40,458 nucleotides of DNA from Flavobacteriales bacterium (GTDB lineage: Bacteria; Bacteroidota; Bacteroidia; Flavobacteriales; BACL11): the NCBI GenBank assembly GCA_002716345.1, contig PBAP01000004.1, positions 1 through 40,458 on the forward strand, in the 5' to 3' direction. Shown here in pieces: positions 1-40,458 of this stretch. The notes beneath the pieces are model-generated. The model made no database searches. It was not told the DNA's origin and was given only the letters and a program-made list of their open reading frames with translations. The translations under genes were made by a program, and so were the position numbers. Position 1 is the first letter of the stretch; each line of letters begins with the position of its first letter.

Positions 1-1782
1 ATTAGATTTTTGTCCAGTTGTATATATTACCTTGTTATCCATTGTGTAATTATTAGCAAACAGACTTTTTAGGAAAATTTCAAATCCATATATTGTAACG
101 TTATCAATATTTTTATTCATTTGAACTCTCATAATTTCACCATCATATAATATTGAGTCTTGATTATTGATTTGTGAAAATTCTCTGGAAATAGCATTAT
201 TTATCAAGCTTAAATAACTATTAAATGAAAGCTCAAATTTATTTGTTTTATAAGTTGTTGCAATTTCATAATTACTTACTTTCTCAGAACTTAAATTGTT
301 ATTTGGGATAACAACATTTTTGTTATCTTTTGAGAAAATTTTAGTCATATCATCAACATTTGGATTTCTAAATCCATCAAATAACTTAAAGTTTATTACC
401 AAATTGGATTTGGCATAGTTTAGTGAAAAGTTTTTTATTATTGATAAGTTGTTGAGTTCTAATTTTTTATAACCAAGATTAATTATGCTAGTATCATTAA
501 ACTTAGAGCTAATAAAATAATCGTTTAGTCCTCCACCTAGAGTTAAAGAAAATAAATCATTTATCTCATATTGGATTTGGGCATATATATTGTTATCAAC
601 CATATAACTACCACCATCTGGGTACCTTGTAGAATTATAAAAAGTATTGCAAATACTATCTGAAAGGTTCGCTTTTGAATTTAAAATCTCTACTCTATTA
701 CTGAAACCGTAATTTAAAGTGCTTTTTGTAAAATTTTTTTTAAAATCGATTTTCGAATCAATAACATCTAAATCTTCATACCTGTTACTTTGAAAGTTAT
801 CTGTATATTTTTTTTTGTGACGAGATTCGTTGAGATTTTGATAAGCGGCTGTTATTTGAAACTTGTCACTTAACATATAACTCTTGTAATTTAATAAAGA
901 CAGTTTAGATAAAAAATAATTTTGAGGGCCATAATACCACTTTTCGAATTTTGGCACTCCGTCCTTTAGGTCATTTAATTTATCGATTCTATTTAGCTTA
1001 CTAAAATGAGAGCTGTACAAGTCTATATTCGCAATAGAAAAATCAGAGATATTTTTACTAATCCTTTGTGTTAAATAAACAGAATGATTTTGAGTATATT
1101 TTTGCCTTTCGCTTTCAAACATGTGAGGTAAGTCACCCCAATCATCATATCCGTGTGCCCTATTTTTACCTGCTTTTATAAGACCATAATCGTTGATTGA
1201 TATAGATGTAAAGGCATTGACTTTACCAATTCTATAAACAGAACTAAGATTCATTTTTGAACTATTAAGTGCTGAAGAGAATTCTTGAAAAAAACTTGAA
1301 TTAAGTGAATCACTTTTTCTGATTGGAGCACTATTAATATATATAGCACTGTTCATAATTCCCGAACCAAAACTTACACTATTAGATGATGATGTATAGA
1401 TATCATTAATATTAAAATAATCTACATATTTTAAGTTCTGAGAGTGCCCACTTCTTGTAATACAATTGTTTAAAGAAATTCCGTTGAATATTAATTGTAG
1501 CCTGCTAGCCTCCATACCTCTAACATTTGGGCTTCCCGAGCCTGATTGACTTTTTTGTATACTCACATTTAACTTTGAGAGTAGAACATCATCAATATTT
1601 TTTACTGGAGCAAGTTCTAATTCCTTTTTTTTTATTTTTTGAAACTCTTTGTTATTAAATTCAAATTTTGGAGAAATTATCGTAACTGAATCTAGCTCAT
1701 AATTGTTTAAGATAATTTGACTTAAAACATCATGTGAGTGAGCTAAAAGAAAAAAACCAAATATTAATTTTATCTTATTCAT
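1..1782 (-). CDS. TonB-dependent outer-membrane receptor, heme-receptor-like (C-terminus cut by window edge)
   Basis: The reading frame is open from an ATG at 1782 to the left edge, giving 594 codons with the end of the barrel missing. The first about 22 residues look like a signal peptide ending near LSQ. A plug domain follows, with SPNVRGMEASRLQ at about residues 84-96 and then NGISLNN and a GHSQNL stretch. This is the pattern of TonB heme/hemoglobin-type receptors. Further on, GFRNPNVDDMTKIF resembles the conserved barrel segment of the same family. There is no N-terminal carboxypeptidase-like domain. Such proteins sit in the outer membrane and import substrates using TonB energy. The substrate cannot be fixed from sequence alone; heme is the best guess. 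The start overlaps the last 8 bases of recO, so the two are probably co-transcribed. Confidence 0.82.
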   Translation of the reverse strand, partial: MNKIKLIFGFFLLAHSHDVLSQIILNNYELDSVTIISPKFEFNNKEFQKIKKKELELAPVKNIDDVLLSKLNVSIQKSQSGSGSPNVRGMEASRLQLIFNGISLNNCITRSGHSQNLKYVDYFNINDIYTSSSNSVSFGSGIMNSAIYINSAPIRKSDSLNSSFFQEFSSALNSSKMNLSSVYRIGKVNAFTSISINDYGLIKAGKNRAHGYDDWGDLPHMFESERQKYTQNHSVYLTQRISKNISDFSIANIDLYSSHFSKLNRIDKLNDLKDGVPKFEKWYYGPQNYFLSKLSLLNYKSYMLSDKFQITAAYQNLNESRHKKKYTDNFQSNRYEDLDVIDSKIDFKKNFTKSTLNYGFSNRVEILNSKANLSDSICNTFYNSTRYPDGGSYMVDNNIYAQIQYEINDLFSLTLGGGLNDYFISSKFNDTSIINLGYKKLELNNLSIIKNFSLNYAKSNLVINFKLFDGFRNPNVDDMTKIFSKDNKNVVIPNNNLSSEKVSNYEIATTYKTNKFELSFNSYLSLINNAISREFSQINNQDSILYDGEIMRVQMNKNIDNVTIYGFEIFLKSLFANNYTMDNKVIYTTGQKSN

Positions 1783-2467
1783 TTAATGATTCAATTATTT
1801 TTTTTGATTTTAAATTTTTAATTTCATGATTATGATAGTTATAGTATTTAACTAAAATATCAAGACCTACTTCTCTGTCATTTTTATTAAAATCATCACA
1901 CTTGTCATTTAGTATTGATTTAAAAATATCTGACTCTTTTTTTGTAATAGTGTTTTCAGATTTAATATTTTCAAAATCACCATTTTCTAAGTTAAAATAA
2001 CTGTTTTTTATATTCATAACATTTGGGTAAAAGCCTAAATAATTAGTTAATTTAATTATGAACAATAAATGATCTGAATTATTGATTCTCTTATTACTAT
2101 TTAAATCAAAAGTGATTTTCCATAAGAAGTTAAACAAGCTAATATCTTCAGTTGATTCACTAATAACTTTTTTAAGAAACTCTGCATAAAACAGCTTCAA
2201 AAGTTTGGCCGAAATAAAATTTGTTGGAGGAACTAAAAGCCGTATTTCATCTAACCTTTGTAAATTTCTATTTTTAGATTGAGCTGATTTAATTTGAATT
2301 AACCCCATGGGTTCTAGAGTATTTATTTTGGTTTTACTTTTTTTTGATTGAAATCCTTTAATTAAATAAGATACTAGACCGAACTTTTCAGTAATCAGAG
2401 TGCAAATTACTGTGCTTGAATTAATTTTTTTATACCCCAGTGAGATGGCTTTACAGATGTAAGGCAT
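1775..2467 (-). CDS. recO: DNA repair protein RecO
   Basis: This is a 230-residue protein, the usual length for RecO of Bacteroidota. RecO loads RecA on SSB-coated DNA together with RecR in the RecFOR recombination pathway. The N-terminal OB-fold pattern is visible: a start like MPYICKAISLGYKKINSSTV, then LITEKFGLVSYLIKG at about residues 25-39. A helical region follows with KLLKLFYAEFLKKVI and LLFIIKLTNYLGFYP, both typical of the family. The expected C-terminal zinc cysteines are not evident, as in many Bacteroidota RecO proteins. The ATG directly abuts the porZ stop codon, and the end overlaps the TonB receptor start, so it is the middle gene of a porZ-recO-receptor unit. Confidence 0.85.
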   Translation of the reverse strand: MPYICKAISLGYKKINSSTVICTLITEKFGLVSYLIKGFQSKKSKTKINTLEPMGLIQIKSAQSKNRNLQRLDEIRLLVPPTNFISAKLLKLFYAEFLKKVISESTEDISLFNFLWKITFDLNSNKRINNSDHLLFIIKLTNYLGFYPNVMNIKNSYFNLENGDFENIKSENTITKKESDIFKSILNDKCDDFNKNDREVGLDILVKYYNYHNHEIKNLKSKKIIESLNE

Positions 2468-4723
2468 CTACTTAATAATTAATATTTTTCCAGAAATCTT
2501 TTCATCCCCCATATCGCCTGAAGTAAAAATCAAATATACCCCCGTTGGCACTTTATTTCCGTCAATATCTCGACCATTCCAAGTGGCTCTACCACCATTT
2601 GCAAAGCCTTCATAAATCAAATTAAAGTTCATGTCAGTGATTTTAATATTGGCACCAGTGTAAAGCTTGTCTATTGTGATCAGGCCACTGTAGCTTTGTC
2701 TAACTGGATTTGGAAAGATTTTTAAATTGCTTTGAGAGCTCTCTCCGACAGTTGCGTCACTAGTATATGACATTAATCCTTTGTCTGTGCCAATAAATAC
2801 TTCCCCATTTTTTGAATTAATAGCAATATCAATTATGTTATTTGACGGAAGAGGAGAGTTTTCACTTGTGAAATGATGAATTTCTTCTGTTCCATCTGTT
2901 GATAATAAATATAATCCAGCGCCTAATGTTCCAACCCATTTTCTATTGCCTCCATCAATAGCTATACATTTTACAGACTCAGAGCTAAGGAGATATTGAC
3001 CATAATCACCCTCGGTAATTAATATTTGTTGTGCATCAAAATTATAACCACTAAAAACTAGCGAGGGATTATTAAAAACACAAATTCCTTCATATGTGCC
3101 AACCCAAATTTCTCCATTCCTGTCTTTTGTTATGCAATTGACATTATTATTAGGGAGCGCTCCCTGACCTATATTTGTGGTGATTAACTTATATTGGTCA
3201 TCGTACTGATTATCTAATGTATTGTTATCATCATAAACAAATAACCCTTTACCATTTCCTTTTGCAATTATTCCCCACTTTTGGCTTGTATTATCTATTA
3301 AAATTTCATCAAAATATAATCCCTCAATAGATAAATTTAATGTGTAAGAATACCATTCATTTTTAGGTGTTTTAACAAATAATGGTTTTTGAACTTGTGA
3401 ATTTAACCCCCATAAATTTCCGTAACTATCAAATTTTAAATCTGAAATTTGGACTCTATTATTAGAATAGTATGTTGTGTCAAGTATTCCGTTAGTATTG
3501 TTGTATCCAAATTTATTTGAAAGAGAATTATTTGATATTTCTGAAACCCCATCATACCATGATGCAAAATATTCATAATCACTATTAGCTACACTTGAAA
3601 CAATATCTCTACTGTTTCCAAGAAATTGTGAGGAATATTTTGTCCATGAGTTATTCTCAAGAACTGACACCCCCTGATAGTTTAAATTGTTAACATTATA
3701 GTTAGAGTGTCCACCGTGAGACATAAACAGTTTTGAATTAGAAAAGTTTAAATCAAATACATTATTTGAAGACGGTCCATTTGGAAGAATGTTTAGTTCT
3801 ATAATACCATTATTCAATTTGATTAATCCATTTATACTATCGGCTATCCAAATATTATCATTATCATCATAGCAGGCACTTTCAAATTTTGTTTGTTTTG
3901 AATCGTCATAATATATTTCAAGTGTGTCAATACCATTAATGCTAGTTACAACTGAATTGTCGTAAACAAATAAAAATTTATTATTGCTGTATGTAATATC
4001 ATTAAGACTATTAGCATTAATTAATATGGAACTTATATTAGATAAATCCTCTGAAACTTTATAATTAGTTGTAAATCCATTTTGATATAAGAAAACTGTT
4101 CTTGATCCATTTACTATTTTAGAGACGTTCGAGTTTGTATCAATTTGAATCCAATTATTTGGGTCGTTCAAAAGTGAATTTTGCTCAGATTTAAATACAC
4201 CTTTGTTTGTTGCTGCCAAATAATAGTCATCAATTTTTTTTAAATCATTTATTTCAAGAGATTCCCCGTTTTTATACAGATAATAAGTATCACTAATTTC
4301 TTTGTTAATTAAGTTTATCTTTGATATTCCATAAGAGGCTGATATGAACAGGTTGTTATCTATAACTATTAAGTTATTTACTTTTTTACCCGCAATCTCT
4401 AAATTTTTAATGTCACTGATACTTGTTGTTAAATCACCCTCGATTATATCAATATTTGAATTTTCATATGAAATAATAAGCGTATTAGAGCCAAAAGCTA
4501 AATTGTTAATTCCATAATCGCTTGTAAAGTTTAATTTATTGTAAAGAAAGAGTTCATTGTTATTACTATAACTAAACAATCCATTATTAGTAACACAGTA
4601 AGTTTGATTGTTTTGATAAAAAACCTTTTTTGCACCGTTATAACAATAGTAATCTTTCCAAATTCCGATTTCGTTTGAAAAAACTTGAAAACCAACTAAA
4701 AAAAATATTAATAAATATCTCAC
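2468..4723 (-). CDS. porZ: PorZ-like type IX secretion protein (two beta-propellers plus CTD)
   Basis: This 751-residue protein begins with a signal peptide (RYLLIFFLVGFQVFS). It has repeated short beta-propeller blades throughout, including NGLFSYS, IISYENSNIDIIEGD and, in the second half, two-component-regulator-propeller repeats such as GEIWVGTYEGICVF and GEVFIGTDKGLMSY. The last about 80 residues form a type-IX CTD-like sandwich: LKIFPNPV, then ATWNGRDIDGNKVPTGVY, ending KILIIK. This architecture and length match PorZ. In Porphyromonas gingivalis PorZ is a surface component of the T9SS attachment complex and delivers anionic LPS to cargo. Adjacency to recO is, as I recall, common in Flavobacteriia. 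The start is GTG: no ATG lies between it and the in-frame TAA at 4733-4735. The alternative is an unrelated propeller protein with a sorting domain. Confidence 0.78.
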   Translation of the reverse strand: MRYLLIFFLVGFQVFSNEIGIWKDYYCYNGAKKVFYQNNQTYCVTNNGLFSYSNNNELFLYNKLNFTSDYGINNLAFGSNTLIISYENSNIDIIEGDLTTSISDIKNLEIAGKKVNNLIVIDNNLFISASYGISKINLINKEISDTYYLYKNGESLEINDLKKIDDYYLAATNKGVFKSEQNSLLNDPNNWIQIDTNSNVSKIVNGSRTVFLYQNGFTTNYKVSEDLSNISSILINANSLNDITYSNNKFLFVYDNSVVTSINGIDTLEIYYDDSKQTKFESACYDDNDNIWIADSINGLIKLNNGIIELNILPNGPSSNNVFDLNFSNSKLFMSHGGHSNYNVNNLNYQGVSVLENNSWTKYSSQFLGNSRDIVSSVANSDYEYFASWYDGVSEISNNSLSNKFGYNNTNGILDTTYYSNNRVQISDLKFDSYGNLWGLNSQVQKPLFVKTPKNEWYSYTLNLSIEGLYFDEILIDNTSQKWGIIAKGNGKGLFVYDDNNTLDNQYDDQYKLITTNIGQGALPNNNVNCITKDRNGEIWVGTYEGICVFNNPSLVFSGYNFDAQQILITEGDYGQYLLSSESVKCIAIDGGNRKWVGTLGAGLYLLSTDGTEEIHHFTSENSPLPSNNIIDIAINSKNGEVFIGTDKGLMSYTSDATVGESSQSNLKIFPNPVRQSYSGLITIDKLYTGANIKITDMNFNLIYEGFANGGRATWNGRDIDGNKVPTGVYLIFTSGDMGDEKISGKILIIK

Positions 4724-4727
4724 AATA

Positions 4728-4735
4728 CAAATTTA
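4728..4735 (-). promoter_or_regulatory. Bacteroidota -7 promoter element upstream of porZ
   Basis: On the minus strand this reads TAAATTTG, a perfect match to the TAnnTTTG consensus of the Bacteroidota primary sigma factor. Only four bases (TATT) separate it from the GTG start of porZ. The expected transcription start would fall on or next to the start codon. No convincing -33 TTG box was found. Confidence 0.5.
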
Positions 4736-4776
4736 AGATATAAACGAACATTATTTATAAATATGATTTATTCATT

Positions 4777-4784
4777 TAAATTTG
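4777..4784 (+). promoter_or_regulatory. Bacteroidota -7 promoter element for tRNA-Arg
   Basis: The plus strand reads TAAATTTG, a perfect TAnnTTTG, five bases before the first base of the tRNA. Transcription would begin almost exactly at the mature 5' end. The same octamer on the opposite strand at 4728-4735 gives a divergent arrangement. No clear -33 box is visible. Confidence 0.55.
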
Positions 4785-4789
4785 CAATA

Positions 4790-4863
4790 GGCCTAGTAGT
4801 TCAACTGGATAGAATGTCAGATTTCGGCTCTGATGGTTAGGGGTTCGAATCCTCTCTGGGCCA
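4790..4863 (+). tRNA. tRNA-Arg (anticodon TCG)
   Basis: A full cloverleaf folds by eye. The acceptor GGCCTAG pairs with CTGGGCC (one T-G pair). The D arm is GTTC/GAAT with GG in the loop. The anticodon stem TCAGA/TCTGA encloses the loop TTTCGGC, with anticodon TCG at 4824-4826. The T arm is AGGGG/CCTCT with loop TTCGAAT. The discriminator is A at 4863, and CCA is not encoded. It reads CGA-type arginine codons. It is the only plus-strand gene here. Its 3' end lies 20 bases from the stop codon of the convergent tyrosine kinase gene. Confidence 0.95.
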
Positions 4864-4880
4864 CAATTATTTTAATTTTT
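4851..4880 (+). repeat. tRNA-Arg 3' end plus flank, copy 1 of a possible att-like direct repeat
   Basis: This stretch covers the 3' strand of the T stem, the acceptor 3' strand and a T-rich tail. It aligns with 36606-36630 in the same orientation. Shared blocks are CCTC, then TGGGCCACA against TGAGCCACA, then an identical TTTTAATTTTT. Small gaps (one and four bases) are needed. The two copies flank the polysaccharide gene cluster. Confidence 0.35.
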
Positions 4881-4883
4881 GTC

Positions 4884-7193
4884 TCAATCTTCATCGTCAC
4901 TTGTGTACCCATAACCATACCCATAATTATATCTGTAACGGTAGCCATACTTGTATGAATATTTATACCCGTAACCATATCTATCATTTTTCCCTAAGCC
5001 ATTCAAAATAATTGCTGTTTTACCTAATTTATTCCCTTCGACATTTTCTTCTACGAACTTCATAATTTCTTTTGGAGTATGGTCAGACCTCATAACAAAT
5101 ATTATTAGATCTGCTAATTTTGAAATATTGAAAGTATCTGAAACAAGCAAGCAAGGTGATGAGTCAATGATTATGTAATCATAAGATTTTCTTGCATCTT
5201 CCAATATAATTTTAAAGTTCTTACTATTAAGAAGTTCAGTTGGATTAGGAGGAATTGCACCTGCAATTAAACAATCACAGTTATCACTTATCTTTAATAG
5301 AGCATCTTTCCAATTTTTTGCTTCATTAATCAAATAATTTGATAAGCCGGCAATAGATTTATCAACATTTAAATACTTGTGAAGTTGAGGGTTTCTTAAA
5401 TCAGCACCTATCAGAAGCGTTCTTGAATTTAGGTTAGCTTTTGTAATTGCAAGATTAGTTGCTGTGAAGGTTTTACCTTCTCCTTTTATTGATGATGTAC
5501 ATAGTATTACTTTTGCGTTTTTCTCAATCAAAAAGTTCAAGTTTGATTGGAGTATTCTAAATGATTCGGCTAAAATAGATCTATCATTTGAATTACTTAT
5601 TAATGGGTTATTATCAACAAATGGTATTTCACCTATAACTGGTTGATTTAAATAATTAGTAATATCTTCTTTAGAGTGAATTTTATTATCAAGAAATTTT
5701 AATATGTTTATTACTAATATCGCTAAAATAAATGCTGCTAAAACTGATAATATGTAGATTTCTTTCTTTATAGGTGAAACAATAAATCTTTCAGAAGTGG
5801 CTGTTTCAACAATTTTGACTGAAGGCTCTGTAATTGCAAAATTGATTTGCGCCTCTTCTCTTTTTTGTAATAGAAATAAATAAAGAGATTCTTTAATGTT
5901 TTGATTTCTCTCCACAGATCTTAGTACTTTTTCGTTCAAAGACAGAACTTTTACATCTTTTGTTGATGAATCTTTAAATTCATAAGCTCGACTCTTTAGC
6001 TTTTTCAATTTAATTAGGTTTTCATCAATAGATTTTGAAATTTCAGCTTTTAAGTCTCTTATTATTTCTTGATTATCATAAACACTTGGATTATTTTCCC
6101 CTGCAATTGAATTGATTTTTTTATAATTTAAAACGATTTCATTATGCTTTTGAATTAAACTATTTATTTCAATATTATCAATACCTATATTGGAAGGAAT
6201 GATTTCATTCTTTTCTGAATTAACAATACTTTCTTTTAATATTTCGTTAATTAATATTTGATTTTCAGTTTGAACTATTGTTTTATCATATTCGACTTTC
6301 TTTTGTAGCGAAAAACTGGAGTTTAATCCAATATCGAGCAAGTTATTAGTTGATTTATACTTTTGTTTAAAGCTTTCAATAGAATCCAGTTCATTTGTTA
6401 AAAAACCAAATCTGCTATCTACAAAGTCAATCGTTCTTTTGTGTATGTTTCTTCTATCATTTACACCATCTTCGTTAAAACATTTAACTATCTCATTTAA
6501 TATTTTAATATTTAAATCTTTGTCTTCACTTGAATAGGAGAGTCTAATTATTTCACTATCATCAAGCACATCCGTCTTTAGCAACTGCTTAATTTGAGAG
6601 GTTCTATTTTGCCGCGTTATTAGCTCAATAATATAATTATCATTAAATTTTTTTGAATTAAAGTCATATATTTCAAAAGGTAAATTGTGTTTAGTTTTAA
6701 GAGTTTCATTTGATTTAAATCTGAAAGATTCTTTTGTGTTCAGGTTAGTTATCACTAAATTATTATTGTCAATTTCAATTGAAAATTTTGAGTACGAATT
6801 AATTTTCTCTTTAAGTTTCAGTTTGAATGGATAGTAACTAACTTTTTTGTTGATAACATTACCTACAGAAGAAACAGAGATTTGTAATTGTAAATTATCG
6901 ACAACTTGTTCAATTATTCTATTAGATTGCAACACGTTAATTTCATTGGCAAGATTAATCTTGTCCTTAAATATTGTTCCCATATAATCTATTCCCATTT
7001 CAGAGCTATTTTCGTCCAAAATTTGAATTTTAGTGTATGCTTTATAGACACTAGGTGTATACCTTAAATAAAAAAAGCTAATAATTAACGAAGCAATTAT
7101 AAATAATGTAATCAGTTTCCAAAATTGCAGGTACCCTAAGATTGTACTTGATATAGAAACTTCATTTTTTTCAACTAAATCTTTACCTGACAT
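4884..7193 (-). CDS. Wzc-type polysaccharide co-polymerase with BY-kinase domain
   Basis: This 769-residue inner-membrane protein regulates chain length and export of surface polysaccharide. A first membrane helix lies at about residues 20-45, followed by a Wzz-type periplasmic region with long coiled-coil helices. A second helix starts near residue 478 (EIYILSVLAAFILAIL). The cytoplasmic bacterial tyrosine kinase follows: Walker A SSIKGEGKT with Lys574, Walker A' LLIGADLRNP and Walker B YDYIIIDSSP. The C-terminal tail carries 13 tyrosines alternating with other residues at 739-763, the expected autophosphorylation cluster, and ends in acidic SDDED. It lies one base after the OPX lipoprotein gene, the classic wza-wzc pair. 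Cycling of tail phosphorylation would control assembly with the OPX protein and polymerase. Confidence 0.93.
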   Translation of the reverse strand: MSGKDLVEKNEVSISSTILGYLQFWKLITLFIIASLIISFFYLRYTPSVYKAYTKIQILDENSSEMGIDYMGTIFKDKINLANEINVLQSNRIIEQVVDNLQLQISVSSVGNVINKKVSYYPFKLKLKEKINSYSKFSIEIDNNNLVITNLNTKESFRFKSNETLKTKHNLPFEIYDFNSKKFNDNYIIELITRQNRTSQIKQLLKTDVLDDSEIIRLSYSSEDKDLNIKILNEIVKCFNEDGVNDRRNIHKRTIDFVDSRFGFLTNELDSIESFKQKYKSTNNLLDIGLNSSFSLQKKVEYDKTIVQTENQILINEILKESIVNSEKNEIIPSNIGIDNIEINSLIQKHNEIVLNYKKINSIAGENNPSVYDNQEIIRDLKAEISKSIDENLIKLKKLKSRAYEFKDSSTKDVKVLSLNEKVLRSVERNQNIKESLYLFLLQKREEAQINFAITEPSVKIVETATSERFIVSPIKKEIYILSVLAAFILAILVINILKFLDNKIHSKEDITNYLNQPVIGEIPFVDNNPLISNSNDRSILAESFRILQSNLNFLIEKNAKVILCTSSIKGEGKTFTATNLAITKANLNSRTLLIGADLRNPQLHKYLNVDKSIAGLSNYLINEAKNWKDALLKISDNCDCLIAGAIPPNPTELLNSKNFKIILEDARKSYDYIIIDSSPCLLVSDTFNISKLADLIIFVMRSDHTPKEIMKFVEENVEGNKLGKTAIILNGLGKNDRYGYGYKYSYKYGYRYRYNYGYGYGYTSDDED
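4905..4979 (-). repeat. Tyr-X repeat tract encoding the kinase tail
   Basis: This short in-gene repeat encodes residues 739-763 of the BY-kinase, in which every second residue is tyrosine (13 in all), mostly spaced by Gly, Lys or Arg. It is visible on the plus strand as repeated cat-acc/ata-acc-like triplets. Confidence 0.75.
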
Positions 7194-7194
7194 T

Positions 7195-7971
7195 TTAATT
7201 ATTTATCAATAATAAAGTAATACTTAAAATCAGAGACGAGATTGACGCAATTGATTGAGGGTTTCCAATAAATCCTGCGCTTTTTACTTTATTAAAAGTA
7301 GGGTCAACTATAATGATGTCGCCGTCTATAATTTCGTATGTACTTAAAGAAATACTTTTTTGATCGTTAAGATCAATTGAGTATATTTTTCTTTTTCCAT
7401 TTTCTTCTCTAATAAGTTTAATATCTTTCCTTTTTCCATCAATTGTAATATCACCTGCGTATCCAATTGCTTGTAAAACATTTAATCCATCGTCTACAAA
7501 ATGAAAGGTTCCAGGGTTTTTCACCTCACCCAAAACTGTAAACTTATGATTAATTACTGTTATTTTAACGCTAGGGTTTTTTAGATGATTGTTGTTAATA
7601 AAAACATTCCTTATAACATTTTCGAACTCTCTGATAGTTAGGTTTCTAGCTGAGATTTTACCTAAAAAAGGCATGTTAATTTCGTAGTTTGAATCAATTT
7701 TGTAACCATCTAATTGTCTTTGTATGATATCTTTGTTTTCACTAGCTAAATTATTGTATGGTAAAGAGGCTTCATATATTGAACTTGTGACTCTGATATC
7801 TAAAATATCTCCAATTTTAAGGTAATCGTTACTTAAATTTCTATTTATACTAAATTCGCTTAAAGTTTTGTTCTTTTCAAAGTACACTATATTTTTTTTG
7901 AAAGTACATGATGAATACAAAATAGCTATTGCTAGACTAAAGAATAAAATTTTATAATTTTTTAAAAGCAT
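7195..7971 (-). CDS. Wza/OPX-type polysaccharide export lipoprotein
   Basis: The 258-residue protein has a lipoprotein signal: a hydrophobic N-terminus and lipobox YSSC with Cys22. A polysaccharide export (PES) domain follows (YLKIGDILDIRVTSS, then PFLGKISARNLTIREFENVI). An SLBB domain starts near residue 147 (FTVLGEVKNPGTFHF, then VLQAIGYAGDI). A hydrophobic stretch (ASISSLILSITLLLI) lies at the C-terminus. The family forms the outer-membrane or periplasmic conduit for capsule and exopolysaccharide. The short length is normal for Bacteroidota OPX proteins. It is first in a two-gene unit with the Wzc-like kinase, with its own candidate promoter at 7988-7995. Confidence 0.92.
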   Translation of the reverse strand: MLLKNYKILFFSLAIAILYSSCTFKKNIVYFEKNKTLSEFSINRNLSNDYLKIGDILDIRVTSSIYEASLPYNNLASENKDIIQRQLDGYKIDSNYEINMPFLGKISARNLTIREFENVIRNVFINNNHLKNPSVKITVINHKFTVLGEVKNPGTFHFVDDGLNVLQAIGYAGDITIDGKRKDIKLIREENGKRKIYSIDLNDQKSISLSTYEIIDGDIIIVDPTFNKVKSAGFIGNPQSIASISSLILSITLLLINN

Positions 7972-7987
7972 CTAATTCCTAATTTTT

Positions 7988-7995
7988 CAAATTTA
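7988..7995 (-). promoter_or_regulatory. Candidate promoter for the wza-wzc-like pair
   Basis: The minus strand reads TAAATTTG (TAnnTTTG consensus), 16 bases before the ATG at 7971, in the 109-base gap after the glycosyltransferase gene. This suggests that the export pair can be transcribed separately from the long cluster. A TTG lies upstream but at shorter spacing than the usual -33 box. The rest of the gap is AT-rich, and I see no convincing terminator in it. Confidence 0.45.
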
Positions 7996-8080
7996 CAAGA
8001 ATACTAGTCAATTTTAATATATAAGTTAATAAATAATTTTATTAAATTCTTTTTTATTTTTAATGTTTATTAATTTATTT

Positions 8081-9208
8081 TCAAATTTTCTTGTAATAAT
8101 TATAGATTTTGTTGTAAACTATTTTTTCAGAAAATTCATTCAAGTATAAAAGCCTACTATTTGACCCCGCCTTTAACAAATCTAAATGTAAAATCTTTTC
8201 AAGAGATTCGGTTAATCCTCTTTTATTTAGAGGGCTTGCTAGCACTCCGTTGAGATTTTTCTTAGAAATTAAATGTTTACATCCAGGCATTTCAGAAGTC
8301 ACAATAGGTTTTCCTGATGCCATAGCCTCCAATAGGAAACGTGGTGTCCCCTCTCTGTATGAAGTCGGGAGTGCGCATATATCTGAAATAGAAATAAGAT
8401 TAGAGATGTCATTTCTCTCTCCTAAAAATTCAACAAAGTCATGTTTACTATAAAAATCAATTTCTTGAAAGGTATGGCTATCTGTGTTTTTATGATCAAC
8501 CCAACCTACTACCACTAATTTAATTTTGTACTGTAATTTATCATTTAATTCTTTTACAGCATGAAAAAGTAAATCAAGCCCTTTAGATTTAACAAGCCTA
8601 CTAACAAAAAGAACAATTTTAGAATTTTCACTTTTTAATTTATTTAAAAATTTATCCTTTACTAGCTTGTTTGGATAAAATATATCTTCGTTTACAGCAC
8701 TTCCTTTAATGATTTTATAGTTTTTTTTAATTCCAAGATCTAAAACGTCATCAGAGTTTTGAAATATACATTTGGTTTTAAAAACTGTATTATTAAATTT
8801 ATAACAAAACTTAATTAAGTTTTGCTGCAGTTTATATTTTAAAGTTTTTTTAGAAAATAAAGTTCCAAGACCTGTAACATGGTTAAAAACATTAAGACCA
8901 AGTAACCCTCCGATTGTTCCCCCAATGATATTTGGCTGCATTCTAAAGCAGTGTACTATGTCAAAATCATTGTCACGTAGAATTTTATAAAAATCAACCG
9001 CAAATTCCATGTGATCTAAAATATTTTTACCTCTTATATTTTTCCCAACAACTAAAACTTTTAATCCTAACTCTCTAATTTTTTTGTCGAATCCATCGTC
9101 AGGCACTATTACTGTTACACTGCTACCTTTTTTAATTAAAAACTTTGACAATCTTATTCTCGATAAAAAAAAATCTTTTCCTGTATTTTCAACAATTGCT
9201 ACTTTCAC
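8081..9208 (-). CDS. GT4 family glycosyltransferase (PglA/WbtG-like)
   Basis: This is a 375-residue GT-B enzyme. The N-terminal half resembles the PglA-type group (KVAIVENTGKDFFL, then DFDIVHCFRMQPNI and HVTGLGTLF). The C-terminal half has the nucleotide-sugar site: RLVKSKGLDLL and the E-x7-E pair at Glu286 and Glu294 (REGTPRFLLEAM). It is predicted to transfer a sugar from a nucleotide donor onto the lipid-linked repeat unit with retention of configuration. Donor and linkage are not predictable. The start is GTG: the in-frame codons back to a TAA at 9230-9232 contain no ATG. It is the last gene of the long cluster before the export pair. Confidence 0.88.
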   Translation of the reverse strand: MKVAIVENTGKDFFLSRIRLSKFLIKKGSSVTVIVPDDGFDKKIRELGLKVLVVGKNIRGKNILDHMEFAVDFYKILRDNDFDIVHCFRMQPNIIGGTIGGLLGLNVFNHVTGLGTLFSKKTLKYKLQQNLIKFCYKFNNTVFKTKCIFQNSDDVLDLGIKKNYKIIKGSAVNEDIFYPNKLVKDKFLNKLKSENSKIVLFVSRLVKSKGLDLLFHAVKELNDKLQYKIKLVVVGWVDHKNTDSHTFQEIDFYSKHDFVEFLGERNDISNLISISDICALPTSYREGTPRFLLEAMASGKPIVTSEMPGCKHLISKKNLNGVLASPLNKRGLTESLEKILHLDLLKAGSNSRLLYLNEFSEKIVYNKIYNYYKKI

Positions 9209-9296
9209 TGGTAATTTTTTAATAGAAGTTTATATGATTTTTAAAAAATTAAAAATATACTTAATAATAACCCTCAGCTGTAAAGAAATATTAGAA

Positions 9297-10451
9297 TCAA
9301 ACGTACTTTTCATACAAGATGTGTGTTTCTTTTGCTGTTTTATTCCAATTTAAACTTTTGGCTCTCTTTAACCCACTACTTTTTTGTGATTTAATTTCTG
9401 AATTATCTCGGCACACTGAAATAATTGATTCAGACAATTGGTAGATGTCCATAGGATCAATAATTGTCGCGCATCGGCCTGCAATCTCAGGTAAAGATGA
9501 TTTATTAGATGTTATGACTGGACATTGACAGGCCATGGCCTCAAGAATTGTTAAACCAAAGCCTTCAAATAAAGATGGGTAAACAAATACACTTGCCTTA
9601 GTGTACAGATATCTCAACAATTCATCACTCACGAAACCAATCATATGAACTCGATTTTGCAGTTTAAGGCTATTGATATATTGCTTGCTTTTTTTAAAAT
9701 CCCAGCCATCTCCACCGACTGCTATTAAGTGATGATCAAAACTGTTTTTAATTAAGTTGAAAGCTTTAATTACAGATGAAAAGTTTTTTCTAGGGCTCAA
9801 TTTACCAACACACAGTATAAATTTTTTTTCTTTAAGAAATTTTATTTTATCATTATCTGCAATTTGATTTAATTTGATTTTGTTGAAAAAAAACTTACCA
9901 ACTCCTTCATAAACAACACTAATTCTTTTTTCAATAGATTGATGATAATTTTTCTTGCAAAATAGTTCAACTTCCGTTGCAGTGTATTTTGAAACACAAA
10001 TTAGATGATCAGCTTTTTTAACTATTTGCCTAAAACTTTCTTTCATTAGCCAATTATCTTTTTTAGTAAAAAATTGAGGATGAGTTAAAGGACCAATGTC
10101 ATGTATAGTTACTATATAAGGTTTATTTGTAGCAATAGGATAGGTTAGTGAATGCGCGTGCAATAGATTAATATTGCAATCTATCATGTTTTCAATTTTC
10201 GGAAAGTTAAGGTATTTCCAGAGCAAGGGCGTTATTTTTCTACCAAATGGCAATATTCTTAATCCAGAGTTATCTTTTAACAATCTTAGTTCTCTAGATT
10301 TTTTTTCACTACCTGTTGCTATAGGAATGAAGTTATAATTACTTTTAAGTTCTTTTAGATGACTGTACAAATATTTTGAATACCTAGCAATTCCATGGCC
10401 TTGATTTGTCGTAAACTGGTTCGAAAAAAACCCTATGTTTTTATTTTTCAT
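9297..10451 (-). CDS. GT4 family glycosyltransferase
   Basis: This is a 384-residue GT-B glycosyltransferase of the mannosyltransferase-like GT4 group. It has GHGIARYSKYLYSHL near the N-terminus, VTIHDIGPLTHP and LICVSKYTATEV in the middle, and VGKLSPRKNFSSVIKAF in the donor-binding half. The E-x7-E motif is Glu296/Glu304 (EGFGLTILEAM). It probably adds one sugar of the repeat unit. The ATG overlaps the stop codon of the preceding GT2 gene by one base (TAATG), indicating translational coupling. An 88-base gap follows before the next gene, and I see no feature in it. Confidence 0.88.
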   Translation of the reverse strand: MKNKNIGFFSNQFTTNQGHGIARYSKYLYSHLKELKSNYNFIPIATGSEKKSRELRLLKDNSGLRILPFGRKITPLLWKYLNFPKIENMIDCNINLLHAHSLTYPIATNKPYIVTIHDIGPLTHPQFFTKKDNWLMKESFRQIVKKADHLICVSKYTATEVELFCKKNYHQSIEKRISVVYEGVGKFFFNKIKLNQIADNDKIKFLKEKKFILCVGKLSPRKNFSSVIKAFNLIKNSFDHHLIAVGGDGWDFKKSKQYINSLKLQNRVHMIGFVSDELLRYLYTKASVFVYPSLFEGFGLTILEAMACQCPVITSNKSSLPEIAGRCATIIDPMDIYQLSESIISVCRDNSEIKSQKSSGLKRAKSLNWNKTAKETHILYEKYV

Positions 10452-11425
10452 TAATGGCTCTTTATTTCAAAGTTTGTTTTTGCAAAAACTTTATTCCATG
10501 AAACATTTATTTTATTTCTCAATTTACTATTTAAAAACAGTCCAAAAAATGCTGCATACGAATCAAAGTCAAATGGATAAATAAAAATACTTTTAATTAG
10601 AAAATAAAATGATTTTTTTTTTGAACTTAAGTAATGATGATTAACTCTTCCAATTCTCTTGTAAAAACACCCCTTAGCTTTTTTTTGATCCATAAAGCTC
10701 AACTTACCAATTTCTCTTTTGTATTTTTTTCTTATGTATTTGTAAGCGTTTATTTCATTTACAGAATTTGATGAAGTTCTCACTCCACGATGTATCCTAA
10801 GTAATAATAAATTTTCTTTTACAGCATGAATTTCATATTTTTTGCTAATTCTAATCCACATATCCCAATCTTGTCTTGCTTTTAAATTTGTGTCAAATTT
10901 TCCAACATGTTTGAAAACTTCCTTTTTAATTAAATAACTTGAAGTTGGTGAGGTTATATCATTAATCAATAATTTTGAATGAATTAAACCAACAAAGTAA
11001 GTTCTTTTTTTGTCAGAAACAACTAATCCATTTTCATAATTAATTTCTTTTAGACCACAATAAACAGCTCCTACATTTTTGCGATTTTTAATTAAATTAT
11101 ATTGTTTATGCAATTTAGTTTTTTCCCACAGATCATCACTATCTAAAAATGCTATGTATTGACCGTTACTTTTTTCAATTCCATAGTTTCTTGCTACATT
11201 TCCTCCCGAATTTATTTGTTTTAAATATATTAATTTGGTTTCTAAGTTTTTTTCTTTCCATGAGTTTATTTTCTCTGATGTTTTGTCTGTTGACCCGTCA
11301 TCAACTACTATTATTTCTATTGGCCTGTATGTTTGATTTATGCATGTATTTAAAGCATCAATAATCATTTTTTGCCTGTTAAACGTCGGTATTACTATAG
11401 AAATCAAATCTGAGGGATTAACCAT
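10451..11425 (-). CDS. GT2 family glycosyltransferase
   Basis: This is a 324-residue inverting GT-A glycosyltransferase. The canonical start is ISIVIPTFNRQKMI at residues 8-21, with [20 protein letters not shown] and the metal-binding FLDSDDLW after it. LKARQDWDMWIRIS is the usual acceptor-side segment. The C-terminal about 90 residues are basic and aromatic and may contact the membrane. It overlaps the preceding GT2 gene by 8 bases and the next gene by one base. It probably acts on the lipid-linked oligosaccharide at the inner face of the membrane. Confidence 0.9.
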   Translation of the reverse strand: MVNPSDLISIVIPTFNRQKMIIDALNTCINQTYRPIEIIVVDDGSTDKTSEKINSWKEKNLETKLIYLKQINSGGNVARNYGIEKSNGQYIAFLDSDDLWEKTKLHKQYNLIKNRKNVGAVYCGLKEINYENGLVVSDKKRTYFVGLIHSKLLINDITSPTSSYLIKKEVFKHVGKFDTNLKARQDWDMWIRISKKYEIHAVKENLLLLRIHRGVRTSSNSVNEINAYKYIRKKYKREIGKLSFMDQKKAKGCFYKRIGRVNHHYLSSKKKSFYFLIKSIFIYPFDFDSYAAFFGLFLNSKLRNKINVSWNKVFAKTNFEIKSH

Positions 11426-12227
11426 TTTTTTTAAAAATATTTTCTAGACTCGATCTTGAAATTGAGTTTTGTTTGTCCCAAACTAATGAGTTGGCACGAA
11501 AAACAGCAAAAGAAGAGTGAATTGCAGAAATAAGTCCAGGTGTTCCATCTAAATAGCCTTTTTTGTATAAAAATTTTATTAAAAATTCTTTAATTGTTCT
11601 AATAAAAATTTTGATGAAGGTAATTTTTTCATCCGACGTTTCTAACTTTTTTACCTCTTCGTTTTGGTAAATTAAACTCTTTTTTAATCTTTCTGAATAT
11701 GAATCGTCATTAAAGTGATGCATTTTTTCTTTTAGTTGTCCGACATTCTTAGAATTTAAAATTATTCTTTCATGATACATTCCTTCAAATTTTAAAACTT
11801 CTCTTTTTGCTAAATGTACCAAGTTCCAGTCTGCCCAACCACCCCCTCTCATGGGTCTGTGAAGAAAATAATTTAAGCGTCTAAATTTAAACGCATCATA
11901 TTTGTTTAGATTTATAGCAATTTTAATTTCATCAAATAGTTCTTTTGAAACTCTTTCGTCAATGTCCATATGTAATATCCAATCGGACTTAGATTTATTT
12001 ATTCCTTTATTTCTCTGGTCTGCGTAATATTCGCCTTTCTTTCTTTTTGAATTTAGAAAAGTTACTTTTTCACCGAATGATTCACATATTTCTCTTGTCT
12101 TGTCAGTTGATCCATCATCTACGATAACAATCTCATCAACTTTATCATGTAAATTATTCAAAAACCCTTCAATATCAACTTCTTCATTAAATGAAATGGC
12201 AACAACTCCGAGCATTTGGTGCCTCAT
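11418..12227 (-). CDS. GT2 family glycosyltransferase (WaaE/KdtX-like)
   Basis: This is a 269-residue GT-A enzyme. It has [32 protein letters not shown] and the acidic metal site [10 protein letters not shown], in the manner of the WaaE/KdtX beta-glucosyltransferase group. It is followed by the conserved [17 protein letters not shown] segment and a histidine-rich region (MHHFNDDSY). A hydrophobic stretch near residues 200-240 may associate with the membrane. The specificity of the group varies, so the sugar transferred is open. It overlaps UDP-xylose synthase by four bases (ATGA). Confidence 0.88.
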
Positions 12228-13162
12228 ACTAAATTCTTTTCAAAATATTCAATTGTTTTTAACAGTCCAACATCTAATTCAATTTTCGGTTCCCAGCCGT
12301 TTAAAACTTTATTCGCAAGAGAAATATCAGGTTTTCTTTGTTTTGGGTCATCATCAGGCATTTTTGAAAAAATTATTTTTGATTTTGAGCCAGTTAAATC
12401 AAGTACCTTATTAGCTAAATCTATTATAGTAAATTCACAAGGGTTACCTAAATTGACAGGCCCAATGAACTCATCATTTGTACTCATTGTTTTTTTAATT
12501 CCTGAAATTAAATCATCAATATATTGAAATGACCTAGTTTGTTTACCATCTCCGTAAATAGTAATATTATCTCCTTTTAAAGCTTGGACAATAAAGTTAG
12601 AAACAACTCTTCCATCATTTGGGTGCATATTTGGGCCGTACGTGTTAAAAATACGTACAATCTTTATTTTAACATTGTTTTGATTGTGATAGTCCATGAA
12701 AAGTGTTTCTGCACATCTTTTTCCTTCGTCGTAACATGATCTTAACCCGATTGGATTAACATTTCCCCAATAATTTTCTTTTTGCGGGTGCTGTTGAGGA
12801 TCACCATAAATTTCACTTGTGCTTGCCTGCAAAACTTTTGCATTTGTCCTTTTTGATAATCCTAATACATTTATTGCTCCCATTACTGAAGTTTTAATTG
12901 TTTTAATTGGATTATATTGATAGTGAATTGGAGAGGCGGGACATGCTAAGTTATAAATTTCATCAACTTCTGCAAAATAAGGTTGAGTAATATCATGCCT
13001 CACTAGCTCAAAAAATGAATTATTTATTATTTCAACAATATTTTTTTTTGATCCCGTAAAAAAATTATCAAGGCAAATTACTTCATTACCCTCTTTTAAG
13101 AGATTTTTACAGAGGTGTGAGCCTACAAATCCTGCGCCTCCTGTTACAAGTATTTTCTTCAT
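12224..13162 (-). CDS. uxs: UDP-glucuronate decarboxylase (UDP-xylose synthase)
   Basis: This 312-residue SDR enzyme converts UDP-glucuronate to UDP-xylose. It has a [12 protein letters not shown]-binding motif at residues 8-16, [11 protein letters not shown], the family-defining [23 protein letters not shown] and a catalytic Y-x3-K (CYDEGKR). [20 protein letters not shown] and [14 protein letters not shown] follow. All are hallmarks of soluble bacterial UXS. Its substrate is made by the UDP-glucose dehydrogenase at 26277-27668. Its presence implies that xylose, or a sugar derived from it, enters the polymer. Confidence 0.95.
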
Positions 13163-13169
13163 AATAATA

Positions 13170-14075
13170 TTATTTTATTTTCATTGGTCTAATTATTCTA
13201 TCTTTTATTTGTTTAATGAGTCTTTTTATTTTTTGTTGATTGTAAAAATCAAGTTTAAAATTTTTAGATTTTGACTTTATTAAATCATTATTGCTATAAC
13301 CAAAAAAATTTGCAAGTTGAACTACAGACTCATCCATTTTTAGATAGTAGCTTTTATCATTTTTCCATTTTAACTTTGAATCTCCATGAATATGTTTTAT
13401 CATGTTTTCATCATATTTAACTTCTATAAATTTACAAATCAATGAAATATTTTTTTTTGGATGATCAACTAAATCTTCATATTTAAGTTCTAGATAATTA
13501 TTGTGATTAATTAAATTTTTGAAAGCGATAAGATTCTTGTAAGATTTTAACCATGCAAACTGTCTTTTCTCAGGATCTGTTCCAAAAAGTTTTTGAGCAG
13601 AATGCTGCACAGATTGAGGATTTCTTACTAACCCAATTATTTTAACATCATATTCTGTTTTTTTCATCCACTTTAATATTAATGATAGACTTGCCCAATT
13701 GGCTAAATACTGAGGGGATTTTTCAAAAAAAATATTTTTGCAAAACTTGTTGCACAGCTCCTCCCAACCGTTAAATATCAAATCTTCATCACAAACCTTT
13801 GTATTAAATTTAGAAATATTTTTTTTAAGTAAGTCTATCATATAAATTTTTGCATTTTTTCTAGAACCATAACCACGATATGAGATGTTATTAGAAAATA
13901 GCACATTATTAGATTTCAAAATTACAGCTCCTTTTAGCCAATGGTGTGTCTCTAAATATGTGTGTGGGGAGTAAGCAACAGTTTGAATATTACCATGTTG
14001 GCACAAGCTATTTTGCAACATAGTTGAGCCTGACCTTTTATCTGATAATAAAATTAAAACAGTCTTTTTTTTCAT
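13170..14075 (-). CDS. Sulfotransferase (PAPS-dependent)
   Basis: This 301-residue protein has a 5'-phosphosulfate-binding loop at the N-terminus ([12 protein letters not shown], Ser15-Gly-Ser-Thr18). A candidate 3'-phosphate site is [18 protein letters not shown], and [17 protein letters not shown] is the usual later segment of the family. It would transfer sulfate from PAPS to a hydroxyl or amine on the growing polysaccharide. No signal peptide is seen, so it acts in the cytoplasm. It starts 4 bases inside the end of the polymerase gene and lies 7 bases before uxs. The acceptor is unknown. Confidence 0.85.
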
Positions 14076-15358
14076 TGTCTAATTTCTTCTTTAATGATTA
14101 GGGTAGATAAAACTAAGCATAAAAAAAATATAGCTGATCCGTTTGGAGTAGTTATTGCCCCATGAGATGTAAAACACCAAATAAACACAGGAACAATACA
14201 TATGAAAAGATTACTCCTTTTTTTAACGCAAAACATCAGATTTTTCCAAATTAAGTACAGAATGAACATATAAATAATAGAGACTAAAAATCCATAAATA
14301 TAAAATGATCTACCAAACAAAGAGTGATCAGGGTTATTAACATTTAAATCAAAATATTTTATACTTTTTTTAGATCTTAACGAGTTTATAGTTGCACCTG
14401 AAAACAAATAAAATGGTTTTTTTTGTAAATCGTTAAAGGGCTGAGTATAAGAAAAGACCCTTTCATTAATCCCACGAATTTGATTTTCATTACTTGCTTC
14501 AATTTCAAATGAAGCCTTATTGATCCTGTCAAAATTCAAGTATTTAGTGTTCTCAACCAACTTTCCCCAATTTAAAAATATAGATATGATAATCAAAGAG
14601 AATAAGTATTTGTAATTAGAATTAATATTTGAAATTAATACTTTAAATAAAAATATTAAGATTAATGATATAAACACAGTTCTACTGTACGTAGCAGTTG
14701 CTGCCGCTAATGTAAATAGAATGATTAAAATATTTGATGTTTTTATTTTTTCAAAATAAATAACAATACCTAACCCAAATAAAATTATAGTACCAGAAAT
14801 ATTAGATACACCAATTAAACTCAAACCTCTTATAGCTTCATCAACACCCGATTTTTTGTCAAATATCTTTTCTGCGGAGGGATATAAAAAATTATAGGAA
14901 ACAAGGCTTTCTATTAAATCTCTTGTTACAGGAACACTACTACCTATTAGTACAATAGAAGTGAACAAACAGGAGTATTTAATAATACTTACGTAAGTTC
15001 TTTTTTTAGTTATCTCTTGATAAATTTTAGGGAAAAATGTAAATATTCCTATAATAGGAATAGAATGCCTAATTAAATTATAAGAAAATATTCTAATATC
15101 ATTAGTTAAAACTAAATATACAAGTTGGCTGATAATAAACATAAATAAAAGAAAAAGAGCTATTTTTTTTAACTTAATATCGCTTTTAAAATTAATGTTT
15201 CGATAAATTAAAAATATTGATATTATATCAACAAAATATAATGGGACAGCACCTATATATATATTTATTTTTGGTAGAGCAAATGTTAAAACTAAATATA
15301 AGCTTATCAGCCAACTCAATTTACTGTTTTTTTTGAAACCAATTTCCTTATTCATCAT
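14072..15358 (-). CDS. Wzy-like O-antigen/exopolysaccharide polymerase
   Basis: This 428-residue integral membrane protein has many hydrophobic segments, probably 10-12 helices. They begin with LISLYLVLTFALPKI, and a long polar loop lies in the middle (about residues 285-345). TYSRTVFISLILIFLF resembles the conserved segment of the Wzy/WaaL ligase-polymerase family, followed by a loop and another helical pair. The family joins lipid-linked repeat units at the periplasmic face. It is the only polymerase candidate in the cluster. Overall conservation in the family is low, so it rests on topology plus context. The start has two adjacent ATG codons, and it overlaps the upstream GT4 gene by 11 bases. 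Confidence 0.8.
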   Translation of the reverse strand: MMNKEIGFKKNSKLSWLISLYLVLTFALPKINIYIGAVPLYFVDIISIFLIYRNINFKSDIKLKKIALFLLFMFIISQLVYLVLTNDIRIFSYNLIRHSIPIIGIFTFFPKIYQEITKKRTYVSIIKYSCLFTSIVLIGSSVPVTRDLIESLVSYNFLYPSAEKIFDKKSGVDEAIRGLSLIGVSNISGTIILFGLGIVIYFEKIKTSNILIILFTLAAATATYSRTVFISLILIFLFKVLISNINSNYKYLFSLIIISIFLNWGKLVENTKYLNFDRINKASFEIEASNENQIRGINERVFSYTQPFNDLQKKPFYLFSGATINSLRSKKSIKYFDLNVNNPDHSLFGRSFYIYGFLVSIIYMFILYLIWKNLMFCVKKRSNLFICIVPVFIWCFTSHGAITTPNGSAIFFLCLVLSTLIIKEEIRQ

Positions 15359-16403
15359 ATATCTCGATATATTTTTCTAGTGTCATTTTTATATCAAATT
15401 TCTTTGCCCTTGTAAATGCACTTTTACCAATTTGATTACATAAGTTTATGTCATTTAATAATGACTTTATTAAAAAAATAATTTTCTCTTTTTCATTTGA
15501 GTTGACTAAAAAACCTTGCTTATTATTTATAGCAATTAATTCATTAAGCCCCTCAACATCACTTATAATGCAAGGAAGTGATGCGTTCATAGCTTCCAAA
15601 GCAGACAGCCCAAAACCTTCCCACTCAGACATAATAATAAAAATATTAGCCTCTTTAAGTAATTTAGGAATATCATCAACAAATCCTAAAAACTTAACTT
15701 TATTAATAACTTTGAGATCTTTAGCTAAATCAATTAGACGATCTTTTTCTTGACCCTCTCCAGCTACATACAGTTGAAAGTCTTCATCAATCTCAGATAT
15801 TGTTTTTATTGTTTTTTCATAGTTTTTAAGTTGATGTAATCTTCCCACTGATACTATTATTCTGTTATTATTTCTTTTAATAGGTTTTTTAAAAAGTAAT
15901 GGAATTCCATTGTAAATTATTTCAACTTTATTTTTTAAGTTATGATGTTCATTAACCAATGAATTTAATACACCTTCACTAATTGCAATTATTTTGTGAA
16001 AAGATTTATAAATAAAATAATTTAAAATCTTGCCCCACAATTTCCCTTTTCTTCTGTTGTTTGTGCTATGTTCTGTAAATATATATTTACATTCTTTGTG
16101 AGAAAAAATTTTTTTTAATAATGAAACATAAAGAGAACATGGAAATAAATGAGCATGAATTACATCTTTATTTTTGACTTCGTTTTTGAAATAGTAAAAA
16201 AGCTTAAAAAAACATCTTAAGTCATACGGAGACTTAAAGCTAAATGAATGAGAATTTTCAACATCTTTAAAATTAGATTTTGTAATGGATAATAACTTAG
16301 CATTTCTATTTTTATTAACTTCTAAGTGTAGTAATCTTACAATTTTTTGAGCTCCACCGTTCTCTAAATTAAAGTCGTTAATTATGTTATGAATTGTTTT
16401 CAT
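15348..16403 (-). CDS. GT4 family glycosyltransferase
   Basis: This is a 351-residue GT-B enzyme. It has NLENGGAQKIVRLLH near the N-terminus, KDVIHAHLFPCSLYV, IYNGIPLLF, VSVGRLHQLKNYEKTI and the E-x7-E site at Glu262/Glu270 (EGFGLSALEAM). It resembles the broad WbpX/EpsD-like GT4 group. It probably extends the repeat unit with one sugar. It overlaps both neighbours, by four bases (ATGA) upstream and 11 downstream, so it belongs to the same tightly coupled operon. Confidence 0.88.
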   Translation of the reverse strand: MKTIHNIINDFNLENGGAQKIVRLLHLEVNKNRNAKLLSITKSNFKDVENSHSFSFKSPYDLRCFFKLFYYFKNEVKNKDVIHAHLFPCSLYVSLLKKIFSHKECKYIFTEHSTNNRRKGKLWGKILNYFIYKSFHKIIAISEGVLNSLVNEHHNLKNKVEIIYNGIPLLFKKPIKRNNNRIIVSVGRLHQLKNYEKTIKTISEIDEDFQLYVAGEGQEKDRLIDLAKDLKVINKVKFLGFVDDIPKLLKEANIFIIMSEWEGFGLSALEAMNASLPCIISDVEGLNELIAINNKQGFLVNSNEKEKIIFLIKSLLNDINLCNQIGKSAFTRAKKFDIKMTLEKYIEIYDE

Positions 16404-17620
16404 TTAATATTTAAAAGTCTTTTTAGTTTCACTTTAAAATTTCTTGAAATAATACCATCACCTGTTTGTCTAAAGTTTTCATCTGGTTTAAATTCTTTCC
16501 AGTCCCTAACCTCTGTATCAGAACTTTCTTTAGCTAGTACAGAAACTATGTTTTTGTAATATGATTTTGCTGTAATTGAAATATCAAATCTTTTTATTGC
16601 ATCTTTAATAGATTCTTCACAAATTCTATTAATTAGTTTTCTATCTGAACTCAATTTTTTTATTAAAATAGATATGCCTTTGTAGTCTCCCCTTTTAAAA
16701 AGGTATCCGTTTTTTTTATCATCAATTATATAATCAGTGATTCCTTCTATTTTCCATGCTATGCACAGACAGCCAGCCATTTTAGCCTCTAGAAGGGAAT
16801 TAGGACAGCCTTCAAAATGAGAGGGGAATAAATATATATCAACGTCACTAAAGAATTTCGGAATATCTTTTTTTGCAACTTGCCCTATTAGACTAATTTT
16901 TCTATTCAGTATGTTCTTTTCTAGAACTTTTTTTAATTTTTTCTCTTCTTTTCCTTTTCCTGCAATAGTTAACTTATAATCAATTGCTAGCTTATCAAGT
17001 TCTTTAACTATTTCTGGTATGTGCATTATTCCTTTTTGATTGTGTTCTAATCTTCCTAAAAAGGCTAATTTCAAATGTTTTTTGGCACCACGCACTTTTT
17101 TAGATGCTTGCTTGTATAAATTTTTTGGAACACCGTTTGGAATCAAACTAAGATCTGATTTTTTAACGCCATAAATTTCATTTAAGTCATTATATAGCTT
17201 TGGAGTGAGAGCAATGACTGATTGAACTCTTCTACCTCCCGACAAGGTTATTCTGTATCCGTGGTCAAAGGCATTGGCACATCTTGAAATTACTCTAATA
17301 TTTTTAGGCAAGTGAGGTATTGAGCTAAGAATAGCCTCTGAATTTACTCCAATCACAACATTAATTTTTTTAAAAATACACCAGTTTACAAATTCTTCAC
17401 TTTGTTTTTTTACGTTGTAAGTGTTTTTTGCTAATAAAACACAGTTCTCATCAGCATAGCTTTTCATCCACAGCTCTGACTGTTCTTTTCCAACTGAGAC
17501 ACAATACATAACAATATTGTATTTTAGAATTTCTTTTCTTAACGTATAATAAAATGAGTATGTTCCCCCGTCTTTTGGTACCGATCCAAATGCTATTTTA
17601 ATTAAACTATTTTTTTTCAC
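16400..17620 (-). CDS. GT4 family glycosyltransferase
   Basis: This is a 406-residue GT-B glycosyltransferase. It has FGSVPKDGGTYSFYYTLR at the N-terminus, LIPNGVPKNLYKQA and AFLGRLEHNQKGIMHI. The donor-site E-x7-E is Glu270/Glu278 (FEGCPNSLLEAKMAG). The C-terminal about 50 residues are a charged extension. The start is GTG; the in-frame codons upstream to a TAA contain no ATG. A 22-base gap separates it from the upstream sulfotransferase. Confidence 0.87.
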   Translation of the reverse strand: MKKNSLIKIAFGSVPKDGGTYSFYYTLRKEILKYNIVMYCVSVGKEQSELWMKSYADENCVLLAKNTYNVKKQSEEFVNWCIFKKINVVIGVNSEAILSSIPHLPKNIRVISRCANAFDHGYRITLSGGRRVQSVIALTPKLYNDLNEIYGVKKSDLSLIPNGVPKNLYKQASKKVRGAKKHLKLAFLGRLEHNQKGIMHIPEIVKELDKLAIDYKLTIAGKGKEEKKLKKVLEKNILNRKISLIGQVAKKDIPKFFSDVDIYLFPSHFEGCPNSLLEAKMAGCLCIAWKIEGITDYIIDDKKNGYLFKRGDYKGISILIKKLSSDRKLINRICEESIKDAIKRFDISITAKSYYKNIVSVLAKESSDTEVRDWKEFKPDENFRQTGDGIISRNFKVKLKRLLNIK

Positions 17621-17642
17621 AATAATTGTTTATTACCTCATA

Positions 17643-18566
17643 TCATTTATAGTTTTTGAATACTAAGTCAACTAATTTCGTTTGAAAATACTCTTTTTTT
17701 ATATGTTTAGTATTTTCGGTTTCTAATATAATTTTCTCGTTTTTTTTATTAAAAATCCATCTGTTGCCGACATAAATATGCTGCTTTTTGATTTCAAGAT
17801 TTCTATCAAATTCATTAGAACTATTAGGGCTACATTTTAGAAAATTTAAAACTCTTGAATATTCAATTTGCGGATTATTTTTGAAATTTTCAAAATCAAC
17901 TGTCAATTTATTTCCTTCTTTTACTTTGTTAAACACTTTACGTCTATGTTTTTCTCTGAAATACAATAAAATCAGTTCTCTGTAAAATTTAAAACCAATT
18001 ATTTTTCTTGTTTTCTTTTCTCTTTTAATATTCGAATCAAATAGGGATTTTAAATTCCGTTTTAGGTATATGCAATATATATCTATTTCAGAGCTTTCTA
18101 GTAAAATATCTAAGCGCTCTGGCGGTTTTGATGAGTCTACAATATATTTTGACCTGTTATGATATTTATCTATTTCTTTGAAGAAGTTAATATTCTTCTC
18201 TATATAATTGTTTATGGACTCTTCACCATAAACAACTTGAGGACTAAATCCTAAAAGAATTAGTAACTTTTTAAATGACAAACCTTTTTTGTCGATTAAC
18301 GATCTTTTTTTATTTGAGCTTAAACTAAAATTCAATAAACCTTTTGAAATACTTTGATTTAATTTTTCTTTAATTTCATGCCAATAAGTACAATTGAAAA
18401 CTCTATCGCCACATGTGCAAATAAGATTTTCATTGTAATCATGTTCTAAATTAATCACTTCACCAAGGTTTGTTATATTTGAATGTTTACCTAAAAATAA
18501 ACTAAAGATTGTTGATCCAGAAAAAGCATTCGCTGATAAAAAAATGACTTTTGGCTTTTTATTCAA
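17643..18566 (-). CDS. Sulfotransferase, Cys-motif type
   Basis: This 307-residue protein has the PAPS 5'-phosphosulfate loop NAFSGSTIFSLFLGKH (Ser16-Thr19). It is followed by a cysteine pattern, Cys50, Cys52 and Cys59 (ICTCGDRVFNCTYW), seen in one branch of bacterial sulfotransferases. YIVDSSKPPERLDILL and YLKRNLKSLFDS fit the 3'-phosphate region. The cysteines may bind metal or form a disulfide. The start is TTG at 18566; no ATG lies between it and the in-frame TAA at 18585-18587, and the P-loop comes only about 15 residues later. A 42-base AT-rich gap separates it from the next sulfotransferase gene. Confidence 0.78.
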   Translation of the reverse strand: MNKKPKVIFLSANAFSGSTIFSLFLGKHSNITNLGEVINLEHDYNENLICTCGDRVFNCTYWHEIKEKLNQSISKGLLNFSLSSNKKRSLIDKKGLSFKKLLILLGFSPQVVYGEESINNYIEKNINFFKEIDKYHNRSKYIVDSSKPPERLDILLESSEIDIYCIYLKRNLKSLFDSNIKREKKTRKIIGFKFYRELILLYFREKHRRKVFNKVKEGNKLTVDFENFKNNPQIEYSRVLNFLKCSPNSSNEFDRNLEIKKQHIYVGNRWIFNKKNEKIILETENTKHIKKEYFQTKLVDLVFKNYK

Positions 18567-18608
18567 AATAAGTTTCTTTTGACATTATTTATTTTCTTAT
18601 TAAATGAA

Positions 18609-19475
18609 TTATCTCTCACGTATAATTACACTTTTTTTCTTTGTACGTGGAGTCCATAACTCAAGTGATTTATTTACAAGAACTTCCAAACTCTCAATAT
18701 CTTTTTTATAGATTGAAAAAAGTTTTATTTGTTCACTATCAGTTAATTTTTTTATTTTATTTTTTTCATTGCCAAATATATTTTTTAGACCTAACCTGAT
18801 AAAAAAATTAGGTAAAAAATCCAAATCTTGTTTTCTTAAGTACTGGCCAATTTTATGAGCAAAACGGAAAGCCTTTCTATACTTTGGGATTACACTTTCG
18901 TTTTTTCTACTAGGTAATTTGAAAAGAGATTTATCGACACCAAAGAATGAACTTAATTCGCTTAATAATTTTTCGGGATCAGCTGTAACTTCCTCATAAA
19001 TTAAAATTAGAAATTGATCCCTTTCAAAGTATTCTAAATACTTATTTAAATATTTATAATACATGCCATTTTCAATTGCTAATTTAGGTAGTTTCGTGCA
19101 AAAAGTTTCAAAATCAATATTTTCACCAGTTACTCTTAAATGCCACTTAAAATGAGAGTATGCTCTTTTTATAGGGCTTCTTAGAATCAACACAAACTTT
19201 TCAACAGACTTAAGGTTTTTAATTCTCTTCGGAGCATTTTTAGCTGTTAAATATCCTGGTGTAAATTCTCCTTGATATTTAGGAGCTTTTTTTGAATTTA
19301 GGAAAAATTTTTGATACCAATTTTCACCTTTGTTGTAAAATCTTGTAAAAAATTGAATTTCTTTTCTTTTGCTTGGCATGTAGAAATCAGGATGTGACTT
19401 GATCACTGTCCATAGCCATGTACTTCCTCCTCTAACAGAACCAATCCCTAAAAAATTAGGTTTATCATTTATCAT
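18609..19475 (-). CDS. Sulfotransferase, heparan N-sulfotransferase-like
   Basis: This 288-residue protein has the motif FLGIGSVRGGSTWLW at residues 8-22, then HPDFYMPSKRKEIQFFTRF and GENWYQKFF. This is the pattern of the NDST/heparan-sulfate sulfotransferase-like family (Sulfotransfer_1). The 3'-phosphate site is LILRSPIKRAYSHFKWHLR. Members transfer sulfate from PAPS to glycan amines or hydroxyls. No export signal is present, so sulfation is likely cytoplasmic on a lipid-linked sugar. It overlaps the downstream side of the GT4 gene at 19472 by four bases. Confidence 0.9.
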   Translation of the reverse strand: MINDKPNFLGIGSVRGGSTWLWTVIKSHPDFYMPSKRKEIQFFTRFYNKGENWYQKFFLNSKKAPKYQGEFTPGYLTAKNAPKRIKNLKSVEKFVLILRSPIKRAYSHFKWHLRVTGENIDFETFCTKLPKLAIENGMYYKYLNKYLEYFERDQFLILIYEEVTADPEKLLSELSSFFGVDKSLFKLPSRKNESVIPKYRKAFRFAHKIGQYLRKQDLDFLPNFFIRLGLKNIFGNEKNKIKKLTDSEQIKLFSIYKKDIESLEVLVNKSLELWTPRTKKKSVIIRER

Positions 19476-20590
19476 CCCTCCTCAAAGATAATTTTATTTA
19501 ATCTTTTAGCAATTTTTCTTGATTCATAATTGCTTTTTGCATATCGATAACCATTTTCACCCATAGTTTTCAATTTATTTTTATTTAAAAGAAGATAAAT
19601 GATCTTTTTTGCCATTTCTTTATAATCATTTTCCTCAACAAGATAGCCTGTTGTTTCATTAGCTACAGTTTCTTTAAAACCATTATGATCAGTTGTCACA
19701 ACCGGCAATTTTGAAGCCATAGCTTCTAAAAGAGAAACACCTTGGCTTTCAGTATCTCCATTCTTTGCTGTAATTGAATGTTGAACAAAAATACTTGCAA
19801 CACTTAATCTTTCTTTTACAAACTTATGAGTTTTAACCCCGTGTAAAGTAATTTTTTCTTCAAGATAAAGATTTTTTATTAACTCTTTGCAGTTGTCATA
19901 TAGCTTACCTCCTCCTATTAATTCTAATTTGGCTTCTGGTATTTTCTTTTGAACTATGTCAAATGCCTTTATGCTTAGATGAGGTGCCTTTTTTTCTACA
20001 AATCTACCAACACCAATAATTAAATTAGAATTCTTTTTTTGGTCATTTTTAAAACTTTCTAATTCGATCCCGCAAGGAACTACTTTTATTTTTTCGAAAG
20101 AAATACCTACACTAGCCACAATTTTTTTAAAGTGCATAGAACCACAGACAACAGTATTGACATTAGAATTTAAGAATCTATATGCTCTTCTAATTAAATA
20201 TCTTTTCCCCATAACTGTAGCATCATGGCCATGAAAATTTACAACTAGTTTAAGATTTAATTTTTTACAAATTTTAGATATTAAACATCCAGTCGGCCCA
20301 AACTCTGCAAAGACCGAACTAACTTTGTGCTCACAAAAAAAATTAATAATATTTAACTCATTTTTTTTGTCTATAACTCCACTATATCCCCAAAATATTA
20401 GATTATATAACTTTTCAAAACTAAATTTCTTGAAATTTCTGTTAATTTTTAATGAGGGTATATTTTTGACTGATAATCCATCACCTTCAAAGTAAACAAC
20501 AACTGTTTTTTTTGGGCTAATTAATCTTATGTGTTGTCTTACAAAAGTTTCAGCAGGTGTATCAGGGTTAGGAGTTATTATAGCTAGCAA
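19472..20590 (-). CDS. GT4 family glycosyltransferase (WcaL/AmsK-like)
   Basis: This is a 372-residue GT-B enzyme resembling the colanic-acid WcaL and amylovoran AmsK group. It has NPDTPAETFVRQHI at the N-terminus, VVNFHGHDATVMGKRYLI, GVGRFVEKKAPHLSI, and the group-typical HSITAKNGDTESQGVSLLEA with the E-x7-E pair Glu281/Glu289. It is predicted to add a galactose-like or related sugar, but donor specificity is not secure. The start is TTG (LAIITPN) with no ATG before an in-frame TAA at 20612-20614. It overlaps the sulfotransferase gene upstream by 7 bases. Confidence 0.87.
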   Translation of the reverse strand: MLAIITPNPDTPAETFVRQHIRLISPKKTVVVYFEGDGLSVKNIPSLKINRNFKKFSFEKLYNLIFWGYSGVIDKKNELNIINFFCEHKVSSVFAEFGPTGCLISKICKKLNLKLVVNFHGHDATVMGKRYLIRRAYRFLNSNVNTVVCGSMHFKKIVASVGISFEKIKVVPCGIELESFKNDQKKNSNLIIGVGRFVEKKAPHLSIKAFDIVQKKIPEAKLELIGGGKLYDNCKELIKNLYLEEKITLHGVKTHKFVKERLSVASIFVQHSITAKNGDTESQGVSLLEAMASKLPVVTTDHNGFKETVANETTGYLVEENDYKEMAKKIIYLLLNKNKLKTMGENGYRYAKSNYESRKIAKRLNKIIFEEG

Positions 20591-21405
20591 TTTGATTTTA
20601 TTTTCAAAAAATTATAAATTTTTTTATTATTATTACTTAGTTCCTCGCTAAAAACAATATCATTTTTTTTGCTTCTATTATCTTTAATTCTAATTTTGAA
20701 ATTAGCTTTAAATTGCAAGTTAAAGTCCTTTTTAAATATTCTAGAAACTTCATTTTTCGGTTTTTTTGACAAACTTTCATAATCAATAAACACAAATCTA
20801 TCATCATCAAAATATTTTTTGTCGATGGCTATAGAGTTTCTTAAAGCCCAATATTTTCCGTAACTTTCTGCTAAATTATTTTCATCAAACTTATCTAAGA
20901 TAAATTTTAAATCTTTTTTAATTCTCCAATCACCATTCAAATCACTTTCAACTTTTTTTGAAATATCAAAAAATTTACTGTTCCACTTTTCAATCATTGA
21001 ATTAACAACTTCTTCACTTTTCCTGAATACCCATACACCTATTGAATTTGAAAAAATATCTAATAGTTCTATCGCATTATCAGACTCGAATAAAGACCTT
21101 ATAACAATATATTTTCCATTTTGATTTTCAATGATTTTTTTAATTTCTAATTTGTCTTTTAGCATGGTTTTATTTTCTCCTATTGTTAAAATGCTAAACT
21201 CACCATGGACTTTTGAATTTAAATCTTTTTCAAAAATTTTTTGCAGAAATGTAGTTCCTGACCTTTGACAGCCAAAAATCCAAATTATTTTCTTAGGAGG
21301 CCCAATCTTAAAGAATCGTACTCTTAACTTTTTTATTAAGTAAAAAAAATAATCATGAGTTGAATATAATTTATTTTCTAAAATTTGCTTGAAGTTAAAT
21401 TTCAT
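20584..21405 (-). CDS. Sulfotransferase
   Basis: This 273-residue protein starts with a basic, aromatic N-terminal segment of about 38 residues. The PAPS loop follows: IIWIFGCQRSGTTFLQKIF (Arg48-Ser-Gly-Thr-Thr52), and then GEFSIL. IGVWVFRKSEEVVNSMIEKW fits the 3'-phosphate-binding region, and FVFIDYESLSKKPKNEV fits the later conserved helix. It is a divergent sulfotransferase with an unknown acceptor. It lies 9 bases after the ABC transporter gene and overlaps the GT4 gene downstream. Confidence 0.82.
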   Translation of the reverse strand: MKFNFKQILENKLYSTHDYFFYLIKKLRVRFFKIGPPKKIIWIFGCQRSGTTFLQKIFEKDLNSKVHGEFSILTIGENKTMLKDKLEIKKIIENQNGKYIVIRSLFESDNAIELLDIFSNSIGVWVFRKSEEVVNSMIEKWNSKFFDISKKVESDLNGDWRIKKDLKFILDKFDENNLAESYGKYWALRNSIAIDKKYFDDDRFVFIDYESLSKKPKNEVSRIFKKDFNLQFKANFKIRIKDNRSKKNDIVFSEELSNNNKKIYNFLKIKSNC

Positions 21406-21414
21406 AATTAAAGT

Positions 21415-23172
21415 TTATTCAAGTAATTTGCTGAAATAACCATTCTTATTGCATTCAAGTTCAACATAAGATCCTGATTCTAATAGTTTACCATTATCAA
21501 TATAATATATTATATCAGAGTTTTTTAATGTAGAGACTCTGTGTGCAATAATTATTATTGACATCTTATTTTTAAGCTTTTCAATTCTTTTCTGAATATA
21601 ACTTTCAGATTTTGTATCAAGAGCTGATGTAGCTTCGTCAAGAATCAATAAATCAGGTTTTTTCAGTAATTCTCGTGCTAGAAAAAGTCTCTGCTTTTGC
21701 CCGCCAGAGATCATTGCTCCATTTTCGCCAATTCTAGTGTCAAAACCGTCTTCAAGTTTAGAGATAAATTCATAAGCATTAGCATCTTTTGCAACTTTGG
21801 TAATTTCTTCTAAGCTATAGTTATCGTTCCATAGTGTGATATTATTTTTTACTGTATCGTCAAAAACTTTAATGTCCTGAGAAACAAAGCCAATTTTCTT
21901 CCTCCAGCTTTGTTTATCAATTTCTGATAAACAAACGCCATTTATTTTTATACTATTTTTATTACTTTCTAAAACCCCGGTTATTAAATCTATTATTGTA
22001 GTTTTCCCACTTCCAGATGGACCAACAAATGCTGTTATTTCGTTTTTATTTAAAATCAAGTTAAAGTCTTTAAATAAATAATTTTTGCTTTTGTCAAATT
22101 TAAATTTAAGGTTGCTGATTTCAATAAAATGTTTATTTGAATTTAAATCCTCATATTTTTTGATTCCGTTATTTGAAATATTTTTATTGAGCGTATTTAA
22201 CTCATTATCTACAGATTTAATGAACCCAATTGTTTCCATAATTGTCACCCACATTCTTTGTGTTCTTATTAAGTTTGTTAAGCCTCTGTAGTATAAAAGC
22301 AAAACAACAATAATGCTACTGATTGATTTTTCAAAATAAACTACCTCAATTAGTATAAGTAATATTACTAAATTTATTGAAATCAACTCTTTAAGTGAGG
22401 CTGTAAGTGCTAAGGCTGATTGAGATTTATAGTGTAAATTTTGTATTGTTCTAAGTGTCCTATCATACATCTTTGATAGCTTATCTTTGCTCCCGCTTGA
22501 AATTAAATATTTTAAAGCGTTTAATGACTGGATAGTAATTTGTGATAGAACTGTAGTTTCATTGGCATTTTGTAAAGATACTTTTCTAACATAACGATTT
22601 ATTAATATAAAAAAAGTTAGAGATAGAAATCCTATTAACAATGCTATCATGGATGTTTGAAATGATATAAATGATGAAAAAATAATATATGTAAGTGCCA
22701 TTATAAATGCACATAAATACTCTACAAATCTTTTGAATGATGTTAGTGTTTGCTGAGAGTGCATATTCATAAGTTCAATATAATAGCCTGAGTTTTTTTT
22801 CAAGAAATATTCATAACGAACAGAAAAAATTTGTTTAAATAATATGTTTTTTATTTTGTAGAATAGATTCTTAAATAAAAAAGCTTGGAACATTCCTTGT
22901 CCAAATTTAAAAACAGCTTTTAAAAAAAAAATCAAAAACATAATTAAAAGTACCGCATGTAATGAGCTATCAATGTTAAAATACTCAAACATCTTTGTTA
23001 GAATATTTGAATCATCAGTTTCATTTTTTTCAACTGAAGATAAAAGTGGAATAATCATTGCCAAACCTATTCCGTCAGTAAATGCGACAATAATGGTTAG
23101 TAGAAGTAAAAGAAAAATTCGTTTACCAACGTAGTAGTAGTAAAATTTAAATAAATATGAAAAAGATCTCAA
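21415..23172 (-). CDS. ABC transporter, fused permease and ATPase (PglK/MsbA-like flippase)
   Basis: This 585-residue exporter half-transporter has about six membrane helices in the first about 320 residues. The ATPase domain has Walker A FVGPSGSGKTTI with Lys390, signature ISGGQKQRLFLAREL, Walker B LLILDEATSALD and H-loop IIIAHRVS. It would act as a homodimer. In a cluster that has Wzy and a lipid-linked initiating enzyme but no Wzx, it most plausibly flips the undecaprenyl-linked repeat unit, as PglK does. The alternative is export of another lipid or product. The start is TTG, three bases after the epimerase stop codon. Confidence 0.88.
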   Translation of the reverse strand: MRSFSYLFKFYYYYVGKRIFLLLLLTIIVAFTDGIGLAMIIPLLSSVEKNETDDSNILTKMFEYFNIDSSLHAVLLIMFLIFFLKAVFKFGQGMFQAFLFKNLFYKIKNILFKQIFSVRYEYFLKKNSGYYIELMNMHSQQTLTSFKRFVEYLCAFIMALTYIIFSSFISFQTSMIALLIGFLSLTFFILINRYVRKVSLQNANETTVLSQITIQSLNALKYLISSGSKDKLSKMYDRTLRTIQNLHYKSQSALALTASLKELISINLVILLILIEVVYFEKSISSIIVVLLLYYRGLTNLIRTQRMWVTIMETIGFIKSVDNELNTLNKNISNNGIKKYEDLNSNKHFIEISNLKFKFDKSKNYLFKDFNLILNKNEITAFVGPSGSGKTTIIDLITGVLESNKNSIKINGVCLSEIDKQSWRKKIGFVSQDIKVFDDTVKNNITLWNDNYSLEEITKVAKDANAYEFISKLEDGFDTRIGENGAMISGGQKQRLFLARELLKKPDLLILDEATSALDTKSESYIQKRIEKLKNKMSIIIIAHRVSTLKNSDIIYYIDNGKLLESGSYVELECNKNGYFSKLLE

Positions 23173-23175
23173 AAG

Positions 23176-24207
23176 TTAAATATTTATGTTGTAGTATAGT
23201 TTGTACCAGTCAATAAACTTCTTGATTCCTATTTCTGCATCGGTTTTTGCTTTAAAGCAATAATCCTTATACATTCTTGAAGTATCTGCATACGTAGTCA
23301 AAACATCTCCTTTTTGCATAGGCAACATTTTTAGCTTCGCTTTTAAACCTATGTTTTTTTCTATTATTTTGATAAAGTCTAAAAGTTTTACAGGTTTATT
23401 ATTACCAATATTATATAGCTTATGCATTACCTTACTCTCTTTATTTTCATTAATGCACTTAACCACTCCTTCACAAATATCATCTATATATGTAAAGTCT
23501 CTATCTAATTTTCCATAATTAAAGACATTTATGGGGTCTCCATTTATTATTGCTTTGGTAAATAAATAATATGCCATATCTGGCCTACCCATTGGTCCAT
23601 ATACTGTAAAGAAGCGCAACCCAATAGTATTTAATGAGTATAGGTGTGAATATGAATATGCCATTAATTCATTAGATTTTTTTGATGCGGCATATATGCT
23701 AACAGGAAAATCTACAAAATCTGACTCTTTAAAAGGGACTTTCGTGTTATTGCCATATACACTTGAACTACTTGCGTAAACTAATTTTTTAATATTGTAA
23801 TTTCTACAACATTCTAAAATATTCATAAATCCGCATATGTTAGTGTTTATGTATTTATGTGGATTTTTTAATGAATACCTTACTCCAGCTTGAGCTGCTA
23901 AATTACAAACTTTCGTAATTTTATTTTCTTCAAATATTTTTTCTAAGTTTTTTTTATTTTCGATATCAGTTTTGATAAATTTTAATTTTTCAAGGTATAT
24001 CTTACTTTGATAAACTTCATTTTCAATAAAAAAATTGTCAGCTTCAAAACCAAGCTCGCTCAATCTGTGTGTTTTCAAATTAACATCGTAATAATCGTTC
24101 AAATTATCAAGACAAATTATATTTACATCATATTTTGCTAATTCTCTACAAATATAAAAACCAATAAATCCGGCAGCACCAGTAACTAAAATAGTTTCTT
24201 TAATCAT
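23176..24207 (-). CDS. UDP-glucuronate 4-epimerase
   Basis: This 343-residue SDR enzyme interconverts UDP-glucuronate and UDP-galacturonate. It has VTGAAGFIGFYICREL at the N-terminus, LDNLNDYYDVNLKTHRL (the hallmark of the CapI/GAE group), AAQAGVRYSL, SSSSVYGNNTKVPF and catalytic Y-x3-K (SIYAASKKSNELM). GLRFFTVYGPMGRPDMA and LDRDFTYIDDICEG follow. Its substrate comes from the UDP-glucose dehydrogenase in this operon. It overlaps gmd by 8 bases. Confidence 0.93.
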   Translation of the reverse strand: MIKETILVTGAAGFIGFYICRELAKYDVNIICLDNLNDYYDVNLKTHRLSELGFEADNFFIENEVYQSKIYLEKLKFIKTDIENKKNLEKIFEENKITKVCNLAAQAGVRYSLKNPHKYINTNICGFMNILECCRNYNIKKLVYASSSSVYGNNTKVPFKESDFVDFPVSIYAASKKSNELMAYSYSHLYSLNTIGLRFFTVYGPMGRPDMAYYLFTKAIINGDPINVFNYGKLDRDFTYIDDICEGVVKCINENKESKVMHKLYNIGNNKPVKLLDFIKIIEKNIGLKAKLKMLPMQKGDVLTTYADTSRMYKDYCFKAKTDAEIGIKKFIDWYKLYYNINI

Positions 24208-25267
24208 TTTTTAATTTATTATAATCAGATTTTATCATTTCTTCTACTAAATCTTTAAATTGGTATTTTGGTGTCCAATTTAACTTTTTTCTTGCTTTGC
24301 TCGAATCCCCAAGTAATTCGTTAACTTCAGAAGGACGATAATACCTTTTTTTGACTTCGACTACCACTTGATTTTTATTAATTTGATATTTTGGATTTTT
24401 ACAGTTAACAACAATTGCCTTCTCATTTAAACCTGTTCCTAAAAACTTAATATCAATTTTAAAATATGAAAATGATAGCGTTAATAAATCTTTAATTGAA
24501 TAACTTTTCCCAGTTGCAATTACCCAGTCTTCTGGTTTTTTATATTGTAAAATTTTCCACATAGCTTGTACATAGTCTTTTGCGTGCCCCCAATCTCTTC
24601 TTGCATTTAGATTTCCTAAATAAATTTTTTCCTGTTTCCCAAGTACAATATTAACTATAGCCATTGTTATTTTTCTAGTTACAAAAGTTTCACCTCTCAT
24701 AGGACTTTCATGATTAAAAAGTATTCCATTACATGCAAAAATATTGTATGACTCTCTATAGTTAACTATAGTCCAATATGAATAAAGTTTTGCTACAGCG
24801 TACGGTGATCTAGGTTTAAATGGCGTATCCTCATTTTGTGGAATTTGGTCTGCATTTCCGTATAGCTCAGAAGTAGAGGCTTGATATATTTTTATCTTTT
24901 TTTCAAGTCTAAGAATTCGGACTGCTTCTAAAATTCTTAATGTGCCTAACGCATCTACATTTGCAACATATTCTGGTATAGAAAAAGAGACATTAACATG
25001 ACTCATCGCGGCTAAATTATATATTTCATCAGGGCATATCTTTTTTATTAGTTCTATTAATGATAAACTGTCAGTCATATCACCGTAATGTAGAGTTAAT
25101 CTATTTTTTTTGTTAAATGGGTCGCTATAAATATTGTCAATTCTTTGTGTATTAAAAGAGGAAGCTCTTCTTTTTAAGCCGTGAACTATATATTTTTTTT
25201 TAAGTAGAAATTCTGCTAAATATGCTCCGTCTTGTCCAGTTATGCCAGTAATTAATGCGGTTTTCAT
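24200..25267 (-). CDS. gmd: GDP-mannose 4,6-dehydratase
   Basis: This 355-residue SDR enzyme converts GDP-mannose to GDP-4-keto-6-deoxymannose, the first step to GDP-fucose. It has ALITGITGQDGAYLAEFLL, the VHGLKRRASSFNTQRID signature, STSELYGNADQIPQ, catalytic Y-x3-K (SPYAVAKLYSYW), and NHESPMRGETFVTRKIT with LGNLNARRDWGHAKDYV. All are diagnostic. The GDP-L-fucose synthase gene lies just upstream, so the two steps are encoded together, separated by a 49-base AT-rich gap. GDP-mannose-forming genes are not in the window. Confidence 0.97.
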   Translation of the reverse strand: MKTALITGITGQDGAYLAEFLLKKKYIVHGLKRRASSFNTQRIDNIYSDPFNKKNRLTLHYGDMTDSLSLIELIKKICPDEIYNLAAMSHVNVSFSIPEYVANVDALGTLRILEAVRILRLEKKIKIYQASTSELYGNADQIPQNEDTPFKPRSPYAVAKLYSYWTIVNYRESYNIFACNGILFNHESPMRGETFVTRKITMAIVNIVLGKQEKIYLGNLNARRDWGHAKDYVQAMWKILQYKKPEDWVIATGKSYSIKDLLTLSFSYFKIDIKFLGTGLNEKAIVVNCKNPKYQINKNQVVVEVKKRYYRPSEVNELLGDSSKARKKLNWTPKYQFKDLVEEMIKSDYNKLKND

Positions 25268-25316
25268 TCTTATTTGCTTTTTATAAAGATATTATATATC
25301 TAAATATATTTAAGTT

Positions 25317-26276
25317 CTAATTTATTTTTTTTTCTTTAAGTGATTTCAAGTTTTTTAGATACCACTTGTATGTTTTAATAAGGCCATCTTCAAGAGAGTG
25401 TTTTTCTTTCCATCCAATTTTATTTATTTTAGAAGTTTCTAATTTTTTTCTTGGTGTTCCATCCGGCATTTTTTTATTCCATTTTAACTTTCCTTGATAA
25501 TCTATGATATTTTTTATTATTTGAGCAAGTTCATAAATTTTAATTTCTCGTTTGGATCCAATATTATAGCTGGTTTCATTTTTATTTTGCTGCATGAGCG
25601 TAACTATTCCCTCAGATAAATCGTCTACATACAGAAATTCACGTAATGGCTCTCCACTACCCCATAATTCAACCTCTTTGACACAATATTTTTTTGCTTC
25701 ATGAATTTTTCTAATAAGTGCAGGAATTACATGTGATGTTTCTAAATCAAAATTATCATGAGGGCCGTAGAGATTACACGGAAATACACTAAAGTAATTC
25801 TTTTCAAATTGTTTTCTTGCCGCTTCACAAAGCTTTACACCTAAAATTTTAGCAATAGCATAAAATTCATTTGTAGGCTCTAACTTTCCTCTTAGTAAGT
25901 ACTCTTCTTTTATGGGCTGATTACTTTTTTTAGGATAAACACATGAACTTGACAGAAATATATACTTTTTAATATCATTGATGAGGCAATTTTCAATAAT
26001 ATTACATTCAATTAAACTATTGTCTATGCAAAAATTATAAGGGTATTTATTGTTAGCTAAAATACCACCTACTGTTGCTGCTGCATTTATTACTATTTCG
26101 GGCTTTTCTGTGTTAAAAAATTTGATTACATCGTTTGATTTTCTTAAGTCGATTAAAGCAGAAGATTCTCCACAAATGTTTGTGTAGCCATGCTTGAGAA
26201 GACATTTTTTTAATGATCTACCAACAAGTCCATTAATGCCAGCTATAAAAATTTTAGATTTTTTATTAAATGCCAA
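25317..26276 (-). CDS. fcl: GDP-L-fucose synthase
   Basis: This 319-residue epimerase/reductase produces GDP-L-fucose from the Gmd product. It has FIAGINGLVGRSLKK, INAAATVGGILANN, the catalytic Ser region SSSCVYPKKSNQPIKEEYLL, and Y-x3-K in EPTNEFYAIAKILGVKLCEA. LYGPHDNFDLETSHVIPALI and ELWGSGEPLREFLYVDDL complete the family pattern. The start is TTG, immediately after the TAG of the UDP-glucose dehydrogenase gene, which is in the same frame, so no ATG is possible upstream. With gmd it implies fucose in the polymer. Confidence 0.95.
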   Translation of the reverse strand: MAFNKKSKIFIAGINGLVGRSLKKCLLKHGYTNICGESSALIDLRKSNDVIKFFNTEKPEIVINAAATVGGILANNKYPYNFCIDNSLIECNIIENCLINDIKKYIFLSSSCVYPKKSNQPIKEEYLLRGKLEPTNEFYAIAKILGVKLCEAARKQFEKNYFSVFPCNLYGPHDNFDLETSHVIPALIRKIHEAKKYCVKEVELWGSGEPLREFLYVDDLSEGIVTLMQQNKNETSYNIGSKREIKIYELAQIIKNIIDYQGKLKWNKKMPDGTPRKKLETSKINKIGWKEKHSLEDGLIKTYKWYLKNLKSLKEKKIN

Positions 26277-27668
26277 CTATTTACCTATACTAAAAACCTC
26301 AAATCCAATTTTTTCAAGCTTTTGATTGTCTAATAAATTTCTTCCATCAAAAACTTTAGCAGGTGAAACTACTGTACTGAATATTTTTCCCCAATCTAAT
26401 TTTGTAAATTCGTCCCATTCCGTCAATATTGCTATTGCATGTGAGTTTTCACAAGCATCATAAACATTTTTGTGTACATTCAAATGTTTTTTATTATCAG
26501 AACTCGATCTTGTTTTTAAGTAATTGATATCATTATATATTTGTTTTTCAGAAACTTTTGGATCATATATGCTAACTAAAGCTTTATTTTCAATTAATTT
26601 ATCTGCTATGTAAATTGCAGCCGACTCTCTTGTATCGTTGGTATCTTTTTTAAAGGACCAGCCAAGCAGAGTTATTTTCTTGTCAGAAACAGTATTAAAT
26701 AGAGATTTGATAATTATGCTAGAAAATCTATTTTTTTGGTAGTCGTTCATTTTAATAACTTGATGCCAATACTCTGAGACTTCTGTCAGACCTAATGATT
26801 TAGAAATGTATACTAAATTCAATATATCTTTTTGAAAACAACTGCCCCCAAAGCCTACTGAAGACTTTAAGAACTTGCTGCCAATTCTTGAATCCATACC
26901 AATTGCTTTTGCTACTTCGTCTATATCAGCACCACTTTTTTCACAAAGAGCTGAAATACTATTGATAGAACTTACTCTTTGTGCTAAAAATGCATTTGCA
27001 ACCAGCTTTGATAGCTCGGAAGACCAAACATTGGTTGTTAAAATTTTCTCATCACTAATCCAATTTTTGTAAATATCTACTAATGCTTTAATAGATTTTT
27101 GACCATTTTGTGTGCTATCTCCTCCAATCAACACCCTGTCAGCATATAATAAATCAGTAATAGCAGTTCCCTCAGCTAAAAATTCAGGATTTGATAATAT
27201 TTCAAAATTTAAACCTTTTTTAGATGATTTTAAAATTTTTGTTATGACTTCAGCTGTTCGAACGGGAAGAGTTGATTTTTCAACTACTATTTTGTCAGAT
27301 TCGGCTGATTTAGCTATTTGTCTCGCACACAATTCTATGAATTTTAAATCAGAGGCCTGTCCTTTTCCTTCACCATATGTTTTTGTAGGTGTGTTAACTG
27401 AAATAAAAATCATTTCACTTTGCTTAATAGATTTATCAATTTCAGTTGAAAAAAACAAGTTTTTACCTCTAGTTTGTTTTACTATATCAGCAAGTCCAGG
27501 CTCATAAATTGGCAACTTTGATAAATCTTCATCGTTCCATAGATCTATTCTTTCTTTATTTAAATCAACAACAGTAACTTTAATTTCTGGGCATTTTAGT
27601 GCTATAACAGCCATTGTAGGGCCTCCAACATAACCAGCACCAATGCATGTAATATTTTCGATTTTCAT
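26277..27668 (-). CDS. ugd: UDP-glucose 6-dehydrogenase, animal-type
   Basis: This 463-residue enzyme oxidises UDP-glucose to UDP-glucuronate with NAD. It starts at the ATG of the [20 protein letters not shown] stretch. A longer open frame to 27746 overlaps the upstream gene and lacks homology, so the shorter start was chosen, leaving a 22-base gap. The protein resembles animal and plant UGDH rather than the shorter bacterial Ugd: [43 protein letters not shown], and the catalytic [18 protein letters not shown] with Cys277. [19 protein letters not shown] and FDGRNLLD follow. UDP-glucuronate from it feeds both the xylose synthase and the 4-epimerase. Confidence 0.95.
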
Positions 27669-27690
27669 ATTAACAAAAATAAATTTTTTT

Positions 27691-28884
27691 TTAACAAGAG
27701 ATTGAGAATGATTCTGAAACGTTGTAAAATAATGTTTTTGAATCATTCATTTTTTTGATTTGATCTTTGCAAAATATATCATGATCTACACAATATATTA
27801 TTAGTCCAAATTTTTTATTCGGTATAAATTTACTGTGGTGTTTTTTCAAATTTTTCGGTAAATACTTTTTTGAAACTAGTGGATCAAAAGCTGTGATTTG
27901 TTTGCATTTCTCTTTTAAGTAAAACAACAGTTTAATAGATTGGCTATTACTAATTGATTTAATATTTTTTTTATACGTCAATCCCACAAGTAGAATCTCT
28001 ACATTTTTTAATTTAACTTTCTTTTTTTTAAAAATTTTTTCAATTTCCTGACCAACAAATTTATACATTGTTGAGTTTATTTGCCTTGCGTTTTTAATCA
28101 AGTCAATGTTACATAATACACTTTCTTGCTCTATGATATAATATGGATTTACTGAAATACAATTACCACCAACCAAACCGGGCTTAAAATCTAAGCTATT
28201 CCATTTTGTTTGCATTCCATCAATCACACAATTTGTATTTATTTTCATTTCTTTGCAAATTTTAGTAATTAAATTTAGGTATGCGATATTAATGTCTCTT
28301 TGTATATTTTCAAAAATTTTAATAGCCTCAGCAGATTTTAAAGAGTCACTCAAATAAATGTTTGGAAAAACCTTGTTGTAAATTTTTTTCACAACTTTTA
28401 ATGTTTTTTTATTACTTGCAGAAATGACTTTATAAGAATTGATAAAATTCTCATGATTTTCACCAGGATTAACTCTTTCTGGACAGTAAGCTAAACCAAA
28501 ATCTTTATTTAATTTTAATTTAGTTTCCTTGTGTATGATTTCCATGCATAATTTTTCGGTTGTGCCTGGAAAGACTGTGCTTAAATAAATTATGTTGTTA
28601 CCTTTTTCAAGCAACTTTGATATGCTTAGTGTAGCATCTTTTAGATTACTCAAAATTGGTATTTTTTTTTCGCAAACATTTGTGGGAACAGCTACTATGT
28701 AAACATTACAATTTTTGATAATTTCAACATCGTCATCAACTTTTATATTATTGTATTTTTTTTTTAAAAAAATAATTCTTTCTTTAGAAATATCAAAACC
28801 ATTTACTTCATAATACTTTGAAAATTCGTGATAAATTTTTAGACCTACGTAACCTAGGCCAACAACTCCGATAGAAGCTGTCAT
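27691..28884 (-). CDS. UDP-sugar 6-dehydrogenase of the TviB/WbpO type (UDP-HexNAc dehydrogenase-like)
   Basis: This 397-residue enzyme has an N-terminal Rossmann motif [18 protein letters not shown], then [30 protein letters not shown] and the substrate helix [19 protein letters not shown]. It matches the UDP-N-acetylglucosamine/galactosamine dehydrogenase group (TviB, WbpO). The active-site segment reads [12 protein letters not shown] with Cys242. The usual form is GGHCI-x-VDPYY, so His and Asp are replaced by Asn. Later parts include [16 protein letters not shown], where the usual text has a D in the K-x-D-R region. It may be a divergent active enzyme or impaired. Product inferred: a UDP-HexNAc-uronic acid. 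Confidence 0.82.
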
Positions 28885-29969
28885 TTTTTAAAAAAGTATA
28901 ATAGTGACAAGTAAATTATAAAAGTCAGTGCAAGGCTAATGAAAAAGTGAATAGAAATGTCTAGACTTTTTGTTAAATACACAGCCAAAATAGATACTAA
29001 CATAGATATTAATATAATAAGTGTTGATTTTTTGTGTGTAAATCCAAATTCCAGAAGTTTGTGATGTATGTGATTTTTGTCTGGTTGATAAAATTTTCTT
29101 TTATTAAGTTTACGAATAATCATTACTCTAAGAGTATCTACATATGGGTAAGACATAGCTGCTAAAACTAAAACAGGAATATTTCTAAAACTAGATTTTG
29201 AACTTTGTTCAAAATCTAGCGATAAAATTAATATAACTGATATTAAAAAACCTACTACTAGAGAGCCAGTATCTCCCATAAATATTTTCTTATTTCCAGA
29301 ATTAAGGTTGAATCTTAGAAACGAAATTAAGCTTCCAATAATAGATGAGCATAAAATTATTGCAACAGAATTTTCAATTTCTATATTTAAAATTAAGAAA
29401 AGAGAAATTGCTAGTATTCCAATTCCTGAGGCAAGACCATCAATTCCATCAATTAAATTATAAGAGTTTATTGTTATTACAAATACAAAAACTGAAAGTA
29501 AAATTGCTAGTACATAATTTATTTCGTGAACACCAAACAAACCATAAAAATTGTCAATCTTATAATCTGTCAAAATTATAAACACTAGTGATGTTATTAC
29601 CTCAGTTAAAAGCTTAGCTTTTGCACTAAGTCCTATCATATCGTCTTTGAAGCCTATAAAAAAAAGGAACATTAGCGGTATGAATAGTGCGACGATAAAT
29701 TTTATTTCTTCATAGTTTAGACAAAAAAAAGAAATTGTAAGCGTGGTAATGTAAATACCAGCTATTATGCCTAATCCACCTATATTTGGTATAGCTTCAG
29801 TGTGTGAACTTCTTTCATTAATTTTGGCTGTTAACTTTTTTACTTTACTAAAGTATATAACGAACGGTAGTGAAGAATTTGTTACAAGAAATGAACCAAT
29901 AATTGACATTGCTGAAATCAGCAATAAATGCTTCTCAAAAATAGCTGAAATCAAGTCAACAATATTCAT
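28881..29969 (-). CDS. WecA/MraY-family undecaprenyl-phosphate sugar-1-phosphate transferase
   Basis: This 362-residue membrane protein has about 10 or more helices and the family's cytoplasmic motifs: FIGFKDDMIGLSAKAKLL (the DD pair), YNLIDGIDGLASGIG, IFMGDTGSLVVGF and KNHIHHKLLEFG (the H-x-H-H loop). It would attach a HexNAc-1-phosphate to undecaprenyl phosphate, the initiating step of polysaccharide synthesis. The exact donor is not determined. It overlaps the sugar dehydrogenase by four bases and rfbB by four bases. Confidence 0.92.
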   Translation of the reverse strand: MNIVDLISAIFEKHLLLISAMSIIGSFLVTNSSLPFVIYFSKVKKLTAKINERSSHTEAIPNIGGLGIIAGIYITTLTISFFCLNYEEIKFIVALFIPLMFLFFIGFKDDMIGLSAKAKLLTEVITSLVFIILTDYKIDNFYGLFGVHEINYVLAILLSVFVFVITINSYNLIDGIDGLASGIGILAISLFLILNIEIENSVAIILCSSIIGSLISFLRFNLNSGNKKIFMGDTGSLVVGFLISVILILSLDFEQSSKSSFRNIPVLVLAAMSYPYVDTLRVMIIRKLNKRKFYQPDKNHIHHKLLEFGFTHKKSTLIILISMLVSILAVYLTKSLDISIHFFISLALTFIIYLSLLYFFKK

Positions 29970-31015
29970 AAATTATAGTGCTTATTGTAATACTCAGTAT
30001 ACTTACCTGATTTAATGTTTTCTAACCATCTTATGTTTGCTAGATACCAGTCAATTGTTAAACCAAGACCATTCTTAAAATCTACAGATGGTTCCCATCC
30101 AAAATCATTATTTATTTTTGAAGCATCTATTGCATATCTTAAATCATGACCCGGACGATCTTTTACGAACTCTATAAGTGCTTCAGACTCACCATCTTTT
30201 TTACCTAATTTTTTATCCATTTGAAAACAAAGTTCTTTAACTAAATCTATATTTTTCCATTCATTAAATCCACCGATATTGTAAGTATGACCAATTTTAT
30301 TAGAGTGAAATAAAATGTTTATTGCTTCTGCGTGATCTTTTACATAAAGCCAGTCTCTTGTATAATTACCATCACCATATACCGGAAGAGGTTTGTTATT
30401 TAGAACATTATTTATAAATAAAGGTAAAAGTTTCTCTGGAAACTGATTTGGGCCATAATTATTTGAACAATTTGATATTATGTATGCAAGCCCATAAGTT
30501 TCTCCGTATGCTCTAACAAAATGATCAGAGCTAGCTTTGGATGCTGAATATGGAGAATTAGGGTCATATGAAGTTTTCTCGGTAAAAAAACCTGTATCTT
30601 CTAGTGAGCCATAAACTTCATCTGTACTTACATGATAAAATAATTTTCCATTAAAATTTCTCTGATGTAACTCTTTGAACTGATTTAATAAATTAACTGT
30701 GCCAATTACGTTAGTATTTACAAACTCTAATGGATTAGTAATAGATCTATCAACATGTGATTCTGCTGCTAAGTGAATAATGCTGTCAAATTTATATTTA
30801 ATAAAGATTTTTTCTAAGAGTTGAACATCACAAATGTCTCCTTTAATAAATTTATAATTTTTTAAACTTTCTAAATCAGAAATATTTTCAAGATTACCTG
30901 CGTAGGTTAATTTATCTAAATTAAAAATTTTATAATGCGGATATTTTTTTGCGAAAAGCCTTACTACGTGTGAACCAATAAAACCTGCACCCCCAGTTAT
31001 TAAAATTGATTTCAT
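29966..31015 (-). CDS. rfbB: dTDP-glucose 4,6-dehydratase
   Basis: This 349-residue SDR enzyme converts dTDP-glucose to dTDP-4-keto-6-deoxyglucose. It has ILITGGAGFIGSHVVRLF, NLDKLTYAGNLENI, HLAAESHVDRSI, the catalytic Thr-Asp-Glu triplet in HVSTDEVYGSL, Y-x3-K (SPYSASKASSDHF), and NCSNNYGPNQFPEKLLPLFI with RDWLYVKDHAEAI. rfbA, rfbC and rfbD are absent from the window, so rhamnose synthesis would need genes elsewhere, or the ketosugar goes to another product. The transferase gene overlaps its end, and cysN lies 6 bases upstream. Confidence 0.95.
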   Translation of the reverse strand: MKSILITGGAGFIGSHVVRLFAKKYPHYKIFNLDKLTYAGNLENISDLESLKNYKFIKGDICDVQLLEKIFIKYKFDSIIHLAAESHVDRSITNPLEFVNTNVIGTVNLLNQFKELHQRNFNGKLFYHVSTDEVYGSLEDTGFFTEKTSYDPNSPYSASKASSDHFVRAYGETYGLAYIISNCSNNYGPNQFPEKLLPLFINNVLNNKPLPVYGDGNYTRDWLYVKDHAEAINILFHSNKIGHTYNIGGFNEWKNIDLVKELCFQMDKKLGKKDGESEALIEFVKDRPGHDLRYAIDASKINNDFGWEPSVDFKNGLGLTIDWYLANIRWLENIKSGKYTEYYNKHYNL

Positions 31016-31021
31016 TTAAAT

Positions 31022-32284
31022 CTATTTATTTATTATCATGCCAGCTCCAATAGTTTCATTAGTTTGTTCATCAATTAAAATTAAACTTCCTGTCATTCTA
31101 TTTTTTTTGTAGCTGTCAAAAAATAAAGGCTTTGAAGTTCTTAATGATATTCTGGCTATGTCGTTCAATTGTATAGAATCTATATTTTCAATTCTGTGAA
31201 GAGTATTAATATTTATCTTATATTTTAATTCTCTAACAACAGCTACACATTCGTTTGTTGTATGTTTAATTATAACTTTTTTTCGCTCTATTAATGGGTT
31301 TTGGTTCATCCAAGTAACTAGCAGTTCAATGTCCTGACTAACATTCGGTATATTATTTTCTCTTACTATCATGTCACCTCTACTAATATCAATTTCGTCT
31401 TCAAGTATTATGTTTACCGACATGGGTATATAAGCTTCATTTAGTTCTGTATTGTGCGAGTAGATACTTTTGATTTTTGATGTGAATCCAGATGGCAATG
31501 TTTTTATTTTATCACCAACTTTAAATATTCCACCATCGATTCTTCCAGCAAAACCTCTATAATCTTGATGTTCTTTCGTGTGTGGTCTAATAACAGTTTG
31601 AACAGGAAATCTGCAGTCAATCTGATTGTAGTCGCTAGAAATATGTACATTTTCAAGATGATACAGTAAAGTACTACCTTCGTACCAAGGCATATTTTTC
31701 GATCTATTTACTACATTATCTCCATTAAGTGCTGAAATTGGAACATATTGAATGTCTTTTATATCTAGTTTGGATGAGAATGCTTTAAAATCACTTATAA
31801 TTTTATTGTATACACCTCTATCATAGTTAACAAGATCCATTTTATTTATACAAACAAGTGCATGAGGAATACCTAAAAGGGAAGCTATGAACGAGTGTCT
31901 ATGAGTTTGCTCAAGCATTCCTTTTCTTGCATCTATGAGTATAATAGCTAAGTTAGCTGTTGACGCTCCAGTTACCATATTTCTTGTATACTGTATGTGA
32001 CCAGGCGTGTCAGCTATGATGAATTTTCTTTTAGGTGTCGCGAAGTATCGGTATGCAACATCAATTGTAATACCTTGTTCTCTTTCAGATTTTAACCCAT
32101 CTGTTAGTAACGACAAATCTATGTAGTCAAACCCCTTACTTTTACTAGAACGTTCAACAGCATCCAATTGATCTTGAAAAATTGATTTACTATCATATAA
32201 AAGCCTTCCTATTAATGTACTTTTCCCATCATCTACACTTCCCGCTGTTGTAAATCTTAATAATTCTGTTTTATTTTTATCCAT
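31022..32284 (-). CDS. cysN: Sulfate adenylyltransferase large subunit (GTPase)
   Basis: This 420-residue protein has a P-loop GTPase N-terminus: TAGSVDDGKSTLIGRLLYDSK with Gly20-Lys21-Ser22, GITIDVAYRYFATPKR, ADTPGH and CINKMDL. Domain 2 follows (FPVQTVIRPHTKEHQDYRG), then a C-terminal beta domain. With CysD it makes adenosine phosphosulfate (APS) from sulfate and ATP, using GTP hydrolysis. The APS-kinase domain seen fused in CysNC proteins is absent and is encoded separately by cysC. It is one base from the end of cysD, so the two are co-translated. Confidence 0.96.
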   Translation of the reverse strand: MDKNKTELLRFTTAGSVDDGKSTLIGRLLYDSKSIFQDQLDAVERSSKSKGFDYIDLSLLTDGLKSEREQGITIDVAYRYFATPKRKFIIADTPGHIQYTRNMVTGASTANLAIILIDARKGMLEQTHRHSFIASLLGIPHALVCINKMDLVNYDRGVYNKIISDFKAFSSKLDIKDIQYVPISALNGDNVVNRSKNMPWYEGSTLLYHLENVHISSDYNQIDCRFPVQTVIRPHTKEHQDYRGFAGRIDGGIFKVGDKIKTLPSGFTSKIKSIYSHNTELNEAYIPMSVNIILEDEIDISRGDMIVRENNIPNVSQDIELLVTWMNQNPLIERKKVIIKHTTNECVAVVRELKYKININTLHRIENIDSIQLNDIARISLRTSKPLFFDSYKKNRMTGSLILIDEQTNETIGAGMIINK

Positions 32285-33190
32285 TTAAAAATATCCTTGT
32301 TTTTTTCTATCTTCCATAGCTGTTTCAGCTCTTTTATCATCGGCTCTTCCACCTCTCTCCGTGGTTCTAGTTGTAGCAACTTCTTGTATTATATCATCAA
32401 TAGTACTAGCTTTAGATTTTATTGCACCAGTTATAGGCATATCTCCACATGTTCTAAATCTTACTATCAATTCTTGAACTACTTCATTTTCTTTAACCGT
32501 AATAAAGTTTGAATGTGCAAGAATTACATTGTCTCTCACTATACAATCTCTTTTATGTGAAAAGTAAAGACTTGGCAGTTCTATATTTTCTAATTTTATG
32601 TATTCCCAAACATCCATTTCTGTCCAGTTTGAAATTGGAAAAACTCTAAAGTGCTCTCCATAGTTTTTTCTTCCATTAAATAAATTCCATAGCTCAGGTC
32701 TTTGATTTTTTGGATCCCATTGACCAAATTCATCTCTATGTGAAAAAAATCTTTCTTTAGCTCTAGCTTTTTCCTCATCCCTTCTAGCACCTCCCATTGC
32801 ACCGTCAATTTTGTTAACCTCCAATGTTTCAAGAAGTGTTGTTATTTGAAGAAAATTTCTTGATGCTTCTAGTCCAGTCTCTTCTTTGACAAGTCCCTTA
32901 TCTATGCTTTCTTGCACTAAACCGACAATTAAATTAAGTCCAAGTTCATTAACCAAATCATCTCTAAACTTTATGGTTTCAGGAAAGTTATGACCTGTGT
33001 CAATATGAATTAGCGGAAATGGTATTTTTGCAGGGTAGAATGCTTTTTTTGCTAAGTGAGTTAGAATTATTGAATCTTTTCCTCCTGAAAACAACAATGC
33101 AGGATTCTCAAATTGAGAAGCTATTTCTCTTATTACAAATATAGCCTCGGACTCTAGTTCTCTAAGATGATCAATTGTGTAATTTACCAT
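32285..33190 (-). CDS. cysD: Sulfate adenylyltransferase small subunit
   Basis: This 301-residue PP-loop ATP pyrophosphatase-fold protein has ALLFSGGKDSIILTHLAKKA (Ser35-Gly-Gly-Lys-Asp-Ser40), FPLIHIDTGHNFPETIKFRD, GGARRDEEKARAKERFFSHR, FRVFPISNWTEMDVWEYI and RFRTCGDMPITGAI. All are diagnostic of CysD. It is the catalytic ATP-sulfurylase subunit and pairs with CysN. Its start overlaps the end of cysC by 20 bases, consistent with one operon. Confidence 0.97.
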   Translation of the reverse strand: MVNYTIDHLRELESEAIFVIREIASQFENPALLFSGGKDSIILTHLAKKAFYPAKIPFPLIHIDTGHNFPETIKFRDDLVNELGLNLIVGLVQESIDKGLVKEETGLEASRNFLQITTLLETLEVNKIDGAMGGARRDEEKARAKERFFSHRDEFGQWDPKNQRPELWNLFNGRKNYGEHFRVFPISNWTEMDVWEYIKLENIELPSLYFSHKRDCIVRDNVILAHSNFITVKENEVVQELIVRFRTCGDMPITGAIKSKASTIDDIIQEVATTRTTERGGRADDKRAETAMEDRKKQGYF

Positions 33191-33776
33191 ATTTAAGCTT
33201 TTCTAGTATGCATTTTTTGATTTTTTGCATTGATTCATCAATTGTTTCTTTGTTTGTATTAATCTCTAAAGTTGGATTTTCTGGCGCCTCATATGGTGAA
33301 GATATACCTGTCATATTTTTTATTTCACCGAGTCTAGCTTTTTTGTATAATCCTTTAGTATCTCTTTTTTCACATTCCTCTAAACTTGCATTTATGTAGA
33401 CTTCAATAAAATTATCTGACCCAACTATATTTTTTACCATATCTCTGTCTTTTTTGAAAGGCGATACAAAAGCTGCTATAGTTAATACACCAGCTTCTAT
33501 TAATAGCTTAGCAACTTCAGAAATCCTTCTTATGTTCTCGCTTCTGTCGGAGTTTGAAAAGTTTAAATCTCTATTCAAACCTTGCCTAATATTATCACCA
33601 TCTAAAACAAAAGTAGATAATTTTAATGAATACAGCTCTTGTTCAAGTAAATTCGCAAGAGTTGATTTACCAGAGCCTGAAAGCCCTGTAAACCAAACCA
33701 ATGAAGAGTTATGCTTGTGTAGGTCTTCTCTATCCTTTCTTGAAATTTTATAATTATGCTTGAATGTATTTTTCAT
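33171..33776 (-). CDS. cysC: Adenylylsulfate (APS) kinase
   Basis: This 201-residue kinase phosphorylates APS to PAPS, the sulfate donor of the sulfotransferases. P-loop: WFTGLSGSGKSTLANLLE with Lys37-Ser-Thr. It also has LDGDNIRQGLNRDLNFSNSD, VSPFKKDRDMVKNI (the mobile loop with the conserved Ser) and the ARLGEIKNMTGISSPYEAPE lid. It is a normal stand-alone length. It lies 10 bases after the DUF2061 gene. No PAPS reductase gene is present nearby. Confidence 0.96.
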   Translation of the reverse strand: MKNTFKHNYKISRKDREDLHKHNSSLVWFTGLSGSGKSTLANLLEQELYSLKLSTFVLDGDNIRQGLNRDLNFSNSDRSENIRRISEVAKLLIEAGVLTIAAFVSPFKKDRDMVKNIVGSDNFIEVYINASLEECEKRDTKGLYKKARLGEIKNMTGISSPYEAPENPTLEINTNKETIDESMQKIKKCILEKLKYGKLHN

Positions 33777-33786
33777 AAATTATAAT

Positions 33787-34191
33787 TTAACATTTTCTCT
33801 TTTCTAAACCAAAATCAAATTTGTACCAAAATTTTTCGTGTAGATAATATAGCATAAGCTTACTTATTATCTCAACTACTCCAATTTTTAGGCCTATAAG
33901 TGGATTGCCTGAAAATAACCAACCTAATAAAAATGTATCAGCAGTTCCTATAAATCTCCAAGTAAATGATTTTATTAAATGTCTCTTATTACTTTTAAAC
34001 TTTTTTGATAAAAACCAAATCCTCTCATGAGCGTAGTACAATATCATTTTTGTTAATAGCTCTGTGACTCCAATTTTTAATCCGGTTTCTAATTTACCAG
34101 TAATAATCCATGAGATTATAAGAGTATCTAAAGTTCCTATAAGTCTCCAAGTTATAGTTTTTGCAATATGTCTTTTACTAAGCTTTAGCAT
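33787..34191 (-). CDS. DUF2061 membrane protein, tandem duplication
   Basis: This 134-residue protein consists of two copies of one unit, residues 6-60 and 69-123, offset by 63 residues. Shared positions: KRH at the start, TWR-x-IGT-x-DT, W, G, GLKIGV-x-E, K, LYY-x-HE, W. This fits the DUF2061 family, small predicted membrane proteins of unknown function. Each copy has one or two hydrophobic stretches around a conserved K-x-GV-x-E-x3-K and a His-Glu. It is the first gene of the DUF2061-cysC-cysD-cysN unit, 10 bases before cysC. The position suggests a role linked to sulfate or PAPS supply, but the sequence alone does not show one. Confidence 0.8.
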   Translation of the reverse strand: MLKLSKRHIAKTITWRLIGTLDTLIISWIITGKLETGLKIGVTELLTKMILYYAHERIWFLSKKFKSNKRHLIKSFTWRFIGTADTFLLGWLFSGNPLIGLKIGVVEIISKLMLYYLHEKFWYKFDFGLEKRKC

Positions 34192-34219
34192 CTACAATAT
34201 TTAGTAGCTCTGTCCAAAT

Positions 34220-34227
34220 CAAAAGTA
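34220..34227 (-). promoter_or_regulatory. Candidate promoter for DUF2061-cysC-cysD-cysN
   Basis: The minus strand reads TACTTTTG (TAnnTTTG), 28 bases before the ATG of the DUF2061 gene, in the 59-base gap after galE. It would let the sulfation module be transcribed independently of galE. No clear -33 box. Confidence 0.35.
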
Positions 34228-34250
34228 CTCAAATTAATAATATTCAATTA

Positions 34251-35264
34251 TTACAATATTGAAATTTTGCTGTTTTTTTTCTTTATCTGCCAGTTCCAAG
34301 CGCTTTTTAAAGCTTCTTTTACAGTTAGTTTAGCTTTCCAGTTCAAATATTTGTCTGATTTTTTTGTGTCAGAATATATTTCAGCAACATCGCCGTTACG
34401 CCTAGGCCCAATCTCACAATTCAATTTAATATTGTTGACTTCTTCAAAAATTCTAACAGTTTCAATTACTGATAAGCCTTGACCTGTTCCCACATTAAAC
34501 ACACTTTTGCTACGATTTTTTATACAATAATCTAACGCATTTATATGTGCTGTTGCTAAATCCTCAACATGAATATAGTCTCTTACACAGCTACCATCAT
34601 ATGTATTGTAATCATTACCATTGATTACTAATTTTTCTCTTTTTCCCGATGCAACTTCGCAGATTATTGGCACTAAATTTGCTGGTTTATCTGCGGATCT
34701 TTCACCTATTAATCCGCTATTGTGTGAACCGATAGCATTAAAATATCTAAGACAAACACTAAATATCGTTGATTCTTCAATGATTTTTTCGCATAGTTGT
34801 TTTGTTTCTGCATATGGAGATTCTGCTTTTTTGAAAGCGACATTTTCATCAACGGGTAATCTATCTGGTCTACCATATACATTGCAGGATGAAGAAAAAA
34901 TCAAATTATTTAAATTATTGTTTTGCATAACCTTAATTAAAGATTTGAGTGATTTTAAATTATTGTTAATATATTTTTTAGGTAATCTTACTGATTCCTC
35001 GACTGATTTATATGCTGCAAAATGCATAGCTCCAATTATACCATTTTCTTTTTTTAAAACCCCATTAATTTTTTTAGCATCACAACAATCTATTTCATAG
35101 AAATTTAATTTTTTATTTGTAATGCTTTCAACTCCTTTTACGTTTTCAATACTTGTATTAGATAAGTTATCTATAATTATTGGGTTGTATCCCTTTTCGA
35201 TGAGTTTTAGACAAGTATGTGAGCCAATGTAACCAGCTCCCCCTGTTACTATAACTTTATTCAT
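34251..35264 (-). CDS. galE: UDP-glucose 4-epimerase
   Basis: This 337-residue SDR enzyme interconverts UDP-glucose and UDP-galactose (possibly also the HexNAc forms). It has VIVTGGAGYIGSHTCLKLI, IDNLSNTSIENVKG, HFAAYKSVEESVRLP, SSSCNVYGRPDRLPV, catalytic Y-x3-K (SPYAETKQLC), RYFNAIGSHNSGLIGE and SCVRDYIHVEDLATAH. These are diagnostic for GalE. It supplies UDP-galactose to the cluster and overlaps the fibronectin-III-like gene by 8 bases. Confidence 0.96.
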   Translation of the reverse strand: MNKVIVTGGAGYIGSHTCLKLIEKGYNPIIIDNLSNTSIENVKGVESITNKKLNFYEIDCCDAKKINGVLKKENGIIGAMHFAAYKSVEESVRLPKKYINNNLKSLKSLIKVMQNNNLNNLIFSSSCNVYGRPDRLPVDENVAFKKAESPYAETKQLCEKIIEESTIFSVCLRYFNAIGSHNSGLIGERSADKPANLVPIICEVASGKREKLVINGNDYNTYDGSCVRDYIHVEDLATAHINALDYCIKNRSKSVFNVGTGQGLSVIETVRIFEEVNNIKLNCEIGPRRNGDVAEIYSDTKKSDKYLNWKAKLTVKEALKSAWNWQIKKKNSKISIL

Positions 35265-36534
35265 ATATTATTATTTTCTTTTGATTGCTTAGAATTTGAA
35301 GAGAGTATTTTTTCTTTTTTACATTTTTGCCAAGTAAATTAATATATTCTATTGTTTTTTTATTATCGATTATCTCTAAGTTATATGATGGGCAATTTAT
35401 TTGTATGTTATGTGTAATCATTACTTGGTCTTGAAGTTCAGACTCTATTTCTGCAGTTATTATAAGGTTTGTATTAAAGCTTGGATTTATAAAAATTTCA
35501 TTAAAAGAAATATCAGTTGTTAAGCCGCTTGTATAGTTATTGCCATCTGGAGGAGATGTGGAAGTGATTTTAATACCGTTTGTTTGATTTTCAATCGAAA
35601 AGAAGCCAATCAAATCGCCTAAGCTGTCTATAGCGTTAATAAAAGCATAGTTTTGACCAAAAACAATTCCCACTTTTAATGTAGCCGTAGCTGATAAATT
35701 TGATAAATAAACATCCGCATAACCAACAGTATCACCAATTGATAAGCCTCCAATATCAAATTCTCCTTCATTCGTTGTTACAACTGATTGCTCTATGTCA
35801 GGCTGATTAGCTGATTGACTAATGGATACAAATAGATCTACCTTTTCTCCGCATAAAGTTGAGCTAATTGAAGTGCTTATTAAAGGTAAAAAGGGTGCCG
35901 GAATAAACGTAGCTGTGGTAAATGTATCAATTGGCGACCAAAGTGATCCTAATAAATTTGTTGTGTCATAATATGACATAATAGACCACTCATATAATGT
36001 TAGCTGATTTAGTTGAGGTAATTGAGTGTTTGTAGCAACTCCACTTATATTTGAAAGATAGTTCCATGTGTTGGTGCCAGATATTCTGTATCTGATTTTA
36101 TAACGATCAGTATTGCTTAACCCTAGCCAGTTAACTTGAGCATTGTAAAAAGTTATATTATTTGCGTAAATATTTGTTGGATATAGTAATGCTTGGTTTT
36201 CAGTAAAAAAACTATCAATTATAGACCACTGAGATGATGTATTTCCTAAGCTGTCACAATACGATTTAATTTGCCACAAATACTGTGTTTGAGGTGATAA
36301 TCCAATTAATAGTTTACTTATCTCCGACGAATCAATATTATTTTGGAAGCTCCAAGTGCTTGCGTTGACATCTTTATACCTAATTCTGTAAAAAAAAGTT
36401 GAATCAACTTTGTTCCAGTTTACTAAAGCGTTATGATAATTTATGTTGGTGTTAAATGTTGAATCTGTTCTTAAGCATTGAGCCTTGTTTTCCAAGCTCA
36501 ATACAAAAAAAAATAAAACTAGATATTTTATCAT
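35257..36534 (-). CDS. Secreted fibronectin-III-like protein with a short sorting-type tail
   Basis: This 425-residue protein begins with a signal peptide (IKYLVLFFFVLSLENKAQ). Two FN3-like repeats follow. Each has a Trp-Trp core: NYHNALVNWNKVDSTFFYRI and LSPQTQYLWQIKSYC, then NAQVNWLGLSNTDRYKIRYR and QLTLYEWSIMSYYDT. A beta-rich domain of about 150 residues follows, including NNYTSGLTTDISFNEIFINP. The last about 30 residues (YINLLGKNVKKKKYSLQI to KKIIIYE) resemble the short C-terminal tail of flavobacterial type IX cargo (ILGRE...KKIII). It is probably a surface-exposed protein. No function is recognised. It is the first gene before galE, with its own candidate promoter. Confidence 0.75.
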   Translation of the reverse strand: MIKYLVLFFFVLSLENKAQCLRTDSTFNTNINYHNALVNWNKVDSTFFYRIRYKDVNASTWSFQNNIDSSEISKLLIGLSPQTQYLWQIKSYCDSLGNTSSQWSIIDSFFTENQALLYPTNIYANNITFYNAQVNWLGLSNTDRYKIRYRISGTNTWNYLSNISGVATNTQLPQLNQLTLYEWSIMSYYDTTNLLGSLWSPIDTFTTATFIPAPFLPLISTSISSTLCGEKVDLFVSISQSANQPDIEQSVVTTNEGEFDIGGLSIGDTVGYADVYLSNLSATATLKVGIVFGQNYAFINAIDSLGDLIGFFSIENQTNGIKITSTSPPDGNNYTSGLTTDISFNEIFINPSFNTNLIITAEIESELQDQVMITHNIQINCPSYNLEIIDNKKTIEYINLLGKNVKKKKYSLQILSNQKKIIIYE

Positions 36535-36538
36535 GTAA

Positions 36539-36546
36539 CAAATATA
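36539..36546 (-). promoter_or_regulatory. Candidate promoter of the FN3-like gene
   Basis: The minus strand reads TATATTTG (TAnnTTTG) with four bases (TTAC) before the ATG at 36534. As for porZ, the transcription start would fall at the start codon, suggesting a leaderless mRNA. It would be the promoter at the head of the polysaccharide cluster. No clear -33 box. Confidence 0.45.
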
Positions 36547-36605
36547 ATTAAAAAATGAGAAATAACCTTTAATCTTCTGAAAATCAGTTAGTTGTGCATT
36601 TTACA

Positions 36606-36630
36606 CCTCATGAGCCACATTTTAATTTTT
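36606..36630 (+). repeat. tRNA-Arg 3'-end-like sequence, copy 2 of a possible att-like direct repeat
   Basis: This stretch lies in the 140-base gap between the sulfotransferase and the FN3-like gene. It matches the 3' end of tRNA-Arg and its flank (4851-4880) at 23 of its 25 bases once two gaps of one and four bases are allowed. The shared core is GCCACA plus TTTTAATTTTT. Apart from this and the promoter element at 36539-36546, I see nothing else in the gap. Confidence 0.35.
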
Positions 36631-36674
36631 ACATAATAACGTCAGTAGTTTCTTTTACTAAGTTCATCTTGGGC

Positions 36675-37538
36675 TTATATTGGATACCCTTTATTTGATA
36701 AATCAATTCCAAAATTTTTATGAAGTTTTTGATTAGATTCTTTGTAGGTTTTGTGAATGTATTTTTTCAGGTCTTTATTAACGATATTATAGTTCTTGGC
36801 AGGTAAAATTTCAATTTTTGATAAAAGTTTCGTTGATTTTTCATATAACCATGGAATGTGAAAAAAATAGTGTTTGAATAAAACATTTTTGAAAGTGAAT
36901 CTACTTATGAGCTTAGCTAAATAATAACTAATAATTGAATATGATTTATTCTTTTTAGAAAAATCTATATTTTTTATATCAATTTTAAGCCCATGTTCTT
37001 TAATAAACTTTTGAACAAATGCTTTTGTGTTTGATGAAAAGTCCTCATAAGTGTAAATAAACACATTCTCTTTTCCGATTAAATCACAATAACTCTTAAT
37101 TAAATTGTAATAGTTGAAATGATTAAATGAAAAAAGTGGAAATCTATTTTTTCGATCTGGATATTTTTCGTGAAAAAGATATTTTTTTATTGAAAAATTC
37201 CCCCCCTCCTTTACATACTGAAGATATGATGATTCAATTATATCAAATTGATTTCTTATAAAAATTATAACAACTGGATTCTGAAATTTACTGATTTTGT
37301 ACCGAACAGAAGCTGTAAGAAAACCTGATAGACCATCATTATGTAAATTTCCAGAAAGTTCTTCGTCACAAAAAACATTAAAATTGTTTGTGAATACTTT
37401 CTCTTTATTTTCATAAAAATGATCTCTTATATTTTGTCTTTCTATAAATTTAATATTTTCAACAAGAGGATAAAAACTCTTTTGAAACCAGGTAGTACCA
37501 GTCTTATGGTATCCAATATGAAAAAAATTTTTTATCAT
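36675..37538 (-). CDS. Sulfotransferase
   Basis: This 287-residue protein has a PAPS loop FHIGYHKTGTTWFQKSFYP (Lys12-Thr-Gly-Thr-Thr16). VVIIFIRNQFDIIESSYLQY fits the 3'-phosphate-binding region, and VFIYTYEDFSSNTKAFVQKF matches the later conserved segment. It is a divergent bacterial sulfotransferase with an unknown acceptor. It stands apart, 140 bases upstream of the FN3-like gene and 100 bases downstream of the methyltransferase gene. It may therefore modify the same polymer, or belong to a different pathway. Confidence 0.85.
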   Translation of the reverse strand: MIKNFFHIGYHKTGTTWFQKSFYPLVENIKFIERQNIRDHFYENKEKVFTNNFNVFCDEELSGNLHNDGLSGFLTASVRYKISKFQNPVVIIFIRNQFDIIESSYLQYVKEGGNFSIKKYLFHEKYPDRKNRFPLFSFNHFNYYNLIKSYCDLIGKENVFIYTYEDFSSNTKAFVQKFIKEHGLKIDIKNIDFSKKNKSYSIISYYLAKLISRFTFKNVLFKHYFFHIPWLYEKSTKLLSKIEILPAKNYNIVNKDLKKYIHKTYKESNQKLHKNFGIDLSNKGYPI

Positions 37539-37578
37539 AATTTATTTAAAGAACTTATTGATTTTTCTAAGTTATATT

Positions 37579-37586
37579 CAAACATA
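37579..37586 (-). promoter_or_regulatory. Candidate promoter for the sulfotransferase gene
   Basis: The minus strand reads TATGTTTG (TAnnTTTG), 40 bases before the ATG at 37538, in the 100-base gap after the methyltransferase gene. No strong -33 box. I see nothing else in the gap. Confidence 0.35.
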
Positions 37587-37638
37587 ACAATTTTTACTCT
37601 TACTAACATAACACATAATTAAATAAGGTGATTACTTT

Positions 37639-38520
37639 TTAATTTGATTTTCTCAGAATATATATCAAACTAGAATATTCTCCTGTTTTTAATTCGGCAA
37701 CTAAATTTGAGTATAGCCCTATCAAAAAGGCTTGTATATAACTGTACGTGCCGTGCTTATATTTGGAACTCAGCAGTGAAACATAAAATGAATCAAAATA
37801 AAGAGGATGAATTCTAAATATTTCAAAACCATAAAGTTTCGATAGTTTTTGCATACTATTTTTATCAAAGTGCCAAAGGTGAAGAGGAACATCCCAACCT
37901 GCCCAATATTTGCCAAAAAACTTTTGATCATAGCATTTGTGATTAGGAACAGCGACTAACAAAAACCCTTTATCATTTAAAAGATTTTTTATTTTTCTCA
38001 TATAGTCATCTAAATCATAAATATGCTCAAGGACATGCCACATTGTAATAATATCAAAGTTTTTCTCACTTAAATTAAATATTGAGTCTTTAACATTTAG
38101 CTTATGATTTTTTATTGATAAATTTCTAGCATTTTTTGCTATTTCAACTCCATATGTTTCATAATTATTTTTTTTCATATAACTTAAAAATTCTCCTGTT
38201 CCACTTCCAATATCTAGAATTTTTTTATTTTTTATTAATTTAGAAATAAGTGTATGCTTTCTATTTATCGAGTATGTTCTTATTAATTGATATAATTTAC
38301 TTGTAAAATCGTTTTTCTTATTAGTGTGTGATATATAGTTCTGAAATTCATAATATTTTGATATATTCTTTTGAAACGGTCTTGGGTTTGTAAACAAAAA
38401 TCTAGTTGTTTCACATGAAACAATTGTAAATTCTTCTTGCGTGTTAGAGTGATCTTTTACGTTGATGTAATTCTTTAGAACTGTTTTTTTCTCAGATAAT
38501 GGACAGTTAATCTTTTCCAT
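37639..38520 (-). CDS. Class I SAM-dependent methyltransferase
   Basis: This is a 293-residue protein from the ATG at 38520. A GTG codon lies one codon earlier, at 38523, but the ATG overlaps the mnmG stop (TGATG), so I chose it. SAM-binding motif I is KILDIGSGTGEFLSYMKK, then YGVEIAKNARNLS, FDIITMWHVLEHIYDLDDYM and GFLLVAVPNHKCYD. FGKYWAGWDVPLHLWHFDK is typical of this Bacteroidota group. The N-terminus resembles the zinc-ribbon form (CP-x-C ... C-x-x-C-x-FLFTNPRP), but the partner Cys of each pair is gone (CPLS, CETT). The gene commonly follows mnmG in Flavobacteriia, as I recall. The substrate is unknown. Confidence 0.83.
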   Translation of the reverse strand: MEKINCPLSEKKTVLKNYINVKDHSNTQEEFTIVSCETTRFLFTNPRPFQKNISKYYEFQNYISHTNKKNDFTSKLYQLIRTYSINRKHTLISKLIKNKKILDIGSGTGEFLSYMKKNNYETYGVEIAKNARNLSIKNHKLNVKDSIFNLSEKNFDIITMWHVLEHIYDLDDYMRKIKNLLNDKGFLLVAVPNHKCYDQKFFGKYWAGWDVPLHLWHFDKNSMQKLSKLYGFEIFRIHPLYFDSFYVSLLSSKYKHGTYSYIQAFLIGLYSNLVAELKTGEYSSLIYILRKSN

Positions 38521-40382
38521 CACCTTCCCATGTAAACTAGTAAAACATTTATATCAGCTGGACTTACTCCGCTAATTCTCTTTGCTTGTCCTATAGTCTT
38601 GGGATTAATAGAAGAGAGTTTTTCTTTAGCTTCATTCGAGATTGAATGTAGCTTGTCAAATTCAAAATCATCTGGAATTTTGACATCTCCGAGTCTTTTT
38701 GATTTTTCAACATTATCCTTTTCTCTTTTCAGATACCCTCCGTATTTAATATTAATTTCTACTTGCTCCTCCTCTAACTTATTTATATTATTTTGGTTAA
38801 CAAATTCACATAGTTTAGTTGAACCATTTTTGAGATCATCAAAATTAATATTAGGTCTGGAAAGCAAAGAGTCTAACTTTAATTTCTGCTTAATTTCTGA
38901 TGATTTTTTAGTGCTTAGAATAGAATTAAATTTAAGCGGCTCAGCACTTATTTTCATTACAGTTTTTTCTAACTTTTTAACGGTATCAATTTTCTTTTCT
39001 AGTTTATCATAACGTTTTCTGTTAATTAGCCCAATTTCAAAGCCTATTTTTGTTAATCTAATATCTGCATTATCTTGTCTTAATAAAAGTCTATACTCTG
39101 CTCGTGATGTAAACATTCTATATGGTTCATCAGTGCCCTTTGTTATTAAATCATCTATCAACACCCCAATATACGCATCAGATCTTTTTAATACAAACTG
39201 ACTTAAGTTTTTACATTTTCTATGTGCATTTATTCCTGCTATGAGACCCTGACAACCTGCTTCTTCGTATCCTGTGGTTCCGTTAATCTGCCCGCAAAAA
39301 AATAAGTTCTTAATCAACTTTGTTTCCAAAGAATAATTTAATTGAGTTGGAGGAAAATAATCATATTCAATTGCATAACCTGCTCTAAATAGTTTTGCGT
39401 TTTTAAGTCCCTTTACATGTTTTAATGCTTTGACTTGAACTTCCTCCGGTAATGAGGTGGAGAATCCATTTAAATATATCTCTACAGTTTCTCTGCCCTC
39501 TGGCTCTATAAAAAGCTGATGCCTTTCTCTTTCCTTAAATCTATCAATTTTATCCTCAATTGAAGGGCAATATCTTGGGCCAATACCTTGAATTCTACCT
39601 GTGAACATTGGTGATTTTTCAAATCCTTCTTGCAAAATTTCATGAACCTTATTATTAGTGTAAGTAATGTAGCAGCTTAATTGATTTGTTAGTTCTGATG
39701 TGTTTGTGAATGAAAAGGAGCCTGGATTTTTATCACCTGCTTGTTCAATTAGTTCACTGTAGTCTATTGTCCTGCCATCTAATCTTGGAGGAGTACCTGT
39801 TTTCATTCTTCCGTGTTCAAAACCTAAATCTATTAGCTGCTTAGTAATTCCTTTAGCTGATGGTTCACCAGATCTACCACCTTTGTAATTTTTTAAGCCT
39901 AGATGAATAATTCCATTCATAAATGTTCCACTACATAGAATCACTGTATTTGAAAATATTTGATTGCCAAGCATTGTAGTTACACCACATACTTTATTAC
40001 TTTTAATAATTAAATTTTCAACTGTATCTTGCTTGAAATCAATATTTTTATTTTGTTCTAAAATATATCTCCATTTTTTTTCAAATTTTTTTTTATCACA
40101 TTGAGCTCGAGGACTCCACATAGCAGGCCCCTTAGATCTATTTAACATTCTAAATTGAATCATTGACTCATCAGTTACAATTGCTGACATCCCCCCCAGA
40201 GCATCAATTTCTCTTAAAATTTGACCTTTTGCAACACCACCCATTGCTGGATTGCAGGACATTCTTGCAATTGTTTCAAGGTTCTGAGTAATCATCAAAA
40301 CTTTAGAGCCAAGTTTAGCAGCAGCATGAGCTGCTTCACATCCAGCATGTCCTCCACCGATTACTATGACATCGTATTTCAT
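38520..40382 (-). CDS. mnmG: tRNA uridine-5-carboxymethylaminomethyl(34) synthesis enzyme MnmG (GidA)
   Basis: This 620-residue FAD enzyme, with MnmE, modifies wobble uridine 34 of tRNAs. It has the N-terminal FAD-binding motif VIGGGHAGCEAAHAAAKLG, MSCNPAMGGVAKGQILREID, LGGMSAIVTDESMIQFRMLN and GPAMWSPRAQCDKKKF. Others are LCSGTFMNGIIHLG, GRSGEPSAKGITKQL, MKTGTPPRLDGRTIDY, FFCGQINGTTGYEEAGCQGL and TSRAEYRLLLRQDNADIRL. All are textbook MnmG. The length is normal. It ends against the methyltransferase gene and starts 19 bases after the ybeY stop. Confidence 0.98.
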   Translation of the reverse strand: MKYDVIVIGGGHAGCEAAHAAAKLGSKVLMITQNLETIARMSCNPAMGGVAKGQILREIDALGGMSAIVTDESMIQFRMLNRSKGPAMWSPRAQCDKKKFEKKWRYILEQNKNIDFKQDTVENLIIKSNKVCGVTTMLGNQIFSNTVILCSGTFMNGIIHLGLKNYKGGRSGEPSAKGITKQLIDLGFEHGRMKTGTPPRLDGRTIDYSELIEQAGDKNPGSFSFTNTSELTNQLSCYITYTNNKVHEILQEGFEKSPMFTGRIQGIGPRYCPSIEDKIDRFKERERHQLFIEPEGRETVEIYLNGFSTSLPEEVQVKALKHVKGLKNAKLFRAGYAIEYDYFPPTQLNYSLETKLIKNLFFCGQINGTTGYEEAGCQGLIAGINAHRKCKNLSQFVLKRSDAYIGVLIDDLITKGTDEPYRMFTSRAEYRLLLRQDNADIRLTKIGFEIGLINRKRYDKLEKKIDTVKKLEKTVMKISAEPLKFNSILSTKKSSEIKQKLKLDSLLSRPNINFDDLKNGSTKLCEFVNQNNINKLEEEQVEINIKYGGYLKREKDNVEKSKRLGDVKIPDDFEFDKLHSISNEAKEKLSSINPKTIGQAKRISGVSPADINVLLVYMGR

Positions 40383-40401
40383 ACTTTTAATATATTGAAA
40401 A

Positions 40402-40458
40402 TCAATTATTTAAATTAATATAAAAGTTTTCTTTTTCTCTCATTATTTTCTGTTCTTG
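40402..40458 (-). CDS. ybeY: C-terminal tail of YbeY (endoribonuclease), cut by window edge
   Basis: The last 18 codons of a minus-strand gene, ending in TGA at 40404-40402, read EQKIMREKENFYINLNN after a first Q. The pattern MR-x-KE near the end is typical of YbeY, and ybeY lies directly before mnmG in many Flavobacteriia. Only the tail is in the window, so the call rests on this short match plus the neighbourhood. Confidence 0.55.
   Translation of the reverse strand, partial: QEQKIMREKENFYINLNN

What the first reader, a model, noticed from the sequence alone, without database searches (positions are those of the whole stretch)
18609..19475. Heparan-type sulfotransferase in a bacterial cluster
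The N-terminal stretch FLGIGSVRGGSTWLW and the KEIQFFTRF segment match the NDST-like group best known from animal heparan sulfate. Together with UDP-glucuronate, UDP-xylose and an animal-type UGDH in the same operon, this gives a toolkit resembling glycosaminoglycan synthesis.
Basis: partly seen in the sequence, partly recalled or inferred. Interest (0 to 1): 0.5.

Follow-up and report, generated by a model that had tools for sequence, protein, structure and literature searches.

The report
Sulfate-adding enzyme in capsule cluster
This gene very probably makes an enzyme that adds sulfate to a surface sugar coat of a small bacterium; it has the same fold as the animal heparan sulfate enzymes, but bacteria of many kinds have relatives of it and nothing shows that the coat is heparan-like.

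Summary
An intact 288-aa ORF on the MINUS strand (18609-19475) is a PAPS-type sulfotransferase of the heparan-sulfate (3-OST/NDST) fold class. The quoted motifs are not NDST markers: their key residues are shared by nearly all bacterial relatives aligned, and a bacterial structure is the best match. Trees cannot say whether it is especially close to the animal enzymes.

Around it lies a capsule/O-antigen type locus with CysN-CysD-CysC, animal-type UGDH, UXS1-type UDP-xylose synthase, GDP-fucose enzymes, seven glycosyltransferases, Wza/Wzc, a putative Wzy, an ABC transporter and up to five sulfotransferases. The site is conserved in two congeners, but its middle, with this gene, differs.

CysC and CysD are single-copy in the genome, both in this window; no PAPS-reductase-type or sulfite-reductase match was found. 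Sulfate activation therefore looks devoted to sulfation.

Best reading: sulfation, probably O-sulfation, of a complex acidic surface polysaccharide. A heparan-like, N-sulfated polymer is possible but unsupported. New member of a known kind; the wider surprise is a family-wide sulfation habit in small-genome Flavobacteriales.

The parts
18609..19475 (-). P0001, heparan-type (Sulfotransfer_1) PAPS sulfotransferase, 288 aa; Glu39, Arg99 and Ser107 kept, PSB loop GSVRGGSTW with Arg15 where most rows have Lys
13170..14075 (-). sulfotransferase (Sulfotransfer_3), of another subfamily than P0001
   Evidence: 1.8e-15; profile match to the P0001 family prob 62.3 over 114 columns
17643..18566 (-). putative sulfotransferase-like protein; no Pfam hit, profile match to the P0001 family prob 8.8 over 35 columns; a 26% homologue stands among sulfotransferases in L080
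20584..21405 (-). sulfotransferase (Sulfotransfer_3/1), of another subfamily than P0001
   Evidence: 9e-08, 1e-06; profile match prob 25.9 over 30 columns
36675..37538 (-). P0002, likely fifth sulfotransferase, no Pfam hit; profile comparison with the P0001 family prob 95.8 over 262 columns; absent at this site in the two congeners compared
31022..32284 (-). CysN, sulfate adenylyltransferase large subunit
   Evidence: TIGR02034, 564.7 bits
32285..33190 (-). CysD, sulfate adenylyltransferase small subunit; only PF01507 match in the genome
   Evidence: (TIGR02039, 416.9 bits)
33171..33776 (-). CysC, APS kinase; only PF01583 match in the genome
26277..27746 (-). UDP-glucose 6-dehydrogenase, animal type
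12224..13162 (-). UDP-glucuronate decarboxylase (UXS1 type), UDP-xylose
23176..24207 (-). nucleotide-sugar epimerase/dehydratase, best 5u4q (356 bits), then 6zl6 (150 bits; a UDP-GlcA 4-epimerase, recalled)
24200..25267 (-). GDP-mannose 4,6-dehydratase
   Evidence: TIGR01472, 547.9 bits
25317..26276 (-). GDP-L-fucose synthase-like (394.8 bits, below the equivalog cut-off of 500)
27691..28884 (-). second nucleotide-sugar dehydrogenase (TviB-like, below the equivalog cut-off)
29966..31015 (-). RmlB, dTDP-glucose 4,6-dehydratase
   Evidence: TIGR01181, 445.1 bits
34251..35264 (-). GalE, UDP-glucose 4-epimerase
   Evidence: TIGR01179, 365.1 bits
28881..29969 (-). WecA-like initiating sugar-phosphate transferase
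21415..23172 (-). ABC transporter, likely lipid-linked sugar flippase (role inferred)
14072..15358 (-). putative Wzy polymerase (hydrophobic, by position; no Pfam hit)
4884..7193 (-). Wzc-like chain-length/tyrosine kinase
7195..7971 (-). Wza-like export protein
8081..9208 (-). glycosyltransferase GT4
9297..10451 (-). glycosyltransferase GT4
10451..11425 (-). glycosyltransferase GT2
11418..12227 (-). glycosyltransferase GT2
15348..16403 (-). glycosyltransferase GT4
16400..17620 (-). glycosyltransferase GT4
19472..20590 (-). glycosyltransferase GT4, overlaps the P0001 ORF by 4 bases

Best explanation
P0001 is a cytoplasmic PAPS-dependent carbohydrate sulfotransferase that sulfates, probably on a hydroxyl, a sugar of the surface polysaccharide (capsule/O-antigen type) made by this locus. 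CysDN makes APS from sulfate and ATP, CysC makes PAPS, and P0001 with up to four other sulfotransferases moves the sulfuryl group to the lipid-linked repeat unit or the growing chain. The unit starts on a WecA-like transferase and is flipped, polymerised and exported by the ABC transporter, putative Wzy, Wzc and Wza. Shown by sequence and fold: enzyme class, PAPS supply, co-directional locus, sugar-nucleotide enzymes. Inferred: activity, acceptor, order of steps, O- rather than N-sulfation.
For: Domain and fold. The putative catalytic Glu (79 of 83 rows), 3'-PB Arg (82 of 83) and Ser (83 of 83) are kept in P0001. The whole donor pathway is in the same gene array. CysC and CysD are single-copy, and no PAPS-reductase-type or sulfite-reductase match was found in the genome, so PAPS has no other evident use. 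The same site in G001 and G004 keeps the flanks and CysCDN but changes the middle, as capsule loci do. Relatives lie among polysaccharide genes on Aureispira and Phaeobacter plasmids and in G399 and G049. Published sulfated-capsule clusters carry cysNDC plus sulfotransferases, called a hallmark in the Vibrio KMM 8419 paper (PMC11641403, passages).
Against: No biochemistry; the acceptor is unknown. Arg15 replaces the PSB lysine that 74 of 83 rows have (7 rows have Arg), so altered or weaker activity cannot be ruled out. The genome is a 94% complete draft, so an absent gene could be missing sequence; the family-wide pattern argues against that. Of 36 family relatives, 8 have sulfotransferase matches but no CysC match, and 8 others have CysC without any PF01507 match; how the latter make APS was not examined.
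Confidence: 0.83

Rival explanations
1. One reading: the polymer is glycosaminoglycan-like (alternating uronate and hexosamine) and P0001 is an NDST-like or 3-OST-like enzyme acting on glucosamine.
For: Heparan-type fold, UGDH and UXS of animal type, TviB-like and WecA-like genes that could bring amino sugars. Pontiella shows that bacteria can make a mostly N-sulfated GAG-like exopolymer (PMC7356697, passages). A second, family-conserved sulfation locus carries a protein whose low-confidence model resembles GH79 (heparanase, beta-glucuronidase) and GH51 folds.
Against: Motif residues are family-wide. A bacterial enzyme is the best match. GDP-fucose, UDP-xylose and RmlB genes and seven GTs point to a complex heteropolysaccharide. 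No HSNSD N-deacetylase in 40 genomes including the own one, but the control was silent, so this is weak.
Confidence: 0.1
2. P0001 sulfates fucose or another neutral sugar, giving a fucoidan-like acidic bacterial polysaccharide (a narrower form of the best explanation).
For: GMD and FCL-like genes are in the locus. The nearest tree partner of P0001 (L045 in G399; support 99/89) lies about 2.7 kb from an FCL-like gene (42%).
Against: Neighbourhood of one relative only; fucose genes are common in capsule loci (recalled).
Confidence: 0.3
3. Sulfate activation here serves sulfur assimilation, and the sulfotransferases are marginal.
For: CysDNC are usual assimilation genes in many bacteria (recalled).
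Against: The only PF01507 match in the genome is CysD, and there is no NIR_SIR match. In the 36 family relatives every PF01507 match over 100 bits (19 genomes) has CysD length, and only one genome (G034) has a NIR_SIR match, in an 825-aa frame; G034 also has a weaker PF01507 match (55.8 bits, 388-aa frame) that I did not identify. In 23 of 28 relatives with CysC it lies within about 6 kb of a sulfotransferase match (read).
Confidence: 0.04

Closest known systems
Vibrio sp. KMM 8419 and Cobetia marina KMM 1449 sulfated capsule clusters (PMC11641403, PMC11766843; abstract passages and passages read)
   Same: cysN, cysD, cysC plus sulfotransferases inside a surface-polysaccharide locus; content differs between strains (Vibrio)
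   Different: Those export by Kps-type ABC transporters, and in Vibrio cysC, cysN and cysD are second copies; here Wza/Wzc with a putative Wzy and ABC flippase, and CysC and CysD are the only copies found
Synechan xss cluster of Synechocystis (PMC8205485; passages read)
   Same: Wzx/Wzy-type sulfated exopolysaccharide with two sulfotransferases and eight glycosyltransferases
   Different: Sugars Rha, Man, Gal, Glc; the word PAPS does not occur in its text; a cyanobacterium
Pontiella GAG-like exopolymers (PMC7356697; passages read)
   Same: Putative GAG sulfotransferase gene in a cluster with GT2/GT4 genes in a marine bacterium; polymer studied chemically
   Different: 75% and 80% N-sulfation measured there; nothing measured here; different phylum
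Animal heparan sulfate 3-O-sulfotransferases and NDST
   Same: Fold, PAPS loops, catalytic Glu
   Different: 20-24% identity over the aligned fold, no N-deacetylase domain, no evidence for a heparan acceptor
3rnl, Alicyclobacillus acidocaldarius sulfotransferase
   Same: Best sequence and structure match
   Different: 25% identity over the fold; its substrate was not looked up

Membership tests
PAPS sulfotransferase, Sulfotransfer_1 (PF00685) | Domain match above the curated cut-off | tested here: met
   57.3 bits against 22
PAPS sulfotransferase, Sulfotransfer_1 (PF00685) | 5'-PSB and 3'-PB motifs | tested here: met
   Present, with Arg instead of the usual Lys at position 15
PAPS sulfotransferase, Sulfotransfer_1 (PF00685) | Sulfuryl transfer from PAPS | not testable with these tools
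   Needs an enzyme assay
Heparan-sulfate-type (3-OST/NDST) fold class | Structure nearer to HS enzymes than to other sulfotransferases | tested here: met
   Z 21.8-24.8 for HS enzymes, 14.9 or less for the other classes listed
Heparan-sulfate-type (3-OST/NDST) fold class | Shares an exclusive ancestor with the animal enzymes | tested here: inconclusive
   AU p 0.611 for P0001 with the animals; 0.486 and 0.489 for two bacterial control rows
NDST | Bifunctional: N-deacetylase plus N-sulfotransferase in one protein | tested here: not met
   288 aa with sulfotransferase matches only
NDST | HSNSD-type N-deacetylase elsewhere in the genome | tested here: inconclusive
   No match in 40 genomes, own included, but the control rang nowhere
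Glycosaminoglycan biosynthesis | UDP-uronate supply | tested here: met
   UGDH, UXS
Glycosaminoglycan biosynthesis | Alternating hexosamine-uronate backbone | not testable with these tools
   GT specificities cannot be read from GT2/GT4 matches
Bacterial sulfated capsule/exopolysaccharide cluster | PAPS genes, sulfotransferases, GTs and export genes together | tested here: met
Bacterial sulfated capsule/exopolysaccharide cluster | Sulfate in the polymer | not testable with these tools
   No polymer at hand; a draft genome only

The most novel reading that the evidence does not exclude
A whole family of small-genome, apparently marine Flavobacteriales has lost sulfate assimilation yet keeps sulfate activation only to sulfate its surface. 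It uses two loci: a strain-variable capsule locus (this window) and a family-conserved one with three to four heparan-type sulfotransferases, a CysQ-like phosphatase and a heparanase/beta-glucuronidase-like enzyme. This would be an independent, uronate-containing, GAG-like sulfated glycan system in ocean bacteria.
Probability: 0.3. Interest if true: 0.7.

Novelty: new member of a known kind. Interest (0 to 1): 0.4.

Why it matters
Sulfated polysaccharides of the sea are mostly credited to algae, animals and cyanobacteria, with Bacteroidota as degraders; one metagenome study found no sulfotransferase gene in any of its Bacteroidetes genomes (PMC9723792, passages). A small-genome Flavobacteriales that spends its only visible sulfate-activation pathway on surface sulfation would be another source of such glycans, and a supply of heparan-type sulfotransferases of unknown specificity. 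Six searches of the open-licence paper library listed no paper on sulfated-polysaccharide synthesis in such bacteria. I judged by titles and abstract openings of the listed rows, apart from the papers whose passages I read; one search listed 12 of 94 papers, 20 of 36 and 16 of 17.

Tried and rejected
Phylogeny to decide animal kinship: the 83-row tree (quick) and the 48-row tree (careful) keep the animal enzymes as one clade apart from P0001, but the AU test does not reject P0001 with the animals (the held tree scored 4.18 lnL better), and two bacterial rows taken as controls are not rejected either (four controls were planned, two finished in time). I call this uninformative. Before the trees, 8 rows with more than 15 X (all from the own genome's second locus) and 11 duplicate or contained rows were dropped. 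For the smaller tree 35 further rows (long branches, near copies, the window's two other sulfotransferases) were left out, 48 of 83 kept.

PF12062 N-deacetylase search: nothing, but the control was silent, so no conclusion. Scan of genome contigs with P0001: 58 pattern hits, no relative; the 54 loci came from a query made of second-locus sulfotransferases of relatives, without P0001. Phage collection: no match. The Sinorhizobium plasmid hit had no annotated neighbours. The other window sulfotransferases do not match the P0001 family profile well, so they are other subfamilies.

The CysC-to-sulfotransferase distances (23 of 28) were read by eye; the list was capped, so 23 is a lower bound. CysD or CysH type is judged from match and frame length, not from a CysH-specific model. 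Roles of Glu39, Arg99, Ser107 and position 15 are recalled from the animal enzymes; their conservation is. That family members are marine is inferred from isolate codes in record titles (recalled codes), not stated.

Full report
What is there. The finding lies on the minus strand: an intact ATG-to-stop ORF of 288 aa at 18609-19475. It is a Sulfotransfer_1 protein (57.3 bits, cut-off 22). Sequence search of the PDB puts a bacterial Alicyclobacillus sulfotransferase first (3rnl, 1.6e-18), then HS3ST3A1 (1.5e-15) and NDST1 (1.4e-12). A predicted model (mean pLDDT 81.4) gives the same picture: Z 25.7 for 3rnl, 24.8 for HS3ST3, 23.5 for NDST1, then a drop to 14.9 for other sulfotransferase classes. 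3rnl and HS3ST3 are tied (difference under 1). So 'heparan-type' is right as a statement about fold class.

What the motifs mean. In an alignment of 83 sequences (three from the window, 76 from bacterial loci, four PDB segments of which one is bacterial), the position of the KEIQFF segment that aligns with the animal catalytic glutamate is Glu in 79 of 83 rows; the 3'-phosphate-binding Arg is kept in 82 (the exception is NDST1, with Ile) and the Ser in 83. The quoted motifs therefore mark the whole bacterial-plus-animal group, not NDST. P0001 has Arg15 where 74 of 83 rows have Lys (7 have Arg, 2 gaps). Roles of these residues are recalled from the animal enzymes.

Kinship. In a 48-row tree P0001 pairs with a sequence from another Bacteroidota family (L045, support 99/89) and the three animal enzymes form their own clade (98/92). 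But a tree with P0001 held to the animals is not rejected (p-AU 0.611; it scored slightly better than the free tree), and the same is true of two bacterial control rows (0.486, 0.489). The depth is unresolved. The wider group is taxonomically broad: a scan with second-locus sulfotransferases of relatives gave 54 loci, with titles naming Flavobacteriales, Alpha- and Gammaproteobacteria, Actinomycetes, a cyanobacterium, Verrucomicrobia and an archaeon; 202 of 72,556 plasmid records match P0001 at 1e-5, 76 from Sinorhizobium and 58 from Phaeobacter.

The locus. From 4.9 kb to past 36 kb the main ORFs run on the minus strand with short gaps or overlaps. They encode Wzc- and Wza-like proteins, seven glycosyltransferases, a WecA-like initiator, an ABC transporter, a putative Wzy, RmlB, GalE, GMD, an FCL-like protein, an animal-type UGDH (617 bits against 232 for the next group), a UXS1-type decarboxylase (402 bits), an epimerase-like protein, a TviB-like dehydrogenase, and CysN-CysD-CysC. 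Three proteins have Pfam sulfotransferase matches (13170, 18609, 20584), a fourth (36675) matches the P0001 family profile over 262 columns, and a fifth (17643) is only putative. UGDH of this type (E at most 1e-100) is present in 7 of 99 sampled Bacteroidota genomes including the own one, the other six at 65-71% identity, so it is uncommon but not unique.

Site comparison. Two congeners have the same locus between MnmG/GalE and PorZ. CysC, CysD, CysN, RmlB, UGDH, GMD, FCL, WecA, Wza and Wzc are found there at 42-92% identity, while the middle is different and has no P0001 homologue by blastp at 1e-4. That is the layout of a variable capsule or O-antigen locus. In G001 two ORFs of the middle begin with PSB-like motifs, by eye only.

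Where the PAPS goes. The own genome has one APS kinase and one PF01507 protein (CysD), both in this window, and no NIR_SIR match. Of the 36 other genomes of the family, all 36 have P0001-type matches (7 of 23 other members of the order do), 28 have CysC and 19 have a PF01507 match over 100 bits, each of CysD length. Frames of about 210-260 aa, the CysH type, carry strong PF01507 matches only outside the family. The exceptions inside it are short or weak matches, among them one of 55.8 bits in a 388-aa frame (G034), not identified. G034 is also the only one of the 36 with a NIR_SIR match, in an 825-aa frame. Many of these genomes are incomplete (55-99%). Eight have no CysC match, and eight have CysC but no PF01507 match; how those make APS was not examined. 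By my reading, CysC lies within about 6 kb of a sulfotransferase match on the same contig in 23 of the 28; in G001 and G004 it lies in the capsule locus instead, and in G023, G030 and G035 on another contig. PAPS synthesis without a visible reductive branch points to sulfation as its use. A wider Bacteroidota sample has P0001-type matches in only 38 of 395 genomes including the own one.

A second locus. At G000:C4 about 127-140 kb (L025, L043) lies a cluster with four P0001-like sulfotransferase ORFs, glycosyltransferases, a flippase-like and an inositol-phosphatase-family (CysQ-like) protein, and a 460-aa protein with an apparent signal peptide and no Pfam match (Pfam was run on the G001 copy, where a Wzy_C protein was also found). 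That last protein is in 30 of 36 family relatives and only weakly in 2 of 23 others. Its low-confidence model (pLDDT 56.4) is nearest to GH51 by Foldseek and to GH79 beta-glucuronidase/heparanase by VIA-align (Z 18.9, against 18.5 for GH51: tied). This adds a little weight to a uronate-containing polymer, but belongs to the other locus.

Who it is. The own genome is 1.5 Mb, 94% complete; window GC 28%. PorZ in the window fits Bacteroidota.

Known and new. Sulfated capsule clusters with cysN, cysD, cysC and sulfotransferases are published for Vibrio and Cobetia, Wzx/Wzy-type sulfated exopolysaccharide for Synechocystis, and N-sulfated GAG-like exopolymer for Pontiella; I read passages of these, not the whole papers. 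A review notes that the Pfam seeds are rich in GAG enzymes (PMC11625862, passages), which helps explain why bacterial members look 'heparan-type'. A Shark Bay mat study reports that all its Bacteroidetes genomes lacked the sulfotransferase it searched for (PF13469). The gene is therefore a new member of a known kind. What would surprise a specialist is the family-wide, apparently dedicated sulfation in small-genome Flavobacteriales.

Verdict. Carbohydrate sulfotransferase of a sulfated surface polysaccharide: 0.83. Heparan-like or GAG-type with amino-sugar sulfation: about 0.1.

Noticed in passing
L025 7246-19999 and L043 2-1197 (G000:C4 about 127-140 kb): Second sulfation locus, conserved in the family: four P0001-like sulfotransferase ORFs, SIS-domain and HAD proteins, flippase-like and CysQ-like proteins.
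   Followed up: partly
L025 11656-13038; L030 7743-9125: 460-aa protein with apparent signal peptide in 30 of 36 family relatives, no Pfam match; low-confidence model nearest to GH51 and GH79 (heparanase/beta-glucuronidase) folds.
   Followed up: partly
window 31022-33776: In G000, G001 and G004 (one genus) CysCDN sit in the capsule locus, while in 23 of 28 family relatives with CysC it lies near the second-locus sulfotransferases: the module seems to have moved.
   Followed up: partly
window 33787-34191: DUF2061 membrane protein between CysC and GalE; also in the same locus of G001 (between GalE and WecA) but not seen at that place in G004. Function unknown, a possible link to sulfate use.
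   Followed up: no
G000:C5 6179-19205 and C1 2696-3508: Five sulfatase-domain matches in the same genome, four of them within 13 kb: the organism may break down sulfated glycans as well as make one.
   Followed up: no
window 36675-37538: Likely sulfotransferase inserted between two genes that are adjacent in the congeners G001 and G004.
   Followed up: partly
L080 447-18609 (G049, another family of the order): A CysQ-like ORF (by eye), CysC-CysD-CysN, several sulfotransferases and a 53% homologue of the window epimerase in one stretch: a similar arrangement outside the family.
   Followed up: partly
window 35257-36534: Protein with weak fibronectin type III matches, 82% identical in two congeners, next to GalE at the locus edge in all three; role unknown.
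   Followed up: no
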